Of a stretch of DNA of 64,000 bases, positions 1-64,000 are shown one piece after another. The translations under genes and the position numbers were made by a program. The notes under the pieces are model-generated. The model had not been told where the DNA came from. It saw only the letters and a program-made list of their open reading frames with translations, and did no database searches. The stretch is taken from NCBI RefSeq assembly GCF_023716925.1, contig NZ_JAMQQG010000045.1, forward strand, positions 1 through 64,000, in the 5' to 3' direction. Source of the stretch: Frankia sp. R82. Lineage in GTDB: Bacteria > Actinomycetota > Actinomycetes > Frankiales > Frankiaceae. Every line of letters begins with the position of its first letter. The first letter of the stretch is position 1.

Positions 1-840
1 GTTCGGCGGCGCGGCGACCGCGCCGCCCGGGACCGCCCGGGGGGACGGGCAGGGCGGGGGCGACGGCGCGCAGCCGTCGGCACCCCGACCGGCCACGCTG
101 CCACCGACGGCGACACCGCCAGTGGTGATCACCGGCACCCTCGGCAGGCTGGCCCGCGGTGGGCAGACCGTCGGGCCGGTGGATGGGCAGGTCGAGCCGG
201 CCGCGCTCGAGGCGGTGCCGCTGGAGCAGTCCCCCGGGACGGTCGGGCAGCCGCTGGTCGCTCCCGCGGCCGGGGTGCAGCTCACGCCGGGCGAGGTCGG
301 CCCGGCGCTCGGGGTGCCCGTGCCCGTGGTGGAGGTGGAAGTGGGCGTGGGGGTGGGGGTAGAGGTGGGGGTGGGAGTGGACGTGCCCGGAGTACCGGTG
401 CCGGGCGTGGGATTGGACGTCGTCGGGCCGGTGCTCGTGGTGGAGCCGCCCCCTGACGGGGTGGCCGAGGTGTGCGTGGTGCCGCCCCCGCTGCTCCCGC
501 CCCCGCCGGGGGGATTCGTGGTCGAGCTCGACCCGCCGCCCGTGGTGGGTGAGCCACCGTTCACCGGACCGCCGCCAGCGCCGGGCGGCTGCGCCGCTTC
601 GCTGGCAGCCGTGGCACCCGTGGAGCCGGTGGAGCCGGTGGAGCCGGTCGAACCGGTCGAACCGGTCGCGTCGCCGGTCGCGGCGGCGCTGATCGGGGTG
701 CCTGCGCCCGCTGGAGTACCCAGACTCGCGGCAACGCCGGCGCCGATACACAACAGCAGCACGCTCAGGAAGACGACAGCAACGGAACCACGCGATGACC
801 GATCGCCCTGGCGCATGCCGGACCGTGACACCCGAAACAT
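1..840 (-). CDS. Secreted Ser/Thr/Pro/Gly-rich low-complexity protein, 3' end outside window
   Basis: The reverse strand stays open from an ATG at 840 to the window edge (280 codons, no stop), so the C-terminus is missing. The N-terminus has a charged stretch (MFRVSRSGMRQGDR), a hydrophobic core (VAVVFLSVLLLCIGAGVAA) and an Ala/Gly-rich cleavage zone, which reads as a signal peptide or membrane anchor. Next come tandem Gly-Ser-Thr triplets from 9-bp repeats (about 618-668) and a long Ser/Thr/Pro/Gly region with a TPTPTPTSTS-type stretch, typical of a wall-spanning or glycosylated stalk. Several Cys appear near the 5' window edge. A later ATG (MRQGD) is a possible alternative start. No enzymatic domain was recognised. 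The plus-strand reading of this region is a Val/Pro-rich shadow. Confidence 0.65.
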   Translation of the reverse strand, partial: MFRVSRSGMRQGDRSSRGSVAVVFLSVLLLCIGAGVAASLGTPAGAGTPISAAATGDATGSTGSTGSTGSTGSTGATAASEAAQPPGAGGGPVNGGSPTTGGGSSSTTNPPGGGGSSGGGTTHTSATPSGGGSTTSTGPTTSNPTPGTGTPGTSTPTPTSTPTPTPTSTSTTGTGTPSAGPTSPGVSCTPAAGATSGCPTVPGDCSSGTASSAAGSTCPSTGPTVCPPRASLPRVPVITTGGVAVGGSVAGRGADGCAPSPPPCPSPRAVPGGAVAAPPN

Positions 841-1116
841 CGATCGTTTGGCCGCTCGATGGCCAGACACAGGTCGCCCCCCCGGGTGCGAACGGCAGCA
901 CGGCGATAACGGCCCGTCGACACGGATCCTCGTCGGGATGGATCGTCGTCGGCACGGACCGTTGAAAACGCGTGGTGCACGCCTGACGTAAGCGGTGGAA
1001 GCCCCACCCATACGACGGTCGATAGAATATCAGCAGACTGGCCGGAGATCCCCATCTGGGGCAACATGGACCACACGGGTCAGGGGAACCCGGCCGGGGA
1101 AGAGTCGGGGGAACTC

Positions 1117-1890
1117 GTGGAATGCGTGGCAACGTCAACGGCGGTTCAGAAAAACTTTCTGATTGTCGTATGCCTGACAGTCTGCCTTGGTTGGCTCGCG
1201 TTGTTGTCGCCGACGGCAGCCCATGCGCAGTCGAGTGGCCGCGTTGAGCTTGCGGTGACGGTGGACGGTCACGCGCTCGGCCGCGGCGACCTCGTCCTGA
1301 ACGCCGGCACGGTCGCCCGGGTCGTTGTCGGCGTGCGCAACCTGAGCCGGGTGGACGTCCCGATCGACTCGGTTCGCCTTTCCGGCACTGTGCTCGGCCT
1401 CACTTTCTTCGATTACGACACTCGGCTGCACACCACCGTCCCGGCCCTCGGCACGGCTAGCTGGACTGTTGACCTGGACATTCGCGATCTCGATGGGCGA
1501 GCTACCGGCCTCGTTCCGGTCGAGGTGGCGCTGCGCGACGCCGATCTGCAGACCGTCGCCCGCCAGTCCGGGACGGCGAACGTCCACGGTTCGCTGTTCT
1601 CGATCTACGGGCTGTTCGGGGTCGGGCTGCTGGTGCTGATGGGTCTGTTGTGGGCGGTGGCGCTGCTCCCGCTGGGCCGCCATGCCGCACCCGCGACCTG
1701 GTGGCTGCGCGGCCTGCGGTTCGTTCCCGCCGGCTGCGCGGTGGGTCTGTTCGGGGTTTTCGCCCTCTCCGCGACGCAGCTGCTGTCGCCCACCACGCTG
1801 GTCGACGTCGTGCTCACGATCGTCACGTCGGCCGTCTGTTTTGCGATCGGCGCGCTGATGCCCTGGCTGAACGGCCCCCGCCACGCCTGA
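1117..1890 (+). CDS. Exported membrane-anchored protein of unknown function
   Basis: About 257 residues. From the GTG at 1117, preceded by GGGGGAA, the protein begins with a standard signal peptide (hydrophobic core FLIVVCLTVCLGWLALL, then AAHA), so I prefer it to the upstream in-frame ATG at 1066. Residues of roughly 40-165 form a soluble, beta-rich extracellular part. Three or four hydrophobic segments follow in the C-terminal 90 residues (GLFGVGLLVLMGLLWAVALL, then two further blocks). The layout is an exported domain tethered by C-terminal helices. It is divergently arranged with the secreted protein on its left. I do not recognise a named family. Confidence 0.7.
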   Translation: MECVATSTAVQKNFLIVVCLTVCLGWLALLSPTAAHAQSSGRVELAVTVDGHALGRGDLVLNAGTVARVVVGVRNLSRVDVPIDSVRLSGTVLGLTFFDYDTRLHTTVPALGTASWTVDLDIRDLDGRATGLVPVEVALRDADLQTVARQSGTANVHGSLFSIYGLFGVGLLVLMGLLWAVALLPLGRHAAPATWWLRGLRFVPAGCAVGLFGVFALSATQLLSPTTLVDVVLTIVTSAVCFAIGALMPWLNGPRHA

Positions 1891-1949
1891 GGACAACTGA
1901 CAACTGAGGACCAGCCCGGGGCGGCGGGTTCCGGTCGGAAGGATCGTCG

Positions 1950-2792
1950 TCAGGCTCGCCCGGACGGCCGGACGACGACTCGCCCGCCGTCCGCATCGAT
2001 GATCATCAGGCGGGCCAGGCTCGCCGGGGCGATGCCGGCGGTGCCCTGCACCTGCACGTCGCCGTCGTAGCTGGCCGCCCAGGTCGCGGCGGTCTCCTCG
2101 TGCCCGTCGACGGCCTGGGCGACCAGGGTGCAGTGGCTGCCCGGGCGCACGTTCGCCAGCCGCACGGTGAAGGCGCTGCCGGCCGGGTTGGCCGCGACCC
2201 ACACCCACGCCTCGACCGGGCTGGTGGTGCTGGCCCCGGTGTACATCTGACCCGCCGGACGGGCCAGCTCCACGCGTTCGGCCGGTCGGACCGCGATCGT
2301 GATGCCGATGGTGGCGAGCACGACCACGACGAGCAGCCCCACCGACGCGACCACGGCCCGTCGACGCGCCCGACGCCGGGACCGCCGCAGCGAGGTCAGG
2401 ATCCGCCGGGTCATCTCGGCCTCGGCACCCGCACGCGCGACCAGGGGGGAACGGCCGGGTGCGACCGCGGCCAGGCCTCCGGGGGCGACCGCGTCGAGGG
2501 GTGCGGCCGGGTACGGGCGAGCCGCGGGATCCACGCGGGCCGCATCGATGACGGCGGCGATGTCGAGGTCGGCGTCGGCGAGCTCGTCGGGTTCGAGCTC
2601 GCCGGGTTCGAGGACGTCGGCCAGCTGCAGCCGGCCGAGCAGCCCGGGCAGACCGGCAAGGCTGGCCAGCTCCGCCCGACAGTCCGCGCAGCCGGCCAGA
2701 TGGTTCGCCACCGCGGCCCGGTCCGCCGGTTCGAGCGCACCCAGTACATAGGCACCCAGCGCGATGCGGGGGGCCATGCAGTCACTGGTCAT
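1950..2792 (-). CDS. Zinc-binding anti-sigma factor, RskA-like
   Basis: This 280-residue protein is predicted to hold the upstream ECF sigma factor inactive at the membrane. The N-terminal cytoplasmic domain has the zinc-finger pattern H-x3-C-x2-C (HLAGCADC). One transmembrane segment follows (AVVASVGLLVVVVLATIGITIAV, in blocks after an Arg-rich stretch), then an extracytoplasmic domain with the Trp-rich VEAWVWVAANP start typical of RskA C-terminal domains. Its ATG overlaps the sigma factor stop by 4 bp (ATGA), so the pair is translationally coupled. By family analogy the sigma factor would be released by regulated proteolysis; the signal is unknown. Confidence 0.9.
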   Translation of the reverse strand: MTSDCMAPRIALGAYVLGALEPADRAAVANHLAGCADCRAELASLAGLPGLLGRLQLADVLEPGELEPDELADADLDIAAVIDAARVDPAARPYPAAPLDAVAPGGLAAVAPGRSPLVARAGAEAEMTRRILTSLRRSRRRARRRAVVASVGLLVVVVLATIGITIAVRPAERVELARPAGQMYTGASTTSPVEAWVWVAANPAGSAFTVRLANVRPGSHCTLVAQAVDGHEETAATWAASYDGDVQVQGTAGIAPASLARLMIIDADGGRVVVRPSGRA

Positions 2793-3346
2793 GTCGCCCA
2801 CCCCCGTTCCTCCAGAGCCAGGCGCAACGCGCGCAACCCGTAGTACACCCGGGATTTGACGGTGCCGACCGGGATTCCCAGGTTCGCCGCCGCCTCGGCG
2901 ACGGACCGACCCAGGTAGTACGTCTCGACGAGCGCGGCCCGATGCTCGGCGCTGAGCGCCCGGAAAGCCTCCACCACCTGCCAGCTCTCCATCGCCCGGT
3001 CCAGCTCGTTGCCGGCCGGCAGAAACTCGAGGTTCTCCGACCCGACCTCGGCCGGCCGGGCCCGGCGCGCCCGGTGCTCGTCGACAACGATGCGGTGTGC
3101 GACGGTGAACAGCCACGGCCGCAGCGGCCGTTCGTCGGTGTCGAGCCGGCCGGCGTGCCGCCAGGCCCGCAGCAGCGTCTCCTGCAGGACGTCCTCGGCC
3201 TTCGCCCGGTCACCGGTCATCCGGGTGACGAAGGCGAGCAGCGCGGAGCCGTGTTCGGCGTACACGGCGCGCACGAACTCGGCGGCCGGGTCCTCGACCT
3301 TCGGCCCGCCGTTGCGCCCTCGCCGCCCGTGCATGCCCACCATCAC
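2789..3346 (-). CDS. ECF-family RNA polymerase sigma factor
   Basis: 185 residues, normal for an ECF sigma factor. Region 2 spans roughly residues 20-90 (FVRAVYAEHGSALLAFV, with the AEDVLQETLLRAW core-binding helix). Region 4 spans roughly 125-180 and has the DNA-binding helix-turn-helix (VAEAAANLGIPVGTVKSRV). The anti-sigma gene overlaps its stop codon, so the two form a sigma/anti-sigma operon, which usually autoregulates. The order and the partner type resemble the SigK/RskA and SigL/RslA pairs, but I do not assign a specific name. An in-frame ATG a few codons downstream (MHGRRG) is an alternative start. Confidence 0.93.
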   Translation of the reverse strand: MMVGMHGRRGRNGGPKVEDPAAEFVRAVYAEHGSALLAFVTRMTGDRAKAEDVLQETLLRAWRHAGRLDTDERPLRPWLFTVAHRIVVDEHRARRARPAEVGSENLEFLPAGNELDRAMESWQVVEAFRALSAEHRAALVETYYLGRSVAEAAANLGIPVGTVKSRVYYGLRALRLALEERGWAT

Positions 3347-3662
3347 GCATCATCGCCCGACCCGGTTCACCCGTACCGCCCACCGGGCGCAGCCTCACCA
3401 TCGGCGCTCGGGATGTGACGCGCCGAAGCATGTCGCTCATTGACACCCCGACAACCGAACGTCACCATGAGAATTCTTAACGTAACTAGCCCGGGTGAGT
3501 AACCCGGGTTCGCGGCCCATGGACCAAGGCCGACCGAGAACCGGCCAACCCGAGAAACCCGCCGGCCCGAGAACCGGCCGGCCCGGAAAGCGGACATCAC
3601 CCACGAGACAGGGTCCACCCGCAGGAGATCCCTGCCACGGGAGACCTCCGGCCGGACGGGGA

Positions 3663-3752
3663 GGCTCGTCCAGGCGGCGGGGCTCGTCCAGGCGGCGGGG
3701 CTCGTCCAGGCGGCGGGGTCCGGCCGGGCATCGGGGTCCATCCAGGCATCGG
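3663..3752. repeat. 18-bp tandem repeat, 3 perfect and 2 degenerate copies
   Basis: The unit GGCTCGTCCAGGCGGCGG occurs three times without change (3663-3680, 3681-3698, 3699-3716) and twice more in degenerate form up to 3752. It lies in the 428-bp gap between the sigma factor and the HAF protein gene, just upstream of the latter's ribosome-binding site. Further left the gap holds two CCCGGG palindromes 7 bp apart (about 3490-3508) and no convincing gene. Confidence 0.9.
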
Positions 3753-3774
3753 GGTCCGAGAGAAGGCGACACGC

Positions 3775-4983
3775 GTGCCGGACACCAGACGATCCATCCT
3801 CCGCCTCGCCGCGATCACCAGCATGAGCACTCCGTGGACGCTGGGCGGCCTCGGCCGCACCGCGGCGTTCGCCGCACCCGCTCCGCCCACCGACCCGGCC
3901 GCGCCGGTGGCCGTGCCCGGCCCGCGCTCGGATCTGTACGGGACGCTGGTCGCCGGCAACGCGGCCGGCCTGTACCTCGGGGTCTGGGGCGACAGCCCGT
4001 ACAGCTCCGTCGGCGGGGTGTGGCGGCGCGGCCAGGTGACCTTCCTGGAAGGCAGCCAGCAGCCGGTGGCCGTCAACGCCGCCGGTGTCGTCATCGGGGA
4101 CGCGGTCAGCCACTACGACCGCCGGGCGTTCCGCTGGTCCGCCGGCCATTACCAGGCACTGGACCTGCTCGGCGGGACGGACGAGCAGGGCGGTCGCCGC
4201 AGCAGCGCGCTGGCGGTGAACCCCGACGGGGTCATCGTCGGCTGGAGCACCACCGACGACCGCACGATCCGGGCCGTGCGCTGGCGTGGCACCCGGGCGG
4301 TGGACCTCGGCACGCTCGGCGGGCCGGCGAGCTCGGCGACCGCGGTCAACGCGGTCGGGCAGATCGTCGGCAGCGCCGACACCGGCGACGGCCAGTCGCA
4401 CGCCGTGGTCTGGACCGACGGGCGGATCCGCGACCTCGGCACGCTTGGTGGTCCCACCAGCGTGGCGGTCGCCATCAATGAGGCCGGGGACATCGTCGGC
4501 GCCAGCGACACCCCCGACGGCGCGCGGCGCGCGGTGCTGTGGCGCCGGGGGCGGGCAGTCGACCTGGGCACCCTGCCGGGCCTGCACAGCTCCGCCGCGG
4601 TGACGATCAACAGCACCGGTCAGGTGCTCGTGAGCGCGTCCGGGGCGACGTCCGGCGCGTTCCTGTGGCGGTCCGGCCGGCAGACCCCGATCGAGGACGG
4701 CCGCGACGACGCCACCGGGGCGGCGGACGCGGCGTCCAGCGTGGAGGTGAGCGGCCTCAACGATCACGGGGTCGTCTGCGGCGACATCTCCGCCACGGAC
4801 CGCCAGAACGGCCAGGAGATCCAGGCCTTTCGCTGGCGGTCCGGCCGGCTGCGCCGGCTCCCCTCGGCCGGCGGCGTCTTCAGCCATGCGCAGGCGATCA
4901 CCCCCGCCGGGATCGTCCTGGGTACCTCGGCGACCGCTCAGACCACCGCACCGCAGGCCGTGTGGTGGCCGTCCATACCGTAG
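3775..4983 (+). CDS. Tat-exported HAF-repeat protein
   Basis: 402 residues beginning at GTG 3775, 8 bp after AGAAGG. The N-terminus has a twin-arginine motif (TRRSILRLA) and an Ala-rich cleavage region, so export by the Tat system is likely. The mature part is built of about 45-residue repeats. Three are close to the HAF signature: AVDLGTLGG, IRDLGTLGG and AVDLGTLPG, each followed by a VN/IN-x-x-G-x-IVG turn and an AVxWxxGR strand. Such repeats are expected to form a beta-propeller-like extracellular domain. HAF proteins have no assigned enzymatic activity. The gene appears to be monocistronic. Confidence 0.88.
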   Translation: MPDTRRSILRLAAITSMSTPWTLGGLGRTAAFAAPAPPTDPAAPVAVPGPRSDLYGTLVAGNAAGLYLGVWGDSPYSSVGGVWRRGQVTFLEGSQQPVAVNAAGVVIGDAVSHYDRRAFRWSAGHYQALDLLGGTDEQGGRRSSALAVNPDGVIVGWSTTDDRTIRAVRWRGTRAVDLGTLGGPASSATAVNAVGQIVGSADTGDGQSHAVVWTDGRIRDLGTLGGPTSVAVAINEAGDIVGASDTPDGARRAVLWRRGRAVDLGTLPGLHSSAAVTINSTGQVLVSASGATSGAFLWRSGRQTPIEDGRDDATGAADAASSVEVSGLNDHGVVCGDISATDRQNGQEIQAFRWRSGRLRRLPSAGGVFSHAQAITPAGIVLGTSATAQTTAPQAVWWPSIP

Positions 4984-5032
4984 GGCCTCACAGTTACCCG
5001 TCGGCTGAGCCGTCTACCCCTCGGGTGAGCCG

Positions 5033-6067
5033 TCACCGGGGCTCGGCGAGCAGCAGGAGATACTCGAACTCGTAGCGCCCGGGGCCGCCGAGTGGGCCGA
5101 GATACTCATCGGTGGCGAATCGCAACAAAGCGGCGTCGAGGGCAGCGACGCGTTTCGGAACCGGTCCGATCCGCTCATATGCCTCGACCACGGGGGCGAA
5201 ACTCTCCCGGTACAACGCGCACCACTGCGCCGGTGACCCACCGAAATCCAGTCGGGCGGTGCGATGGTGGGTGCTCAGGCGGCGGACACCGCTGTCCGCG
5301 AACAGCGCGCGCACCCGGGCCGGATCACCCCAGACGGCCGACGCGGCCGACGCGGCCGATGCGACCGACGAGACCGATGCGGCCGGCCCGGTCGGCGGGA
5401 CGCCTTCGTGGATGGGGGCGTGCCGGTCCAACAGGGCGAACAGCCGCCCCATCGCCCCGTCCGCGGTCCAGCTGGCGATCGCGAGGGTGCCCCCTGGACG
5501 GCACACCCGCACCAGCTCGCGGGCAGCGGCAACCGGGTCGGGCGCGAACATCACGCCGACACAGGACAGCACGACATCGAACGTGTCGGCATCGAACGGC
5601 AGCCGCTGGGCATCGGCCGGCAGCCATTCCAGGGTGATCCCGCGGGCGTCGGCGGCCAAGCGGCCCCGCTCGAGCAGCGCCGGAACCAGATCGGAGGCCA
5701 CCACGTCGGCACCGGCCTGCGCCGCCGCGATCGCGGCGTTGCCGCTGCCCGCACCGACATCGAGCACCCGATGCATCGGCGTGACACCGGCCGCCCGGAC
5801 AAGGTCCCCCGCCAGACCCGCGAAGACCGGTGCAAGTGCCGCGTCGTCACCGAACTCCCACAGCTGCCGGTGCCGCACCGAGCCGGCCATCGGCGCTGGC
5901 ACCGGCACCGCGGGCCGGACCGAGGCCGCGACTCCCGCGAACCCGGCAGCCCTCGCGGATCCGGCGGACGGTCGCGATAAGGCCAGTAGCTGCGACGTCG
6001 CCTCCAGCGGCCGTGCAGTCACCGACGCCGCCGATGCCGACGCCGCCGATGCCGCCGAAACATCCAT
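5033..6067 (-). CDS. Class I SAM-dependent methyltransferase
   Basis: About 344 residues. The SAM-binding motif VLDVGAGSGN is followed by the acidic strand-2 residue (VVASDL), the LPFDADTFDVVLSCVGVMF segment and the RVCRPGGTLAIASW strand, as in the Methyltransf_11/25 fold. The substrate is unknown. Of two nearby ATGs, the second (6067) is 6 bp after AAGGAG while the first (6073) abuts it, so 6067 is preferred. Two Ala/Ser/Val-rich stretches, [13 protein letters not shown] at the N-terminus and [14 protein letters not shown] near residue 225, come from triplet-based tandem repeats (about 5335-5400 and 6010-6064) and look like expansions outside the catalytic fold. Confidence 0.88.
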   Translation of the reverse strand: MDVSAASAASASAASVTARPLEATSQLLALSRPSAGSARAAGFAGVAASVRPAVPVPAPMAGSVRHRQLWEFGDDAALAPVFAGLAGDLVRAAGVTPMHRVLDVGAGSGNAAIAAAQAGADVVASDLVPALLERGRLAADARGITLEWLPADAQRLPFDADTFDVVLSCVGVMFAPDPVAAARELVRVCRPGGTLAIASWTADGAMGRLFALLDRHAPIHEGVPPTGPAASVSSVASAASAASAVWGDPARVRALFADSGVRRLSTHHRTARLDFGGSPAQWCALYRESFAPVVEAYERIGPVPKRVAALDAALLRFATDEYLGPLGGPGRYEFEYLLLLAEPR

Positions 6068-6454
6068 GATCATCTCCTTGGAAGATCGCGGAACCGCACA
6101 TTAACCCGAATGACCTGACCGACCCCGAAATGCCGGCCACACGACTCGGACGGGCAGGAAGAAGGCCCCCTTGACAGACCCCGAAAGGCCCGTAAAGCGC
6201 TGGCGACGCCGATGTTTCCGGCATCCCCGACCCCCTACCTCCCGCACCTCCACGCAAACTCCGAACACCAGTGCCGAACACCGGCACCGAACGTCTACCC
6301 GGGCGATTATCACGCTGATTCATGGTCGCACGCCAGTGCCGAGCAGTCGGGGCGAACCGGTCAGGTAGCCGGACAGCAAAGCGTCGGCTGCGGTATAAGC
6401 ACCGGGCGACCAGCAACGTCGGACGGTCGCACCGTCACGATCTCGGAGGAGCGC
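6068..6454. other. Divergent intergenic region, no gene seen
   Basis: About 390 bp between the methyltransferase and crotonase genes. It must carry both promoters. A direct repeat of GACCCCGAAA-like sequence lies near 6121 and 6178. I see no RNA gene and no ORF with a ribosome-binding site. Confidence 0.5.
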
Positions 6455-7237
6455 ATGAGCGCGGTCACGGACATCGCCGTGGAGACCCGACCCGGCCACG
6501 TCGCGGTCGTCGAGCTCCGCCGGCCGCCGTACAACTACTTCGACGTTCCACTGGTGAGCGCGCTCGCCGAGACCTATGAGCGACTCGCCGCCGACGGTGA
6601 CGTCCGCGCAATCGTGCTGGCCGCCGAGGGCCGGCATTTCTGCGCCGGCGCCGACTTCACCGGTGCCAGTTCGTCCGCGCCGCTGACCGCCGACGAGGGA
6701 GCGCCCGCGCTCTACCGCATGGCGCTGCGACTGTTCGCCGCGCCGTTGCCGGTGGTGGCCGCGGTGCAGGGCACGGCGATCGGTGGGGGCCTGGGGCTCG
6801 CCCTGTCGGCGGATTTCCGGGTCGCGACGCCCGAGAGCCGATTCGTGGCGAACTTCGCCCGCCTCGGCCTGCATCAGGGCTTCGGCATTTCGGTGACGCT
6901 ACCGGCGGTGGTCGGCCGGCAGAAGGCCCTCGACCTGCTTTACACCGGACGGCGGGTGGACGGCACGGAGGCTTTCGAGATCGGCCTCGCCGACCGGCTC
7001 GTCGCGACCGCCGACCTGCGCGACGCCGCGGTGGAGTTCGCCACCGGCATCGCCGCGTCCGCACCCCTGGCGGTACGCAGCATCCGGGCGACCATGTGGG
7101 CCGACCTGCTGCCGGCGATCGAGGCTGTCACCGCGCGTGAATCCGCCGAGCAGGCGGCGCTGCGGGACACCGCAGATTTCACCGAGGGAACCCGGGCGCA
7201 GGCCGAGCGCCGGGAGCCCCGCTTCACCGGCGCGTAG
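6455..7237 (+). CDS. Enoyl-CoA hydratase/isomerase (crotonase) family protein
   Basis: 260 residues, the usual crotonase length, starting at ATG 6455, 4 bp after GGAGGA. The CoA-binding and oxyanion-hole elements are visible: FCAGADF near residue 63 and GTAIGGGLGLALSADFRVA near residue 105, followed by the C-terminal helices. The usual catalytic-Glu region reads ARLGLHQGFGIS, so the exact reaction (hydration, isomerisation or another acyl-CoA chemistry) cannot be named. It stands alone and is followed by a hairpin with a T-run. Confidence 0.9.
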   Translation: MSAVTDIAVETRPGHVAVVELRRPPYNYFDVPLVSALAETYERLAADGDVRAIVLAAEGRHFCAGADFTGASSSAPLTADEGAPALYRMALRLFAAPLPVVAAVQGTAIGGGLGLALSADFRVATPESRFVANFARLGLHQGFGISVTLPAVVGRQKALDLLYTGRRVDGTEAFEIGLADRLVATADLRDAAVEFATGIAASAPLAVRSIRATMWADLLPAIEAVTARESAEQAALRDTADFTEGTRAQAERREPRFTGA

Positions 7238-7277
7238 GCACCACCGGCGCCGCCACCGACGGTGGTGGTCTTTTTGC
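7238..7277 (+). terminator. Probable Rho-independent terminator after the crotonase gene
   Basis: Immediately after the stop codon, ACCACC-type and GGTGGT-type arms can pair around a GC-rich loop, followed by CTTTTTG. Position, stem and T-run fit an intrinsic terminator. Confidence 0.6.
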
Positions 7278-7857
7278 TGTTTCCCGCGTCTCTCGATATG
7301 CAGAGGGTTTGCCCCGTTCCGCGGCTCTGTGGACGACGGGCCGCCGACCTGCACCGGAGTTCCCGTCATCCGTCGCCGGACCCCTGGTTGATCCGCATGG
7401 GCCGACCCGCAGGGCAGCCGGATCCGGCATCTCGACATGCCGGCTCGGCATAATTTTCCCCCACAGGTGCCGCCAAGGCAGGGGAGCCACCCGGATGCTC
7501 GTTTCGACAAGACCCGGCGGAGCTGTCTTTCCGTGAAACGTCTCACACGACAGGAGAAGCGTCGGGGACGTTCCACCCCGCCCCCCTCCCGGGACCCTCG
7601 GCACCGTCGCGCACTCTCCCCGAAATGCGTAGCCCCCTTTTCCGGGAATGCCGGCTGACGATCGTCCGAAAAAGCCACCGGTTACCGTGTGCTGCCTCTC
7701 GATCGGCCGTGTGACGAGGCGGCCTCCGTGACCCGACCCCACCTTCGGGCCACTTTCCCGAATTCGGCTTCCCGGATTCGGCGAGGACGTCCGTCCACGG
7801 TGAACGACGGCAGGCCCGAACAACGGGCGCATGACCGGCACACGGACGGGTGAGAAA
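7278..7857. other. 580-bp non-coding gap upstream of the solute-binding protein
   Basis: No ORF here has a start with a ribosome-binding site or convincing protein character. A perfect hairpin with 7-bp arms and a 6-nt loop (CCGGCAT/ATGCCGG, 7424-7443) is followed by a short AT-rich stretch (ATAATTTTCC). The rest is presumably the promoter region of the next gene. Confidence 0.4.
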
Positions 7858-9189
7858 ATGAGACGACACCGGCGTTCACGCGCCGCGGCCACGGCCCTGT
7901 TCACCTGCGTGCTGCTCGCTGCGACCGGTTGCGGCACGCACAACACCGACGGCACACCCCGGTCCGGCGGTGGGGACACCACGACGGCCGGGTCCAGCCT
8001 GCTCGATCAGGTGGCCCACGGCGGGCCGAATCCGTGCCCGACGACGCCCGGCGTCGACCGCGACACGATCCGCCTCGGCATGGTCTACTCCGGCCCGCCG
8101 TCGAACGGTCCAGGGGCACTCGGCGGCGACCCGAGCGCGCTGTTCCGCGCCGGGGTCGACGCCCGCCTCGGCGAGCAGAACGCCCGCGGCGGCATCAACG
8201 GCCGCCGGCTGACCTACCAGCTCGAGGATGACCATGGTGTGCCCACCCGCAACGCCGTCGCCGGGCGCACTCTGACCGGTCCCGGTGACGCGCTGGGCAT
8301 CGTGCAGTTCAGCTCGGCGTCCGCCGGCGGCGCACCGGCCCTGGCCGCCGCCGGCGTGCCGGTCGTCGACGGTCAGGTCAGCGATCCCGGCGCGGCGAGC
8401 AGGCCGAACGTGTTCAGCTACTCCCGGCCGATGGGTCTGACGCCGGCGTCCAGCGGCTGGGGCGATTTTCTCTACAGCCGCGGGGCGCGCCGCGTCGCGA
8501 CCGTGGCGGTGCAGCTGTCCGACGGCACCCAGGCCATGGCCGGCGCCGCACAGGCCAGCGCCCGCGCCGCCGGCATGCGGGTCGCCGCCGCCCTGCTCGT
8601 CCCGCCCGGGTCCCTCGACGCAGACCAGTTCATCGAGCAGATTCGGGCGGCCGACGCCGACAGCGTCCTCGCCTTCGTGCCCGCGCCGACGTTCTACGCG
8701 ATCGTCACCGCGGCCCGTAACGCCAGCCTCGGTCTCACCGCCATCCTCGGCGACCAGACCACCTACAGCCAGGGCGAACTCGCCGCGGCCGGCGCCAAGG
8801 CCGCCAACGTCTACTCCTTCGTCGACTACGCCCCGTTCGAACTGGCGACCCCCGCCCACCGGCGCGTGCGCACCGCCCTGGCCACCTACGCACCGCAGGC
8901 GGCGACCCTGACCGAGGGCAACGCCCTGATCGGCTGGATCAGCGCCGACCTGATGCTCGCCGGAGTCAGCGCCGCCGGCCGCTGCCCGACCCGCGCCGCG
9001 CTGCTCGCCGCTCTGCACCACCTCGACCGCTACGACGCCGGCGGCCTGCTGCTCACCCCGATCAACCCCAGCAAGGGCCTGGCCGCCGCCACCGCCTGCT
9101 ACGACTATCTGCGGGTCAACAAGGACGGCGCGACCTTCACCCCGGTGAACACCACTCCCCGCTGCGGCCGCACCGTCACCACCGAATAA
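7858..9189 (+). CDS. Solute-binding lipoprotein, Peripla_BP_6 (Leu/Ile/Val-type)
   Basis: 443 residues. The lipobox LLAATGC near residues 20-25 follows an Arg-rich n-region, so the mature protein is a lipoprotein outside the cytoplasmic membrane. The remainder is the two-lobed type I binding fold of branched-chain amino acid or amide transporters (IRLGMVYSG start, ARLGEQNARGGINGRRL, DQTTYSQGELAAAG). No ABC permease or ATPase genes adjoin it, so it may work with a distant transporter or as a sensor. A relative lies at the right end of the window. ATG 7858 is preferred over 7831 because it places the basic residues directly before the hydrophobic core and follows GGGTGAG. Confidence 0.88.
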   Translation: MRRHRRSRAAATALFTCVLLAATGCGTHNTDGTPRSGGGDTTTAGSSLLDQVAHGGPNPCPTTPGVDRDTIRLGMVYSGPPSNGPGALGGDPSALFRAGVDARLGEQNARGGINGRRLTYQLEDDHGVPTRNAVAGRTLTGPGDALGIVQFSSASAGGAPALAAAGVPVVDGQVSDPGAASRPNVFSYSRPMGLTPASSGWGDFLYSRGARRVATVAVQLSDGTQAMAGAAQASARAAGMRVAAALLVPPGSLDADQFIEQIRAADADSVLAFVPAPTFYAIVTAARNASLGLTAILGDQTTYSQGELAAAGAKAANVYSFVDYAPFELATPAHRRVRTALATYAPQAATLTEGNALIGWISADLMLAGVSAAGRCPTRAALLAALHHLDRYDAGGLLLTPINPSKGLAAATACYDYLRVNKDGATFTPVNTTPRCGRTVTTE

Positions 9190-9300
9190 CCCCCGTCCGG
9201 AACAGCCCATACCCCAGCCAGCGGCAGCCGATGTCCGGCCGCCGGCAACCGGCGGCCGAACTCGAAAGCCCCGGCCGCCGGTGTTCAGCTCCCGGTCATA

Positions 9301-9705
9301 TCACCAGAAGACCCAGTAGCACTGGGCCGGATGCCAGGTCCGGTCGTGCCATTCCCGCGGGAACGCGCGCCCGTGCCAGACGAAGCCGGGGATCCAGTAA
9401 CCGGGCTCCCAGTAGCCCGGCCGGCAGATCCAGTGCCGGCCCCGATGCCGCTCCGCCGGATTCGGGGTAACCACCGGTGGCTTCTGGACCGGCGGCCTGG
9501 TCACCGCCGCCTTCTCGGCGGGCGGCTTCGTGGCCTGCGCCTTGTCAGCCGGCTCGGTCGGTGCACTGCCGGACGGCAGCTCCTGCGGCGCCGGGGTGGG
9601 CTTCGGGGATGGTGCCGCAGCACCGGCCGGTGCTGCGGCGAGAAATCCGGCAGAGGCGAGGATGACCACCAGGAACAGATATTTGAATCCCTTGGGAACG
9701 CTCAT
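9301..9705 (-). CDS. Small secreted protein with Pro/Ala/Lys linker and Trp/Tyr-rich tail
   Basis: 134 residues. A signal peptide (YLFLVVILASAGFLAAAPAGAAA) is followed by a Pro/Ala/Lys-rich linker of about 60 residues and a compact C-terminal block rich in Trp, Tyr, His and Arg, with PGYWEPGYWIPGF and a final CYWVFW. The ATG at 9705 follows GAAGGG at good spacing. The tail resembles YxWxPGYW-type motifs of small exported proteins that may bind wall polymers; this is inference. The two tail Cys could form a disulphide. Confidence 0.7.
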   Translation of the reverse strand: MSVPKGFKYLFLVVILASAGFLAAAPAGAAAPSPKPTPAPQELPSGSAPTEPADKAQATKPPAEKAAVTRPPVQKPPVVTPNPAERHRGRHWICRPGYWEPGYWIPGFVWHGRAFPREWHDRTWHPAQCYWVFW

Positions 9706-9996
9706 CGCCATCCCTTCGAGGAGGCCTGACCGGGAACCTTCCCGCCTCCGAACAATGCCGGCGGGGCGATTTTCCGAACACGCCACAACTGGATACCCTG
9801 ATACCACCGAAGGTAATCTCGCAGCCGTTCGACAGCGGCACGAAATGCCGGAAATCCAGGCTTTTCGGCATTCCGGTACGACTGCGCTCGGCTGGTGACC
9901 ACCCCGTCCACAGCGTGTTCACATGCCGGCTGGACACACTGAAGACCAACCTCCGGACGACACCCCCGCATGACGCAGCACCGCAGGAGGCACAGC

Positions 9997-10953
9997 TTGA
10001 CGCACGACACCCTGCCCCAGGGCACCCGGCGTCCCTCGGGTCCCCCCGGCAGCACCACCGGCAACGCCGGGGTGGGCGCAGGCGACTGGGTCCATGGCCA
10101 GCTCACGTCCATCACCAGGCCGAACCCGACCGATCTCGACCTCCGTGACCCGACGAATCCAGCGGAGCCAGGACAAGGTCCGGCCGATCGGGCGCAACCG
10201 GCGGACCCGGCGACCGAGCCCGTCCGCTCCCTGGCCCGGCGTGCCGGACGGCGGTGGGTACGGGTCGTGCGCCGACTGCTGGTGGCGGCCCTGGCCTGCG
10301 TTCTGACCGCGCTGCTCGGGTTCGGGGTGCTGCTCGGTGTCACACCGTCAGTGGCGGACGCGCAGAACCGGGTCGCCGCGCAGGCCGCGGAGCACCGGGC
10401 GACGGCCCTGAGCGGAGCACTACCCAGCCGGGTCGTTGCCGCCCTGATCGCAACCGAGGACAGCCGCTTCTACTCCCACCAGGGCATCGACCCACGAGGC
10501 GCGATACGCGGCCTGTCCGAGCCGCTGCCCGGCGGACGTGATCGCGGCGGCGCGAGCCTCGACCAGCAACTCGTGAAGCTCCTTTACACCGGTGGACGGC
10601 GCAACACCGTCGACCAGATCGAGCAGATCGCCCTCGCGGTGAAACTCGACGCGCATTACTCCAAGGACGAGATCCTGCGCATGTATCTCGACACCGTCTA
10701 TTTCGGCCACGGCTACTACGGGATCGTCACCGCCGCCGCAGGCTACTTCGACCGCACTCCGGACACGCTGACCTGGGCCCAGGCAAGCCTGCTCGCCGGC
10801 CTCGTCCAGGCGCCGTCCGCCTATGACCCGTACGAGCACCTCACCGCCGCCCGCACCCGCCAACGCCACGTCCTGGACCGTCTGGTCGCCACCGGCCGCC
10901 TGACCACCACCCAGGCCACCCAGATCGCCGCCGACCCCCTCAACCTGCGCTGA
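9997..10953 (+). CDS. Peptidoglycan glycosyltransferase (GT51), monofunctional
   Basis: 318 residues. The start is decided by AGGAGG at 9985-9990, 6 bp before a TTG at 9997; the upstream ATG at 9970 has no such site. A 90-residue Pro-rich cytoplasmic part precedes one transmembrane helix (LLVAALACVLTALLGFGVLL). The catalytic domain then shows GT51 motifs in order: ATEDSRFYSHQGID (catalytic Glu), GGASLDQQLVK, and KDEILRMYLDTVYFGHGYYG. It should polymerise lipid II glycan strands outside the membrane. There is no transpeptidase domain, so it is a monofunctional enzyme rather than a class A PBP. Confidence 0.92.
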   Translation: MTHDTLPQGTRRPSGPPGSTTGNAGVGAGDWVHGQLTSITRPNPTDLDLRDPTNPAEPGQGPADRAQPADPATEPVRSLARRAGRRWVRVVRRLLVAALACVLTALLGFGVLLGVTPSVADAQNRVAAQAAEHRATALSGALPSRVVAALIATEDSRFYSHQGIDPRGAIRGLSEPLPGGRDRGGASLDQQLVKLLYTGGRRNTVDQIEQIALAVKLDAHYSKDEILRMYLDTVYFGHGYYGIVTAAAGYFDRTPDTLTWAQASLLAGLVQAPSAYDPYEHLTAARTRQRHVLDRLVATGRLTTTQATQIAADPLNLR

Positions 10954-10989
10954 CCCGCGCGTCCCTGCCACCGACCCCGCTGGGTGACG

Positions 10990-12228
10990 TCAGCCGGCGA
11001 GGAGGCGTCCACTCAGGTAGGCCTCGGCGAGGGTGCAGGTGTCCCGGGCGTAGTCGGCGCGGCTCGCCACCGCGTCGGAATGCGGATGGGTGCCCAGCCA
11101 GGCCACCAGCAACAGCCGGCGCATCAGCACGAACGTCGGGATCATCGCGACATCCTCGGCCGTCAGTGGCAGCCGCCGCTGGTACGCCGTCAGCCAGGCA
11201 TCCACCAGATCCCCGGCCACATCCAGATGCTCGATGAACGACAGCGACGCCGCCAGATCCCACAGATACCACCCGAACCCACAGTCATCAAAGTCGATGA
11301 CACACACCTCGTCGTCGCACGCAGCCTGATACCCCCACTCTGCGCCGATCTTCCTGGGTCCAACCGCGCGTTCGTTTCGAATCTTGGCTTCTGGGAAAAG
11401 CAGATTCGCAAGGCGCATGTCGGCATGGATCAACCCGTACCGACCGGAACCCATACCGTAGGCCTCGAGTCGGCTCCGTATCACTTTTACCGCACGTCCC
11501 ACCAGAGCATGCGCTGCCAGAGCATCCGGGTCGGAGGCAGCGGTATGCGCCGCGCCGGAATCTGGCCCGGACGCGCTGGCCAGCGCACCGGTCAGGCCCG
11601 CAGACCAGCCGCCCCACCGGGTGGCGGCGCCAAGAGTGGTGTCCCAGTTCCAGGCAAACCGATGGAACGCCGACGGACGGACCCAGCCCCGAGCATGCCG
11701 GTGCAATCGGGCGGCGATCTCCCCGATCTGAGCGAACACGCCCGGCAACATGGCGGTCTCCAGCGTCTCCGGGGAGCGCCCCGCCACCCACGCGAACAGC
11801 ACCGCATGCTGATCGGCGTCGACCGACCCCCCGCCTCCCTCGGACACCTTTTGTGAACGAACAGTGACCATACTCGCACCGGAACGGGTCAGGATGACTG
11901 GCGGAGTACGCACGATCCCGTCTCTACGCAACGCGGCAATCCAGGCCAGTTCGCTGTGAACCTCGGCCGAACTTTGATAGCCGGGCCGGAGTAGCCGCAA
12001 CGCCCAGCGGCGACGTTCCGGCCCGAGTGCGGCGCCAACCACTGCGAGAGCCGGGGCGACCGCACCCTCAATATCACCCTCTGTAATTTCGTAGGTGACG
12101 TTCTCCGAGACGTGCAGCAGCTTCGCGCGCGGGGACGGTCCCAGGTCGTAGGCAGCAAGCACCCGGCTGAGCAGGTGGTCGTGTGCGAGGTTCCGGGACA
12201 CGGTCGCCGGTACGGTCTCGAGGTCCAC
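10990..12228 (-). CDS. APH/homoserine kinase-like phosphotransferase
   Basis: 412 residues starting at GTG 12228. The C-terminal lobe has the catalytic loop HADMRLANLL (H-x-D-x4-N pattern) and the metal-binding VIDFDDCGFG, as in aminoglycoside phosphotransferase/choline kinase folds. The N-terminal lobe has the nucleotide-binding strands (ENVTYEIT, RRWALRLLRPGY). The substrate is not evident; members of this fold phosphorylate small alcohols such as homoserine, choline or sugars. It is divergent from the next gene. Confidence 0.88.
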   Translation of the reverse strand: MDLETVPATVSRNLAHDHLLSRVLAAYDLGPSPRAKLLHVSENVTYEITEGDIEGAVAPALAVVGAALGPERRRWALRLLRPGYQSSAEVHSELAWIAALRRDGIVRTPPVILTRSGASMVTVRSQKVSEGGGGSVDADQHAVLFAWVAGRSPETLETAMLPGVFAQIGEIAARLHRHARGWVRPSAFHRFAWNWDTTLGAATRWGGWSAGLTGALASASGPDSGAAHTAASDPDALAAHALVGRAVKVIRSRLEAYGMGSGRYGLIHADMRLANLLFPEAKIRNERAVGPRKIGAEWGYQAACDDEVCVIDFDDCGFGWYLWDLAASLSFIEHLDVAGDLVDAWLTAYQRRLPLTAEDVAMIPTFVLMRRLLLVAWLGTHPHSDAVASRADYARDTCTLAEAYLSGRLLAG

Positions 12229-12359
12229 GACTGCAGGACTTTAGCTTCCCGGCCCCCACGACATCCGGCGCCGATGCCCGCAGGTGTCCGCCGTTCGATG
12301 GCCCATGCGGAACGACGGGCGGGGCAAGGCTGTGCCCGTACGGAAGGCAAGATGGGATC

Positions 12360-12914
12360 ATGGCCCCGATCCAGCTGCTGCTGATCTCTGGAAGTACCCG
12401 TGGCGCGTCCACGAACACGGCAGCGCTGCGCACGCTCGCTGCCGTATCCCCACCTGGTGTCGCGACCGAGCTCTACGACGGGCTGACGGCGCTGCCGGCG
12501 TTCACGCCGGACGCGGATGACGACTCTCCGCATCCCGCTGTCGCCGGCCTGCGGGCAGCGATTTCCGGAGCTGATGCAGTGGTCTTCTGCACGCCGGAAT
12601 ATGCTGGCGCTCTACCTGGCAGCTTGAAAAACTTGCTCGACTGGACCGTCGGCACCGGCGATCTTTACGGTAAGTCCGCGGCCTGGATCAATATCGCTGC
12701 GCCAGGCCGCGGTGCCGGCGCGCTCGCCGAACTGGCCACCGTGCTGCGCTATGTCACTGTCGACCTGATCGAGTCCGCCTGCATCAATGTTCCCGTACCC
12801 CGCGACGTCATCGGTGCCGACGGGATGGCCCACGACAACACGATCCGCCACGCCCTCACCTCCGCCGCCCTCACCATCGTTGACCACATCCGCGAACGCA
12901 GCTCGCCCGAGTAG
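12360..12914 (+). CDS. NADPH-dependent FMN reductase-like flavoprotein
   Basis: 184 residues. The flavodoxin-like phosphate-binding loop SGSTRGASTN lies near residue 10, and the characteristic PEYAGALPGSLKNLLDW segment near residue 80. This matches the FMN_red family, which reduces quinones, chromate or azo compounds with NAD(P)H. The start ATG 12360 is within a few codons of the first conserved strand. It ends 35 bp before the first CRISPR repeat but has no known link to it. Confidence 0.9.
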   Translation: MAPIQLLLISGSTRGASTNTAALRTLAAVSPPGVATELYDGLTALPAFTPDADDDSPHPAVAGLRAAISGADAVVFCTPEYAGALPGSLKNLLDWTVGTGDLYGKSAAWINIAAPGRGAGALAELATVLRYVTVDLIESACINVPVPRDVIGADGMAHDNTIRHALTSAALTIVDHIRERSSPE

Positions 12915-12949
12915 ATAGTGGCCCCTGGCCAACGGACAGGGAACTACCC

Positions 12950-15106
12950 GACCCGACCCCTCCAGGGATGATCAGCGACCAGTAGTAGCGGCGTTCTCAC
13001 GAGCCGTCCGGCGCCGTTGCGATCCCTCCAGGGATGATCAGCGACAGGTGCAGGCGGCGGGCGATCTCCGGCGGTGGGACCAGTTGCGATCCCTCCAGGG
13101 ATGATCAGCGACGGGCGCCAGTCCGTTGATTGCGACCGGCGCAAGTTGCGATCCCTCCAGGAATGATCAGCGACGCGAGGAAGGTCTTCGGGTCGAAACG
13201 GCCCGGCATCAGTTGCGATCCCTCCAGGGATGATCAGCGACCCCAGCGCCAGACCGGGGCGCGGGTCGGAGACCCGGTTGCGATCCCTCCAGGGATGATC
13301 AGCGACGTCGCATGCCCCGCCGGAAGTGGCCGGCGACCTGCCCGTTGCGATCCCTCCAGGGATGATCAGCGACACGATCGTCACTGGCGGCTCGGGCGCA
13401 CTCGGTAGCGGTTGCGATCCCTCCAGGGATGATCAGCGACATCAAGCGTCTGCGCGACACCCCCCACCAGCCGATGTTGCGATCCCTCCAGGGATGATCA
13501 GCGACAGGGATGATCAGCGACAGGTGGGCGTACGCGGACGTCTCTGCCGCCCTGATGTTGCGATCCCTCCAGGGATGATCAGCGACGCGAACTCCGCAGG
13601 CTGGTCGCCTACACGACCGCCTAGTTGCGATCCCTCCAGGGATGATCAGCGACAGGGCTGGCTTTGGTGCGCAGGTAGTCCTGGTAGTTGTTGCGATCCC
13701 TCCAGGGATGATCAGCGACTCCGACGCACAGTCGCTGTTGGCCCGGCTATGCAGGTTGCGATCCCTCCAGGGATGATCAGCGACGGTCAGCATAGGGCGG
13801 TAGTCGTGGCTGGCCTCGTGGCGTTGCGATCCCTCCGGGGATGATCAGCGACTCGACTCGGTCAAGCCCCCTCGGACCGAGCTCCACCTGTTGCGATCCC
13901 TCCAGGGATGATCAGCGACCTCCGGATGGCGCGCCTCAGGCGCGACGAACCAGATGTTGCGATCCCTCCAGGGATGATCAGCGACGGAGGGTCAGGCCGT
14001 CATGACGACCACCAGGGCGCGTTGCGATCCCTCCAGGGATGATCAGCGACCTGGTGGTGGCGGCGGCGCTGGGGTAGCGAGCGTGTTGCGATCCCTCCAG
14101 GGATGATCAGCGACCTGCTGGACTTGTGCCCAATACGTCTACGAGAGCCACCCGTTGCGATCCCTCCAGGGATGATCAGCGACTGGCCATCCGCTGCTGC
14201 TGGTGTGGGAAGCGGCTCACGTTGCGATCCCTCCAGGGATGATCAGCGACGGGGAACGGCTTCCCTATCGCGGCCTTCGGCGGGCGCCGGTTGCGATCCC
14301 TCCAGGGATGATCAGCGACCTCGCCGCGCACCCACACCGGCGGGCTGGGGGCCAGGTTGCGATCCCTCCAGGGATGATCAGCGACCGTGGCCACCGCCCA
14401 GGCCAACGCGGCGATCCTCACGTTGCGATCCCTCCAGGGATGATCAGCGACCGCAGGAGCGTGCGGGCCGGCTATGGGTGGCCCCCGTTGCGATCCCTCC
14501 AGGGATGATCAGCGACACAAGCACCGACACGACACCAACAGGCATCGTGATGTTGCGATCCCTCCAGGGATGATCAGCGACCAGTCACAGCGAACATCCT
14601 GGCAGCGGCGTTCCTGTTGCGATCCCTCCAGGGATGATCAGCGACCGGAACGCTGCCGCTCTCGCGGCCTGACGTAGCCAAGGAAGTTGCGATCCCTCCA
14701 GGGATGATCAGCGACCCCGGCGACGTACCGCCAGCGGTGGTACTACGCAGCGTTGCGATCCCTCCAGGGATGATCAGCGACACGCGCACATCCCCGCGGC
14801 CGTCACGGTCGCCATCAGTTGCGATCCCTCCAGGGATGATCAGCGACGCGGCCAACCGATCACCACCAGCCTGCCCGCCGTGTTGCGATCCCTCCAGGGA
14901 TGATCAGCGACGACGCAGCTTCGCAGCAGGCGGCTTCGTCTGGCGTTGCGATCCCTCCAGGGATGATCAGCGACCCTCCGCCACCACCTCGACGTCCGCA
15001 TGCCCACCCCGTTGCGATCCCTCCAGGGATGATCAGCGACCAACGTCCACAGCACGCCCGACCGCGTCGGCACCTAGTTGCGATCCCTCCAGGGATGATC
15101 AGCGAC
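12950..15106 (-). CRISPR. CRISPR array, 33 repeats of 30 bp, 32 spacers
   Basis: The 30-bp repeat begins GTTGCGATCC and ends GATCAGCGAC on the plus strand, with an internal inverted repeat ATCCCT-CC-AGGGAT. I count 33 copies, the first at 12950-12979 and the last at 15077-15106. Spacers are mostly 32-40 bp. The left-most repeat is degenerate in its left half; repeat 4 (13145) and repeat 14 (13823) have single substitutions. Read on the minus strand the repeat ends ATCGCAAC, like the 8-nt handle of many type I and III crRNAs. With the degenerate copy on the left, this suggests transcription on the minus strand from a leader right of 15106. No cas genes are in the window, so the subtype cannot be set. 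Confidence 0.98.
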
Positions 15107-15359
15107 CCGAGTGTAAAGGTGCAGGTCAGAGCGGTCGTTTTGGAGGTTTCAGGGTGCGATCTTGCAGCGGTCCGGCGGTAATGCATCATCGCAGGTCAGA
15201 GCGTTGCAATTGGAGATCATTCTGGGATGACCTGACGACGATCACGATCGTATTCCACGTCCGAGAACCGCCGAAGCCAGCCTCTCCTGCTCCTCTCGCG
15301 GGAAGTGAGCCCGCCCCGGCGGTCAGAGCCCTCACACGGCCGGGATGCCCCCGGCCTCC
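15107..15359 (-). promoter_or_regulatory. Probable CRISPR leader
   Basis: This 253-bp gap adjoins the conserved end of the array and is its likely leader if the array is transcribed leftward. The block GCAGGTCAGAGCG occurs twice (about 15120 and 15190), the second time followed by GTTGCAATTGG, which begins like the CRISPR repeat. About 30 bp on, GGGATGACCTGACGAC recalls the repeat end. Its right part is the region beyond the stop of the ureohydrolase gene. Assignment is inferred from position. Confidence 0.5.
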
Positions 15360-16652
15360 TCAGACCGACGGCTCCGAAGATCCCGAAGCCCCATCCGAGC
15401 TGGGTGTGTCGTCGGGGTAGGGGCCCCAGGCGTCGGTGCGGCGGGTGGCGGGTTTGCGGCCGAGTCTGCCGACGCGGACCAGGCTGGCGAGGGTGTCGAG
15501 GATGACGCGGGCGGACAGCAGGGACGTCTGCTCGGCCCAGTCGTAGGGGGGCGAGCACTCGACGACCTCCATGCCGGACAGGCCGCCTTCGGCGATCCGG
15601 CGGACCAGGCCGAGGGCCTCGCGGGGCAGCAGGCCGCCGGGCTCGGGCCAGCCGGTGCCGGGGACGAAACCGGAGTCGATGACGTCAATGTCGAACGACA
15701 GGTAGACCGCTTTGGCACCCTGCCAGGCCAGTTCCAACGCAACCTCGGCGATCTTGTCGATGCCGACCCGCTCGACGTCACCGACCGTCATGACCGTGGT
15801 GCCGCGGGCCCGGCCGACCTTCACTCCGGCGCGCGGTGCCTGCCAGCCGCCGATGCCGATCTGCACCAGGTTGGTCGGCGGCGCGTTCGGGATGTTCGTG
15901 GCGTGGAACCAGGGAGTGGTGTGCATCCGCTCGTCGAGGTCGAGTTCCTGGGTGTCGACGTGACGGTCGAAGTGGATGATGCCGATGTTGCCCTCGACGT
16001 GGGGTGCGAGACCCCGCACGGTCGGGTAGCCGATGGAGTGGTCGCCGCCGAGCACCACGGGGAACACCCCGCAGGAGGCGACGTGGCCGATCGCCCGGCT
16101 GATCTGGTCGAAGGACTTTTCCAGGTTGCCGGGGATGGTGAACACATCGCCGATGTCCACCATGTTCAGCTGCTCGCGCAGGTCGATGCCCAGCTCGTAG
16201 CTGTAGGTGCCGAACAGGTTGGTGGCGCGCCGGATGCCCTGCGGTCCGAAGCGGGTGCCGGGGCGGTAGGTCGTCCCCGCGTCCAGGGGCGCGCCGAAGA
16301 CGGCGACCTCGGCGTCGCCGACGTCGTGGACGTCCTCCACGTACGGGCACTTGAGGAAGGTGCCGCGCTCGCCGGCGAAGTGCGGCAGTTCCCCCCGGGC
16401 AAAGGTCGAGATGTCACGGTCGGTGATCGAGTCGGCGGCGGTGAGGCCATGGGTCAGGGCCCGGTCGACCTCCTCCTTCCAGCGCCGGCTCCCGAGCCGG
16501 GCCTCGGCCTGCTGCGCCCAGGACCCCTCCCGGCTGGCCTCCTCCCGGCTGTTCCTGCCCCGGCCGGTTCCGTCCCGCCTGCTCTCGTCCCACCTGGCCT
16601 CGTCCCGGCTGGTCTCGTCCCGGCTGGCGGCTGGCTCAACGGGTTCAGTCAT
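15360..16652 (-). CDS. Ureohydrolase, probable guanidine hydrolase (GdmH-like)
   Basis: 430 residues. The arginase/agmatinase fold is clear: LGGDHSIGYPT (H205), HFDRHVDTQ (D229, H231, D233) and SFDIDVID (D321, D323) give the six metal ligands of a dinuclear site. Most family members have D-A-H-x-D at the second motif; here Ala is replaced by Arg. The permease directly upstream is headed by a guanidine-I riboswitch, so free guanidine is the best-supported substrate (products urea and ammonia). Agmatine or guanidinobutyrate cannot be excluded. Characterised guanidine hydrolases need nickel and loading proteins; none is in the window. ATG 16652 lies 7 bp after AAGGAG. Residues 10-40 are an Arg/Asp/Glu/Ser extension from 15-bp repeats. 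Confidence 0.88.
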   Translation of the reverse strand: MTEPVEPAASRDETSRDEARWDESRRDGTGRGRNSREEASREGSWAQQAEARLGSRRWKEEVDRALTHGLTAADSITDRDISTFARGELPHFAGERGTFLKCPYVEDVHDVGDAEVAVFGAPLDAGTTYRPGTRFGPQGIRRATNLFGTYSYELGIDLREQLNMVDIGDVFTIPGNLEKSFDQISRAIGHVASCGVFPVVLGGDHSIGYPTVRGLAPHVEGNIGIIHFDRHVDTQELDLDERMHTTPWFHATNIPNAPPTNLVQIGIGGWQAPRAGVKVGRARGTTVMTVGDVERVGIDKIAEVALELAWQGAKAVYLSFDIDVIDSGFVPGTGWPEPGGLLPREALGLVRRIAEGGLSGMEVVECSPPYDWAEQTSLLSARVILDTLASLVRVGRLGRKPATRRTDAWGPYPDDTPSSDGASGSSEPSV

Positions 16653-16819
16653 TGACATGCTCCTTCGCGCGGACGGAACGGCCCTTGGACGGCAGACCCG
16701 GCCGGGCCAGGCCAGGCCAGGCCGCTCGAACGGTGCAAACAGCGCGGCGTTCGCACAGACCATGCGGAGCTCTGGACAAACGGGGCCGCACGGCACAGCG
16801 CCCGGATGGTGACGCGGGG

Positions 16820-18385
16820 TCAGGCAGGCTCAGCTTCGACCTCGGGCTCAAGGGAGGCAAGGACCGCGTCGTTCTCGTACCGCTGCCGCCAGTAGGCGAC
16901 GGCCCCCGCCGCCAGTGCGATCGCCAGCGCAAGCAGGGCGAAGTAGCGCAGATACCAGTGCGGCGCGCCGACCGGGTTGTAGACGGCAGCGCGTGGCCAA
17001 CCGAGGTTGACCGTCATGAACACACCCCAGAGCACCGCGGCGATATTGATCGGCAGACCCCACCGGCCCAGGGTGAACAGCGGCTTTCCGGCGGCAGTGG
17101 TGACGTTCGGGGCGCCCTTCTTCGGGAAACCCTGGAAACGACGCACCAGCATCGGCACGGTCACCATCAGATAGGCGATGTAGAGCAGCATGATGCAGAC
17201 GCTGGCCAGCGCCGTGTACATCGCCGGCTGGAACACGTTGAGCACCAGAACGGCCACGGCGAACACGCCGACGACGACCGCAGCGTTGATCGGGGTGCGA
17301 AAGCGCGGGGAGACGGTGGCGAGCTTCACCGAGAACGGCAGCACCCGGTCGCGGGCCATCGAGAACACCATGCGCGTGGTGGCCGTCTGGATGGCCAGCG
17401 TGCACACGCAGGCCGCGACAACGACATCGGCGATGAAGAACCGGCCAAGCACCGGTCCGAGCCGTTCGGTGACGACGTAGGGCAACCCGACGGTGGACAT
17501 CTCGCTGTCGTGGGCGATCGTGGGAGCGGCGCACATCGCGGCGAGCAGCAGCAGTGCGCCGAACAGGCCGGAGAACACGACCGCGGTCACGATCGTGCGC
17601 GGTGCGGTGCCGCGGGCGTCGCGGGTCTCCTCGGACAGTTCGCCGGCGCTGTCGAAGCCGACCAGCACATAGGCGGCCATCAGCCCGGAGATCAGCAGCG
17701 GCCAGACGTACCCGCTGCTCCCGCCCAGTCCCTGGGTGTGCAGCACGACGCCCGGGCCGCGTTCACTGCGCCAGAACAGGCAGATGACCAGCAGTATCAC
17801 GCCAACGATCTCGCAGGTCACACCGACACTGTTGATGATCGCCATGACCTTGACCCCGATCGCGTTGATGACCGTGGTCACGGTCAGCAGGATCAGGCCG
17901 AGGACGACGGCGTTCACCGAACCGGACTTCGAGGCCAGTGACGGGTCGTCGCCGGCGAACTGAAAACCGGACCACAGTGACGGCAGGACGGCCTGCAGTG
18001 CGATGGCGGCCGCGGCGACGGTGATCACCTGGGCGACGAGCATGAGCCAGCCGGCCGTCCACCCCCACATTCGGCCGCCGAGGCGGGCGGACCATTGGTA
18101 GATCGCGCCGGAGATCGGCCACCGTGCGGCGAGCTCGGCGAACATCAACGCGACCAGCACCTGGCCGACGAAAACGGCGGGCCAGGTCCAGAAAAAGCCC
18201 GGCCCGCCGAAGCTGAAACCGAACGCGAACAGCTGGAAGACGGTTGTCAGGATCGAGACGAAGGAGAAGCCGGCGGCAAAGGACTCGTACGTCCCGATGT
18301 TGCGTTCGAGTTCCTGCCGGTACCCGAGCTGGCCGAGATCGGCCGCCTCGACCGGGTCGGAGACTGTGCTGGTCGTGTCCGTCAT
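16820..18385 (-). CDS. APC-superfamily permease, probable guanidine importer
   Basis: 521 residues with about 12 hydrophobic helices. The N-terminal LGYRQELERNIGTYESFAAGFSF is typical of the amino acid/amine APC transporters (AA_permease_2). It should be an inner-membrane cation- or amine-coupled permease. It is the first gene after a guanidine-I riboswitch and lies 167 bp upstream of the ureohydrolase on the same strand, which supports uptake of guanidine or a related compound as its job. The start ATG (18385) sits downstream of GAGGA, which lies in a small hairpin (18391-18404) that could help control translation. Confidence 0.9.
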   Translation of the reverse strand: MTDTTSTVSDPVEAADLGQLGYRQELERNIGTYESFAAGFSFVSILTTVFQLFAFGFSFGGPGFFWTWPAVFVGQVLVALMFAELAARWPISGAIYQWSARLGGRMWGWTAGWLMLVAQVITVAAAAIALQAVLPSLWSGFQFAGDDPSLASKSGSVNAVVLGLILLTVTTVINAIGVKVMAIINSVGVTCEIVGVILLVICLFWRSERGPGVVLHTQGLGGSSGYVWPLLISGLMAAYVLVGFDSAGELSEETRDARGTAPRTIVTAVVFSGLFGALLLLAAMCAAPTIAHDSEMSTVGLPYVVTERLGPVLGRFFIADVVVAACVCTLAIQTATTRMVFSMARDRVLPFSVKLATVSPRFRTPINAAVVVGVFAVAVLVLNVFQPAMYTALASVCIMLLYIAYLMVTVPMLVRRFQGFPKKGAPNVTTAAGKPLFTLGRWGLPINIAAVLWGVFMTVNLGWPRAAVYNPVGAPHWYLRYFALLALAIALAAGAVAYWRQRYENDAVLASLEPEVEAEPA

Positions 18386-18442
18386 GGCGGTCCGAATCCT
18401 CGGATGAGGCCGGCGGCCAGAAGGCCACCGACGATAACGGTG

Positions 18443-18592
18443 GGTCTCCCGGGCTTTTCTCCCGCCGTGGAGCAGTGCCGCTCCTTCCTGCCGGCAGGGC
18501 GTGCACGTCAGGGCACGCACAGCAGGACGGGCGGCATTGCTTGCACCTCTTGGACCAGGCCCGGTCTCGACCGAGACCAGCGGAACCCTAGG
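18443..18592 (-). promoter_or_regulatory. Guanidine-I (ykkC) riboswitch
   Basis: Read on the minus strand, the conserved aptamer blocks appear in order: CTAGGGTTCCG (18581-18591), CTGGTCCAAGAG (about 18549-18558), then CACGGCGGGAGAAAAGCCC and GGGAGA (about 18443-18468). These are the hallmark segments of the ykkC class that binds free guanidine. Between them are paired helices, including GGTCTCGG/TCGAGACC. About 57 bp separate the aptamer from the permease ATG. That stretch holds a CCACCG/CGGTGG hairpin and a TCCGA/TCGGA hairpin around the ribosome-binding site, a plausible expression platform. Ligand binding would be expected to switch on the permease and ureohydrolase. Confidence 0.93.
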
Positions 18593-18891
18593 CACGCCCC
18601 CCAAGCACCTTGAGGGTCAAGGAAGAGGGAACCGTGCGCAGATGTCAACGGCTTGTCGGTGGTGTGGCAATCGCATTGCCGCTGGTAAGGATTCTCCGCC
18701 TGGGTTCGGTGATCGACGCACGCCGATGCCCGGCGGTTCCCGACCATCGGCGCGGCGATGCATAACCGCGATATCGGATCACGCAGAGTGGCAAACCCGG
18801 TACGTTTATGTCGCGGAGCGTCCTGGCCGTGCGGTGGCGGCCCCGGTCCCGCCTCCGGGCCAGGCTGCGCCGGGAAGGAGCTGATCGACCC

Positions 18892-19262
18892 ATGACGGCG
18901 AACGACGGCGGCGTCTGGAGCTTTCGGAGCGCAGTCGAGGGGTCCGGGGACGCCGTCGAGCTCCGGACCGATCGGCCACACTCCGCCCGGATATATGACT
19001 GGCTCCTCGGCGGCAAGGACAACTTCGCGGCCGACCGCGCCGCCGGTGAGCAGATCGTGCGTGCCCTGCCGAGCGTGCGGCTGCTGGCCCGCGAGAACCG
19101 GGCGTTCATGGGCCGGGTGGTACGTCAGCTGGCTGCGGGCGAGGGCATCCGGCAGTTCCTCGACATCGGAACAGGCATCCCGACCAGCCCGAACCTGCAC
19201 GAGATCGCGCAGGGGATCGCCCCGGACGCGAGGGTGATCTACACCGACAACGACCCGTCGGT
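18892..19262 (+). pseudogene. 5' part of a DUF574 SAM-methyltransferase gene split by the mobile element
   Basis: The first 123 codons encode the N-terminal half of a DUF574/Methyltransf_19 protein: the HSARIYDWLLGGKDNFAADR signature, LLARENRAFM, then the SAM-binding FLDIGTGIPTSPNLHE and VIYTDNDP. At 19260 the reading frame passes into element DNA and stops after 20 unrelated residues (19323). The missing half is at 51950-52430. Joining the two at the shared GGT gives an uninterrupted gene of about 282 codons reading DNDPSVPIVLAHARARL. GGAAGGAG lies 11 bp before the ATG. The truncated product lacks much of the fold and is probably inactive. Confidence 0.92.
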
Positions 19263-19286
19263 CCCATGGATGCACACACCAGCAAG
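19236..19286. other. attL junction
   Basis: The left half is chromosomal methyltransferase sequence (ending GACCCGTCG) and the right half is element sequence (CCCATGGATGCACAC). The crossover core is GGT at 19260-19262. The outer extent shown is nominal. Confidence 0.85.
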
Positions 19287-19847
19287 GCTCTACGGCCGTC
19301 GGAGTTTCAGCGCCGCGCGCTGATCCTGGTTCGCGCGGGCTCGGTCTTTTACCGGGCGGACCGCTTCGGTCACGGCTACTTCTGGGCGCGCGGCGCGTCG
19401 GAGTACAAGCTCAATGCTCGAACCATGGGGAGTCTAATCCGGCACGGCCTGATCGTCGAGGGCCCTGCTGGGTTCCGTGATCTGCGCGGGGGGCTGGTGC
19501 GTATCCGGCCGTACCGGCTGACCGACGTGGGCCGTCGTGCTCTTGGCGTTGTTGGGGCCATGCCTGCCGTCGAGGAGGCTCCGCGGGACGGCTCCCCGGC
19601 GACGGTTGATGTTGCGGACGTTCGGGTGGGTATGGCCACGTTGTTGGGCTGGGTTGACTACGTCGACCGGAACGAGGGCGGTGGGGCCATCGTCTACTTC
19701 CGTCCGTTCGATCTTTCGGTGACGGTTTGCCGTGGGTGCCCCGCTGGTACGCGGTTGGCCCTCGTTCCCTGCCCCCACCTTCCTAGCGTCTCGGATCGCT
19801 CTGTGTGCGCGAAGTGCGGTCACGGGCTGGGGAGTGGGGCCGCGTGA
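19266..19847 (+). CDS. Integrase-adjacent protein with C-terminal cysteine pairs, unknown
   Basis: 193 residues, starting 4 bp inside the element. The N-terminal 90 residues look like a winged-helix fold (ARTMGSLIRHGLIVEGPAG, YRLTDVGRRAL). The C-terminus has Cys and His residues (CRGCPAG, CPHLP, CAKCGHG) that may bind zinc. Its stop overlaps the integrase start (GTGA), so the two are coupled and it may control integration or excision. In the integrated form no ribosome-binding site precedes its ATG. In the excised circle the right end of the element would place CCGGGGAT about 6 bp upstream. Confidence 0.7.
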   Translation: MDAHTSKALRPSEFQRRALILVRAGSVFYRADRFGHGYFWARGASEYKLNARTMGSLIRHGLIVEGPAGFRDLRGGLVRIRPYRLTDVGRRALGVVGAMPAVEEAPRDGSPATVDVADVRVGMATLLGWVDYVDRNEGGGAIVYFRPFDLSVTVCRGCPAGTRLALVPCPHLPSVSDRSVCAKCGHGLGSGAA

Positions 19848-21409
19848 GAGCGGGTATCACCCTTTGGTCGGATGCTTCGGGCACATGCGATTCTGGGGTG
19901 GTTCGCACGCTGCGCACGATCGGGTACCGCCGGATCTCTGATGACCGTGAAGGGCTGGAAGCTGGAGTCACCCGCCAGGATGAGGACATCCGGGCGCATG
20001 CCGACCGGCGTGGCGACGTCGAGCTGATCGGCGTGCTGACCGACAACGATCTGTCGGCGACGAAAGACTACCGGCCGGAGTTCGAGCGCATTCTGGCGAT
20101 GGCTGCCGCTGGTGAGATCGACGCGGTGATCTGTTGGACGTCGAACCGGTTCTTTCGGTCGGCGAAGGACCGGGTCCGTGTCCTTGACCTCTTCGAGGCC
20201 AAGGGAATTCTGATCATCCCGGTGCGGGGTTCGGAGGCGGACCCGACCACGGCGGATGGCTATCTCATGGTCGATCTGATGGGGGCGATCGACCGGGCTG
20301 AGGCCAAGCGCACGGCGGAACGGGTGTCTCGCGCGGCCCGGCAGCGGGCCGAGCAGGGCCGCCACCATGGCGGGCGTCGGGCGTTCGGCTATGGGCCGGT
20401 CGTGGCCACCGACCATATGGGCAGGCCGGTGCGGGACTTCCACGCCGTCGTTCCGGAAGAGACCGCGACGATTCGCCGTATCGCCGCGGACGTCCTCGCG
20501 GGCGTGCCGTTGGGGAGCATCGCGCGCACGCTCAACGCGGACGGGGTCCCGACGGTGACGAAGGCGCACCGGGCGGCCTGCGCGAACAACGTCAAGGGCC
20601 GTCGGACATGGGTGGACTGCCCGTGTCCGTACCGGGCGTGGGATGCCACCACGCTGAAGGAGTTGATGGTCAATCCACGGCTGATCGGGATGCGCGGCTA
20701 CCAGAGCCGCAGCTCGCGGCGCAGCACGGGAACGATCGCGGTCATGGGTGAGGCGCAGTGGCCGGCGATTCTGGACGTGGACACGTGGGAGCAGGTCCGG
20801 GCGATCCTGACCGACGCGGCGCGGCGGACCAACACCGATGCGGAGAAGGTACGGCGTGTGCTGGCCGGGTTCGTCTACTGCGCGTCGTGCGGGCACAAGC
20901 TGACCGGGAACGGCGCGCACGGCACGCGGTTGTACTGCCAGCGGCGCCACGGCCGCTGTGCGGGCAAGGTTCGGATCGGGGAGAGCTTCCTGCTCCATCT
21001 GGTGAGCCGGGCCGTGCGGGTGCGCCTGGACGCGCTGGTTCTCCAACCCGCCGCGACGGCGGACCCGGTGGCGGCGGAGCTGGCGACGTTGGAGGCCCGT
21101 AAGAGCGCGCTGGCGGACCGGTGGGCGTCGGGGAAGATGAACGATGACGCCTACGACGATGCCCACAAGGCCATCGTCCGCCAGATCCGTGAGACCCAGA
21201 CCCGGATGCACACCAGCGCGCGCCGTCGCGCCACGCTGCCGGTCGAAGGGGCTGTGGGCTGGGACGCGCTGGGCGACGACATCGCGGCGAAGCGGGTGAT
21301 CCTCACCCAACTGATCGACGGTGTGATCGTCGGCGGTGACGGAACCGTCGAGGGTGATGATGTTCAGCGTGTGCGGATCGTGTGGCGCGACCTGAACGAC
21401 CCCCGGTAG
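19844..21409 (+). CDS. int: Large serine recombinase (integrase)
   Basis: 521 residues from the GTG that overlaps the upstream stop. The resolvase catalytic domain has IGYRRISDDREG with the nucleophile Ser at about residue 32, followed by ICWTSNRFFRSAKDR and the AKRTAERVSRAARQRAEQG long helix. The Recombinase domain (about 190-300) has GRRAFGYGP and NADGVPT. A zinc ribbon follows (YCASCGHKLTG with a later C-x9-C pair), then a coiled-coil-rich tail. It should catalyse attP x attB integration at the methyltransferase gene; excision normally also needs a directionality factor. A later GTG near 19898 is an alternative start. Confidence 0.95.
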   Translation: MRAGITLWSDASGTCDSGVVRTLRTIGYRRISDDREGLEAGVTRQDEDIRAHADRRGDVELIGVLTDNDLSATKDYRPEFERILAMAAAGEIDAVICWTSNRFFRSAKDRVRVLDLFEAKGILIIPVRGSEADPTTADGYLMVDLMGAIDRAEAKRTAERVSRAARQRAEQGRHHGGRRAFGYGPVVATDHMGRPVRDFHAVVPEETATIRRIAADVLAGVPLGSIARTLNADGVPTVTKAHRAACANNVKGRRTWVDCPCPYRAWDATTLKELMVNPRLIGMRGYQSRSSRRSTGTIAVMGEAQWPAILDVDTWEQVRAILTDAARRTNTDAEKVRRVLAGFVYCASCGHKLTGNGAHGTRLYCQRRHGRCAGKVRIGESFLLHLVSRAVRVRLDALVLQPAATADPVAAELATLEARKSALADRWASGKMNDDAYDDAHKAIVRQIRETQTRMHTSARRRATLPVEGAVGWDALGDDIAAKRVILTQLIDGVIVGGDGTVEGDDVQRVRIVWRDLNDPR

Positions 21410-21427
21410 CCCACGCCGCCGCAGACA

Positions 21428-21453
21428 GGCCCCCGGCGACGTCGCCGGGGGCC
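21428..21453 (+). terminator. Perfect hairpin after the integrase gene
   Basis: GGCCCCCGGCGAC is followed directly by its reverse complement, giving a 26-bp perfect palindrome 19 bp after the integrase stop. It is followed by TTCGTCGTGT rather than a long T-run. Position and stem strength fit a terminator. Confidence 0.65.
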
Positions 21454-22076
21454 TTCGTCGTGTCTGCCCGTTATGGCCGTTGAGAACCACGCTGGCGCGT
21501 GGAACCGCCTTTCCTGGCGGGGGTGTCCTGCCGGGGTGCGTGGCGCTGGCGAAGAGCCGTCAAGGAGAAGGAGTGCCACCGTCACGGGGGGCGCCGTTGC
21601 CCGCGCCGTGACGGTGGCACGCACGTGGACGGCCAGCGGCCTGGGAGGCGCGCGGCACCGTGCCGGCAAGCACGCCCCCGGTGAAGCAGGATGCGACGTC
21701 ACAGCGGAAACATGCAAAGCCGCCGGTTCGGCGTGTCGGTCGCACCAGGGGCCTGACCTGCGACTCTGTGACATCCACGGCCGGTGCCAGCGATCACTGG
21801 CCCATATGGGCCAGTCCCTCGGGACTACACCCGTTGGGCATCCGCTCTGCACAGCGATCTTCGCCGGGCGCCGTGTCTGCGGGTCAGCAACCCGAAACCA
21901 CGCACAGGGAACCGGCAGCACCGGCGGGGCCAGCGGGACCGCCGGTAGCGAGGACCGGACGGGCCCGTGCCACGGCGGGGCCATCACGTCCACGGGGCTG
22001 GTCGTGGTGTGCTGCGGACATGGGTGGAGCCTCCGAGCATGTGCGGCGCTCGGAGGCTCCGGGGTGGGGCGGCGTG
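21454..22076. other. 620-bp gap, no confident gene, contains an 18-bp palindrome
   Basis: Long ORFs run in several frames on both strands, but none has a convincing start or conserved-looking protein. The perfect palindrome CTGGCCCATATGGGCCAG is at 21797-21814 and could be a regulator binding site. Confidence 0.4.
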
Positions 22077-22868
22077 TCAGTCGTGGGTGCTGCGTCGGTG
22101 CCGGTCGTGGACGGTGAGAGCGTCGCGGATGCTGTCGCAGCGGGCGGTGAGTTCGCGTGCTTCCGCGAGCGCAGCGTCACGGACCTTGATCACAGAGCGG
22201 CGTGATCCGTACTTTCCGCCGTACATCTGCTGGGCGACGATGGCGAACACACCGGTACGTCCCAGATCCTCGGCACCACCGGCAACCGCGATGACCCGTT
22301 GCAACACCGGGAAGTCACCTCCGTCCCCCCATGCCACCGCGAACACCACGTGGCTGACTCCGGACAGGAAGGTCACTGCGGCCAGATGCTCCACCTGTGC
22401 GTCCAGCTCTTCGGGGCTGGTGTCACGGCGGGGCGGACGGTAGCCGTTGCGCTGGGCGGCGTCCGTGACTGCCCAGCTGCGGATCGTGGCACGGTCTACA
22501 AGGAACATGTCCGCGTTGTGGGGCTGGTACTGCCAGCGGTCGGCTTGCCGGGTGGTGACGTCGACGGAGGCCACGACACAACCACGGATGATCATCCCGA
22601 GTCTGCGGGCGTAGATCAGGATCGCGTCGTGGGCGATGTCGTCGGACACGTCGTCGGTGCCGTAGGGGGCGTGGCCGTCACGGACGACGGTGGCGCTGCG
22701 GTCGGCCCGCTTGTGGGACCGGGAGCTGTCGACCTTCCAGCAGTACCGATGTGCGTGGTTGACGATCGCGGCCCAGTCGGCTTCGGTGACGCGCGCCATG
22801 TCCTCGCGGGTGGCGGCCTCGGCGGGAACGGCCGACGGAATGTCACGGGAAAAGAACGCATGCGACAT
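22077..22868 (-). CDS. Hypothetical protein of the mobile element
   Basis: 263 residues with start ATG 22868, preceded by GTGGAG at good spacing; an upstream in-frame ATG at 22880 lacks this. The protein is soluble and mixed alpha/beta with no transmembrane segment. Recognisable stretches are ADWAAIVNHAHRYCWK near residue 30, the acidic DVSDDIAHDAILIYARRLG near residue 75 and VRDAALAEARELTARCDS at the C-terminus. I do not recognise the family. It is transcribed toward the integrase and alone on its strand. Codon use is normal for the genome, so it is very likely real. Confidence 0.7.
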   Translation of the reverse strand: MSHAFFSRDIPSAVPAEAATREDMARVTEADWAAIVNHAHRYCWKVDSSRSHKRADRSATVVRDGHAPYGTDDVSDDIAHDAILIYARRLGMIIRGCVVASVDVTTRQADRWQYQPHNADMFLVDRATIRSWAVTDAAQRNGYRPPRRDTSPEELDAQVEHLAAVTFLSGVSHVVFAVAWGDGGDFPVLQRVIAVAGGAEDLGRTGVFAIVAQQMYGGKYGSRRSVIKVRDAALAEARELTARCDSIRDALTVHDRHRRSTHD

Positions 22869-23769
22869 GAAAGTCTCCACACGGAAAGAGGGGGGATTTG
22901 GCGTCGCGCTCCGGGCGCAACTGCCGATAACTAATAATCCCCCGGCCGGGCGGCGAAATCAATACCTTCGGCCGACTTTCTTCGGCATTTCTTGGATTTC
23001 TTTTCCGCAGGTCGGGGCGCCTTTCGTTTAACCGTCCCGCGAGGATTGAAAGGAGGCGCCAAGTCCACAAGAGAGAGAGGGGGGCAAAAGGGAGGAAGGA
23101 AGGGAAAATTGAAAGACGAAGGGCATTGGCCTGAAAATGCAAGAATGCATTGCTCGGAAATGCATTGCAGATGGGATGGGGTCCGCCTGGAGATCCCTTA
23201 GGATCGCCGGACAGAGCGTCCGCCACCAGAGGCCATCCGACTATCATCCAGGCTCAGGGGAGCCAAGTCGGGCGGTGCTTGGGTCGTGGCGTGTAGGTGC
23301 TGACCTGCGCGAACGCGCTTCTGGGGGGTAGCAGCTCAAATACGCGACCGCTTTGGCTACCGGTGTTGCTAGTGGACGGGAGGGGGGTATGTCTGTCGGA
23401 GTCGGTTCCAGAGGAGCAGCGACCGCTGGAAACGGGCACTGCATGAGCAGCGGTGGTCCGGTCTCCTTGAGGAGGGCCGCTGACTAGGGCTAACGCATCA
23501 CCGTCAAGATCGCTGGCACCGTCGCTGTGCGTACTCCGCCGGCCGCTGGGCTGCATGGAGGCTGTCGCGGAGCGCCCACCCGTTCTGAAGCATCTCGCTG
23601 GGGCTGCTCATTGTTAGCTGCTAACTACAGCCGCGGGAGTAATGGCGTTGGGATTGCCGGTTTGCTGACCCGATCCGGAACCGGCGTGACTGCCCCCGCC
23701 TCGTCGTAAGGCAGTCTCAACGCGTGTTGGCCGCCGCGGACGCAGCCGTCCGCTACCGTCTGCGCGAAG
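22869..23769. other. 900-bp gap with low-GC purine-rich stretch and direct repeats
   Basis: No convincing gene. Between 22920 and 23170 the base composition falls well below the surroundings: an AT-rich block (ATAACTAATAAT at about 22926), then a purine-only-like run of about 60 bp (GAGAGAGAGGGG, then GGGAGGAAGGAAGGG) near 23070-23120. The 10-mer AATGCATTGC occurs twice, at 23144-23153 and 23159-23168. Such composition inside a mobile element can mark a replication or transfer origin or a promoter cluster; nothing proves it here. Confidence 0.4.
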
Positions 23770-24465
23770 TCAATTCGACTCCGACGCGATCCAGGCGAGT
23801 ACCAGCCGTCGTATGAGGGCTTGGCCTTCGAGGAGACCCATCACCGAGGACTTGTTCGGGGTGCCGTCCATCCTGGCGTGCCGTGCGGCTTGTCCGCTGA
23901 TCCCGGGATGGTTCGCGGCCAGACCGAAGGCCCGCGCCTCGGCGTTCGTCATCCAGCCGAGTGCCACCGGGTCGCGGCCGTCCTTCACGATCTCCCACAC
24001 CTTGTAGAGCTCGACCCACCCAAGGAGCTTGGTCCGGCCGAGGATCGCCAGTGCCTCGGCGATGGCCGGATTGCGAGCTGCGGCAGCCGCCTGCGGCGGC
24101 CCTGGAGGCGCTGGCGGCTCGGACCCAACCACGTCGCCGCCCATGACGACGATCCCGGCGCGGGTGGTCAGCCTGATCGTTTCAGCTGAGACCACGACAT
24201 GACGTCGGCCGCCCTCGTCATACGTCCCGGTAAGTTCGATCGCCTCGAACTCCATGTCGTTCAACCAGCCAATGCCGTTGACCGAGGCGAGGACCTCTGC
24301 GGCTGCCTCGTGGAACTGTGAGCCCTCGCGCCGACGGTCTACCGCTGCTGCGGTGAGGTAGTAGCCCCTCTCGTCGCGGGCGACCTGGGTGTCGCCCGCG
24401 GGCAGGACCCGCATGAGGAGGGCAAGGTCTGCCTCGCGACCCAGCAGACGTACTTTCAAGGTCAT
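23770..24465 (-). CDS. Hypothetical protein of the mobile element
   Basis: 231 residues, no signal peptide or transmembrane helix. The N-terminal 110 residues look beta-rich (MTLKVRLLGREADL, GYYLTAAAVDRRREG, HVVVSAETIRLTT). A Pro/Ala linker follows near residue 120, then a helical C-terminal part (NPAIAEALAILGRTKLLGWVELYKVWEIV). I do not recognise it. It is divergent from the GIY-YIG gene 104 bp away. Confidence 0.65.
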   Translation of the reverse strand: MTLKVRLLGREADLALLMRVLPAGDTQVARDERGYYLTAAAVDRRREGSQFHEAAAEVLASVNGIGWLNDMEFEAIELTGTYDEGGRRHVVVSAETIRLTTRAGIVVMGGDVVGSEPPAPPGPPQAAAAARNPAIAEALAILGRTKLLGWVELYKVWEIVKDGRDPVALGWMTNAEARAFGLAANHPGISGQAARHARMDGTPNKSSVMGLLEGQALIRRLVLAWIASESN

Positions 24466-24568
24466 CCCCTCAGCCTACGGTCCTTGTGGAGCTGGTCCGC
24501 CAGGCACCGGCGACGGCGACGGCCGCTGAGATGCGAGGCCTGTCGGAGTGGCGTACTAACGTCGCACG

Positions 24569-25162
24569 ATGACCGACGGAGTGGATTCGTCCCCTACGCG
24601 CCTGGATGCGACAGTGAGCGTGCCGCAGTCGTCCGGGGACCTGATCGACGACCTTCGCGACGCTCACACACGCATCAAGATCGCGGTTCTCGGAGCCGCC
24701 GCCCGTGGACGAGTGTCCGACCCCGACGCCGTGCTCGCCGCGATCACACCTGAGTTGGCGGCCGTCAAGGCGCTGGCGGCGGAGGCCGCGCTGCGCGTCG
24801 TCGTGGAGACAGAACGGCGGGAGCGTACCGAGCGGGCCCGCGCGCGCATGGTCCGACTGGACGAGTCACGGGTACGTAACGCTGTCGCGAACCTGGTCGT
24901 CACCGAAGTGGACAAGGAATTCGACCCGCGCGGCTGCTTCGTCTACCTGCTGTGGGGAGCCGACCCCGACAGGCCGCTTTACGTGGGAAAGTCAACAAAA
25001 ATCCTGGCGAGGTTGGGGCAGCACATGGGCGACCGGCAAAAGCGACACCGTGTCCAGCGCGTCACGGTGATTCGGTGCCGGGATGGCCGCCAGATGAATC
25101 GCACGGAAGAAAAGCTGATCGCGGAGTACCAGCCGACGCTCAACATCCTGGGCATCGAATAG
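24569..25162 (+). CDS. GIY-YIG nuclease-superfamily protein
   Basis: 197 residues. Residues 1-118 are helical and charged. The C-terminal domain has the GIY-YIG layout: CFVYLLW at 123-129 (GIY strand), LYVGKSTKILARL at 137-149 (YIG strand, with Arg148), H151, Glu180/Glu181 on the RTEEKLIAEYQP helix and Asn192 in PTLN. These match the Tyr, Arg, Glu and Asn positions of GIY-YIG endonucleases such as homing enzymes and UvrC. A DNA-cleaving or nicking role on the element is plausible but the target is unknown. Confidence 0.82.
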   Translation: MTDGVDSSPTRLDATVSVPQSSGDLIDDLRDAHTRIKIAVLGAAARGRVSDPDAVLAAITPELAAVKALAAEAALRVVVETERRERTERARARMVRLDESRVRNAVANLVVTEVDKEFDPRGCFVYLLWGADPDRPLYVGKSTKILARLGQHMGDRQKRHRVQRVTVIRCRDGRQMNRTEEKLIAEYQPTLNILGIE

Positions 25163-25350
25163 CGACGTTTATTGCTCCGCCAGGAAATGCGATGGGGTCC
25201 CGATCCGGTCCGGCCGTGTGCGACCGTCGCTGGTCCGGACCCGGACCCCGGACCGGACCCGGACTCAGACCGGGCCAGGACCGGCCCCACGGCTCAGAAT
25301 CCGGATCTTGTCGGGGCGGACAGTGACGCTGGTTCGGCGCTCGCAGTGGG

Positions 25351-25866
25351 TTAGGGCAGGGCGGGCAGGTGCGAGGCGAGATCGGGGATGTTGGCGGTGA
25401 GCAGACGGTGCAGGGCGGCGCCGGGGGTGCGCTGGAGAGGCCGGATCGGGCTGGTGAAGTACTCGGGGTCGTCGAAGACCGGTTCGCCGCCTGGGCGGCG
25501 GGTGAACGGGACGCGGCCGTAGTCGATGCCGTCGGTGTCGTCGCAGCTCATCCAGGTGATCGCTTCCTGCTCGTCGGGTTGCACGGGTGCGGTGAACAGG
25601 GGCCGGGCCTGGATGATCTCGCCGTCGTCGTACCAGACCTGGGGGACGGCGAGGACCCAGCGGCGGGTGGCGTTGCTCTGGGCTTGCGCGGCGGCGCGGA
25701 TCTCGAACGCGAGCGCGGTCGCCCAGCTGATCAGATAGGGGGCGTCGGTGAGGATCAGGTTCCGGGTGCCGTGCAAGCCCAGGATCGCGGGGTGGTCGCC
25801 GGCGCGGACAGCGTGTTGCACACGGCTGGTGATGTCCTCGACCAGCGTCCAGGTGTCAGTGTTCAC
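25351..25866 (-). CDS. Hypothetical protein of the mobile element
   Basis: 171 residues from a GTG at 25866, 9 bp after GAGAGG; the longer ATG form adds a Pro-rich stretch that overlaps this ribosome-binding site. The protein is soluble, with Trp-rich stretches (RRWVLAVPQVWYDDGEII, AITWMSCDDTDGIDYGRVPF). The family was not recognised. It shares the strand with the replication-relaxation gene about 310 bp upstream, and the two may be co-transcribed. Confidence 0.65.
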   Translation of the reverse strand: MNTDTWTLVEDITSRVQHAVRAGDHPAILGLHGTRNLILTDAPYLISWATALAFEIRAAAQAQSNATRRWVLAVPQVWYDDGEIIQARPLFTAPVQPDEQEAITWMSCDDTDGIDYGRVPFTRRPGGEPVFDDPEYFTSPIRPLQRTPGAALHRLLTANIPDLASHLPALP

Positions 25867-26176
25867 AGTCCAGGTCCTCTCTTCCGTCGGATGGGGTGGG
25901 GCCTGTGTCGGCCTCACATGGGAAATACGGGCGGGGTGCGGCCCGACCGTCCGCGCGACGCGAACGCACCTACCGGCACCCGCCGCGGGCCGGCGACAGG
26001 TTGGTGGTAGGCCGGGTCCTTATCCCTCATACGGGGCGGGTGAGGCCCCGACCGTCCAAGACGCGGGCCGAGAAGCCGAGGCGCTGGCCATGTGACCCGA
26101 GCCCGGAAACGGCGACGGTCCCGCCGCGCGCCCGGGGAGGCGTGGGGCGGGACCGTCGTAGCAGCGGGTTGGGGGG

Positions 26177-27223
26177 TTAGGCGGCGGCTTGCTGCCCGTA
26201 CTGGCCGGTGGGGGGCATGGGTCGGGGTGGGTGTAGCCGTCCTGGCCGGGGCTGGACGGCTACGTCCTCGGCGTCCTTGGGCCTGGGGGTGGGGGTGGAG
26301 CGGTGGGGCCAGACCCGGTCGAGCTGGTGCAGGGCGAAGCGGCCGGGGCCGGCCGAGGTGGTAGGCAGGGGTAGCCAGCGCACGAGGGTGGGGTCAAGGT
26401 GGTCGTCCGGTGCGACGAGGTCGGCTGCGGTGGTCGCGACGGGCACCAGGGCGGGCTGGGCGGATTCGCGCAGGGCGCGGGTCAGGGCCAGGCGGGCGGC
26501 GGTCTCACGGCGGCTGGTGGGGAACCAGAACAGGACCGGGGTGGTGATCCTTGTGGCGGTGACGAGCTGCTGGTAGTCGGGGAGTTTCGCGGCGAGACGG
26601 CGCATCGGTTCGGTGCCGTAGTCGAGTTCGAGGAACCATTCGATCTCGGTGCCGTGGTGGGCCCAGCGGCCGTAGGCGTCGGGGCGGACGATGTCGCCGA
26701 AGTGGTCGGCGCAGCGTTCCTGCGACCACCAGGCGGTCAGAGTGCCGGTGGTGTCGGGCTGGCGGGCGTGGTGCACGAGGCTGGTGAACATGGCGTTGAC
26801 CGCGACCCGGTGGGCGAGGTGCAGGGAGTGGGCGATGCCTTTCGCCCGGTCGTGCTGGTAGCCGGTCTTCTTCGGGTCCACGCCGTCCTCGTGGGCGAGC
26901 ACGGCCGCACCGGCAACGTCCAACACGTAGTGCATGGGCGCCAGGCCGCTTGCGGCGAGTGGCTGGAAGCGGTCCAGGACCCGCCAGCGGTAGAGCTCCA
27001 GCAGGCGGATGTTCGCCGAGCGGCGTGACGTCCAGGCGAGCTGGGCGATCTGGTGGGTGGTCAGGACCCGATGCTCGTGGATCATCCGGGTGATCCAGCG
27101 GTCTCGGGGCGTGAGGTGGCGGGCCAGCCAGAGCAGATGGTCGTTTCCGGTGACGGTGCGGGCGGTCGGCCGGGCGTAGGTGCGGTGGCCAAGATGGCGC
27201 TGCTGCGGAGGATTCGTGATCAA
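26177..27223 (-). CDS. Replication-relaxation family protein
   Basis: 348 residues. The N-terminal winged-helix region (MIHEHRVLTTHQIAQLAW, SRRSANIRLLELYRWRVLDRF) and the following conserved blocks (VLDVAGAAVLAHEDG, HLAHRVAVNAMFTSLV, EIEWFLELDYGTEPMRRLAAKL) match the Replic_Relax family (PF13814). These proteins occur on actinobacterial plasmids and integrative elements and are linked to replication or transfer of the element. The C-terminus is Pro/Arg-rich. It is the only clear DNA-processing protein here besides the integrase and the GIY-YIG protein. Confidence 0.85.
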   Translation of the reverse strand: MITNPPQQRHLGHRTYARPTARTVTGNDHLLWLARHLTPRDRWITRMIHEHRVLTTHQIAQLAWTSRRSANIRLLELYRWRVLDRFQPLAASGLAPMHYVLDVAGAAVLAHEDGVDPKKTGYQHDRAKGIAHSLHLAHRVAVNAMFTSLVHHARQPDTTGTLTAWWSQERCADHFGDIVRPDAYGRWAHHGTEIEWFLELDYGTEPMRRLAAKLPDYQQLVTATRITTPVLFWFPTSRRETAARLALTRALRESAQPALVPVATTAADLVAPDDHLDPTLVRWLPLPTTSAGPGRFALHQLDRVWPHRSTPTPRPKDAEDVAVQPRPGRLHPPRPMPPTGQYGQQAAA

Positions 27224-28313
27224 ACGGGGCGTCTCCCAAGAACGGAACGGTCAGACAGACACGGCGAAGAACGTGACGGCGGCGTACACGGGGAACTAAG
27301 GGCCAAGCGGGTCCGAAAGCCGGCAGGAGGTGACCGCGCAAGCCCGTCCCCGGGAGACCAGAGAGCTCGACGGGTCGCCAGCGATATCCCTGCCGCGACC
27401 GGCGCGGCGGGTGCCAGCCTCCGTCGGCAAGCACGGTCCTGCCCGGTGGCTACGCCGGCCGAGACGTGAGGGCCGCGAGTGCCCCATGCAGGCCACCGGG
27501 CGAGGGATCGTGTGGCCGTCGTCGGAGCAGGTCGGCAGCCGCGCGGCCGACCGGGCACTGATCGCGACCGGCGTCCCGGTCGACCCGCGAGAAAAGAAGC
27601 GCCCGACTGGTCGGGTGGCCACCTACGGCGCCGGTGAGTCAGCGTCCGGTGAACGCTCCCCGGTAGGCGTGGCGGGCGCGGGACGGCACCGCGGAAAGGA
27701 CCGCACCAACAAGGTCTCATACCGACGGAAAGCGACACGATCCCAGAGGGCTACCCCGATCACGACCAAAGCCAAACCACCGACCGGCCGCGCTCCGCCG
27801 CCCTGCATCCAACAGTGGAAGAACCCCGCCCACGACACCAATCCAGAAACCTCGGGTGGGCGTCACAGGCGCACGACCTGCACCATGGCCCCATATTCGG
27901 GTCGCCCATCGGCCTTCCCCCTGGCGGGCGGGCGGGTGGTCCGATGGGCGGGCGAACCGCAAGCCGACATTTAAGGCATTAAAGACAAATAACCCGAGAA
28001 TTTGTGTTCGAGATCACACGGATTCATCAACGCAATCGTGGGTTGGCAGATGCCCATCACCGACCCAATAAGATCGTATGGCCATCGCCCCATGCTGGCG
28101 CGGACGGACGTCGTCGGAGCCCTGCCGTGTAAGTCGAGGTCGAGGCGGACCGCATGAGCGGAACCGTGCACGGCCGCGCATGGCAGCACCCAGCCGTACG
28201 CGTGACCGAATACCCGCGCGGGCCATACCGGGGCTCAAAGATCATTTGAGTGGAGGTCGGCGTCGGCATCCCTCGCACCGCTGACGGCTGTTCGCAGTGG
28301 GTCGCGTCGTCGC
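27224..28313. other. 1.1-kb gap between replication-relaxation gene and lanthipeptide operon
   Basis: No confident gene. A minus-strand ORF at 27623-27841 (72 codons) has one hydrophobic segment (GGLALVVIGVALW) but no ribosome-binding site; it may be a small membrane protein. An AT-richer patch at about 27970-28030 (TTAAGGCATTAAAGACAAAT) could hold a promoter. Confidence 0.4.
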
Positions 28314-29480
28314 TCAACCCGTGCTTGCAGCCTTCGCCGTTGTGGACGGACTGTGGCCGGCATGGCGACCCAGACACTCCCGTAGGTGATTTTCAGCGAT
28401 GGCAAAGGCATCGGTCAGGTCGTTGCGCAGCAGGTGCGGGAGGGCTCCCGCGTCGAGCCCAGAGGCCCGAGCAAGATCGGCCAGGGTTTCACGTTCCGTG
28501 GCCGACAGGGCTTCGGCCAGCAAGCGGTGGGCGAGTGCATCCCGGGCTGCGTAGGCATCGCCACATGCGCCGTTGATCAATGCTGTGCGTAGTGGGCTGA
28601 GGTGTGGGTGGTCGTGGCCGCCGGCGAGATCGAGCGCGACCATGCCAGTTCGGCCGCGAAAGACCGCGGCAGGCGGATCTGGCTGGCCCAGCATGGCGAG
28701 GACAGCAGCGAGCATCGGCGGAATCTGGGAGCGCACCTCAGCGCCGGCCGCGCGCATGCAGTAGACGCGTAGCAGGCTTTGAACGGCCGGTTCCCATGAT
28801 GATTCGGAGGCCGCACTCTGCTCGACCATGGTCGCGGCGCGCTCTGTCTGGCCGTCCTGCACGAGAGCCAGGATGGTGACCTGGCGGCCGTCGAGCAGCC
28901 GTACGCCGACTCCGCGGTGGGCCGCCGCGTGTTCGGCGGCCTCTCGCCAGCGTCCGGCTTGTGTGAGCGCGCGGGCGCCATCCGCCAGGAACGCGGCCCA
29001 GATCACGGCACATGCCACTCGGTGATCTTCATGGCCGCGGGTGATATCCCGAAGGTTCACCGATCGCTCGTCGATCACAGTGTCTATTCGGTTACGCGCG
29101 GCATGGTAGAGCGTTCGAAGCATTGCGTAGGCGCCGTCGCCGTCACCCTCGCGAATCAGCTGGCGCGGTAGGTTCAGGACCGGCTGGAGGGAAAGCTCGA
29201 TGACTGATGTCGGCAGCCGCGCCTGGTTGAATACCTCATGCTGCCGCCAGCACAGGTTGCGGGCGAGTTCCGACTCCCCGCAGTCGGAGGCGATCAACGC
29301 TGCTGCGTTGCAGACTTCAGCTGCCCGTATCCCTCGATCGTCGTGAGCTGCCTGTGTGGCCAGGTCCTGCAATTGTTTAACGCGAGTCGCCAGAGGAAGG
29401 CATGGAGGGCGGGGGCGCGGTACCAGTGGAAACCATGCGAGCGCGTTTCCAGTTATCGGAGGTACGCTGACCTTCGTCAT
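28314..29480 (-). CDS. Uncharacterised helical-repeat protein, last gene of the lanthipeptide operon
   Basis: 388 residues, almost entirely Ala/Leu/Arg-rich helices with a repeat-like spacing (AAEVCNAAALIASDCGE, QTERAATMVEQSAASESS, AYAARDALAHRLLAEALSA), suggesting a TPR-like scaffold. No signal peptide or catalytic motif is seen. It is separated from the SpaB_C-type gene by only 20 bp on the same strand, so it is probably translated from the same mRNA as the modification enzymes. A role in regulation or complex assembly is inference only. Confidence 0.7.
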   Translation of the reverse strand: MTKVSVPPITGNALAWFPLVPRPRPPCLPLATRVKQLQDLATQAAHDDRGIRAAEVCNAAALIASDCGESELARNLCWRQHEVFNQARLPTSVIELSLQPVLNLPRQLIREGDGDGAYAMLRTLYHAARNRIDTVIDERSVNLRDITRGHEDHRVACAVIWAAFLADGARALTQAGRWREAAEHAAAHRGVGVRLLDGRQVTILALVQDGQTERAATMVEQSAASESSWEPAVQSLLRVYCMRAAGAEVRSQIPPMLAAVLAMLGQPDPPAAVFRGRTGMVALDLAGGHDHPHLSPLRTALINGACGDAYAARDALAHRLLAEALSATERETLADLARASGLDAGALPHLLRNDLTDAFAIAENHLRECLGRHAGHSPSTTAKAASTG

Positions 29481-29500
29481 CGAAGTCCGTTTCTCGCGGC

Positions 29501-30316
29501 CTAGTCGGAGGTGTCGCCGAACACCACATTTCTGGCGGTGTTGGCTAAGGTGGCCTGAGTAGCATGGGGAAGTCCGTGCCGGTTCCAGGCGAAGATAACG
29601 TGATGAGCCAGAATGGCGCGTAGTCCGCGGTGTAGCCGCCCGTCGGCTGCCAGCGTAGCCAGTTCCGTGCCAGCAGCGGCAAAGGCGTCGGCCCAGCCTG
29701 CGGCAGGGGCTAGAGAGGTGCCCTCGCGGGTCAGACTTCCGGTGTCGACGCTCATCAGCCGTCGCAAGTTTTCTTGCAAGGCACGGCGTCGGTCGTCAGG
29801 AATCTGCGCTGGTCGTTCGCGGTGGGCGGCGACCCGTGACCACACGTCTCCTTCCTCGTACCAATCGAGTCCAGCCGCATGCAGGAGATGCGCGCACAGA
29901 AGGATTGACAACTCGCGACGGTGCCTCTTGGCTGGCAGATGGCAGGTATTGTCGAGATAGGCGAGCAGGTGCTTGCTGTCGAGATGAAAGAGCTGGTGGG
30001 AAATTTTCATGCCTTCATCACCGCCGAAGGCGTGAATTTCAGGTTCGTAGATCACGAAGGTTGCGCCTTGGATGTGGTGCGCGTCTTTAAGTTTATCGAG
30101 ATGACGTTGCATGTATTCCTGCGCCACTGCCGTACGGCGGAGGGACTGGTAGCGAACTCGCCAGTTAGGCGATTTGCGGACAAAAAACCAAGATGCGATG
30201 AGATCGTCGCTGCTGGCTTCGGCCAGCAGGGGGGCAAGGTGAGCCAGGGCAACGTTCTCGGCGCTCGCCCAGTCAAAAAACGTGATGTTCACCTGGTGCC
30301 AGTGGCTGGGGTCCAC
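29501..30316 (-). CDS. Stand-alone SpaB_C-type protein (thiopeptide-type bacteriocin biosynthesis)
   Basis: 271 residues. The opening (HWHQVNITFFDWASAENVALAHLAPLL), the central SWFFVRKSPNWRVRYQS and the later YEPEIHAFGGDEGMKISHQLFHLDS match the SpaB C-terminal-like domain (Lant_dehydr_C, PF14028). This domain performs glutamate elimination from glutamylated Ser/Thr in class I LanB enzymes. The neighbouring LanB already has such a domain, so this is a second, separate copy, as found in other FxLD gene clusters. It follows lanC by 15 bp. It may act as an extra elimination or partner subunit; that is inference. Confidence 0.85.
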   Translation of the reverse strand: MDPSHWHQVNITFFDWASAENVALAHLAPLLAEASSDDLIASWFFVRKSPNWRVRYQSLRRTAVAQEYMQRHLDKLKDAHHIQGATFVIYEPEIHAFGGDEGMKISHQLFHLDSKHLLAYLDNTCHLPAKRHRRELSILLCAHLLHAAGLDWYEEGDVWSRVAAHRERPAQIPDDRRRALQENLRRLMSVDTGSLTREGTSLAPAAGWADAFAAAGTELATLAADGRLHRGLRAILAHHVIFAWNRHGLPHATQATLANTARNVVFGDTSD

Positions 30317-30331
30317 GTGGTGAGCTCCTGA

Positions 30332-31567
30332 TCAGGACAGTAGTAGAAATGCGTCCCACTCCGATATCGGGGCGTTCCCGGTGCCGGCGGTGTGTAGGGC
30401 GAGTGCAGCCCCGGCCGCGCCGTCGAGAAGTTCGGGATTGAGTGAGGGTTGGCCCATCTGGGCTATCAGCCTGGCGGCCACGTTGGGTATCTCAGCGGCG
30501 ATCCGGGGGTTGCGGGAATCGGCAGCCATTCGCCATGTGGCTTGGAGAAGTCCGGCGGTTCCGTGACACAGCCCGATCTCTGCAAGCTGATCCAGCTGTG
30601 TCTGATCCCGCAGCGTTGCCAGCAGCGCGCTCTCCGCGATCTCCTGGCGTGCCGTGTCGCCGAGGGCGAGGCCGGCGAGTTGCTGGGCTCGGGCGGTACC
30701 GGCGATGCCGTAACACCAGGATGGCCGGGGCCGCAGTGCCTGGGCGATGCGGTGATCGCGATTCTGGTCGACGGTGATGAGCCCTGGCCACCATGGGCCG
30801 GCGTCGTGCTGGCACCACTGGTCGGTCCATGCGCAGATCCGTGCGACCGCTTCGTCGATGCCTGGGGTCGGCAGATCACGGAGCAGGGCCAGCGAGAGTA
30901 GGGCCATGACGGCGCCGATGCCGTGTGCGAGGCCGAAGTTCCCGTGGCCGTGCGGGTATTGCGGGTTCGGCTCGCCGTTGGGCGACACGTCGGTCCACCA
31001 CGGTGGGAGTTCGCCTCGCGCGGGCAACGGTTCAGTAAGACGTACCAGGTACGACAACAGCTCGTGGGTGATCGGGTGGTCTGGATGCCGCCGGAGATGG
31101 TAGACGCCCAGCCCTGTTAGGCCCCGGATCAGGTCGAACTCTTTCATCGTGGGCCGTTGTCCCTGCTCGATCCGTGTGTGCGCCGCGGCCAGACGGCTCC
31201 GTGTCATCGCGAGGACAGCTTGATCCAGATGGTCGATCGCGCGGTGGTATCTGTCTGTTGTTCCGGCGGCCAGATGGGTGACGAATGCCAGTGCTGGCGC
31301 CCCGAAGAACAAGCCTGCGTTGGACGCCGCGGTCAGTTCGTCCGAAGCGGCGGCGGACAGCCAGGCGTGGGCGGTCTGCCAGTCGCCACGTCCGGTGTAG
31401 GCGCGTTCAATATGCAGCAGGGCGATGCCCGCCGCGCCGCCGGCCAGCGACTGCGGCCATGCCCTTCCTTCCGATGGCGGCGCGGCGGCCCACGTTGTAC
31501 GCGGGTCGGCCAGCGCATCGGCGACGGAGTCCGCGATGGCCAGCGCGTCCGGTCCGGACCTAATCAT
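30332..31567 (-). CDS. lanC: Lanthionine synthetase, LanC-like cyclase
   Basis: 411 residues. LanC toroid motifs are present: LAGGAAGIALLHIE near the start, GNFGLAHGIGAV in the middle, then WCYGIAGTARA and LCHGTAGLLQA, which supply the two Cys and one His that bind zinc. The enzyme adds Cys thiols of the precursor onto dehydrated Ser/Thr to form lanthionine rings. Its ATG (31567) overlaps the LanB stop in ATGA and is 6 bp after GGAGGA, so the two are coupled. Length and motif spacing are normal for a class I LanC. Confidence 0.93.
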   Translation of the reverse strand: MIRSGPDALAIADSVADALADPRTTWAAAPPSEGRAWPQSLAGGAAGIALLHIERAYTGRGDWQTAHAWLSAAASDELTAASNAGLFFGAPALAFVTHLAAGTTDRYHRAIDHLDQAVLAMTRSRLAAAHTRIEQGQRPTMKEFDLIRGLTGLGVYHLRRHPDHPITHELLSYLVRLTEPLPARGELPPWWTDVSPNGEPNPQYPHGHGNFGLAHGIGAVMALLSLALLRDLPTPGIDEAVARICAWTDQWCQHDAGPWWPGLITVDQNRDHRIAQALRPRPSWCYGIAGTARAQQLAGLALGDTARQEIAESALLATLRDQTQLDQLAEIGLCHGTAGLLQATWRMAADSRNPRIAAEIPNVAARLIAQMGQPSLNPELLDGAAGAALALHTAGTGNAPISEWDAFLLLS

Positions 31568-34500
31568 GATGTCCTCCCTGCTCGCGCGGTCCAGCTCAGT
31601 GCGGCGGCGCGGGCGAGGTGCAGGCATGCACGCTCGCCGGTCAGGTCCGTTCCGACCATGCGGGCGTGGTGAAGATGCAACAGATCGGGCAGGAGGACGG
31701 CTGGGGATGCTGTGCCGGTCTCCCGAAGTACACGACGGTAGGTGGCAAGTGCTTCGCGTCGGCGTGTCCAGGAGGAGATGATCGACGTGCCGAAGGGCTG
31801 CGTGGCCAGGTCCCGCTGGTCTGTCGGATTCGCCAGTGCGATGGCCTGCCGGTAGAGAGCACGAGCCGGCGCGGATGGTTCCGTCCGGGTGTGCTCGATC
31901 AGCCAGGTCATGGCCTCGGCGGCATCGCTGATCAAACCGATCGTGATGTCGAGCATGCTTGCAGCGGTCAGGGCACGCACGTCGGGGCCGTCCTTTTCAC
32001 TGGAGGCCGCAAGCTGCGCGAGGGCTGCGGCGGAGTCGGCCGCGAAGTACGCCTCCGCGGCTTCCAGCGCGGCCGTGCCCCCGAAGCGAGCAGCCTCGGG
32101 AAAACAGGTGTCCCACTGGACGTGCGAGACCAGACCTGCTCGGCGAAGGCGCTGGGTCCAGGCGCCGATCCAGGCGGCAGTGGGCGCGGCCTCGTCGGCA
32201 GGGACAACCAGTCGCACGCGTAGATGCTCTTCGGGGTCGTGGTAGCGCAGGAACCACCATCGCAGCCCGGAGTTCACCTGCTTGTCCAACTCGGTCACCA
32301 GGTACGGCAGATGGCGGGTGAGGATGCTGCTCTGGCTGTCAGGTCTGGCGTAGAGCTTGACGAAGAACCGCCCATCGCAACCGGGAAGATATCCGTGGTC
32401 GCGACCGACCAGCCGGGCGGTCTTTCGCCATGGCGCTGTCGTCGTCGGAGGGCCGGCGGCGGCCAGAGGGATGACGATCTCGTGGGCATATCCTTCGATC
32501 CAACCCGCCCCCTCGGCGTCGGGGGCGGCGCGCAGGACGACGGTGCCGGCGCGGTCCAGCTGGGTGCGTAACAGCGCCCGGTGAGCCGGCTCCGACAGGT
32601 CCAGCATGATGCGCTGGTCTCCCTCACCGAGGTAGATCGCCCTTGGAAGCCTCACTCGCTCACGCCACGAAGCCAGGAGACGCTCCCATTCCTCCCAGCT
32701 GGCTGCTGGGGCGGGTAGGTCGGCGGCCACCAGCAGCCAGCGAGCCGGAGAGAGGATCGCGCGCCCGTGTCGCAGCGCCGGCAGGAAGGGGAGCCCGGCC
32801 GCAGCCCCCCAGTCGAAGGAAGTACAGGGGATGCTCATCGCGACCGTGGCCTCGGCGAGGAACCGCACCAGCGGATGCGCGTATCGACTGGGCTCCACCG
32901 CGTTGAGCACCACCGGTTCGACCATCTGGCGCCGGGAGATCGAGATCAGGTAGATCCGGTGGGCGTCCGCCGTCACCGCAATGTCGTCCAGCGCTATCTG
33001 CCCCCCGCCCTCGGCGCTGCCGCCCTCGTGGTACTCGCCAAGGGACAGGAGATGGGCCATCACGTGCGGGCTACGGGCTACGTTGTCGCTGGTCGTGTAC
33101 CGGGTGGGTGCCGAGATCTGCACTGTGAGCGCGCCATGGCTCACGGTCGCGAGGCTTGCATGCGGCGCGGACATCCGCGCATGGTCTTCGTCGTCGAACA
33201 GGTCCAGGAATCGTCCCGTCGTCGTGCCGGCCGAGCGCGACACTCCGACGATCGCGAGTGCGAACTCACCTTCGCTCACCGAGCGTCTGCTTGCGGCATG
33301 AATGCGTACGGTTAGTTCGGTGGTCGGCTGGATGGAGCCGGCAGCATCGACAACCGTAAGATCATTGATCATGGTCTCGTTGAGCAGAATCTCCGTCTCG
33401 CCCCCCAGCGCGGCTTTCTGCGCCAGCGTCAGCAGCTTCATGTCCCGCTCGGTGAGTGTGGTGCTCGCGATAGCAGGAGCCCCGAGGTAACCAGCCGGGT
33501 AGCCCAGCCCGATCCCGGCGTCGACGGCGTCGCGAACGGGGACCAGAGCATGCGGGCCGTACCGTTCCAAAAAGCGGCTGTGCCAGGCATCCCAGCCACG
33601 GCTGAGCGTCGGGCGTCGGGCCAGGCGCACCAGCACCGCCGCCGTCGCCGCTGCCTCGTCCGCTATCAGACGGGGGACGGCCAGATCCCAGTCCATGCGT
33701 AGATCGACCCCCAACGCCGGCTTCGCCGTGGGGCAGATGGCGGCCATCTCGTCGGCGAGACGTACACGATGTCGGCTCGCGATGTCCCAGTCGGCCGCGC
33801 CGTCGTGCGCCCGCAACCCGTCGGCGATCCCGCCCAGCTGAGCGGCGATCGTGGCCACCGCGGAGGATTGTCCGCCAGCGGAGATCGATTGGAGCACGCC
33901 CACCACATGGTCGAGAGGGCTGCTTGCCGTCGTCGCAGGCCGCAGGTTCGTAATCAGAAGGCGCTGTTCCACCAGGGCCGCCAGAAGCGTGTCGACAACG
34001 CTCAACGGGACAGGCGTGACCTTGGCTCGAAGCCTGACCGCGAGGTCTCCGATCAGAATGGGCCTGTCCGCCATGTCCATGGCGACGCGGATCGGCGTGG
34101 TCGCGCGTACCTGGACGTGTGTGGGTGCGCCGGCAGCCGCTGCGCTCGGGCGGTGTTCCAACACGAAGTAGCCGTCACGCTCGAACACGAGGTTGTTCGC
34201 CACGACCCGCAGGTGTGGCCGAAGCGTCGAGTCGGCTTCGAGTCGTTCGATCACGGCGGTGAGCCATCCACCGTCAACCCGCGCGACGGCACGGTGCGCT
34301 GCGCCGATCCGAGCAGAGGGGCGGTCGGCCAGGCGGGCAGATGCGACCCCCGCGAACAGGCCGAAGGGCGTTGCGCGTCCCGAGGCGCGCAACAGATAGC
34401 GCATCACTGACAGCACTGCCCGGCGCACCGCAGATTCGGAGACCTGCTGTCCATCGCAGATCTCGCGTACTCGGCGTGCCAGGACCGGGCTGGCCTGCTC

Positions 34501-34665
34501 CAGCGCAACCCAGAAGTCGGGATCTTGCATCACCCGACGCAGCCACCGGCGCCACGACTCCGGCGCAGCCGCCTGTCCCAGCAGGTCGGGCCACCGACCG
34601 TCTTCCGTAGTCGCAGGCCGGTTGACTGCCGCGCGCACCACCAGGGAGTCAAGATGCTGATACAT
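31564..34665 (-). CDS. lanB: Class I lantibiotic dehydratase, full-length LanB
   Basis: 1033 residues, typical for full LanB. The N-terminal glutamylation domain (roughly 1-700) has RYLLRASGRATPFGLFAGV near residue 90 and FLERYGPHALVPV near 370. The C-terminal elimination domain (roughly 770-1030) has FFVKLYARPDSQSSI, GLRWWFLRYHDPEEHLRVR and the later QPFGTSIISSW. With glutamyl-tRNA as donor it should dehydrate Ser/Thr in the precursor encoded just upstream. It overlaps lanC by 4 bp. A strong hairpin lies between the precursor gene and this gene. Confidence 0.95.
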   Translation of the reverse strand: MYQHLDSLVVRAAVNRPATTEDGRWPDLLGQAAAPESWRRWLRRVMQDPDFWVALEQASPVLARRVREICDGQQVSESAVRRAVLSVMRYLLRASGRATPFGLFAGVASARLADRPSARIGAAHRAVARVDGGWLTAVIERLEADSTLRPHLRVVANNLVFERDGYFVLEHRPSAAAAGAPTHVQVRATTPIRVAMDMADRPILIGDLAVRLRAKVTPVPLSVVDTLLAALVEQRLLITNLRPATTASSPLDHVVGVLQSISAGGQSSAVATIAAQLGGIADGLRAHDGAADWDIASRHRVRLADEMAAICPTAKPALGVDLRMDWDLAVPRLIADEAAATAAVLVRLARRPTLSRGWDAWHSRFLERYGPHALVPVRDAVDAGIGLGYPAGYLGAPAIASTTLTERDMKLLTLAQKAALGGETEILLNETMINDLTVVDAAGSIQPTTELTVRIHAASRRSVSEGEFALAIVGVSRSAGTTTGRFLDLFDDEDHARMSAPHASLATVSHGALTVQISAPTRYTTSDNVARSPHVMAHLLSLGEYHEGGSAEGGGQIALDDIAVTADAHRIYLISISRRQMVEPVVLNAVEPSRYAHPLVRFLAEATVAMSIPCTSFDWGAAAGLPFLPALRHGRAILSPARWLLVAADLPAPAASWEEWERLLASWRERVRLPRAIYLGEGDQRIMLDLSEPAHRALLRTQLDRAGTVVLRAAPDAEGAGWIEGYAHEIVIPLAAAGPPTTTAPWRKTARLVGRDHGYLPGCDGRFFVKLYARPDSQSSILTRHLPYLVTELDKQVNSGLRWWFLRYHDPEEHLRVRLVVPADEAAPTAAWIGAWTQRLRRAGLVSHVQWDTCFPEAARFGGTAALEAAEAYFAADSAAALAQLAASSEKDGPDVRALTAASMLDITIGLISDAAEAMTWLIEHTRTEPSAPARALYRQAIALANPTDQRDLATQPFGTSIISSWTRRREALATYRRVLRETGTASPAVLLPDLLHLHHARMVGTDLTGERACLHLARAAALSWTARAGRTS

Positions 34666-34683
34666 CCGCCGCTCCGCAGTTGA

Positions 34684-34730
34684 GGCGGCGTCCGTCCAGG
34701 CGAGAGAAGCCGCCCAGGCGGACGCCGCGG
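34684..34730 (-). terminator. Hairpin between precursor and lanB, probable attenuator
   Basis: In the 96-bp gap, GGCGGCGTCCG and CGGACGCCGC arms enclose a second pairing region. There is no T-run. In lanthipeptide operons such a stem after the precursor commonly lets through part of transcription and stabilises the upstream mRNA, giving more precursor than enzyme. Confidence 0.55.
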
Positions 34731-34761
34731 ACTCAGGTCATCGAGGCGCTGAGGGCGCCGC

Positions 34762-34953
34762 CTACGGACAGGTGGTCGAGCAGGCCGACTGGCACGTCTG
34801 GCCGCAGCCGTCGTCGGTCATCCGGATGAGCCGGTCTGCGGCCGGCCCCGACTCGACGATCGAGATGTCCAGGTCCCAGCTGGCGAGGTCCTCCTGATCC
34901 TGCGCCAACTTCGGAACGACAGCCAATGCAGGCTCGTCGAAATGGATGGTCAT
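34762..34953 (-). CDS. lanA: FxLD-family lanthipeptide precursor
   Basis: 63 residues. The leader has the motif SWDLDISIVESG (residues 25-36), an FxLD variant with Trp for Phe. The C-terminus TDDGCGQTCQSACSTTCP is the likely core. It has four Cys exactly four residues apart (50, 54, 58, 62) and Thr/Ser at 46, 53, 56, 59, 60 and 61 available for dehydration. Asp48-Gly49 is a classic succinimide-forming pair and a likely target of the adjacent LanS-type methyltransferase. AAGGGAG precedes the ATG by 6 bp. The leader cleavage point is not evident. Confidence 0.93.
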   Translation of the reverse strand: MTIHFDEPALAVVPKLAQDQEDLASWDLDISIVESGPAADRLIRMTDDGCGQTCQSACSTTCP

Positions 34954-35025
34954 ACAGATCTCCCTTCGAGGCGATGGCGGTGGGGTTCCGGTGCCCCTCG
35001 ACGTTCGGCCGGGGAGCCCGGAATT

Positions 35026-36261
35026 CTAGGACCAGGAGATCGCGACAGCGCCATGCCGTTTCGGCACGATCCCCGTGGATGGCAGAGGCGTTCCAGCAGC
35101 CTTGGGTATGTACCGAATGCGAGCCGCGCCGGTACGCCGATGATCCCTCTCCCATCGGCGAAGCAGATCAACGTACTCATTGGCGACGCGCTCGGCATCG
35201 GGACCGTGAGCGAAGACGCCACTCTCGAATCCGCCAATCTCGCCATTCGGACGCTTTGTCCGGTAGGCGAAACTGGCACCGCTGATCAGGATGGGAACAC
35301 CTCTGCCGGCGGATGGGGCGAATTGGCCGTCCGCGATGAGATTTTCATTCACGTGCAGCAACGCGACCCGGCGCATATTGGTGACGAGAAAGAGTTCGAG
35401 CTCGTCAGGGAGATCGAATGCTGCGCCAGACCAGCGCTCCAGCCGCGGGGAGTTCAGCGACTCCCGCAGTCCCTCGATATCGTAATCCGGCGGCGGCCCG
35501 TCGAGACGGAGCCCGACCTCTTCGGTCAGCTTGACGATCGACTCGCGAGATGAACCGATTCCCTGCATGGGAACGAAACCACACAGACGGTAGCTGCGGC
35601 TCGTCAGACTCACCTTGCCGTCCGCATCGACCCGGTCGAACGCGACGGAGCGGGTCAGTCCTCTCATCCGCAGCGGCACAACGATCCTGCCCCGGTCCGA
35701 TAGCTGCTCCAGCCAAGCCGGCGGAATGTCCCAGGCCCCAGCGGTAACGACGATCCGGTCATAAGGGGCTTTTTCGGGCACACCTGCCTCGGCGTCGGCC
35801 ACCACCACGTCCACGCGGTCATAGCCGGCCGCATTCAGACAGGCACGGGCCCGCACCACAATCTCTTGATCGATATCGACCGATGTGACCGCCCCGCCGT
35901 CGCCGACGAGCTCCTGCATCAGCGCGGCATTATAACCACCCGAGCCGATCTCAAGAACTCGCATGCCAGGTTCGAGCTCGGCCTGTTCCAGCATGACCGC
36001 CTGAATGTGCGTAGCAGAAAGGGAACTGATCGCTACGCCATCTCGGTCGCGCTTGACTACCACCGCATCGTTCGCGGCGTACGCCGCCTCCAGTGACTCC
36101 TCCGGAGCGAACAGGTGTCGGGGTACTCTCAAAATTGCCTTTGCAACAGCCCCCGTTATGATCGCGTCACCCGTTGCGCGAAGCTCATCCACCATACGAG
36201 CCCGCAGCAGGGCCGCGGCATCCTGGGTTCCTGAATCTCGAACTGGAATCATGCTGGACAC
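35026..36261 (-). CDS. FxLD-system O-methyltransferase (PCMT-like, LanS type)
   Basis: 411 residues. The first 230 residues resemble protein-L-isoaspartate O-methyltransferase: SATHIQAVMLEQ, the SAM motif VLEIGSGGYNAAL, VTSVDIDQEIVVRA and the YDRIVVTAGAWDIPPAWLEQL loop. The remaining 180 residues are the extension typical of the methyltransferase, FxLD system family. Related enzymes of class I clusters methylate a core Asp, which goes through a succinimide to isoaspartate. The gene heads the operon, 72 bp upstream of the precursor. Confidence 0.92.
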   Translation of the reverse strand: MSSMIPVRDSGTQDAAALLRARMVDELRATGDAIITGAVAKAILRVPRHLFAPEESLEAAYAANDAVVVKRDRDGVAISSLSATHIQAVMLEQAELEPGMRVLEIGSGGYNAALMQELVGDGGAVTSVDIDQEIVVRARACLNAAGYDRVDVVVADAEAGVPEKAPYDRIVVTAGAWDIPPAWLEQLSDRGRIVVPLRMRGLTRSVAFDRVDADGKVSLTSRSYRLCGFVPMQGIGSSRESIVKLTEEVGLRLDGPPPDYDIEGLRESLNSPRLERWSGAAFDLPDELELFLVTNMRRVALLHVNENLIADGQFAPSAGRGVPILISGASFAYRTKRPNGEIGGFESGVFAHGPDAERVANEYVDLLRRWERDHRRTGAARIRYIPKAAGTPLPSTGIVPKRHGAVAISWS

Positions 36262-36488
36262 CTTAGCGAGTCGATGGAGAGGGTGGAGGTAGTGCCTTCC
36301 GTTCTACCGGCAGCTACGGATCATAGAGAGACGCCATCAGAACTTCCTCTTTCCTTCCTCTGGCTCAATCCAAAGGATTTCGGTGACGGATACGTAGTCA
36401 CAGCCCAGATCGTTCACCAGTCGCTTCACATGGGCCATTTTCCCGGTCGCCGCTAGTCCCACGAAGGTGATCTTCTCCGACCCGCCCG

Positions 36489-36836
36489 CTACCCCGACCC
36501 CGTCTCGCCATGTGCATGCCCGGTCGCGATGAGTAGCGTTCCGCCCAGCAGTTGGATTTCCATCTCAATCGCTTTCCTGATCGCCGCCCACGTCGAAAGA
36601 TGGTCGGAGGTAGGTACGATGACGCAACAACCCTCGCGGGCGCGAAGGCAATCAAGAAGTACGGACAATCCCGGCCGGATGAGCCTGCCCGGCGGCATAT
36701 TGCGGTCAACATACACCTCGGCCAACGTATAGCTCTCGGCGTCAGCGAACACAGTGACCTGGCGATGCAGCTTTGAGATCTCCTGTTTGTCGTCGCCGGT
36801 CAGACTGAGATATCCATAGGCCCAGGTCCGCCCCAT
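36489..36836 (-). CDS. Resolvase-domain-like protein lacking the catalytic serine
   Basis: 115 residues resembling only the catalytic domain of serine recombinases: AYGYLSLTGDDKQEI at the N-terminus aligns with the Y-x-R-x-S active-site strand, and RPGLSVLLDCLRAREGCCVIVPTSDHLS aligns with the helix and strand that end in DRLSR. The Arg and nucleophilic Ser positions read Ser and Thr, so recombinase chemistry is unlikely. A DNA- or protein-binding regulatory role is possible. GGAGG precedes the ATG by a few bases, and the start overlaps the end of the upstream XRE gene by 37 bp. Confidence 0.65.
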   Translation of the reverse strand: MGRTWAYGYLSLTGDDKQEISKLHRQVTVFADAESYTLAEVYVDRNMPPGRLIRPGLSVLLDCLRAREGCCVIVPTSDHLSTWAAIRKAIEMEIQLLGGTLLIATGHAHGETGSG

Positions 36837-37558
36837 CGGCCCTCCAGAGATTTACCACAGAGGTGACTGAAACCGCGACAGTTCGGCAAAGATTCGCGAG
36901 TTGGAGTCGGCTGTTCCGAAGTGTTCTCGGCACCAGCAGCAGCGCTGCCTACAGGTCGTGGACTTTGACGGCAGCAGGCGGTCGGGCCGCGGTGCAGATG
37001 GAGAAGCACGCTCGTCACACGGGCTTTGGAAAGCTCCTCGACCAACAGGACAAGGTTCTTCTCCGGCGGCGGCAAAACCGATCGCATGTGGGGATGCGGA
37101 ACGGCCGGCGTGCTGCCGGAATCTGCTTCCTCGCCCGTAGGTGGTCTGGCGACGGCTCTCATGCTGTCGATCAGCAGCAGGTCCAGTGGACGAATGTGTT
37201 CCCGGTCTTCTATGTCCAGGAGGCTATGGATGCCGGTTCCGTAAATCGCCGCCAGAATCGCGAGTCTCTGTGGCGTGGGGCGACCGCGGTTGGGGGATGG
37301 CCAATGCTCCATGTCGCAAAGACGCGGCGCACTCATAGGAGCTTTCCCGTGGGGATCGATATCGAGGTCCGCAGCAAGGGAATTCAGGCGATCAGCGGTC
37401 TGGTCCAGCGTCCAGCCGCGAGCCAGACGAAAGGCGGCGCGGGGTCGGTACCGATAGCGCCGGGCGAACTCGCCGGCAATTTCTGCGTGGGTCATCCCAG
37501 CGGCGTGCATGCGGTCGCGAAGGTCATCCTGCTCGGCTCGGAGGCTGCGCTTCCGCAT
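36800..37558 (-). CDS. XRE-type helix-turn-helix regulator, C-terminus shortened
   Basis: 252 residues. The N-terminal 130 residues match a common actinomycete regulator type: LRDRMHAAGMTHAEIAGEFARRYRYRPR, ARGWTLDQTADRLN (helix-turn-helix) and HWPSPNRGRPTPQRLAILAAIYG. Relatives usually continue into a long helical domain to about 400 residues. Here, after about residue 185, the sequence turns into an Arg/Ser/Pro-rich tail without domain character and overlaps the next gene, so a frameshift or truncation is likely. It lies upstream of the lanthipeptide operon on the same strand and may regulate it. Confidence 0.7.
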   Translation of the reverse strand: MRKRSLRAEQDDLRDRMHAAGMTHAEIAGEFARRYRYRPRAAFRLARGWTLDQTADRLNSLAADLDIDPHGKAPMSAPRLCDMEHWPSPNRGRPTPQRLAILAAIYGTGIHSLLDIEDREHIRPLDLLLIDSMRAVARPPTGEEADSGSTPAVPHPHMRSVLPPPEKNLVLLVEELSKARVTSVLLHLHRGPTACCRQSPRPVGSAAAGAENTSEQPTPTRESLPNCRGFSHLCGKSLEGRWGGPGPMDISV

Positions 37559-37784
37559 GATGACGTCCTCGCCCTCTCCCGCTTCAGTGAATGGTCGGCC
37601 GATTGGATCTGCCCGGCCAAGTCCACTAAAACGCAGTCACCGTCGCTCTCGACAGGTCCGGGAGCCGGGATGTCAAGGGGATGATTGGTGGGATTGATCA
37701 TTTACGGGCCGTAGGGGACCACTCACGGCGAGGTCAAGATCCATGCCATGATGGGCCGCTGACACGCCCCGGAGGAACGTGAAC

Positions 37785-39098
37785 ATGCCCGAACCGAACC
37801 ACCTGTTCCGGGCGGCCCGCCTGCGCGCGGAGTCGCCTGAAGCGCCAGGCGAGCCGCTGGCTCGCCGAGAGCTGGCCGAGCTGGTCAATGTCTGGATCTA
37901 CGACGCCACGGGCCGGGAGACGGCGATCGACGCGAACTACGTCGGTAAGCTTGAGCGTGGCCTCATCCGCTGGCCGGATGCCCTCTACCGGCAGGCGTTC
38001 CATGCCACCCTCGCAACCAAGCATGATCGAGAACTTGGCTTCCGCCGGCCGCGTCGCACGGAGCGGAACAGTGAAGACGTGAACCGAAACGAGTTTCTAC
38101 TCGCCATGGCCGGCGTGGGTGCTGTCGTCGCGACCGGCTCGTTCGCAGACCTGGCGATGGCCCGGGAGACAGAGTCCCCATCCGTCGTCGGACATTCCGA
38201 AATCGAAAAGCTGCGGATGGCTGCCACGCTCTTCGGCAACGTCGATCACACGTACGGTGGCGGATTCGTACGTGAGGCGGTCGCCGGTCAGCTCCGCTAT
38301 GCCGTGAACCTGCTGAACGCGCGATGCCCGGAGCACCTTCGCAACGAGTTGTTCGTCGCGGTGGGATTTCTCGGCCATACGGCCGGATTTATGGCATTCG
38401 ACGCCTACGTGCATGAGGACGCACGGCGAATGTTCTCGCTCGCTCTCGCATGTGCGGAGGAGGCGGGCGACTGGCATCTTCGAGCGAAAGCTCTGTCATC
38501 GATGGCACGGCAGGCTATCTGGCGGGGCGATTCCGACATGGGCCTGACATTGATCGACGTCGCGTTCATCCGTGGAGAGCGTCTGACGTCGACCGAACGC
38601 GCGATGCTCCTCGCAGCGAGGGCACGCGCACTGGCGAAGCTCGGCCGAGAGCAGGAGACGCTTCGAGCTGTAGGCCACGCCGATGAAGAGTTCGGACGTT
38701 CCGAGCCCGCGAACGATCCCGTGTGGATGGCCTACTACGACCTAGCGCAACACGCCGGAGATACCGGCCATTCAATATTCGATCTAGCTATTCGGAATGA
38801 CAAGCACGCCCCCGAGGCGGCGCGGCGGCTTGAGAGTGCCGTGGCCGGGCACAGCGCCACGTTTGCCCGGTCCAGGGCAATCAGCCAGACGAAGCTCGCA
38901 TCGCTTCTGATGAGCACCGGTGACCCCAGCGAGGCGGCGGCTGTGGGTGCTGCGGCGCTTGCAGCCGCCGGAACAATAAATTCTCGCCGTGCAGCAGATG
39001 ATATACGCGAGCTAGGGGTTTTTGCTGAGCATCATGACATGGTCGACGAGGTGGCCGAACTACGACGCAAGATCGAGATGGCGGTCGGTGTGACATGA
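37785..39098 (+). CDS. XRE/TPR-type transcriptional regulator
   Basis: 437 residues from ATG 37785, 8 bp after GGAGGA. The N-terminal DNA-binding part (LARRELAELVNVWIYDATGRETAIDANYVGKLERGLIRWP) is the form found in many actinomycete regulators. A hydrophobic stretch (FLLAMAGVGAVVATGSFA) and a long region of TPR-like helices (EEAGDWHLRAKALSSMARQAIWRGD) follow. It is divergent from the shortened XRE gene, with 226 bp between them that hold both promoters. Its last codons overlap the kinase-like gene downstream (ATGA), so the two are one operon. Confidence 0.85.
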   Translation: MPEPNHLFRAARLRAESPEAPGEPLARRELAELVNVWIYDATGRETAIDANYVGKLERGLIRWPDALYRQAFHATLATKHDRELGFRRPRRTERNSEDVNRNEFLLAMAGVGAVVATGSFADLAMARETESPSVVGHSEIEKLRMAATLFGNVDHTYGGGFVREAVAGQLRYAVNLLNARCPEHLRNELFVAVGFLGHTAGFMAFDAYVHEDARRMFSLALACAEEAGDWHLRAKALSSMARQAIWRGDSDMGLTLIDVAFIRGERLTSTERAMLLAARARALAKLGREQETLRAVGHADEEFGRSEPANDPVWMAYYDLAQHAGDTGHSIFDLAIRNDKHAPEAARRLESAVAGHSATFARSRAISQTKLASLLMSTGDPSEAAAVGAAALAAAGTINSRRAADDIRELGVFAEHHDMVDEVAELRRKIEMAVGVT

Positions 39099-40006
39099 AT
39101 GCTCAGTCGCGTCCGCGCACGTCGGACTCGGGTATCCGTATCCTGTTGCAGGAAGCCTGCAAAGAAGTAGGTATTCCCGTGGTCGATGCCGAACTTCTAC
39201 GGGAAGGTGAGAACACCATCTTCCGTTTACCGGGCCGGGTCGTGGTGCGGATCAGTCGGCGTGGCCAGGAAGCCGTAGCAAGGAAGGAGATCGCTGTCTC
39301 CCGGTGGCTTGAAGCGAACAACCTCTCTGCCGTTCGCGTGTTGCCCGAGGTCGGACGGCAACCGGTCATCGTGGAAGGGCGAGCCGTGACCTTCTGGCAA
39401 GAGCTTCCCGGTCACCGGCACGGGACGCCGGGCGAAGTGGCCAAAGCCTTGCATGCCTTGCACGCGCTCCCACCACCGAGACATTTTGAGCTGGGCCCCC
39501 TGTCTCCGATGGCACGTTTACGGGAGCGAATAGAGGCGGCAACAACACTCGACGCTTCTGATCGACAATGGCTGCGCAGCCAGGTGGATGCTCTGTCCGT
39601 TCGATACGACGGCCTAGCCGAGAATCTTTCCACCACTGTTGTGCACGGAGACGCATGGGGTGGAAACGTCGTTGTCACCGAGGACGGGGAGACTGTTCTC
39701 ATTGACCTGGAGCGGTGCTCCGTTGGACCCCGCGAATGGGATCTCGTCTCGACGGCGATCAAATACAGCTCGTTCGACTGGATTACAAGATCGGATTATG
39801 TCGAGTTTGTCGACGTCTATGGATACGATGTTGCGGCCTGGTCCGGTTTCGAGGTTCTTCGAGACATTCGGGAGCTGCGGATGGCCTGTTATGTGGCGCA
39901 ACAGGCCGCCAGTCAGAACAAGTGGGCCGACGAAGCGAGGACACGGGTGCAATGTCTACGCGGCCTCTATGGGCCACGGCCGTGGCTCTGGAGACCTGCG
40001 CTCTAA
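39095..40006 (+). CDS. APH-family phosphotransferase coupled to the XRE/TPR regulator
   Basis: 303 residues. The APH fold is visible: GENTIFRLPGRVVVRISR in the N-lobe, the catalytic loop VVHGDAWGGNVV (H-x-D-x4-N) near residue 185 and the metal-binding LIDLERCSVGPREWDLV near 207. It starts within the stop of the regulator gene. Many such pairs occur in actinomycetes, and the kinase may modify a signal molecule, an antibiotic or a sugar. The substrate is unknown. Confidence 0.85.
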   Translation: MNAQSRPRTSDSGIRILLQEACKEVGIPVVDAELLREGENTIFRLPGRVVVRISRRGQEAVARKEIAVSRWLEANNLSAVRVLPEVGRQPVIVEGRAVTFWQELPGHRHGTPGEVAKALHALHALPPPRHFELGPLSPMARLRERIEAATTLDASDRQWLRSQVDALSVRYDGLAENLSTTVVHGDAWGGNVVVTEDGETVLIDLERCSVGPREWDLVSTAIKYSSFDWITRSDYVEFVDVYGYDVAAWSGFEVLRDIRELRMACYVAQQAASQNKWADEARTRVQCLRGLYGPRPWLWRPAL

Positions 40007-40213
40007 TGACCTGGCGCCGGTCGTCAGCATTGAATTTGCCGTCATCCTGTGATGGGAGTCAGCCTGTCCAGAGCTGTCGCAATTCGATCAAAGGGCGCCT
40101 CGCCTTGTCCGGGGGCACGGCCGCATGTGCATGCGGCCGGTCCGGTGGTGCACGCCATCATCCGGTCCTGTAATGCGTTCTGTTCGGCTCTCCTGCCGGC
40201 TCGTTCCTGGCGC

Positions 40214-40531
40214 TCATGGCCTCGGGTGGGTGTCACCGGTTTCTTCACGGCTGCTGGTGGTGGGGTGTTGTGGGTCGAGACCAAGGACGGCCGAGGCGGC
40301 GGAGTCGACCCGGTGGCGGGCGGTCGTGAGGTCGTCGGCGCCGGCCCGTGTGGCGTGGTCGTAGTGGTCGAGGGCGTCGCACAGCGCGACCCAGCGGCGC
40401 GACGACGGGTCGATCGGGGGAACGAACAGGGCGAGCACCTGCGCGACCTGATCCGCGGGCGTTAGGTCACGCATCCTGGCCAGCAGCACCACGGAACGCA
40501 GGTGCTCGGGAACGACGTGGCCATCGATCAT
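40214..40531 (-). CDS. Small protein, third gene of the HATPase operon
   Basis: 105 residues, soluble and helical (LRSVVLLARMRDLTPADQVAQVLALFVPP, RWVALCDALDHYDHATRAG). The ATG overlaps the stop of the HATPase gene (ATGA), which supports a real, coupled gene. I do not recognise a family. Confidence 0.65.
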   Translation of the reverse strand: MIDGHVVPEHLRSVVLLARMRDLTPADQVAQVLALFVPPIDPSSRRWVALCDALDHYDHATRAGADDLTTARHRVDSAASAVLGLDPQHPTTSSREETGDTHPRP

Positions 40532-41172
40532 CGGTGTAGGGCTGTCGGTCGGGCTTCGGGGTGGCGGGAAGCGGTGTGGTGGCGGTCTCTCGTGCTGTGA
40601 CCGGTGGGTGGTCGGTGCCAGTCGTCGAGGCCGCGTAGCCGGTCGAGGACGCGTTGCAGGAGCGCGGGGTCGTGGTCGAAGGTGACCGGGGTGGCGGGGG
40701 CCGGTGCGGGCTCGGGTGTGCGGGTCGGCAGGCTGGTGGTGTGGTCGGTGGGGATGCTCAGGTGGCTGGTGGCCGGGAGCTGCGCCCACACGACCTTGCC
40801 GCCGGTGCGCGGTAGGTACCAGGCCCATCGCAGGGTCAGCGCGTCCACGAGCACGAGCCCGCGTCCGCCTTCGGCGTCGGGATGCGGCGCGGACAGCGCC
40901 GGCGGGACCGTGCTGGCGTCCCACACCTCGACTGTCAGGACGGCATCGCAGGTGGTCAGCCGCAGGGCCACAATGTCGTCCAGGCGGCTGGCCTTCACCG
41001 CGTTGGACGTGATCTCGCAGGCGACGAGTTCGGCGACCTCGACGGCGGCCGAGTCCACCGACCATGCGGTGAGCGTGCGCACCGTGTTCGAACGGGCGGC
41101 GGGAACGGCGGCGGCGTTCGACGGGAAGTGCACCACTGCCACCCGGATCACCGGCGGCAGGTCGTGGGTCAT
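40528..41172 (-). CDS. ATP-binding anti-sigma-factor-like protein (HATPase_c_2)
   Basis: 214 residues. The GHKL ATPase fold shows the N-box helix VAELVACEITSNAVKAS near residue 50, VEVWDASTVPP (G1-like box) near 80 and EGGRGLVLVDALTLRWAWY (G2 box) near 100, as in RsbW/SpoIIAB-like and abaA-locus proteins. The C-terminal 80 residues are a Pro/Thr-rich tail. Its start overlaps the upstream gene. Together with the divergent XRE and DUF397 genes it forms the familiar whiJ/bldB-like regulatory locus of developing actinomycetes. Confidence 0.85.
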   Translation of the reverse strand: MTHDLPPVIRVAVVHFPSNAAAVPAARSNTVRTLTAWSVDSAAVEVAELVACEITSNAVKASRLDDIVALRLTTCDAVLTVEVWDASTVPPALSAPHPDAEGGRGLVLVDALTLRWAWYLPRTGGKVVWAQLPATSHLSIPTDHTTSLPTRTPEPAPAPATPVTFDHDPALLQRVLDRLRGLDDWHRPPTGHSTRDRHHTASRHPEARPTALHR

Positions 41173-41525
41173 GCCGGGTTCCCCTGAGTTGTCTGCGCGC
41201 GTGCGGGCGCAGGGTGGCCGATCACCGGGGTGTGCACGCATGTCGGTGCCGTGCGGTGGGGGTGCTCGGCCAGGGTGGCGGTCGTGTCGAGTGGGGGCAG
41301 GTCGCAGCCGGGGAGGACGGCGAACTCGGCCCACGCGACCAGCTCGCAGCGGGCGTGCGACAGGCGGCGGCTGACCTGCGCCACTCGGTCGTCCAGGGTC
41401 AGCGGAAGACGGGTGTGTGCCTGTCGCCTGCGCAGGTGCGCCCACCGGTGGGCGGTATCGAAGTCGCAGTACGCGCCGAGCGGTCGTCCGTCCGCGTCCC
41501 ACACCACGAAGCGGTGTTCGTCCAT
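41169..41525 (-). CDS. Small protein, first gene of the HATPase operon
   Basis: 118 residues. A compact N-terminal part (HRFVVWDADGRPLGAYCDFDTAHRWAHLRRRQ) is followed by a helix and a Pro/Thr/Ala tail. ATG 41525 has GAAGGG and GAGG upstream. The stop overlaps the HATPase start. Family not recognised; similar small proteins accompany HATPase genes in such loci. Confidence 0.65.
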   Translation of the reverse strand: MDEHRFVVWDADGRPLGAYCDFDTAHRWAHLRRRQAHTRLPLTLDDRVAQVSRRLSHARCELVAWAEFAVLPGCDLPPLDTTATLAEHPHRTAPTCVHTPVIGHPAPARAQTTQGNPA

Positions 41526-41645
41526 GGCCTCTGTTCCCTTCTGGTTGCCCACGGGAGGCCTCTCGCCGTGCCACCCGTCCCGCGCGGCGCCTCCGGTCAC
41601 GGTCAGCTGCGCGGTACTGGCAGGATGCGCCTGCTGATGTGGCAT

Positions 41646-41670
41646 ACGCAAGTACGTACGCGATTTGCGT
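41646..41670. promoter_or_regulatory. Candidate operator, inverted repeat ACGCAA-N13-TTGCGT
   Basis: In the divergent region between the HATPase operon and the XRE/DUF397 operon, ACGCAA and TTGCGT flank a 13-bp spacer that begins with the palindrome GTACGTAC. It is well placed to bind the XRE protein and control both directions. Confidence 0.45.
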
Positions 41671-41732
41671 TTGCCTGTGGAGGCCGGTCCCGGCGGTGGG
41701 CTGGCAGACTGCTACCAGGAGAGGGGAGGACG

Positions 41733-42602
41733 ATGGCGAGCACGCCAGGTCCCACGGTGCGGCGCCGACGTCTGGGCGCGGAGCTGCGCCGGCTGCGGGA
41801 GGCCAAGGAGCTGACCGTCGATCAGGCCGGGGAGCACATCCACCGCAGCGGGCCGACGATCAGCCGGATGGAGACCGGCCAGTTCCGGTTCATCGCGCGC
41901 AACGTCGCGGACCTGCTCGACCTCTACGACGTCACCGACGCCGAGCAGCGACAGGCGTTGCTGGCGCTGGCGAAGGAGAGCCGCAAGCCCGCCTGGTGGC
42001 ACTCCTACGGTGACCTCGTCCCGCGCTGGTTCCAGGTCTACATCGGCCTGGAAGCCGAAGCGTCCACGATCACGACCTTCGAAAGCCTGCTCGTGCCCGG
42101 CCTGCTCCAGACCGAGGACTACGCACGTGCCATCATCCGCGCGGCCTCCCCGGAACTACCCGCCCACGAGGTCGACCGGGCCGTGGAACTACGGATGAAC
42201 CGCCAGAAGATCCTCACCGGAGATCAACCCGTCCAGCTCTGGGCGATCCTCGACGAAGCCGTGATCCGCCGCCACGTCGGAAGCCCCGAGATCATGACCA
42301 GGCAGCTCGACCGGCTGATCGAGGCGTCCGAGCAACCCGCAGTCACGATCCAGGTCGTGCCCTTCACCGCGGGCGCCCACGCCGGCATGATCTCAAGCTT
42401 CACCATCCTGGGCTTCCCGGACACCGGCGGAACACCCGAAACGGTCTACATCGAAGCCCCCACGGGCAGCCTCTACCTGGAGAAGCCGGTCGAGGTACGG
42501 CGCTACGAGGCGTGGATGAACCAACTCCGAAGCTCCGCCCCCGCCCCACCCGACGACTCCCTATCGATCATCAAAGCCGCACGGGAGGACATGCAGCGAT
42601 GA
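41733..42602 (+). CDS. XRE-family regulator with DUF5753/Scr1 domain (WhiJ-like)
   Basis: 289 residues from ATG 41733 after GGGGAGGA. The helix-turn-helix is LGAELRRLREAKELTVDQAGEHIHRSGPTISRMETGQF. The C-terminal domain has YIGLEAEASTITTFESLLVPGLLQTEDYARAI and the YLEKPVEVRRYE ending typical of DUF5753. It overlaps the DUF397 gene at ATGA. Such pairs act with an anti-sigma-like partner in control of differentiation or antibiotic production; the divergent HATPase gene supplies that partner here. Confidence 0.92.
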   Translation: MASTPGPTVRRRRLGAELRRLREAKELTVDQAGEHIHRSGPTISRMETGQFRFIARNVADLLDLYDVTDAEQRQALLALAKESRKPAWWHSYGDLVPRWFQVYIGLEAEASTITTFESLLVPGLLQTEDYARAIIRAASPELPAHEVDRAVELRMNRQKILTGDQPVQLWAILDEAVIRRHVGSPEIMTRQLDRLIEASEQPAVTIQVVPFTAGAHAGMISSFTILGFPDTGGTPETVYIEAPTGSLYLEKPVEVRRYEAWMNQLRSSAPAPPDDSLSIIKAAREDMQR

Positions 42603-42811
42603 CCACACGCAGCCACGACACGCCGTTGCACTGGCGCAAGAGCAGCTACTCCGGCGGCACCGGCGGCAACTGCGTCGAGGTCGCCACACTCCCGGACGGC
42701 GGCCGAGCCGTCCGCGACTCCAAACAGCCCGACGGACCGGTACTGAGCTTCACCCCCACCGAGTGGGCCGCGTTCGTGGCAGGTGCACGCGACGGTGAGT
42801 TCGACCGTTAG
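42599..42811 (+). CDS. DUF397 protein (BldB-like locus partner)
   Basis: 70 residues. It has the complete DUF397 signature: LHWRKSSYSGGTGGNCVEVA, VRDSKQPDGPVLSFTPTEWAAFVAG. The start overlaps the XRE stop. DUF397 proteins pair with Scr1/WhiJ-type XRE proteins and probably modulate them. Confidence 0.95.
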   Translation: MTTRSHDTPLHWRKSSYSGGTGGNCVEVATLPDGGRAVRDSKQPDGPVLSFTPTEWAAFVAGARDGEFDR

Positions 42812-42829
42812 CCGACCGGTGGATTCCTC

Positions 42830-43042
42830 GGTTGATCTAGCAATTTCCATGGTCAGGTAGGCCGGGTTCTGGGGAGAGCTTAGGCTTACCTGGGTAGGTA
42901 CCAGCGACGCCACCTGCGCCGTGTCGGCGTAGACCTTGGCCTCGGTGCCGGTGCTGACCAGATCGGCGCCGGTGAGCCCGAACCTAGCGAGCGCCCGGAT
43001 CTCCATCTCAGTGTCGATCATCGATGAGTCGCGTCGTTGCAT
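42830..43042 (-). pseudogene. Probable remnant of an APH-type gene
   Basis: After a good start region (GGGAGATC before ATG 43042) the sequence IRALARFGLTGADLVSTGTEAKVYA resembles the N-lobe of aminoglycoside phosphotransferase-like proteins (ATP-binding G-T-E-A-x-V-Y). Similarity ends after about 45 residues, and the frame then runs antisense through the DUF397 gene. I read it as a 5' fragment; the downstream limit is arbitrary. Confidence 0.4.
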
Positions 43043-43082
43043 GTCCGATCTCCCTGATGCGTCCGGGGAGAGGCGTGGTGTC

Positions 43083-44495
43083 TTACACCGTCTCCGTCGG
43101 GGGCTGGCCGGTTTCGAGGGCCAGGCGGGAGGATCGGATCTGCTCGCCGAGCTCGTGGACGGCGGGCACGTGGGACCATTGGGTGTCCATCTGCCGCCAC
43201 ATCTCCCCGGCCCGTTGGATCACATCTCGGGTCGGGCGGCCATCGAGCACCGTCAGGGCGTGCTGTATCGCCTCGACGGCTCCTTCGGGTTCCGGACGCG
43301 GCCGGCGCAGGTGGGCGAGGGCGAGGGCGTTGTACTTTCCGGCGATCTGCACGAAGTGGTCGGGTCCGGATGCCTGTTCCAGTGCCAGACCGGTCCGGGC
43401 ATATCCCTCGGCCTGGTCGCCTCGCCCTGTGTGGGCGAGGGAGATCGCGAGGAAGGTGTGGGCGAAGGCCGCGTTGCCGGGGTTGGGGCCTGGGAGCAGG
43501 GGTCCGTCCCAGACGTGGTCCTGCATGTCGGCGAGGGCCTGGGCGACATCGTCTGGGCGGGCGATGGCGGCGGCGCGGGCCTGGCAGCCGGCGAGGATCG
43601 GCCGGGTGAAGGGGTGGGCGCCGTCGCGGGCCTGCGCGGCGATGTCGGCTGCCTCGCCGTAGGCACCGGTGAAGTAGGCGACGCTGGACTGGATCGCGGC
43701 GATCGACCCCTGGAGCAGCAGGACGTCGGACCGGCGTCCGCTGTGCAGGGGCAGGAGGTCGGCCGCTTCGCTGGCGTGGCGCTGTGCCAGGCGCAGCATC
43801 TTGCGGGCGGTCCTGTCGTCCCCAAGGTCGAACGAGGTCAGGCCCAGATAGAAGGCCTGCCAGCCCACGACCTGGGTGAGCCGGGTGCGCACGGTCAGGG
43901 AGACACGTCGGTCGAGGGCTGTTTCTGTGGCGTGCCAGGCGGGGGCGAGGGCTGCGAGTTTGGCCGCGTGCGGGGTGGTCCTGTAGTTCACCGCGAAGTC
44001 GCGGACCGCGGCCTCCGCGTCGTCGAGATTGCCGGGGTCGGGGTCGGCGGTGGTGATGCGCTGGGCGACGTCGTCGGCGAGCGCGCCGAGGGCGAGCGCG
44101 CCGGCTGTTCGGAAGGTCTGTCGTCGGTCCGCCGGACTCACCTCCGTCACCATCGTCTCGGTACCCACTGTGAGCGCCGGTAGTAGGTGGCGTCCAGCCT
44201 TCGGTGGGACCGTGCTGTTCGAGGCGGGCAGGACAGCGCCGATGGCCTGCGCTTTTCGTTCCAGGTCAGCCCGTTCACGGAGCTGGGCGATCTGTTCCCC
44301 GGCTCCGAGGACGACGACGAGAGCCGCGGTGAGGTCGGGTGACGGTACGCCTCGGCCGTTGACGGCTCGGGAAACCTGCTGGCGCGGGAAACCGGTTCTT
44401 TCCGCGATCTTCGTGTTGTTCGTGCCTGCGTGCAGGATGAGCCGTTTCAGGAGGGTGCTGAGTTCGCGGAGTGCTCCGGTGGGCTCCGTTGCCAT
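43083..44495 (-). CDS. XRE-type regulator with TPR-like domain
   Basis: 470 residues from ATG 44495, after GAGGAGGAG. The helix-turn-helix is at the N-terminus (GTNNTKIAERTGFPRQQVSRAVNGRGVPSPDLTAAL). A hydrophobic, Tat-like link (RRQTFRTAGALALGALA) and a long TPR-like region follow. Its promoter region, shared with the small gene at 44681, contains four GTGCGC hexamers within about 50 bp (44547-44605), possible binding sites. Confidence 0.85.
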   Translation of the reverse strand: MATEPTGALRELSTLLKRLILHAGTNNTKIAERTGFPRQQVSRAVNGRGVPSPDLTAALVVVLGAGEQIAQLRERADLERKAQAIGAVLPASNSTVPPKAGRHLLPALTVGTETMVTEVSPADRRQTFRTAGALALGALADDVAQRITTADPDPGNLDDAEAAVRDFAVNYRTTPHAAKLAALAPAWHATETALDRRVSLTVRTRLTQVVGWQAFYLGLTSFDLGDDRTARKMLRLAQRHASEAADLLPLHSGRRSDVLLLQGSIAAIQSSVAYFTGAYGEAADIAAQARDGAHPFTRPILAGCQARAAAIARPDDVAQALADMQDHVWDGPLLPGPNPGNAAFAHTFLAISLAHTGRGDQAEGYARTGLALEQASGPDHFVQIAGKYNALALAHLRRPRPEPEGAVEAIQHALTVLDGRPTRDVIQRAGEMWRQMDTQWSHVPAVHELGEQIRSSRLALETGQPPTETV

Positions 44496-44680
44496 GGACC
44501 GTCTCCTCCTCATCCGCGGGACGTCGGCTCGGTGCGCCGCCGGTTTGGTCCGGGTGCGCACCCGGTGCGCATCCAGTGCGCGTGCGCCGAATGCGTTCAC
44601 TCTGTGCGCGGGATGGACCTCAGTGTGTCATAGCTCTACCAGCACGTATGCACGTGCACTGGACATCGAGGGGAGTATTC

Positions 44681-44905
44681 ATGGCGGATTCGTCGGGCCC
44701 GGTCGGGCAGGACAACCCGGATCGGGTAGACCCGCCGCCTCTCCCGGTGCGGGTGCCGCGACAGGCCCTCGAACAGGTACGGCGTAGACACATGCCGGGC
44801 CAGAGCCGTGAGCGCCCCATCCACGCCGGTGGGGTGCTGGCATCGGGGCGTAGCGAGCCGGCCGGCTCTGAGGCCGACGACGGCCGGGGCGGTCGCGCAG
44901 GCTGA
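44681..44905 (+). CDS. Small hypothetical protein
   Basis: 74 residues, Pro/Arg-rich, with VRVPRQALEQVRRRHMPGQSRERP in the middle. GAGGGGAG lies about 5 bp before ATG 44681, which supports a real start. No family recognised. Confidence 0.55.
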   Translation: MADSSGPVGQDNPDRVDPPPLPVRVPRQALEQVRRRHMPGQSRERPIHAGGVLASGRSEPAGSEADDGRGGRAG

Positions 44906-45069
44906 CCGTGCCCAGGGGCGGGGCGTTCCGACGGCCAGTTTCCGCCCGGCCTTCATGTTTGCTCACCTGCGGAGGACACCGTTTTTCGTCGGTGCGGCTC
45001 GTACGCCTGCTGCAGGCGAAGGCTTCCTTTCCGTTTTTCTTTCTTGACGTCCGATGATCGGAGTTTTAT

Positions 45070-45720
45070 ATGCCGCCGTTTTTCGAAGCAGCTCCCTACC
45101 GGGCGGGGCTGTTGGACCTGGAGTTGCACAGTCTCGCGCCGGAGTCGGTCGCTGACCGGGCGTTGTTCTATCACCGGGAGCTCAGTCTGGATCTGGACGA
45201 TCTTCGTGCGTTGCTGGACCTTCAGGCCGACTACCGCAGGAAGCTGCGCCGGGGTCGGATCGAGTTCGCGCTGGCCGGACACCAGGTGCGCCCGACGGCC
45301 CAGCCGTTCCCGCCGCCGTCGGAGGCCGCCGCGCATCTGAAGACACGGGCCGCGCTGTTCTTCCAGGAGGAGGACCGGGTCCCGACGTACATCGAGCTTG
45401 TGCGGATGGCGCTGGGCGAGGACCGCTGGAACCAGCTGGTCGGCCTGTACGTGGAGGACACGCGGCGGGAGTTGGAGCTGCTGGCGCCCGTGATCGCGGC
45501 GGCCGTCGCCCCCGCGTTCACCCTGCACAGCAGCGACGGCGAGATCGTCGACCCGAACGGTGATCCGCCGGAGCAGGAAGGCGGCGAGTCCCTCCTGGCG
45601 GGGAGCAGGGGGGAACTGGCCCCGGCTGGCGAGGACGAACTGGACGGCGCCGAGGGCGAGCCGCAGGGCGTCGGGGCGCGTGGCGGTCCGACCGAGCGTG
45701 AATGGGTCCCGCGCGGGTGA
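45070..45720 (+). CDS. Hypothetical protein preceding the DUF574 methyltransferase
   Basis: 216 residues, soluble. The first 150 residues are mixed alpha/beta (RALFYHRELSLDLDDLRALLDLQADYRRKLRRGRIEF in pieces, and RVPTYIELVRMALGEDRWNQLVGLYVEDTRRELELL). The final 50 residues are Glu/Gly-rich and disordered. No family recognised. It is 96 bp upstream of the methyltransferase on the same strand. Confidence 0.65.
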   Translation: MPPFFEAAPYRAGLLDLELHSLAPESVADRALFYHRELSLDLDDLRALLDLQADYRRKLRRGRIEFALAGHQVRPTAQPFPPPSEAAAHLKTRAALFFQEEDRVPTYIELVRMALGEDRWNQLVGLYVEDTRRELELLAPVIAAAVAPAFTLHSSDGEIVDPNGDPPEQEGGESLLAGSRGELAPAGEDELDGAEGEPQGVGARGGPTEREWVPRG

Positions 45721-45816
45721 TGTTCTGACCGTTTCTTCCCGGCAGCGTGGCCTGTCCACGGCGGTGGTGTCGCCGTGAACAGGCCACGCCTCTGACGTCG
45801 ACGTGGTGAAGGGAAT

Positions 45817-46617
45817 ATGAGTAATCCGGTCCGGGACCTTGACGTCGGGCAGCCGCACGCCGCCCGCATGTATGACTACTTTCTGGGCGGGAAGGAGCAT
45901 TTCCCTGCGGACCGTGAGGCCGCCGAGAAGGTCCTCGATGCCGCGCCGAGTGTGCCGGTGATGGCCCGGGAGAACCGGGCTTTCATGATCCGCGCGGCCC
46001 GTTTCCTCGCGGCCGAGGCAGGAATCCGGCAGTTCCTCGACATCGGTACCGGGCTGCCGACCTCGCCGAACCTGCACGAGGTCGTGCAGACCATCGCCCC
46101 CGAGGCCCGTGTCGTCTATGCCGATAATGATCCGCTGGTCCTGGTCCATGCCCGTGCGTTGCTGACCAGCACACCGGCGGGTCGTACCGCCTATCTCGAC
46201 GCGGACCTGCGGCACCCGCTGTCGGTCCTGGTCTCCGACGAGGTCCGCGACACCCTCGACCTACGCCAGCCCGTCGCGCTGTCCCTCATCGCGATCCTGC
46301 ACTTTTTGACCGACGCGGACGACCCGTACGCCATCGTGGCGCATCTGATGAACGAGCTGCCCGCCGGCAGCGCGCTCATGCTCAGCCACCTCACCGCCGA
46401 CCACAGCCCAGCCGCCGACCAGGTCGCCACGCTCTACCGGGAGCAGGGCATTCCCACAGTGGCACGCTCCCACGACGAGGTCACCCGGTTCTTCACCGGA
46501 CTGCACCTGATCGACCCCGGCGTGACCACGGTGCATCGCTGGCGACCCGACACCCCCGACGTGTCGAGGACAGACGCGGAAGTGAGTGTCTACGGCGCCG
46601 TGGCACGCAAAGCATGA
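45817..46617 (+). CDS. Intact DUF574 SAM-dependent methyltransferase carried by the element
   Basis: 266 residues, full length for Methyltransf_19 (PF04672). It has HAARMYDYFLGGKEHFPADR, MARENRAFMIRA, the SAM motif FLDIGTGLPTSPNLHE, VVYADNDPLVLVHARALL, ALSLIAILHFL, and a C-terminal STAND-like VYGAVAR. It is the same family as the gene interrupted by this element and could replace its function. At the position matching the insertion site the DNA differs clearly from the interrupted gene (GATAATGATCCG against GACAACGACCCG). The next gene overlaps its stop. Confidence 0.93.
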   Translation: MSNPVRDLDVGQPHAARMYDYFLGGKEHFPADREAAEKVLDAAPSVPVMARENRAFMIRAARFLAAEAGIRQFLDIGTGLPTSPNLHEVVQTIAPEARVVYADNDPLVLVHARALLTSTPAGRTAYLDADLRHPLSVLVSDEVRDTLDLRQPVALSLIAILHFLTDADDPYAIVAHLMNELPAGSALMLSHLTADHSPAADQVATLYREQGIPTVARSHDEVTRFFTGLHLIDPGVTTVHRWRPDTPDVSRTDAEVSVYGAVARKA

Positions 46618-47498
46618 CCACAACCGCCGGTATTGATCTTCATGTGCATTCGTGTCGGTCGATCGGAAGCGCGTTTCCCGGCGAGCTGGCCGTGGAGGCG
46701 GCGGCGGCGGGCCTGCATGTGATTTCCCTGACCGATCACAACACGCTCGACGGTGTTGCGGAGGCGGAGAAAGCGCTGCCCGTGGGTCTGACGCTGTTGC
46801 CGGGGGTGGAGGTGTCCTGCGCGGTGGACCTGGGCGTGCACCGTGTCCCGCTGTCGCTGTTGGCCTATCTGTGTAACCCGCGCGACCGGACCCTGCTGGG
46901 CATCCTGGGCGACACCTGTGACGAGCAGGAGCGCCAGGTCCGCAAACTCCTCCGTGATCTACAGAACGGGGGCCACCCGCTGACCTGGGAAGACGTGGCG
47001 ACCCAGGCTGGGCATCGCCGCCCCGGCATCCCTGACGTCGCCGGGGCACTGGTCGCCGCAGGACTGGCGGGCACTCTCGCGGAGGCGCTCAGCCCCGCCT
47101 GGCTGGGTGGCCAGTATCCGCCCCAACGCCGTCGGCTCCCCTCGGCCCGCCAGGCTCTGAGTGCGATCCGCGGGGCGGGCGGGGTGCCTGTGCTTGCGTA
47201 TGCGCGCTGGCCCGGCCGGCTGACCCTCACCGCCGACGACATCACGGCCCTGCACGACGACGGTCTGGCCGGCCTTGAGGTCGACCACCCCACACATCAC
47301 CAGGACGATCGTCGGGAGCTGCGGGTGATCGCCCGTCACCTCGGTCTGATCGTCACTGGGGGTAGTGGTCATCACGGGGCCGGCGGCCCTGTGCTCGGCG
47401 CGGAGACGACCGCCCCCGCCGCCTACGCCCAGATCGTCCAGGCCGGTCACGGGACGATGCCGATCATCGGCACGGCGGTCGGGACGCACCGTGATTGA
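46614..47498 (+). CDS. PHP-domain phosphoesterase
   Basis: 294 residues. Metal-binding PHP motifs: DLHVHS (D8, H10, H12), SLTDHNT (D41, H42), PGVEVSC (E66) and, near the C-terminus, GGSGHHG. Members hydrolyse phosphoester bonds in small molecules or nucleic acids; YciV/RNase AM-type enzymes are the closest in layout. The start overlaps the methyltransferase stop (ATGA), so both are made together. Confidence 0.9.
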   Translation: MTTTAGIDLHVHSCRSIGSAFPGELAVEAAAAGLHVISLTDHNTLDGVAEAEKALPVGLTLLPGVEVSCAVDLGVHRVPLSLLAYLCNPRDRTLLGILGDTCDEQERQVRKLLRDLQNGGHPLTWEDVATQAGHRRPGIPDVAGALVAAGLAGTLAEALSPAWLGGQYPPQRRRLPSARQALSAIRGAGGVPVLAYARWPGRLTLTADDITALHDDGLAGLEVDHPTHHQDDRRELRVIARHLGLIVTGGSGHHGAGGPVLGAETTAPAAYAQIVQAGHGTMPIIGTAVGTHRD

Positions 47499-47652
47499 CC
47501 TGCATGTCGAGTTGTCGCTGTCAGGCCGAGGCGCGTTCCCAGAGGTGCTGATGGGACGGGCCGCGCGCGCCGGGGCAAGGACGGTCGCGTTGGCCGACCG
47601 CAGGAGCGCCCTCTCCCTGTTCGGGCTTGTCCGCCGGGCGGTGGGTGGATGA
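47491..47652 (+). CDS. Degenerate PHP-like mini-protein
   Basis: 53 residues from a GTG that overlaps the PHP gene end. VIDLHVELSLSGRGAFPEVLMGRAARAG in pieces aligns with the start of the PHP protein (DLHVHSCRSIGSAFPGEL), and ALADRRSAL with SLTDHNTLD. The second His and the D-H pair are lost, so it cannot bind metal in the normal way. It is probably the remnant of a second PHP gene. Confidence 0.5.
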   Translation: MIDLHVELSLSGRGAFPEVLMGRAARAGARTVALADRRSALSLFGLVRRAVGG

Positions 47653-47710
47653 GCCCCGCCAGACCACAGCGGTGGCAACGCGCCGAATACCTGGCGACGA
47701 TCAGCAGCCT

Positions 47711-47756
47711 GCGGTGGACACCGACCGTGGGCACGCCCACGGTCGGTGTCCACCGC
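47711..47756. repeat. 46-bp inverted repeat, 22-bp perfect arms
   Basis: The arm GCGGTGGACACCGACCG plus TGGGC is followed, after AC, by its exact reverse complement. It lies 58 bp after the PHP remnant and 155 bp before the ROK gene. There is no T-run. It may be a strong transcription barrier, a cruciform or a processing site. Confidence 0.85.
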
Positions 47757-47911
47757 GCAGCACGCCTTCGCACAGCGGACACAGCTGGCTGGGGCGCTCG
47801 CTGCCTGGTACAGCACGGCACTGCGACGAACACGGCCATGATCGCCCCGGTCGCTAGACACATCACCGTCGCGCTGATCGTCGCGTACTCGCAGAGTCCG
47901 ACGATGTCCAC

Positions 47912-48874
47912 ATGACGGCCTTGGCGGGCGTGACTGTCCGCGTAGGCGAGACCGATCGGGTGCGCGTGTACGCGGTCTCCATCGGAACCGGCCAGGTCGC
48001 CCACGCCCTCGTCGATACCGCCACCGATCCGATGGTCCAGATGTTGCGCCCCCGGCTCATTCCCCGCTCCGCGCGAAAGGTGCCCGCTTTCTACCGGGAA
48101 CAGGTGCTCGCCCTGCTCGCCGAGATCGCCACCACCGACCTCGACGCCGTCGCGATCGTGACCGCCCAACCCGCTGCGCCCTGGCACGACCACGTCACCC
48201 GCCAGGTTCCTGGGCTCCCGGTCACTGTGACCCATCCCGGGCTGGCCGCAACCTGGGCCGAGTACCACCGACGCGGCCGGACCGGCACCCTCGCACACGT
48301 CACGGTCAGCGCCACGGTCCACGCCGGCATCGTCCTGAACGGGCAGCTGCATCCGAACACCTTCGGGCACATCCCCATCGACCCCGACAGCCCCCGGCGA
48401 TGCGGCACCTGCGCGACCCCGGGCTGTGTCACCGCGCTGGCAGCGGCCCCAGCGGTCCTACGCCGCTACCGGGAGCTGCGTACCACCGCCTCGCGAATCC
48501 GGCGCACCAGCGCCTCGCCGCAACCCGGATCAATCATGCTCGTCGATCTTGCCCAGGCGGCGGCCCGCGGAGACGACGCGGCAAGGCAAGCGATGCAAGA
48601 GGCAGGCCACTGGCTCGGCATCGGCCTGGCCACCGTGGCGAACCTGATCGGACCTGACGTGATCACGATCGGTGGTGCGCTGCCCGCGATCACGGCTCGC
48701 CGCGCCGACGCGGGCGGCTACCTCGCCGCCATCGAACGCGCCGCCCATAGCCACGCAACGCCCGCCGACGCCACCCCCATGGTGATCAATTCTGCCCCGG
48801 ACGGCGCCGAACGCAGCTTGTTCGGCGCGGCGCTGCTCGCCGTGCCGCGTGGACCCCAGGGGTCTCCTGGCTGA
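47912..48874 (+). CDS. ROK-family-like protein
   Basis: 320 residues. The C-terminal half matches ROK sugar kinases/repressors: GHIPIDPDSPRRCGTCATPGC (His plus three Cys, the ROK zinc site), AAARGDDAARQAMQEAGHWLGIGLATVANLIGPDVITIGGAL in pieces. The N-terminal phosphate-binding DxGGT motif is not evident, and the Glu usually following the last zinc Cys region is absent, so kinase activity is doubtful. There is no helix-turn-helix domain. It may be a sugar-binding or structural relative. Confidence 0.75.
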   Translation: MTALAGVTVRVGETDRVRVYAVSIGTGQVAHALVDTATDPMVQMLRPRLIPRSARKVPAFYREQVLALLAEIATTDLDAVAIVTAQPAAPWHDHVTRQVPGLPVTVTHPGLAATWAEYHRRGRTGTLAHVTVSATVHAGIVLNGQLHPNTFGHIPIDPDSPRRCGTCATPGCVTALAAAPAVLRRYRELRTTASRIRRTSASPQPGSIMLVDLAQAAARGDDAARQAMQEAGHWLGIGLATVANLIGPDVITIGGALPAITARRADAGGYLAAIERAAHSHATPADATPMVINSAPDGAERSLFGAALLAVPRGPQGSPG

Positions 48875-49325
48875 CCCGACCCGCGTAGCCGGCGCTCGAC
48901 TCCTCCCGCGGCTGCGGCGGCTGCACGCCGACCTGGCCGCAGGCTGGCCAGGAAGCTCCGCGACGGCTGATCTGGGTGAGGCCCTTCTCCTCGGTCCGAC
49001 CCTCGACGAGTAGTCCCATCGCGTGCGTCGATGGTGGGCCTTGAACACCCGACGGGCACGGAGGTTCGGCGGGCGAGGGCCCTGTGGTGTCGCGCTCTGG
49101 GTGCGCAGACGCCAGCATTTCCCGTCCGCCAGCAGAGAATGCTCCTTTTGAGTCATCCGCTAGTTCTGGTTGGACTAGCGACGATATAGCTATAAAGGGC
49201 CAATTTTTGCTGGATTGTCGTTCTCACTTCCGAGTTGGTACGGCCCACTGGCCTGTCGGCGAGGTACGCATGGAGGGGAACGGTCCGGGTTGCAGGGGTG
49301 ACGGACCGGCGCCGGACGCTGCGAG
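48875..49325. other. 450-bp gap upstream of the lipoprotein gene
   Basis: No gene is supported. The AT-richer part near 49185-49215 holds the palindrome TATAGCTATA and AATTTTTGC, a likely promoter region for the two secreted-protein genes. Confidence 0.45.
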
Positions 49326-49949
49326 GTGGGTGCTGTGGCTACTCGTTCGGACCTGCGCGCTCGCTGCCGGCCGGCGTGGTGGGCGACGGCCGGCGTGCTG
49401 CTGGCCGTCGCGGTGATGGTGGGTGCGTGCAGCTCGGATCATGGCTCCGAGCCGGAACCCGCCGTGAGCTCGACCCCATCTATGACACGGGGCGCCTCGG
49501 TGTCGCCGTCGGTGTCGTCGTCGCCGACGTCGCCGGCTGATCTTGCTGGGCGGCGGGCGGTGGCCGCCTATGTCGGGTTGTGGCAGGCGATGGCGCAGGC
49601 CAGCCACACGTCGAACTGGAGGTCACCCGAGCTGGTGCGCTACGCCTCCGGGTCGGCGTTGCAGGTCGCCTCTGGGAGCCTGTACGCCGACCATTACAAC
49701 GGGCTGGTGTCGCGTGGGGCGCCGGTGCTGCATCCGAAGGTCACTTCGGTCAGTCCGGCTGCGGCGCCGACGATGGTGATGGTGTTCGACTGCGCCGACA
49801 GTACGAACTGGCTTCAGTACCACACCAACGGCACGCTGGTCGATGACGAGCCGGGTGGCCGGCGGGCAGTCACCTCCGAGGTTCGCCTGCACCAGGACGG
49901 GTCGTGGAAAGTGACTCGCTTCGCCGTCGAGGCTCTCGGGTCATGCTGA
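49326..49949 (+). CDS. Putative lipoprotein of the mobile element
   Basis: 207 residues. A hydrophobic segment (AGVLLAVAVMVGACSS) gives a lipobox-like VGAC, followed by a Ser/Pro-rich linker and a folded domain of about 130 residues (AVAAYVGLWQAMAQASHTSNW, ending in DGSWKVTRFAVEALGSC). Such proteins precede larger secreted proteins on actinobacterial integrative elements; function unknown. The start GTG could be 49326 or a few codons later. Confidence 0.7.
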   Translation: MGAVATRSDLRARCRPAWWATAGVLLAVAVMVGACSSDHGSEPEPAVSSTPSMTRGASVSPSVSSSPTSPADLAGRRAVAAYVGLWQAMAQASHTSNWRSPELVRYASGSALQVASGSLYADHYNGLVSRGAPVLHPKVTSVSPAAAPTMVMVFDCADSTNWLQYHTNGTLVDDEPGGRRAVTSEVRLHQDGSWKVTRFAVEALGSC

Positions 49950-50980
49950 GGGTCCGGCGCGCGGCGACGGTGACCGCGATGCTGTTCCTGCTGGCCGCCG
50001 CAGGTGCCTCCCCGGCCTTCGCCCGCGACCCGTATGCGTTCACCGACTGCGACCAGAATCCGCATCCAGGCTGTGAACTCGCTGCCGGACAGAACGCCAG
50101 CCCCCCGCCCCCACCCGGCGAGGCTGCCCGCCCAGCGCCACAGGGCGGCAGGTCACACGGCGGTGCGGCCAGCGGCGGTGCGGTGCGCCCGCCCGGTGAC
50201 ACCTCGCTCGACCCGTCGGAACTCGCCACATGCTCGTACACCCGCAGCGACTTCCAGCCCGACGGCGATCCGATCCAGCCGGTGGTGTTTCGCCCCGCCC
50301 CGCGTGCGGGCGGACTCCGCGTGGTGGCCGCAGTCGACCGGCCGCGGCTGCTGCGGGTGCTGCCTGTCGCAACCGGCCCGGACGGGCAGGCGGGAGCCTG
50401 GTATGTCTACCAGTGCCACAACGACGGGTGGCGCGACGCGCTCTACCGGCCCCCGGTCTGGATCGCGGACGGGCAGGCCGCTCCGGCGGCTGCCGTTCCC
50501 GATCCGGGGGCCCTCGCTGAACAGGCCCGCAACCAGCTCCGCCTCCAAGGCCCGAAGATCGCACTGAGTCCGACCGGCCGGCAGCTCATCCGCCTGCCGA
50601 CGTGGATGTGGCTCGACCCCGCCGGTTGGCAGCCCGTCTCCGCCACGGCCGCTGCCGGCGGCGTGTCGGTGACCGCCGTCGCCACCCCCACCGAGGCCGT
50701 CTGGACGATGGGCGACGGCACCCAGGTCCGCTGCGCCGGCCCCGGCACCCCCTACCCACCCACCAGCGACCCGAAGGCAGCCTCACCGGACTGCGGCTAC
50801 ACCTACCAGACCGACTCCGACGACCAGCCCGGCGGCGTGTTCCCCGTGACCGCCACCGTCACCTGGAACGTCACCTGGACCGGCGCCGGCCAGACCGGCA
50901 TGTTCAACGGCCTCACCACCGTCTCCACCATCCAGGTCACCGTCATCTCCGTCCCCGCACTGACCACCGGCGGCGGCTGA
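49943..50980 (+). CDS. Secreted protein of the mobile element
   Basis: 345 residues from ATG 49943, overlapping the lipoprotein stop by 7 bp. A signal peptide (ATVTAMLFLLAAAGASPAFA) is followed by a Pro/Gly-rich region and a beta-rich domain (WYVYQCHNDGWRDALY, IRLPTWMWLDPAGWQPVSATA, VTATVTWNVTWTGAGQTG) resembling PKD/immunoglobulin-like exported proteins common on actinobacterial plasmids and ICEs. A surface role in transfer is possible but unproven. Confidence 0.75.
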   Translation: MLRVRRAATVTAMLFLLAAAGASPAFARDPYAFTDCDQNPHPGCELAAGQNASPPPPPGEAARPAPQGGRSHGGAASGGAVRPPGDTSLDPSELATCSYTRSDFQPDGDPIQPVVFRPAPRAGGLRVVAAVDRPRLLRVLPVATGPDGQAGAWYVYQCHNDGWRDALYRPPVWIADGQAAPAAAVPDPGALAEQARNQLRLQGPKIALSPTGRQLIRLPTWMWLDPAGWQPVSATAAAGGVSVTAVATPTEAVWTMGDGTQVRCAGPGTPYPPTSDPKAASPDCGYTYQTDSDDQPGGVFPVTATVTWNVTWTGAGQTGMFNGLTTVSTIQVTVISVPALTTGGG

Positions 50981-51535
50981 CCACACGACCACCCGCACAC
51001 GACTCCATCGAGCCAGCGCAAAGGCCCAGGCCCCAGGGTGCGGCCACCCTGGCTTGCCGCCTGAAGCCCTTGTCCGGAGAGAAGGTGGCGGATCAAACGC
51101 TTTCTGGATCGGTCGACAACCCTTGGCTGCCGGCCTTCGCAGGTGACGATCGTCGATGCGGACTGAGTACGAACCCGCCAGAAGGCACCAGACTAGACAG
51201 AGCCTCCTTTTCCTGGTGACCTCCGTCACATTTTACCGTCTATTTTGCGGTGAAATGGCCGAAAGGTCTGTTTTTCCGTGACCCGCCCGTCCGCTTACCT
51301 ACCGGAGTACCCATCCGCCTACCTGTTTATTGGGCGGGTCCGAGGTGGCGCATCGGTGCAGCTCAGCCAGCGTCCGACGCCCACCCAAGCGAACCAAGAA
51401 TCATGCTCCTATTGGCATCGTATCTAAGCGTGGGAGCCGGCGGGGACTGTCGACGGAATGCATCCTCTTGGCGGCAACGGATAGTCCGGTTAGCGTTTGT
51501 TTGCCGAATTATCTCCGCCTGCCCTGTGAGGTGCT
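50981..51535. other. 555-bp gap near the right end of the element
   Basis: No convincing gene. AT-richer segments near 51225-51260 (ACATTTTACCGTCTATTTTGC) may hold a promoter for the small gene at 51536. Confidence 0.4.
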
Positions 51536-51832
51536 GTGGTCGATCCGTCTCGCGTTCGCCGTCCGGCCCATACCGACTCGTGTGACGACCCACCGCAGAC
51601 GGAGGACGGGCCACCGCAGACCGGCACGGCGGACAAGGATGGAAAGAGCCCCACAGTGGCGCCGGGCCCTACGGCCAGGGCGCGGGGTGCCCACGATGCC
51701 GAGTCGGACGGCAAGGACGCCGAAGCGGTGGCACGCTGGCTCGCCGAAACACTCGCCGAAGCCCCGCCCGTCCCGCCAGCGGCTGCCACCCTCATCGCGA
51801 ACGTGCTAGCCCGCCGCGCACCCGCCGCCTAG
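51536..51832 (+). CDS. Small hypothetical protein next to attR
   Basis: 98 residues starting at GTG 51536, 5 bp after GAGG. The N-terminal 55 residues are polar and disordered; the C-terminal 40 form one Ala-rich helix pair (DAEAVARWLAETLAEAPPVPPAAATLIANVLARR in pieces). It is the last gene of the element. Family not recognised; its end position would suit a small control protein, which is speculation. Confidence 0.55.
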   Translation: MVDPSRVRRPAHTDSCDDPPQTEDGPPQTGTADKDGKSPTVAPGPTARARGAHDAESDGKDAEAVARWLAETLAEAPPVPPAAATLIANVLARRAPAA

Positions 51833-51925
51833 CCTCCAGGCAGAACAGCACCGTCGTCTACGCGCCCAGTACACCGACATGTGCGCCCACCCGTTGCTCA
51901 CAACTGTTCCGGCGCGCAAGTACCC

Positions 51926-51976
51926 ACTTGTCATGCGCAACCCGGGGATGGTACCGATCGTGCTGGCGCACGCGCG
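51926..51976. other. attR junction
   Basis: Element sequence (GCGCAACCCGGGGAT) meets chromosomal methyltransferase sequence (ACCGATCGTGCTGG) at GGT, 51950-51952. The outer extent shown is nominal. Confidence 0.85.
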
Positions 51977-52430
51977 GGCGCGGCTCGTCGGTTCGCCCGA
52001 GGGCCGCACGACCTGTCTTCACGCCGACCTGCGGGATCCCGCGCGCATCCTGGCGGCCCCGGAGCTCACCGAGACCCTCGACCTCACCCGGCCGGTGGCG
52101 CTCTGTCTGATCGCGGTGCTGCACTTTCTCGAGGGGGACGAGCCGTTCGAGATCGTCCGCACCCTGCTCGACCCGTTGCCGGCGGGCAGCTTCCTCGTCA
52201 TCAGCCACGGCACCAACGACCTCAACGCGGACTCCCACGAGGCCACAGCGAAGATCCGCCAGTCCGGGGTGCGGCTTCAACCCCGGAGCAGGGCGGAGAT
52301 CGCGCGTTTCTTCGACGGTCTCACCATCCTCGATCCCGGTATCGAGGTCGTCCACCGGTGGCGGCCGGAGGTGGAGCCGACGCTGGCAGACGGGGAGATC
52401 AGCATCTTCGGTGCCGTCGCCCGCACGTAG
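51950..52430 (+). pseudogene. 3' part of the split DUF574 SAM-methyltransferase gene
   Basis: The sequence encodes VPIVLAHARARL, CLHADLRDPARIL, the conserved ALCLIAVLHFLEGDEPFEIV, GSFLVISHG and the C-terminal VVHRWRPEVEPTLADGEISIFGAVART, i.e. the C-terminal half of Methyltransf_19. It is in frame with an element ATG at 51879, so a chimeric protein could be made, but the N-terminal part with the SAM-binding glycines is missing. The matching 5' half is at 18892-19262. Confidence 0.92.
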
Positions 52431-52537
52431 CCGACGGCAGTCCCACCTGGTCGCGGTGGCGTTCGGTCGGCGGCATCACCTGTCGCAGTGCCGCCCGCCT
52501 GGCCGGGGCCACCCCGAACGGCCGGCGGCAACTCCGC

Positions 52538-53419
52538 TCAGGCGTGGGGGACGGTGCCGCAGGAGGCCATGGTGGCGCCGCGGTAGCCGGTGAGGAAGGA
52601 GCTGCGGCGCTGCTCGGCGGAGCCGTGTGTCCAGGTCTCGGGGTTGACGTCGCCGGCGCGGGCCTGGATGCGGTCGTCGCCGACGGCCTGGGCGGCACCG
52701 AGGGCCTGGTCGAGCTCGGCCTCACCGATCGTGACGTTGCCGCCGGTGTTCGCAAGCGTGCTCCACACCCCGGCATAACAGTCGGCCTGCAGCTCCAGCT
52801 GCACGCTCAGCGCGTTTTCCCGGGACGGGTCGGCCTGCTGCGCCTGGCGGACGCGCGCCTCCGTACCGGTCAGGGTCTGCAGGTGGTGACCCACCTCGTG
52901 GGCGACGATGTAGGCCTGCGCGTAGCGGCCCTGGGCGCCGTAGTCCTGCTGCAGCTGGGCCAGGAAGCCGAGGTCGATGTAGACCCGCCGGTCCGGCGGG
53001 CAGTAGAACGGGCCGACCTGGGACGACGCGGTGCCGCAGCCGGTGCGCACAGCCTGCGAGAAGTAGACCAGGCGCGGTTTGGTGTACGTCTGCCCGGCGC
53101 GGCTGAACTGGGCGGCCCACACCTCGTTGATCTCGTTGAACGCCTTCAGGACGAAGCAGTCGTCGTAGGTGTTGATCGCCCCGCTGGTGTTGCACCGCTG
53201 GGCGACGTCCCCGGACGTCCCACCGCCGGGCTGGGACAGCGCCGGGCCGGACGTCGACGACCCGGACCCGCCGCCGAGCACGGTGACGAGCAGATAGATG
53301 ACCACCCCGATGATGCCCGCACCGCCGGTGCCGAACGCGACGCCGCGGCCCAGGCCCCCGCCTCCGCCGCGCTGGTCGTCCAGCTCGGATGCATCGACCT
53401 GTTCGTCGTCGAACTGCAT
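52538..53419 (-). CDS. Neutral zinc metallopeptidase (YpfJ/Zn_peptidase family)
   Basis: 293 residues. A short Gly-rich cytoplasmic tail and one transmembrane helix (AGIIGVVIYLLVTVLGGG) precede the peptidase domain. The zinc site HEVGHHLQ is at 174-181 and the third-ligand region LELQADCYAGVW at about 208. VYIDLGFLAQLQQ and the four Cys are as in PF04228. The active site should be outside the membrane. The substrate is unknown. Confidence 0.93.
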   Translation of the reverse strand: MQFDDEQVDASELDDQRGGGGGLGRGVAFGTGGAGIIGVVIYLLVTVLGGGSGSSTSGPALSQPGGGTSGDVAQRCNTSGAINTYDDCFVLKAFNEINEVWAAQFSRAGQTYTKPRLVYFSQAVRTGCGTASSQVGPFYCPPDRRVYIDLGFLAQLQQDYGAQGRYAQAYIVAHEVGHHLQTLTGTEARVRQAQQADPSRENALSVQLELQADCYAGVWSTLANTGGNVTIGEAELDQALGAAQAVGDDRIQARAGDVNPETWTHGSAEQRRSSFLTGYRGATMASCGTVPHA

Positions 53420-53565
53420 GTCCCGCCCTTCGCCGATCCCCCGGGTCCGCCCGGCAGCCGTCCCGCCCGGTGTGTCCGGTCTGCCGGGGTTCCGGATGGA
53501 GTATGTCCCGGACGATCAGCCGCCGAACATCGACCCACCGGCACAGGCTGCCGGAAACTGGGGCG

Positions 53566-53985
53566 TCAGGCGATCAGGTCGAGCTGGCGGGCCAGGCGGG
53601 TCTGGTCGTAGTAGAGCCGGTTCTCGGTGATCAGGCCATCCTCCACCCGGTAGACCTCGACGACCCGCAGGGTGATCCGGCGCCCGCTGGGCGGAAACTC
53701 GGTGCCGTCGGGGTCCCGCAGAACTCCGGTGTGGGTCGCGGTCAGGGTGTACTCCTCGACGACGAGCTGGCCCTGTTCGGCGAGGATGTGCGTGTCGACG
53801 TCCACATCGCCGAACGCGGCGAGGAACGCGGCGCTGTAGTCGGCGCCGGCCTCCCGGCCCTCGACCCGCACCCCGCCGGGTGCTTCGACCACCAGATCCT
53901 CGTGCATCAGTGCGAGGGCGGCCGGCACATCGCCGCCGTCGAAGGCGTCCAGCGCCCGCCTGACCGTGTCCAGGGCCTGCCCCAC
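53566..53985 (-). CDS. SnoaL/NTF2-like fold protein
   Basis: 139 residues with the cone-shaped NTF2-like pattern: ALDAFDGGDVPAALALMHEDLVVEAPGG, AAFLAAFGDVDVD and VVEVYRVEDGLITENRLYYDQ. Such proteins include polyketide cyclases, isomerases and binding subunits; nothing nearby narrows the function. It is monocistronic. Confidence 0.85.
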   Translation of the reverse strand: MGQALDTVRRALDAFDGGDVPAALALMHEDLVVEAPGGVRVEGREAGADYSAAFLAAFGDVDVDTHILAEQGQLVVEEYTLTATHTGVLRDPDGTEFPPSGRRITLRVVEVYRVEDGLITENRLYYDQTRLARQLDLIA

Positions 53986-54175
53986 CGATGTCTCCCCCGT
54001 CGTCGCCCGCCCCCACCGGGACGTCCGCGACGATCATCCCACCGAAGTGCCTGCCCTGACGGAGAAATCCCGCGTTCCCGACGCGATCCGACAGACAACA
54101 ACGTGACCCGACGGGCGGGGACTGCGGTGGACGGGGACCGACCTCATCGGACGGGACGCCGCCAGAGGGCCGGCC

Positions 54176-54835
54176 TCAGACGTTCGTCGTGGACCCAGGA
54201 CGGATGATCATCAGAACGGTGACGGCCACCCACAGCAGGTTGAAGATGCCGACACTCATTGCCAGTCGTCGACTCCGGGCCACCCCACCCGCCGCAGCCG
54301 CCACCCCATCCGCGGGGGCCCCGACACCAGCCGTCTCGCCGTCGAGCGGGGCTGCCTCGAGCGTGGCTGCGCCGGCCGCTTCACCCCCGGCCGGCCGCTC
54401 GGCGGCCATCCCGGCGCCGGCCGGTTCTCCGCCGGCCGGGTTGCCACCGATCGAGCCACCAGAGCTGACGGAGCTGACGGAGCTGACGCTGGCGGCGGTG
54501 ATCTCGTCCATCAGGTCGCGCTGGGCGGGCAGAACCGCGAAGGCGAGCACCAGGGCGGCGAGGGCGGTCAGCGCGATTGCCGCCATCAACCAGCCCTCAC
54601 CGAGAACACCGAGGCTCTGGGCGGTGAGAAAGCCGAACAGAACCACGAGCAGACCGACGGCCGAGTAGATCCCGCAGATCCGGTACAGCACCCGGCTGAC
54701 CCCCACGGCGTGCGCGTCGCCGGGACTGGCCAGGGCGGCACGAGCCGCCGGGGGGAACATGCTCGCCGCCACGGTCACCGGGCCGATGGCGACGATCGCC
54801 GTCAGGACGTGCACGCTGAGCAGAAACTTGTTCAC
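54176..54835 (-). CDS. DUF2269-like integral membrane protein with low-complexity insertion
   Basis: 219 residues. Four hydrophobic helices can be seen: FLLSVHVLTAIVAIGPVTVAA, YSAVGLLVVLFGFLTA, AAIALTALAALVLAFAV and VGIFNLLWVAVTVLMII. Between the third and fourth helix lies a loop of about 80 residues rich in Ala/Gly/Pro/Glu that includes SVSSVSSVSSGG from a 9-bp tandem repeat (about 54470-54500). GTG 54835 is 5 bp after GAGG and best fits the start; GTG 54841 is the alternative. Confidence 0.75.
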   Translation of the reverse strand: MNKFLLSVHVLTAIVAIGPVTVAASMFPPAARAALASPGDAHAVGVSRVLYRICGIYSAVGLLVVLFGFLTAQSLGVLGEGWLMAAIALTALAALVLAFAVLPAQRDLMDEITAASVSSVSSVSSGGSIGGNPAGGEPAGAGMAAERPAGGEAAGAATLEAAPLDGETAGVGAPADGVAAAAGGVARSRRLAMSVGIFNLLWVAVTVLMIIRPGSTTNV

Positions 54836-55197
54836 GAACACCTCATCGTGGCACGCACCCCGACCGCGGCCGGCCCGGTGCGTGCGCACGCGCGGGCCCA
54901 CGGCACCGTCGAGGTGGACGAACAGTACGTCCCGACGCTACGGCGCGCCTCCGACCGTTCTGCCACCGGATGCCACCCTGGTGCAGGACTGCCCCGATCC
55001 GGGCCTCGCACCACCCGGGCGTTCACGCTCCGGATCCTGCAGGGGTTTCCCGTCCGTGCCGTGCGGCCGGCACGAGCCGGACATCCCGGCCGAGCGGATG
55101 ACCCGGACGCACCGCTGTGTGTGGTTGTCACGCCGTCTGCGCAATGATGCGGTGAGCGAGAGACCCACTGTGCTGTGTGTCGCCGGGAGGCCGTTGT
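54836..55197. other. 360-bp divergent intergenic region
   Basis: This region lies between the DUF2269-like gene and the Nudix/TerB gene and must hold both promoters. No RNA gene or supported ORF was seen. Confidence 0.4.
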
Positions 55198-56100
55198 ATG
55201 CCGCTACGGACCGCTGTTCATCTTGATGTCCGCCTGTTGTTGCGTATCGATCACCGGGTGTTGCTCGCCCGGCCGCCCGACGATGCGTGGCATGTACTGC
55301 CGGGCGGTGCGGTGCAGGGAGACGAATCGGCCGACGAAGCGTTGGAACGGCTGGTCGGCCGGTTGGCCGGGCCACGGGTGGTGTCCCGACAGTTCGTCGG
55401 CGCGGTCGAGCATGACGGCAGCGTCTCGGGCCGGGCCCCGGCACAGGCCGAGGACCACGTGCTCAGCGTGCTGTTCGGCGGGATCTGGCCCACCGACATC
55501 CCGACGCCGTCGCGGTGGGGAGATCACAGCCTCGTCCCGGTGGATGTGGACGTCCTGCTGGCAACCCGGCTGCGTCCGGTGTCGATGGCCGAGGTGGTGC
55601 GTGGGTGGCTGGCCGAGGGCTGGCCGCTGTGGCGGGGGCTCGACCCGATCGGTGGAGCCCGGCGGCTGCCGTCGTTGGTGTCCCTGCGGGCCCAGCTGTT
55701 CGCCCGCCGGGAGGAGCTGCGCACGCTTGCTTTCCGTGACGCAGCGGTCGCGATCTGCGCGTTGGTGACCGTCGCCGACGGTCGCATCGACCCGGCCGAG
55801 CGGGAGGGCGTGCGGGCCTATGCCGCAACCGATCCGGTGCTGTCACAGTTCCCGGAGCAGGAGACGATCACCCTGTTCGAGGGTCATCTGGACCGCCTGA
55901 CCGCCGACCTTGAAGCTGGCCGGGCGGTGGCTCTGGCCGAGATCGCCAAGGTGCGGGGGCGGGCGGCGCAGGCCTCGGCCGTCGTCCGGTTCGGGCAGGT
56001 CATCGGCCTGGTGGACGGCGAGTTCGTGGCCAGCGAGCGGGCCGTGGTGCGCGAGGCCGCACTCGTCCTTGGCCTGGACCCGGCCGAGTTCGCGCTCTGA
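55198..56100 (+). CDS. Fusion of a degenerate Nudix domain and a TerB domain
   Basis: 300 residues from ATG 55198, 8 bp after GGGAGG. Residues 1-150 look like a Nudix hydrolase fold (AVHLDVRLLLRIDHRVLLARPPDD, WHVLPGGAVQGDESADEALERLVGRL in pieces). The Nudix box lacks the R-E-x-x-E-E core: the expected position reads ERLVGRLAG, so hydrolase activity is unlikely. Residues 170-300 match TerB (ICALVTVADGRIDPAEREGV, GLVDGEFVASERAVVREAALVLGLDPAEF), with its two EF-like acidic loops. A ligand-sensing role joined to a Ter-type stress module is an inference. Confidence 0.8.
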   Translation: MPLRTAVHLDVRLLLRIDHRVLLARPPDDAWHVLPGGAVQGDESADEALERLVGRLAGPRVVSRQFVGAVEHDGSVSGRAPAQAEDHVLSVLFGGIWPTDIPTPSRWGDHSLVPVDVDVLLATRLRPVSMAEVVRGWLAEGWPLWRGLDPIGGARRLPSLVSLRAQLFARREELRTLAFRDAAVAICALVTVADGRIDPAEREGVRAYAATDPVLSQFPEQETITLFEGHLDRLTADLEAGRAVALAEIAKVRGRAAQASAVVRFGQVIGLVDGEFVASERAVVREAALVLGLDPAEFAL

Positions 56101-56140
56101 CCGGGCCGGCCGGCCGGAACACGGTCCGGTCGGCATCGGC

Positions 56141-56359
56141 TCAGTCGGCGTCGTCGTCGGGCTCGAATTCGACGACCTCGACGACGCCGACCGTCCGCCA
56201 GTTGACCTCAAGGATGTCGCCGCTGGCGAGGGTGATCCGGTCGAGCCCGGCGTTGCCGGCCGCACCGCTCATCACATCGCTGGCCCGGCGGCGCAGGGCC
56301 ACCGGATCCGTTCCCGCGGGCAGATCGAAGACCTGCCCGTCGAGCAGCAGCCGCACCAT
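56141..56359 (-). CDS. Small hypothetical protein
   Basis: 72 residues with an acidic C-terminus (EFEPDDDAD). ATG 56359 is 5 bp after AAGGAG, better placed than the ATG two codons upstream. The sequence VRLLLDGQVFDLPAGTDPVALRRRASDVM is beta-alpha in character. It is close to the TerB-fusion gene but convergent with it. Confidence 0.65.
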   Translation of the reverse strand: MVRLLLDGQVFDLPAGTDPVALRRRASDVMSGAAGNAGLDRITLASGDILEVNWRTVGVVEVVEFEPDDDAD

Positions 56360-56526
56360 CCACACTCCTTGCCCGTCGTCCCGGAGCGACGCATCACCGA
56401 GTAGCCCGGCAACGGCCAGCCCGACCTTCCGTCACCCTGACAGCCGAAGGCTAATACTCTCCGTACACAGAATGCGAGAGTGGCCGGGACGGCGCGTCCG
56501 ATGCGGCGGGGCCGGGGCGGCGCTGG

Positions 56527-56991
56527 TCAGTCCTGTTGGGTCGGAACACCGAACCAGCTGACCACCTTGCCGCCGAACTTTATGTCCCCGTCCACCTTGA
56601 TCTTGCGGGTGAGGAACAGCTTGGCGCCGTTGGCCTGGCCGGTCAGCACGCGAACGAAGCGCACCCGGTCAGTCATGATGGTCAACTGCCGGCCTTCGAC
56701 GGCGGAGGAAGAGGGCTCGTGCGCCAGCGCGCACTGACCATCATTGATCCGCAGCTCGTATGTGCGGGTCCCACCGTCCGGGCCGCCACTGAGCGCGAAC
56801 CGCACAAGCGCGTTCTCACCCTGGGCCAGCTCAGGGCGGAAGTTGGCCTGCATCTGGCGGAAGATCTCGTCCAGCACGTCGTTTCCGGCCGGGCCCGCAA
56901 GCAGGTCGGAAACCTCCCGCTCCGACATGGCAGCCAGCGTCGTGATGAGCTTGGCCGGGTCGGCGGTGGGATCGACGGCAAGGTCGGACAT
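56527..56991 (-). CDS. SCP2 sterol-binding-domain-like protein
   Basis: 154 residues from ATG 56991, 7 bp after GGAGCGG. The stretch ALVRFALSGGPDGGTRTYELRINDGQC in pieces and the end VLTGQANGAKLFLTRKIKVDGDIKFGGKVVSWF in pieces match the SCP2 fold, which forms a hydrophobic tunnel for lipids. The typical KVKGDxxLA ending is here KVDGDIKFG. The ligand is unknown. Confidence 0.8.
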   Translation of the reverse strand: MSDLAVDPTADPAKLITTLAAMSEREVSDLLAGPAGNDVLDEIFRQMQANFRPELAQGENALVRFALSGGPDGGTRTYELRINDGQCALAHEPSSSAVEGRQLTIMTDRVRFVRVLTGQANGAKLFLTRKIKVDGDIKFGGKVVSWFGVPTQQD

Positions 56992-57162
56992 TGACCGCTC
57001 CATTCGTTTCGGCAGGCCAGGCGCCTGACGGGTGCCGGCCTTCGACATAGGCACCCGCCGGCTTCGCGGGCACGTCTGCACGCTAGCGAACACTCATGTG
57101 GCGTACCTCGCCTGGTGGCACCTTGGCGTAAGTCGCGCCGTGTCGGTGGCTATCGTCTGGGG

Positions 57163-58098
57163 ATGGTCGCCGCCGCGCCGCCCTACGTCGAGGTCGACGG
57201 CCAGGCCGTCGCTCCCGGGGCCTGGGGGCGGCTCGCCCTGCTCTCCCACGGACATTTCACCGTCCTGCAGGTGCGTGCCGGTGGGTGTCGCGGTCTGACC
57301 TTCCACCTCGAACGCCTCGACACCGCTCACCGCGAGCTTTACGGCAAGCCGTTGGGTGGCGAGCGGGTGCGTGCGCGAATCCGCCAGGCGCTCGCCGCCT
57401 TTCTCCAGGTCACCGGCCCACCGCACACCTGCGACGCACCCAGGTTCCCCGTCGGCGGGCTGGCTTTGGACACCCCGCAGACCGCATTGCCCGCCGAATC
57501 ATCGCCTGGCACCGCACCGGTCGGAGCCGCCCATGGTTGCGTGACCGCCGCCGCGGTCGGCGCTGCTGCGATGGATGCCACGGTACGCGTCATCGCCACC
57601 GATCCCGCCGGGGACGGTCCGGGAGAGATCATCGTCGTGGTCGGGCCACCGGCCGACGCGCCGCCGACGCCTCGGCGGCTGATGTCCGTGCATTACACCA
57701 GACCCTTTCCGCACATCAAACACCTGGGCACCTTCGGCCAGCTGGAACACGCCCGGCTCGCCCACCGGCGCGGCTTCGACGAGGCCCTGCTCACGTGGCC
57801 CGACGGGACCATCGCGGAGGGCGCCAGGACCAACATCGGGTTTCTGGCCGGCGAGACCGTCACCTGGCCGGACGCGCCATGCCTGACCGGTGTGACCATG
57901 GCGCTACTGGAGCGGACCACCGACAGCACACGCGCGCCCGTGCGACTGGAAGATCTTGCCCGATATGACGGCGCGGTCGTGACGAACTCACGCGGCCTGG
58001 CTCCTGTGGCCGCCATTGACGACCACCAGTTCGCTGGATCGACCTTTACCGAAGAACTGTCCAGACGCTACCACGCCATCCCACACGACACAATCTAG
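57163..58098 (+). CDS. Class IV aminotransferase (branched-chain aminotransferase/aminodeoxychorismate lyase-like)
   Basis: 311 residues. PLP-enzyme features are FHLERLDTAHRELYG, PFPHIKHLGTFGQLEHARL with the Schiff-base Lys, GFDEALLTWPDGTIAEGARTNIGFL in pieces and the phosphate-binding CLTGVTMALLER. Reaction options include branched-chain amino acid transamination and 4-amino-4-deoxychorismate lyase; the sequence does not decide. Residues 95-125 form an unusual Ala/Pro-rich insertion. The start at ATG 57163 is chosen for the family length. Confidence 0.85.
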   Translation: MVAAAPPYVEVDGQAVAPGAWGRLALLSHGHFTVLQVRAGGCRGLTFHLERLDTAHRELYGKPLGGERVRARIRQALAAFLQVTGPPHTCDAPRFPVGGLALDTPQTALPAESSPGTAPVGAAHGCVTAAAVGAAAMDATVRVIATDPAGDGPGEIIVVVGPPADAPPTPRRLMSVHYTRPFPHIKHLGTFGQLEHARLAHRRGFDEALLTWPDGTIAEGARTNIGFLAGETVTWPDAPCLTGVTMALLERTTDSTRAPVRLEDLARYDGAVVTNSRGLAPVAAIDDHQFAGSTFTEELSRRYHAIPHDTI

Positions 58099-58355
58099 GA
58101 AATGCACCAGGCGAGCGACCACCACTTGGTCAGCTAATTTAGCTTCCCCACTTCGGCCGCTTTTCGTAACCATTTCCTCGAGACAGATCCACCGTTGCCC
58201 CTACTTTTCATGCATCGGCCGGAACCCATGTTCACGGGACGGAATGCCCGGTACCGTCGTGGCCACCGTCAGGGATTTGCCATGGCCCCTACCGGGGTCG
58301 AACCCGTCACGCCCGCCGTGTCCCACATGGCCGCGTCCCGTGAAGGAACCGCCCG

Positions 58356-60473
58356 ATGCCGCTCTCCTCAGCTCGGCTTCTGATCGCCCTTCTCCTCCTG
58401 GAACAGCACCGCGTCGAACCCAGCCAGGTGGCCGTGCAGCACCCGTTTCCACCGGCAACGGAACGCCATTTCGTCCGGGCCGCGGCGGCACTCGCCGCCG
58501 GCCGTCCCAAGGGAGCTCTGCGCGAGCTGCGCCTGAGCGAACACGATCGCGCCGACCCCGATCATGTCGCCGTCCACGAGGCGTTGTGGCTGGCGGCGCT
58601 GGCACTCGATCGGAACTGGGCGCCCGATGGCGCGGGCCTGCGTCATGCCGGCGCCGCTCGTCCACCCGGACGATGGTCGACAGCCTCGGGTGCGGCGCCG
58701 GCTGATCATCTGCTGTCCACATGGACGGCGCAGGCCGTACGAGAACAGCGCCATGATCGTCTCGATCCACAGACCGCGGTCATCTGTGTACTCGGCGCCG
58801 AGGTGATCCCGGGCATCCGGATCGCCCGGGCCCGGCTGCTGTCGGCCCCGCCGCCCGCCCGGGATCCGGATGGCGCACACCGCCCGCATCGGCTCCGCGC
58901 GAGCATCACCACCGCTGCCGCCCACTCCTGCGCGGCCGTCTCCCCGACCGGCACCACCTCGACCGGCACTGTCCCGGCCGACACTGTCCCGGCCACCAGC
59001 ACTCCGTATTTCTCTGCCCCGGCCTTCTCCGCACCGGCTGTCGACGGCCGGACTGTCGCCGCATCCGATGTTGACGTCTCCACGGCCGCCACTCCACCCC
59101 GGCTGACCGAGGCTGGCGTGCTTCCCGCTGCGCCGGTTCCCGGTGGAGCATCACTGCCAGCGGCGTCGCCGGCCGCTCAGTCTCCGTCCGTTCCGGCCGC
59201 GAGAGAGGGATTGCCGTCCCCGAAGAGCGCGGATCTCCTGGGCCGAGTCGATCATCCGGACGGAGTGGATCACCCTGGGGCAGGCAGGGCGAGTGGCATC
59301 ACCGGCTCGGTGGATGCAGTCCTTCCGGCGCTCGCGACGTCCGCGATGGCGCCATGGAGCTTTCCCACGCCGCTGATGTTCGGCTGGGCGATCCCGGGCA
59401 GCCGACCCCGCCCAGGGGGCCCTGCGCACGGCCTACACCGGATGGTTGCCCGCGGACGGGCCCGGGGTGGCCCACGGCTGTTGGCTCGCGCACGCACGAG
59501 TGGGGCAGGCCGCCCGCACTCCACGAGGCCGGGCCCCGAGTTCGTCGCCGACCCGACCGCCACGGGGGCACAGCCATCGGCCGGCGGTACCGCTGTCATC
59601 CCAACGGTTCAGGGGCCACCGACGGCGAACGTCGGCATCTCGGAGCTACCGGTCGCGGTGGTGCCCGGCCAGGGCGTCCAGGCGGGCATGCCGACCGGTG
59701 TCGACCTCGCCCCGTGGAGCGCACCGCCGGAGCCGCGCGTCGGCGTCGCCGCCCGGGCGCTGCGCGGCCCGGGCGGCAGCGAGCTGTGGGAGCAGGCAGT
59801 GGACGCGCTGGTCATCGCGGACGTGTTCGTCGCCCGGTTGGCCGATCTCCCGGTCCGCCAGGCCAGTGCCTATGGTGCGGTCCTTCGGGCCGACCTGCTC
59901 TTCCGGGTGGGTCGGGCCGCCCAGGCCGGACGGGCGCTGGACGCCCTTGAGCTGGCCGGAGAGAGCGATGACGCAACCCGCGCGCACATCGCGCTGGTTC
60001 GCGGGGACTGGGCCGGCTATCCGAACGGCGGCGCGCAGACCCTGGGCCGGCGTGGGGACGGCACCCTGCTCCCCGCCCAGCGACAGGCCGATCCGGATCG
60101 CGCCGAGGAGCTATGGCGACGGTCACTGAGCGTCTACGGTGACATCAGCTCCAACGCCGGGCGGGCTGCCGGGCTGATCAGGCTTGCCGAAGCTGCCACG
60201 GCAACCGGGCGCCCGATGTTGCGGCGCGCTCGTATCGACGAGGCCTCCCGCCGAGCACGGGCCGCCGGCGATGAGGCACTGGCCTGGACGGCCCGCGTGC
60301 ACAACCTGATCGACCGGGTGCACTCCGGCGAGGCCGCGGGGCCCGAACTGCACGCCATGATGACGGCGCTGCGGGAATGGAGCCGCCTCGAGGGAAGCGA
60401 CAGTTACGGCCGGGGGCTGTGTCGCCTGCTCGCCACCGTCACCGCCACGCTCGGCGAACCGAGCCGGCGGTGA
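58356..60473 (+). CDS. Long uncharacterised protein with helical C-terminal region
   Basis: 705 residues. The N-terminal 150 residues are Ala/Arg/His-rich helices; residues 180-450 are Pro/Ala/Ser-rich with little order; the last 230 form regular Ala/Leu/Arg helices resembling TPR or helical repeats (LFRVGRAAQAGRALDALELAG, RRSLSVYGDISSNAGRAAGLIRLAEAA in pieces). No enzyme motif is visible. The C-terminal half has clear coding character; the exact start is uncertain and could be further downstream. It is convergent with the EAD1 gene. Confidence 0.55.
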   Translation: MPLSSARLLIALLLLEQHRVEPSQVAVQHPFPPATERHFVRAAAALAAGRPKGALRELRLSEHDRADPDHVAVHEALWLAALALDRNWAPDGAGLRHAGAARPPGRWSTASGAAPADHLLSTWTAQAVREQRHDRLDPQTAVICVLGAEVIPGIRIARARLLSAPPPARDPDGAHRPHRLRASITTAAAHSCAAVSPTGTTSTGTVPADTVPATSTPYFSAPAFSAPAVDGRTVAASDVDVSTAATPPRLTEAGVLPAAPVPGGASLPAASPAAQSPSVPAAREGLPSPKSADLLGRVDHPDGVDHPGAGRASGITGSVDAVLPALATSAMAPWSFPTPLMFGWAIPGSRPRPGGPAHGLHRMVARGRARGGPRLLARARTSGAGRPHSTRPGPEFVADPTATGAQPSAGGTAVIPTVQGPPTANVGISELPVAVVPGQGVQAGMPTGVDLAPWSAPPEPRVGVAARALRGPGGSELWEQAVDALVIADVFVARLADLPVRQASAYGAVLRADLLFRVGRAAQAGRALDALELAGESDDATRAHIALVRGDWAGYPNGGAQTLGRRGDGTLLPAQRQADPDRAEELWRRSLSVYGDISSNAGRAAGLIRLAEAATATGRPMLRRARIDEASRRARAAGDEALAWTARVHNLIDRVHSGEAAGPELHAMMTALREWSRLEGSDSYGRGLCRLLATVTATLGEPSRR

Positions 60474-60487
60474 CCGCCCGGGCGGTG

Positions 60488-61579
60488 TCAGAACACGCGA
60501 CCGGGAAACGGCGGTGGGGGCCCGTCCGGGGCCTGCACCCGCACCGGCCGGTCGGCCGGCGGCGTCTGCTGAGCGGGCTGCGGCGCAACCTGGACGGCGG
60601 CTTGCGCCCCGGGCTGCGGTACGAGCCGCAATGGCTGTTCGGTCACCGGTGGATTCGTCCGGTGACCGGGCAACGTCACCCAGACATCCCCGACGAACTT
60701 CCTGCCGACCACTGCCGGGACCAGGGCGAAGTCGGCGGGATCCAGGTCACGCAGCCCTTCGGCGACCGTGTCCCGGTAGAAGTCCGGCGACAGCGCGAGG
60801 ACGAGCTCGGCTTCCGGGTGGTTGTCCAGTGCGGTGCGGACCGCAGCCGCGTCGGCCAGGCGGCACACGACCACCACCGCGTCGCCCGCAGCGCCCTCGC
60901 CCTCGGGGAGGATCTGGCCATGGTGCAGCGCCAGTCGCAGCCGCACCCGTGCCTCCGGCTGGCGCACCCGATTGAACTGGCGCTGCGCGATGCGCAGTTC
61001 GCGCACGAAGTCGCTGGCCAGCAGGTCCTTGGGAACCGCGGCATCCAGAGCGCACAGACAACCGTCACCGCTCTCCTGGCGCAGCAGTACGGCACCGGAG
61101 ACGTCGGCCCGGTCGAGAGCCGTGTCGATGACCTCGCGGACCCCGACCCGCACATCGACCTGGCCGTGCAGGTCACGAGAGCTGTAGCCGCGCGCGTCCA
61201 CGCAGAACAGGCTGGCGGGCCGCGACGCACCTGGCGCCGCACCCCACGTGGGTGCCCGCCAGCCCGCCGGGCCGGCGGCCCGCGCATGCCCGCCAGATCC
61301 GGCATGCTGAGCGGACTCCGCCGGCGGCTGTCCCTGAAAGGCGGGCAGCGCGGGGAACCGCTTCGCCGCGGCAGCGAGCAGGCGGACCCGGCCGTCCTCG
61401 ATGATGCCGTTACGCAGCAGGTGGGCGATCTCGGTCCAGAACTGGAAGGGCGAGCCGTCGAAAACCGGGATCTGCTCCCGACCAAGACCGGCGCCCTCCA
61501 GCACCTGCACGGCCCCGGTCCGGGTGTCGAACATGGTGGCCAAAGCCTCGATCTCCGCCTCGGTCAGCCTCTGCGTCAC
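60488..61579 (-). CDS. EAD1 domain fused to a class III nucleotide-cyclase-like domain
   Basis: 363 residues. The first 76 match the effector-associated domain EAD1: LTEAEIEALATMFDT, VLEGAGLGREQIP, PFQFWTEIAHLLRNGII and LLAAAAKRFP. A Pro/Gly linker follows. Residues 122-300 resemble the adenylate/guanylate cyclase fold: FCVDARGYSS (metal-binding Asp128), ESGDGCLC (G-D-G at 171-173) and RLRLALHHGQ (the VRxGIHxG strand). Substrate-specificity and transition-state residues are not clear. EADs are adhesion modules of actinobacterial and cyanobacterial conflict systems that recruit effectors. GTG 61579 follows GGGGGAA and removes an Arg-rich extension. The C-terminus is Pro/Gln-rich. Confidence 0.78.
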   Translation of the reverse strand: MTQRLTEAEIEALATMFDTRTGAVQVLEGAGLGREQIPVFDGSPFQFWTEIAHLLRNGIIEDGRVRLLAAAAKRFPALPAFQGQPPAESAQHAGSGGHARAAGPAGWRAPTWGAAPGASRPASLFCVDARGYSSRDLHGQVDVRVGVREVIDTALDRADVSGAVLLRQESGDGCLCALDAAVPKDLLASDFVRELRIAQRQFNRVRQPEARVRLRLALHHGQILPEGEGAAGDAVVVVCRLADAAAVRTALDNHPEAELVLALSPDFYRDTVAEGLRDLDPADFALVPAVVGRKFVGDVWVTLPGHRTNPPVTEQPLRLVPQPGAQAAVQVAPQPAQQTPPADRPVRVQAPDGPPPPFPGRVF

Positions 61580-61726
61580 GAGTTCCCCCGAACCGGTGTG
61601 TGGCCTGCGGAAGATCAGTGTAGTCCGCCGCCTCGGGGTTCGAAACACGGTCAGAACGCCGCTGCCCCGAGGGCCACACCGTGGCGCCCTCGGGGCAGCG
61701 GTTCGACGACGATCAGCCTGGATCGG

Positions 61727-64000
<2,274 letters not shown>

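What the first reader, a model, noticed from the sequence alone, without database searches (positions are those of the whole stretch)
28314..36261. FxLD class I lanthipeptide operon as cargo of the mobile element
Six genes run on one strand: LanS-type methyltransferase, precursor, LanB, LanC, stand-alone SpaB_C protein, helical protein. The precursor has four Cys at exact 4-residue spacing and an Asp-Gly in the core that suits methylation and isoaspartate formation. The FxLD motif is a W-D-L-D variant. The operon lies wholly inside the integrated element, so the pathway is mobile.
Basis: partly seen in the sequence, partly recalled or inferred. Interest (0 to 1): 0.72.

Follow-up and report, generated by a model that had tools for sequence, protein, structure and literature searches.

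The report
Transferable coi-type lanthipeptide operon in Frankia
A root-nodule-type soil bacterium (Frankia) carries, inside a DNA element that inserted itself into one of its genes, a complete six-gene factory for a known but little-studied kind of ring-bearing modified peptide; it is a good example of a known kind, and its least understood parts are one uncharacterised helper protein and how the cluster spreads.

Summary
Six genes on the minus strand (36.26-28.31 kb) encode a PIMT-like methyltransferase (LanSA), a 63-aa precursor, LanB, LanC, a stand-alone SpaB_C protein and a helical protein. NCBI's own models name the system: precursor TIGR04363 (FxLD family lanthipeptide, 61 bits, cut-off 30), methyltransferase TIGR04364 (532 bits, cut-off 320). 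It is the known coi/olv ("lanthimiditide") kind. The WDLD motif and the C-x3-C-x3-C-x3-C core are common (19 of 63 relatives each). The cargo claim holds: a Methyltransf_19 gene is split at 19,257/51,956 with a serine integrase just inside; the same junction recurs in four other Frankiaceae genomes; a sibling genome lacks 39.7 kb here; a related element in another Frankia lacks the operon, whose phylogeny is discordant. Chemistry, bioactivity and present-day mobility are inferred, not shown.

The parts
35026..36261 (-). LanSA: PIMT-family O-methyltransferase, FxLD system (likely start ATG 36252)
   Evidence: TIGR04364 532 bits (cut-off 320), PF01135 144 bits; 74-75% aa identity in two homologous operons
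34762..34953 (-). LanA precursor, 63 aa: MTIHFDEPALAVVPKLAQDQEDLASWDLDISIVESGPAADRLIRMTDDGCGQTCQSACSTTCP
   Evidence: TIGR04363 61 bits, cut-off 30; TxDGC motif; RBS aagggagat
31564..34665 (-). LanB: full-length dehydratase (glutamyl transferase + anti-type glutamyl lyase)
   Evidence: PF04738 664 bits, PF14028 143 bits; aligns over whole length to MibB 5ehk; Tyr and Arg at the anti-lyase positions
30332..31567 (-). LanC cyclase (ATGA overlap with LanB)
   Evidence: PF05147 136 bits; GLAHG, WCYG and CHG motifs align with the NisC catalytic His and Zn ligands
29501..30316 (-). Stand-alone syn-type glutamyl lyase (SpaB_C / PF14028)
   Evidence: PF14028/TIGR03891; Lys48, Arg53, Arg55, Glu93, Ala96 in the alignment with LanB C-terminal domains
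28314..29480 (-). Helical protein 'H' (probable CoiH family), TPR-like solenoid, function unknown
   Evidence: homologues in 38 of 80 related loci; AlphaFold2 mean pLDDT 92.7, pTM 0.88; best matches TPR superhelices
37779..39098 (+). NsdA-family TPR-like regulator, divergent from the operon; candidate pathway regulator
   Evidence: NF053720 293 bits, cut-off 75; homologue within 9 kb in 16 of 80 relatives' loci
39095..40006 (+). APH-family kinase-like protein coupled to the NsdA-family gene; candidate accessory gene
   Evidence: PF01636 75 bits; homologue in 12 of 80 loci
18808..19257 (+). N-terminal half of the split Methyltransf_19 host gene (attL side; the ORF runs on to 19323)
19258..51956 (.). 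Inferred integrated element, 32.7 kb; junction placed in the shared CCG (19255-19257 / 51954-51956)
   Evidence: split gene halves complement each other (residues 7-108 and 106-264); junction conserved in other Frankiaceae
19874..21409 (+). Large serine recombinase (integrase) at the left end (ORF 19805-21409)
   Evidence: PF00239 + PF07508; 92% identical copy beside a truncated Methyltransf_19 gene in G010
26177..27223 (-). Replication-relaxation (PF13814) protein of the element backbone
   Evidence: 84% identical in the G010 element
51954..52430 (+). C-terminal half of the split Methyltransf_19 host gene (attR side)
   Evidence: same arrangement at the right end of a second element in G010

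Best explanation
A complete coi-type class I lanthipeptide ('lanthimiditide') operon carried by a serine-integrase element in a Frankia genome. Inferred pathway: LanB binds the WDLD leader motif and glutamylates core Ser/Thr with Glu-tRNA; its own C-terminal domain eliminates glutamate in the anti sense ((Z)-Dhb/Dha), while the stand-alone lyase eliminates in the syn sense at one or more Thr ((E)-Dhb); LanC closes (methyl)lanthionine rings, including Thr46-Cys50 and at least one D-allo-L-MeLan (Thr60 most likely, by its position); LanSA then methylates Asp48 inside the Thr46-Cys50 ring, giving aspartimide and mainly isoaspartate. Protein H, a TPR-like solenoid, probably acts as a docking or chaperone partner of the peptide or of the enzymes. 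Shown here: gene identity, active-site residues, conservation, purifying selection, element boundaries, horizontal transfer. Inferred: all chemistry, ring pattern, role of H, export route and biological activity.
For: Curated models for precursor and methyltransferase over cut-off. Same six-gene order in most of the 38 nearest loci with H, from Parafrankia, Microbispora, Streptomyces, Actinomadura, Micromonospora and others. Lys/Ala/no-His pattern of the lyase against Tyr/Arg/His in LanB (Lys in 63 and Ala in 62 of 72 lyases), the signature tied by mutagenesis and NMR to syn-elimination and D-allo-L-MeLan (PMC9011353, PMC9486935, PMC9890492). TxDGC is the core motif of LanSA substrates; Thr46/53/60 keep the 7-residue spacing of CoiA1 Thr43/50/57. 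LanC ligands conserved. dN/dS 0.18-0.32. Element. Transfer: operon 91% identical between Frankia G010 and Parafrankia G041 (rpoB 91%, gyrA 86%) but only 73% between G010 and this congeneric genome (rpoB 94%, gyrA 90%).
Against: No product of this operon is known, and none of a stand-alone-lyase operon was met in the papers read. No leader protease, exporter or immunity gene lies in the operon, and none emerged as a shared neighbour (a rough scan). The fold of H is a common helical-repeat arrangement; Foldseek E-values are all above 0.001. CoiH itself could not be fetched, so H = CoiH rests on position and family.
Confidence: 0.85

Rival explanations
1. The stand-alone SpaB_C protein is not a syn-glutamyl lyase but does another reaction, such as a thiopeptide-type [4+2] cycloaddition, as Walker et al. 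suggested was possible for such proteins.
For: PF14028 includes thiopeptide enzymes; the family model is named 'thiopeptide-type bacteriocin biosynthesis protein'; possibility raised in PMC7268733.
Against: Lys48 with RxR and Glu93 as in CoiSA(ED) and SptBb; no other thiopeptide gene; the group with an extra stand-alone lyase beside full-length LanB is classed as syn-lyase in PMC9486935.
Confidence: 0.1
2. The operon is present but silent or decayed, with no active product.
For: No protease, exporter or immunity gene in the operon; the genome holds at least three other LanB loci that could make it redundant.
Against: All reading frames intact, catalytic residues present, purifying selection on all genes since divergence from two other operons.
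Confidence: 0.12
3. The operon did not travel with this integrase; it entered a resident element or island by another route (recombination between elements or insertion by another system), so it is cargo by location only.
For: Homology to the G010 element backbone stops at 28017, just beyond the operon; in G010 and G041 the operon lies elsewhere without this integrase within the stretches fetched; G010-G041 homology is confined to one 9-kb block.
Against: In this genome the operon lies wholly between the two junctions, so any excision would carry it. This rival concerns the history of acquisition and is compatible with the best explanation of the pathway.
Confidence: 0.5
4. Protein H is a regulator (for example a peptide-sensing TPR protein like Rap/NprR) rather than a biosynthetic accessory.
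For: TPR-like superhelix with NprR and Rap among the top structural matches (Z 12-13).
Against: Equally good matches to unrelated eukaryotic TPR scaffolds (LGN, CNOT10); no DNA-binding domain found; co-directional last gene of the operon, directly after the lyase; a separate NsdA-family regulator is nearby; no profile similarity between H and that regulator.
Confidence: 0.3

Closest known systems
coi BGC of Streptomyces coelicolor (CoiA1/B/C/SA/H; D-allo-L-MeLan product)
   Same: Class I LanB and LanC, PIMT-type methyltransferase, additional syn-glutamyl lyase, additional protein of unknown function; precursor with modified Thr at 7-residue spacing
   Different: Here the lyase is a separate gene instead of being fused to the methyltransferase; one precursor instead of several; identity of H with CoiH not tested directly
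olv BGC of Streptomyces olivaceus (OlvA/B/C/SA; isoaspartate-containing lanthipeptide)
   Same: LanB, LanC, LanSA and conserved core Asp in a MeLan ring
   Different: olv has no extra glutamyl lyase and no H gene
Operons in Parafrankia sp. EUN1f (L009/L149) and in G010 (L146; a Frankia genome of 5,433,628 bp)
   Same: Same six genes in the same order, core TDDGCGTTCETACSTTCP, 73% DNA identity over 8 kb
   Different: Located outside the split-gene serine-integrase element in the stretches fetched
SapT (spt) pathway
   Same: syn-glutamyl lyase of the SptBb type
   Different: Split LanB, no LanSA, morphogenetic peptide

Membership tests
FxLD family lanthipeptide (TIGR04363/TIGR04364 system) | Precursor over the TIGR04363 cut-off | tested here: met
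   61.3 bits against 30
FxLD family lanthipeptide (TIGR04363/TIGR04364 system) | Methyltransferase over the TIGR04364 cut-off | tested here: met
   532.5 bits against 320
Class I lanthipeptide biosynthesis | LanB with glutamylation and elimination domains, and a LanC with Zn ligands and catalytic His | tested here: met
   PF04738 + PF14028 full length, RxTPFGLFAG motif against MibB; His/Cys/Cys-His motifs against NisC
Class I lanthipeptide biosynthesis | Lanthionine or methyllanthionine in the product | not testable with these tools
   needs expression and mass spectrometry
Lanthimiditide (LanSA-modified lanthipeptide) | TxDGC core motif and LanSA gene | tested here: met
   Thr46-Asp47-Asp48-Gly49-Cys50
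Lanthimiditide (LanSA-modified lanthipeptide) | Aspartimide or isoaspartate in the product | not testable with these tools
   needs mass spectrometry or NMR
syn-glutamyl lyase (SptBb/CoiSA(ED) type) | Lys in place of the anti-lyase Tyr, non-Arg residue in place of NisB Arg826, RxR and Glu kept, no catalytic His | tested here: met
   Lys48, Ala96, Arg53/Arg55, Glu93; LanB of the same operon has Tyr and Arg
CoiH family (unknown function) | Homology to CoiH of S. coelicolor | tested here: inconclusive
   H homologues lie directly beside fused lyase-methyltransferase genes of coi type, but the CoiH sequence was not at hand
TPR-fold proteins | TPR-like superhelical fold | tested here: inconclusive
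   Z 13.2, rmsd 6.0 over 260 residues (4wnd), but no Foldseek match under E 0.001; such Z is common for helical repeats
Site-specific serine-integrase element | Integrase gene next to one junction, host gene interrupted, same site used in other genomes | tested here: met
Actinomycete integrative conjugative element (AICE) | FtsK/TraB-type DNA translocase and replication gene beside the integrase | tested here: inconclusive
   Replic_Relax protein present; no translocase among the element ORFs scanned, but not every ORF was scanned

The most novel reading that the evidence does not exclude
Protein H defines a new class of lanthipeptide accessory factor: a TPR-like solenoid partner that goes with the syn-glutamyl lyase and decides which Thr is eliminated in the syn sense (so which ring becomes D-allo-L-MeLan), and the whole six-gene module is spread between actinobacterial genera as a unit, here by a serine-integrase element family that prefers Methyltransf_19 genes.
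Probability: 0.2. Interest if true: 0.6.

Novelty: new member of a known kind. Interest (0 to 1): 0.38.

Why it matters
These are the most abundant class I lanthipeptide families in Actinobacteria, and the mature form, function and export of their products are still unknown (PMC7268733, PMC13001092). This operon has the lyase as its own gene, which makes it a cleaner test system than the fused CoiSA for asking what the syn-lyase and the unknown H protein each do. The incongruent phylogeny and the element boundaries show that the pathway moves as a unit, which suggests a selectable function.

Tried and rejected
Solved-structure relatives of H by sequence: none. H against the nearby NsdA-family regulator by profile: no similarity. 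Attenuator hairpin between lanA and lanB: a GC-rich stem is there, but shuffles fold almost as well (z -1.3), so not claimed. Promoters and terminators in the operon region: no more than in shuffles. A search for direct repeats between the two ends gave no long repeat, as expected for serine integrases with a very short core. The dyad of the reconstructed attP (ATGGTACCG/CGGTCCCAT, read by eye) was not tested statistically; the pattern is not found in the window, as expected once it is split. One integrase relative (L151) sits beside a sequence that is not Methyltransf_19, so the target preference is strong, not absolute.
Full report
1. What is there. LanC most likely starts at 31567 (ATGA overlap with the LanB stop) rather than 31627, and the methyltransferase at 36252. 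The precursor is MTIHFDEPALAVVPKLAQDQEDLASWDLDISIVESGPAADRLIRMTDDGCGQTCQSACSTTCP; Asp47/Asp48, the four Cys at 4-residue spacing and W26-D-L-D29 are as described.

2. Identity of the family. NCBIfam names both ends of the system: precursor TIGR04363 'FxLD family lanthipeptide' at 61.3 bits (cut-off 30) and methyltransferase TIGR04364 'methyltransferase, FxLD system' at 532.5 bits (cut-off 320). LanB has both Pfam domains over its full length and aligns end to end with MibB. LanC has the NisC catalytic His and all three Zn ligands (residue roles from general knowledge of NisC). This is the olv/coi kind, recently called lanthimiditides: 1305 such clusters have been counted, with a TxDGC core motif; OlvSA methylates the core Asp after cyclisation, an aspartimide forms, and it opens mainly to isoaspartate (PMC13001092, PMC10787088). 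The finding is therefore a member of a known kind.

3. How special is it? A protein scan with the methyltransferase returned 80 loci in named actinobacterial genomes. 63 precursor candidates were recovered from these loci and the window: the aromatic position of the motif is F in 41, W in 19 and Y in 2; 19 have the 4-4-4 Cys spacing; all have a Thr-x-Asp at the start of the core (the Asp was part of the search pattern). W-D-L-D is thus a clade-typical variant.

4. The stand-alone SpaB_C protein. In an alignment with other such proteins and with LanB C-terminal domains, it has Lys48 where LanB has Tyr, keeps Arg53/Arg55 and Glu93, has Ala96 where LanB has Arg (NisB Arg826), and lacks the LanB His near the C terminus. 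Across the loci, a simple motif count finds Lys in 63 and Ala in 62 of 72 stand-alone or fused lyases. This is the published signature of syn-glutamyl lyases: Lys46 of CoiSA(ED) is needed for elimination, SptBb makes (E)-Dhb, and the products carry D-allo-L-MeLan (PMC9011353, PMC9486935, PMC9890492). A stand-alone extra syn-lyase beside full-length LanB is one of the three arrangements listed in PMC9486935. Thr46, Thr53 and Thr60 keep the 7-residue spacing of CoiA1 Thr43/50/57, of which Thr57 gives the D-allo-L-MeLan. I therefore predict D-allo-L-MeLan at Thr60; the Cys partners of Thr53 and Thr60 are left open. This is inference.

5. The helical protein. It has no Pfam or NCBIfam match but homologues stand at the 3' end of the operon, next to the lyase, in 38 of the 80 loci. 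In this genome and others, homologues also stand directly beside fused lyase-methyltransferase genes of coi type; [quoted passage not shown] Some lyase-bearing clusters lack it. Alignment A1 (36 sequences) has 20 invariant columns, among them Arg33, Asn58, Asp66, Asn103, Arg106, Arg110, Gln200 and Asp308. AlphaFold2 gives a confident, almost all-helical model (mean pLDDT 92.7, pTM 0.88). A structural second look ranks TPR superhelices first (LGN, NprR, Rap; Z up to 13.2), but Foldseek has no match below E 0.001 and such Z values are common for helical repeats. A peptide- or protein-binding solenoid is the most likely reading; its role is open.

6. Is the operon cargo of an element? A Methyltransf_19 gene is split: residues 7-108 at 18958-19263 and residues 106-264 at 51954-52424. 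Joining the halves at the CCG shared by both junctions (19255-19257 and 51954-51956) gives an in-frame DNDPIVLAHARA, close to DNDPLVLVHARA of the intact paralogue at 45817-46617. A large serine recombinase lies 0.6 kb inside the left junction. Relatives of it sit at a similar distance from a Methyltransf_19 gene cut at the same place in G010, G019 and G049, and the same junction sequence is seen in G045; a second G010 element shows the right junction with the C-terminal half. One further relative (L151) lies beside another sequence. In the sibling genome G006, the counterparts of window positions 12836 and 52538 are 388 bp apart, so the element together with a neighbouring CRISPR/guanidine region is absent there. 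The G010 element is 82% identical to the left backbone up to window 28017 and then diverges; its operon lies elsewhere, and homology between the two operons covers 28301-36273, the six genes alone. The operon is thus an exchangeable module in the element.

7. Transfer. The operons of G010 (Frankia) and G041 (Parafrankia EUN1f) are 91.3% identical over 8986 bp with abrupt ends, as high as rpoB (90.6%) and above gyrA (86.3%) for this pair; between G010 and the window's genome, congeners with rpoB at 93.8% and gyrA at 90.5%, the operon is only 73% identical. The operon does not follow the species tree. Purifying selection (dN/dS 0.18-0.32 for the five large genes) argues for function. Present-day excision or transfer was not tested, and no DNA translocase was seen among the ORFs scanned. 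The genus name Frankia for the window's genome is inferred: G010, a member of its genus, has the size I remember for F. casuarinae CcI3, and contig C348 of G041 (its family, another genus) matches the length of the named Parafrankia EUN1f contig.

8. An NsdA-family TPR-like regulator (37779-39098, 293 bits) and an overlapping APH-family gene (39095-40006) are divergent from the operon; homologues lie near the cluster in 16 and 12 of the 80 loci. No comparison with random loci was made, so the link is suggestive only. No protease, exporter or immunity gene was found.

9. Verdict. Observation confirmed; interpretation supported with the refinements above. New member of a known kind; the open points of interest are the H protein, the separately encoded syn-lyase and the mobility of the module.

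Noticed in passing
12954-15106: CRISPR array of about 33 repeats of 30 bp (Rfam RF01325, CRISPR-DR12), just left of the element; related arrays in two congeners. No cas gene was looked for.
   Followed up: partly
15360-18604: Guanidine-I riboswitch (18444-18602, minus strand, 64 bits, gathering 63) at the 5' end of an amino-acid permease gene followed by an arginase-family gene: a likely guanidine import and hydrolysis operon.
   Followed up: no
45817-46617: A complete second Methyltransf_19 gene lies inside the element whose insertion site is a Methyltransf_19 gene; the family is highly multicopy in Frankiaceae, which offers many insertion sites.
   Followed up: partly
L001, L003, L004, L006-L008 (G000 contigs C315, C350, C222): The same genome has at least three further LanB-type loci, one with a fused lyase-methyltransferase and two with an H homologue.
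   Followed up: partly
36800-37558: HTH-like gene beside the operon whose relatives occur next to the operon in L146 and L149 and also in two G010 elements of this family: possibly a trace of shared mobility.
   Followed up: no
L151 (G049:C187): Relative of the integrase with a left junction that is not in a Methyltransf_19 gene: alternative insertion site or rearrangement.
   Followed up: no
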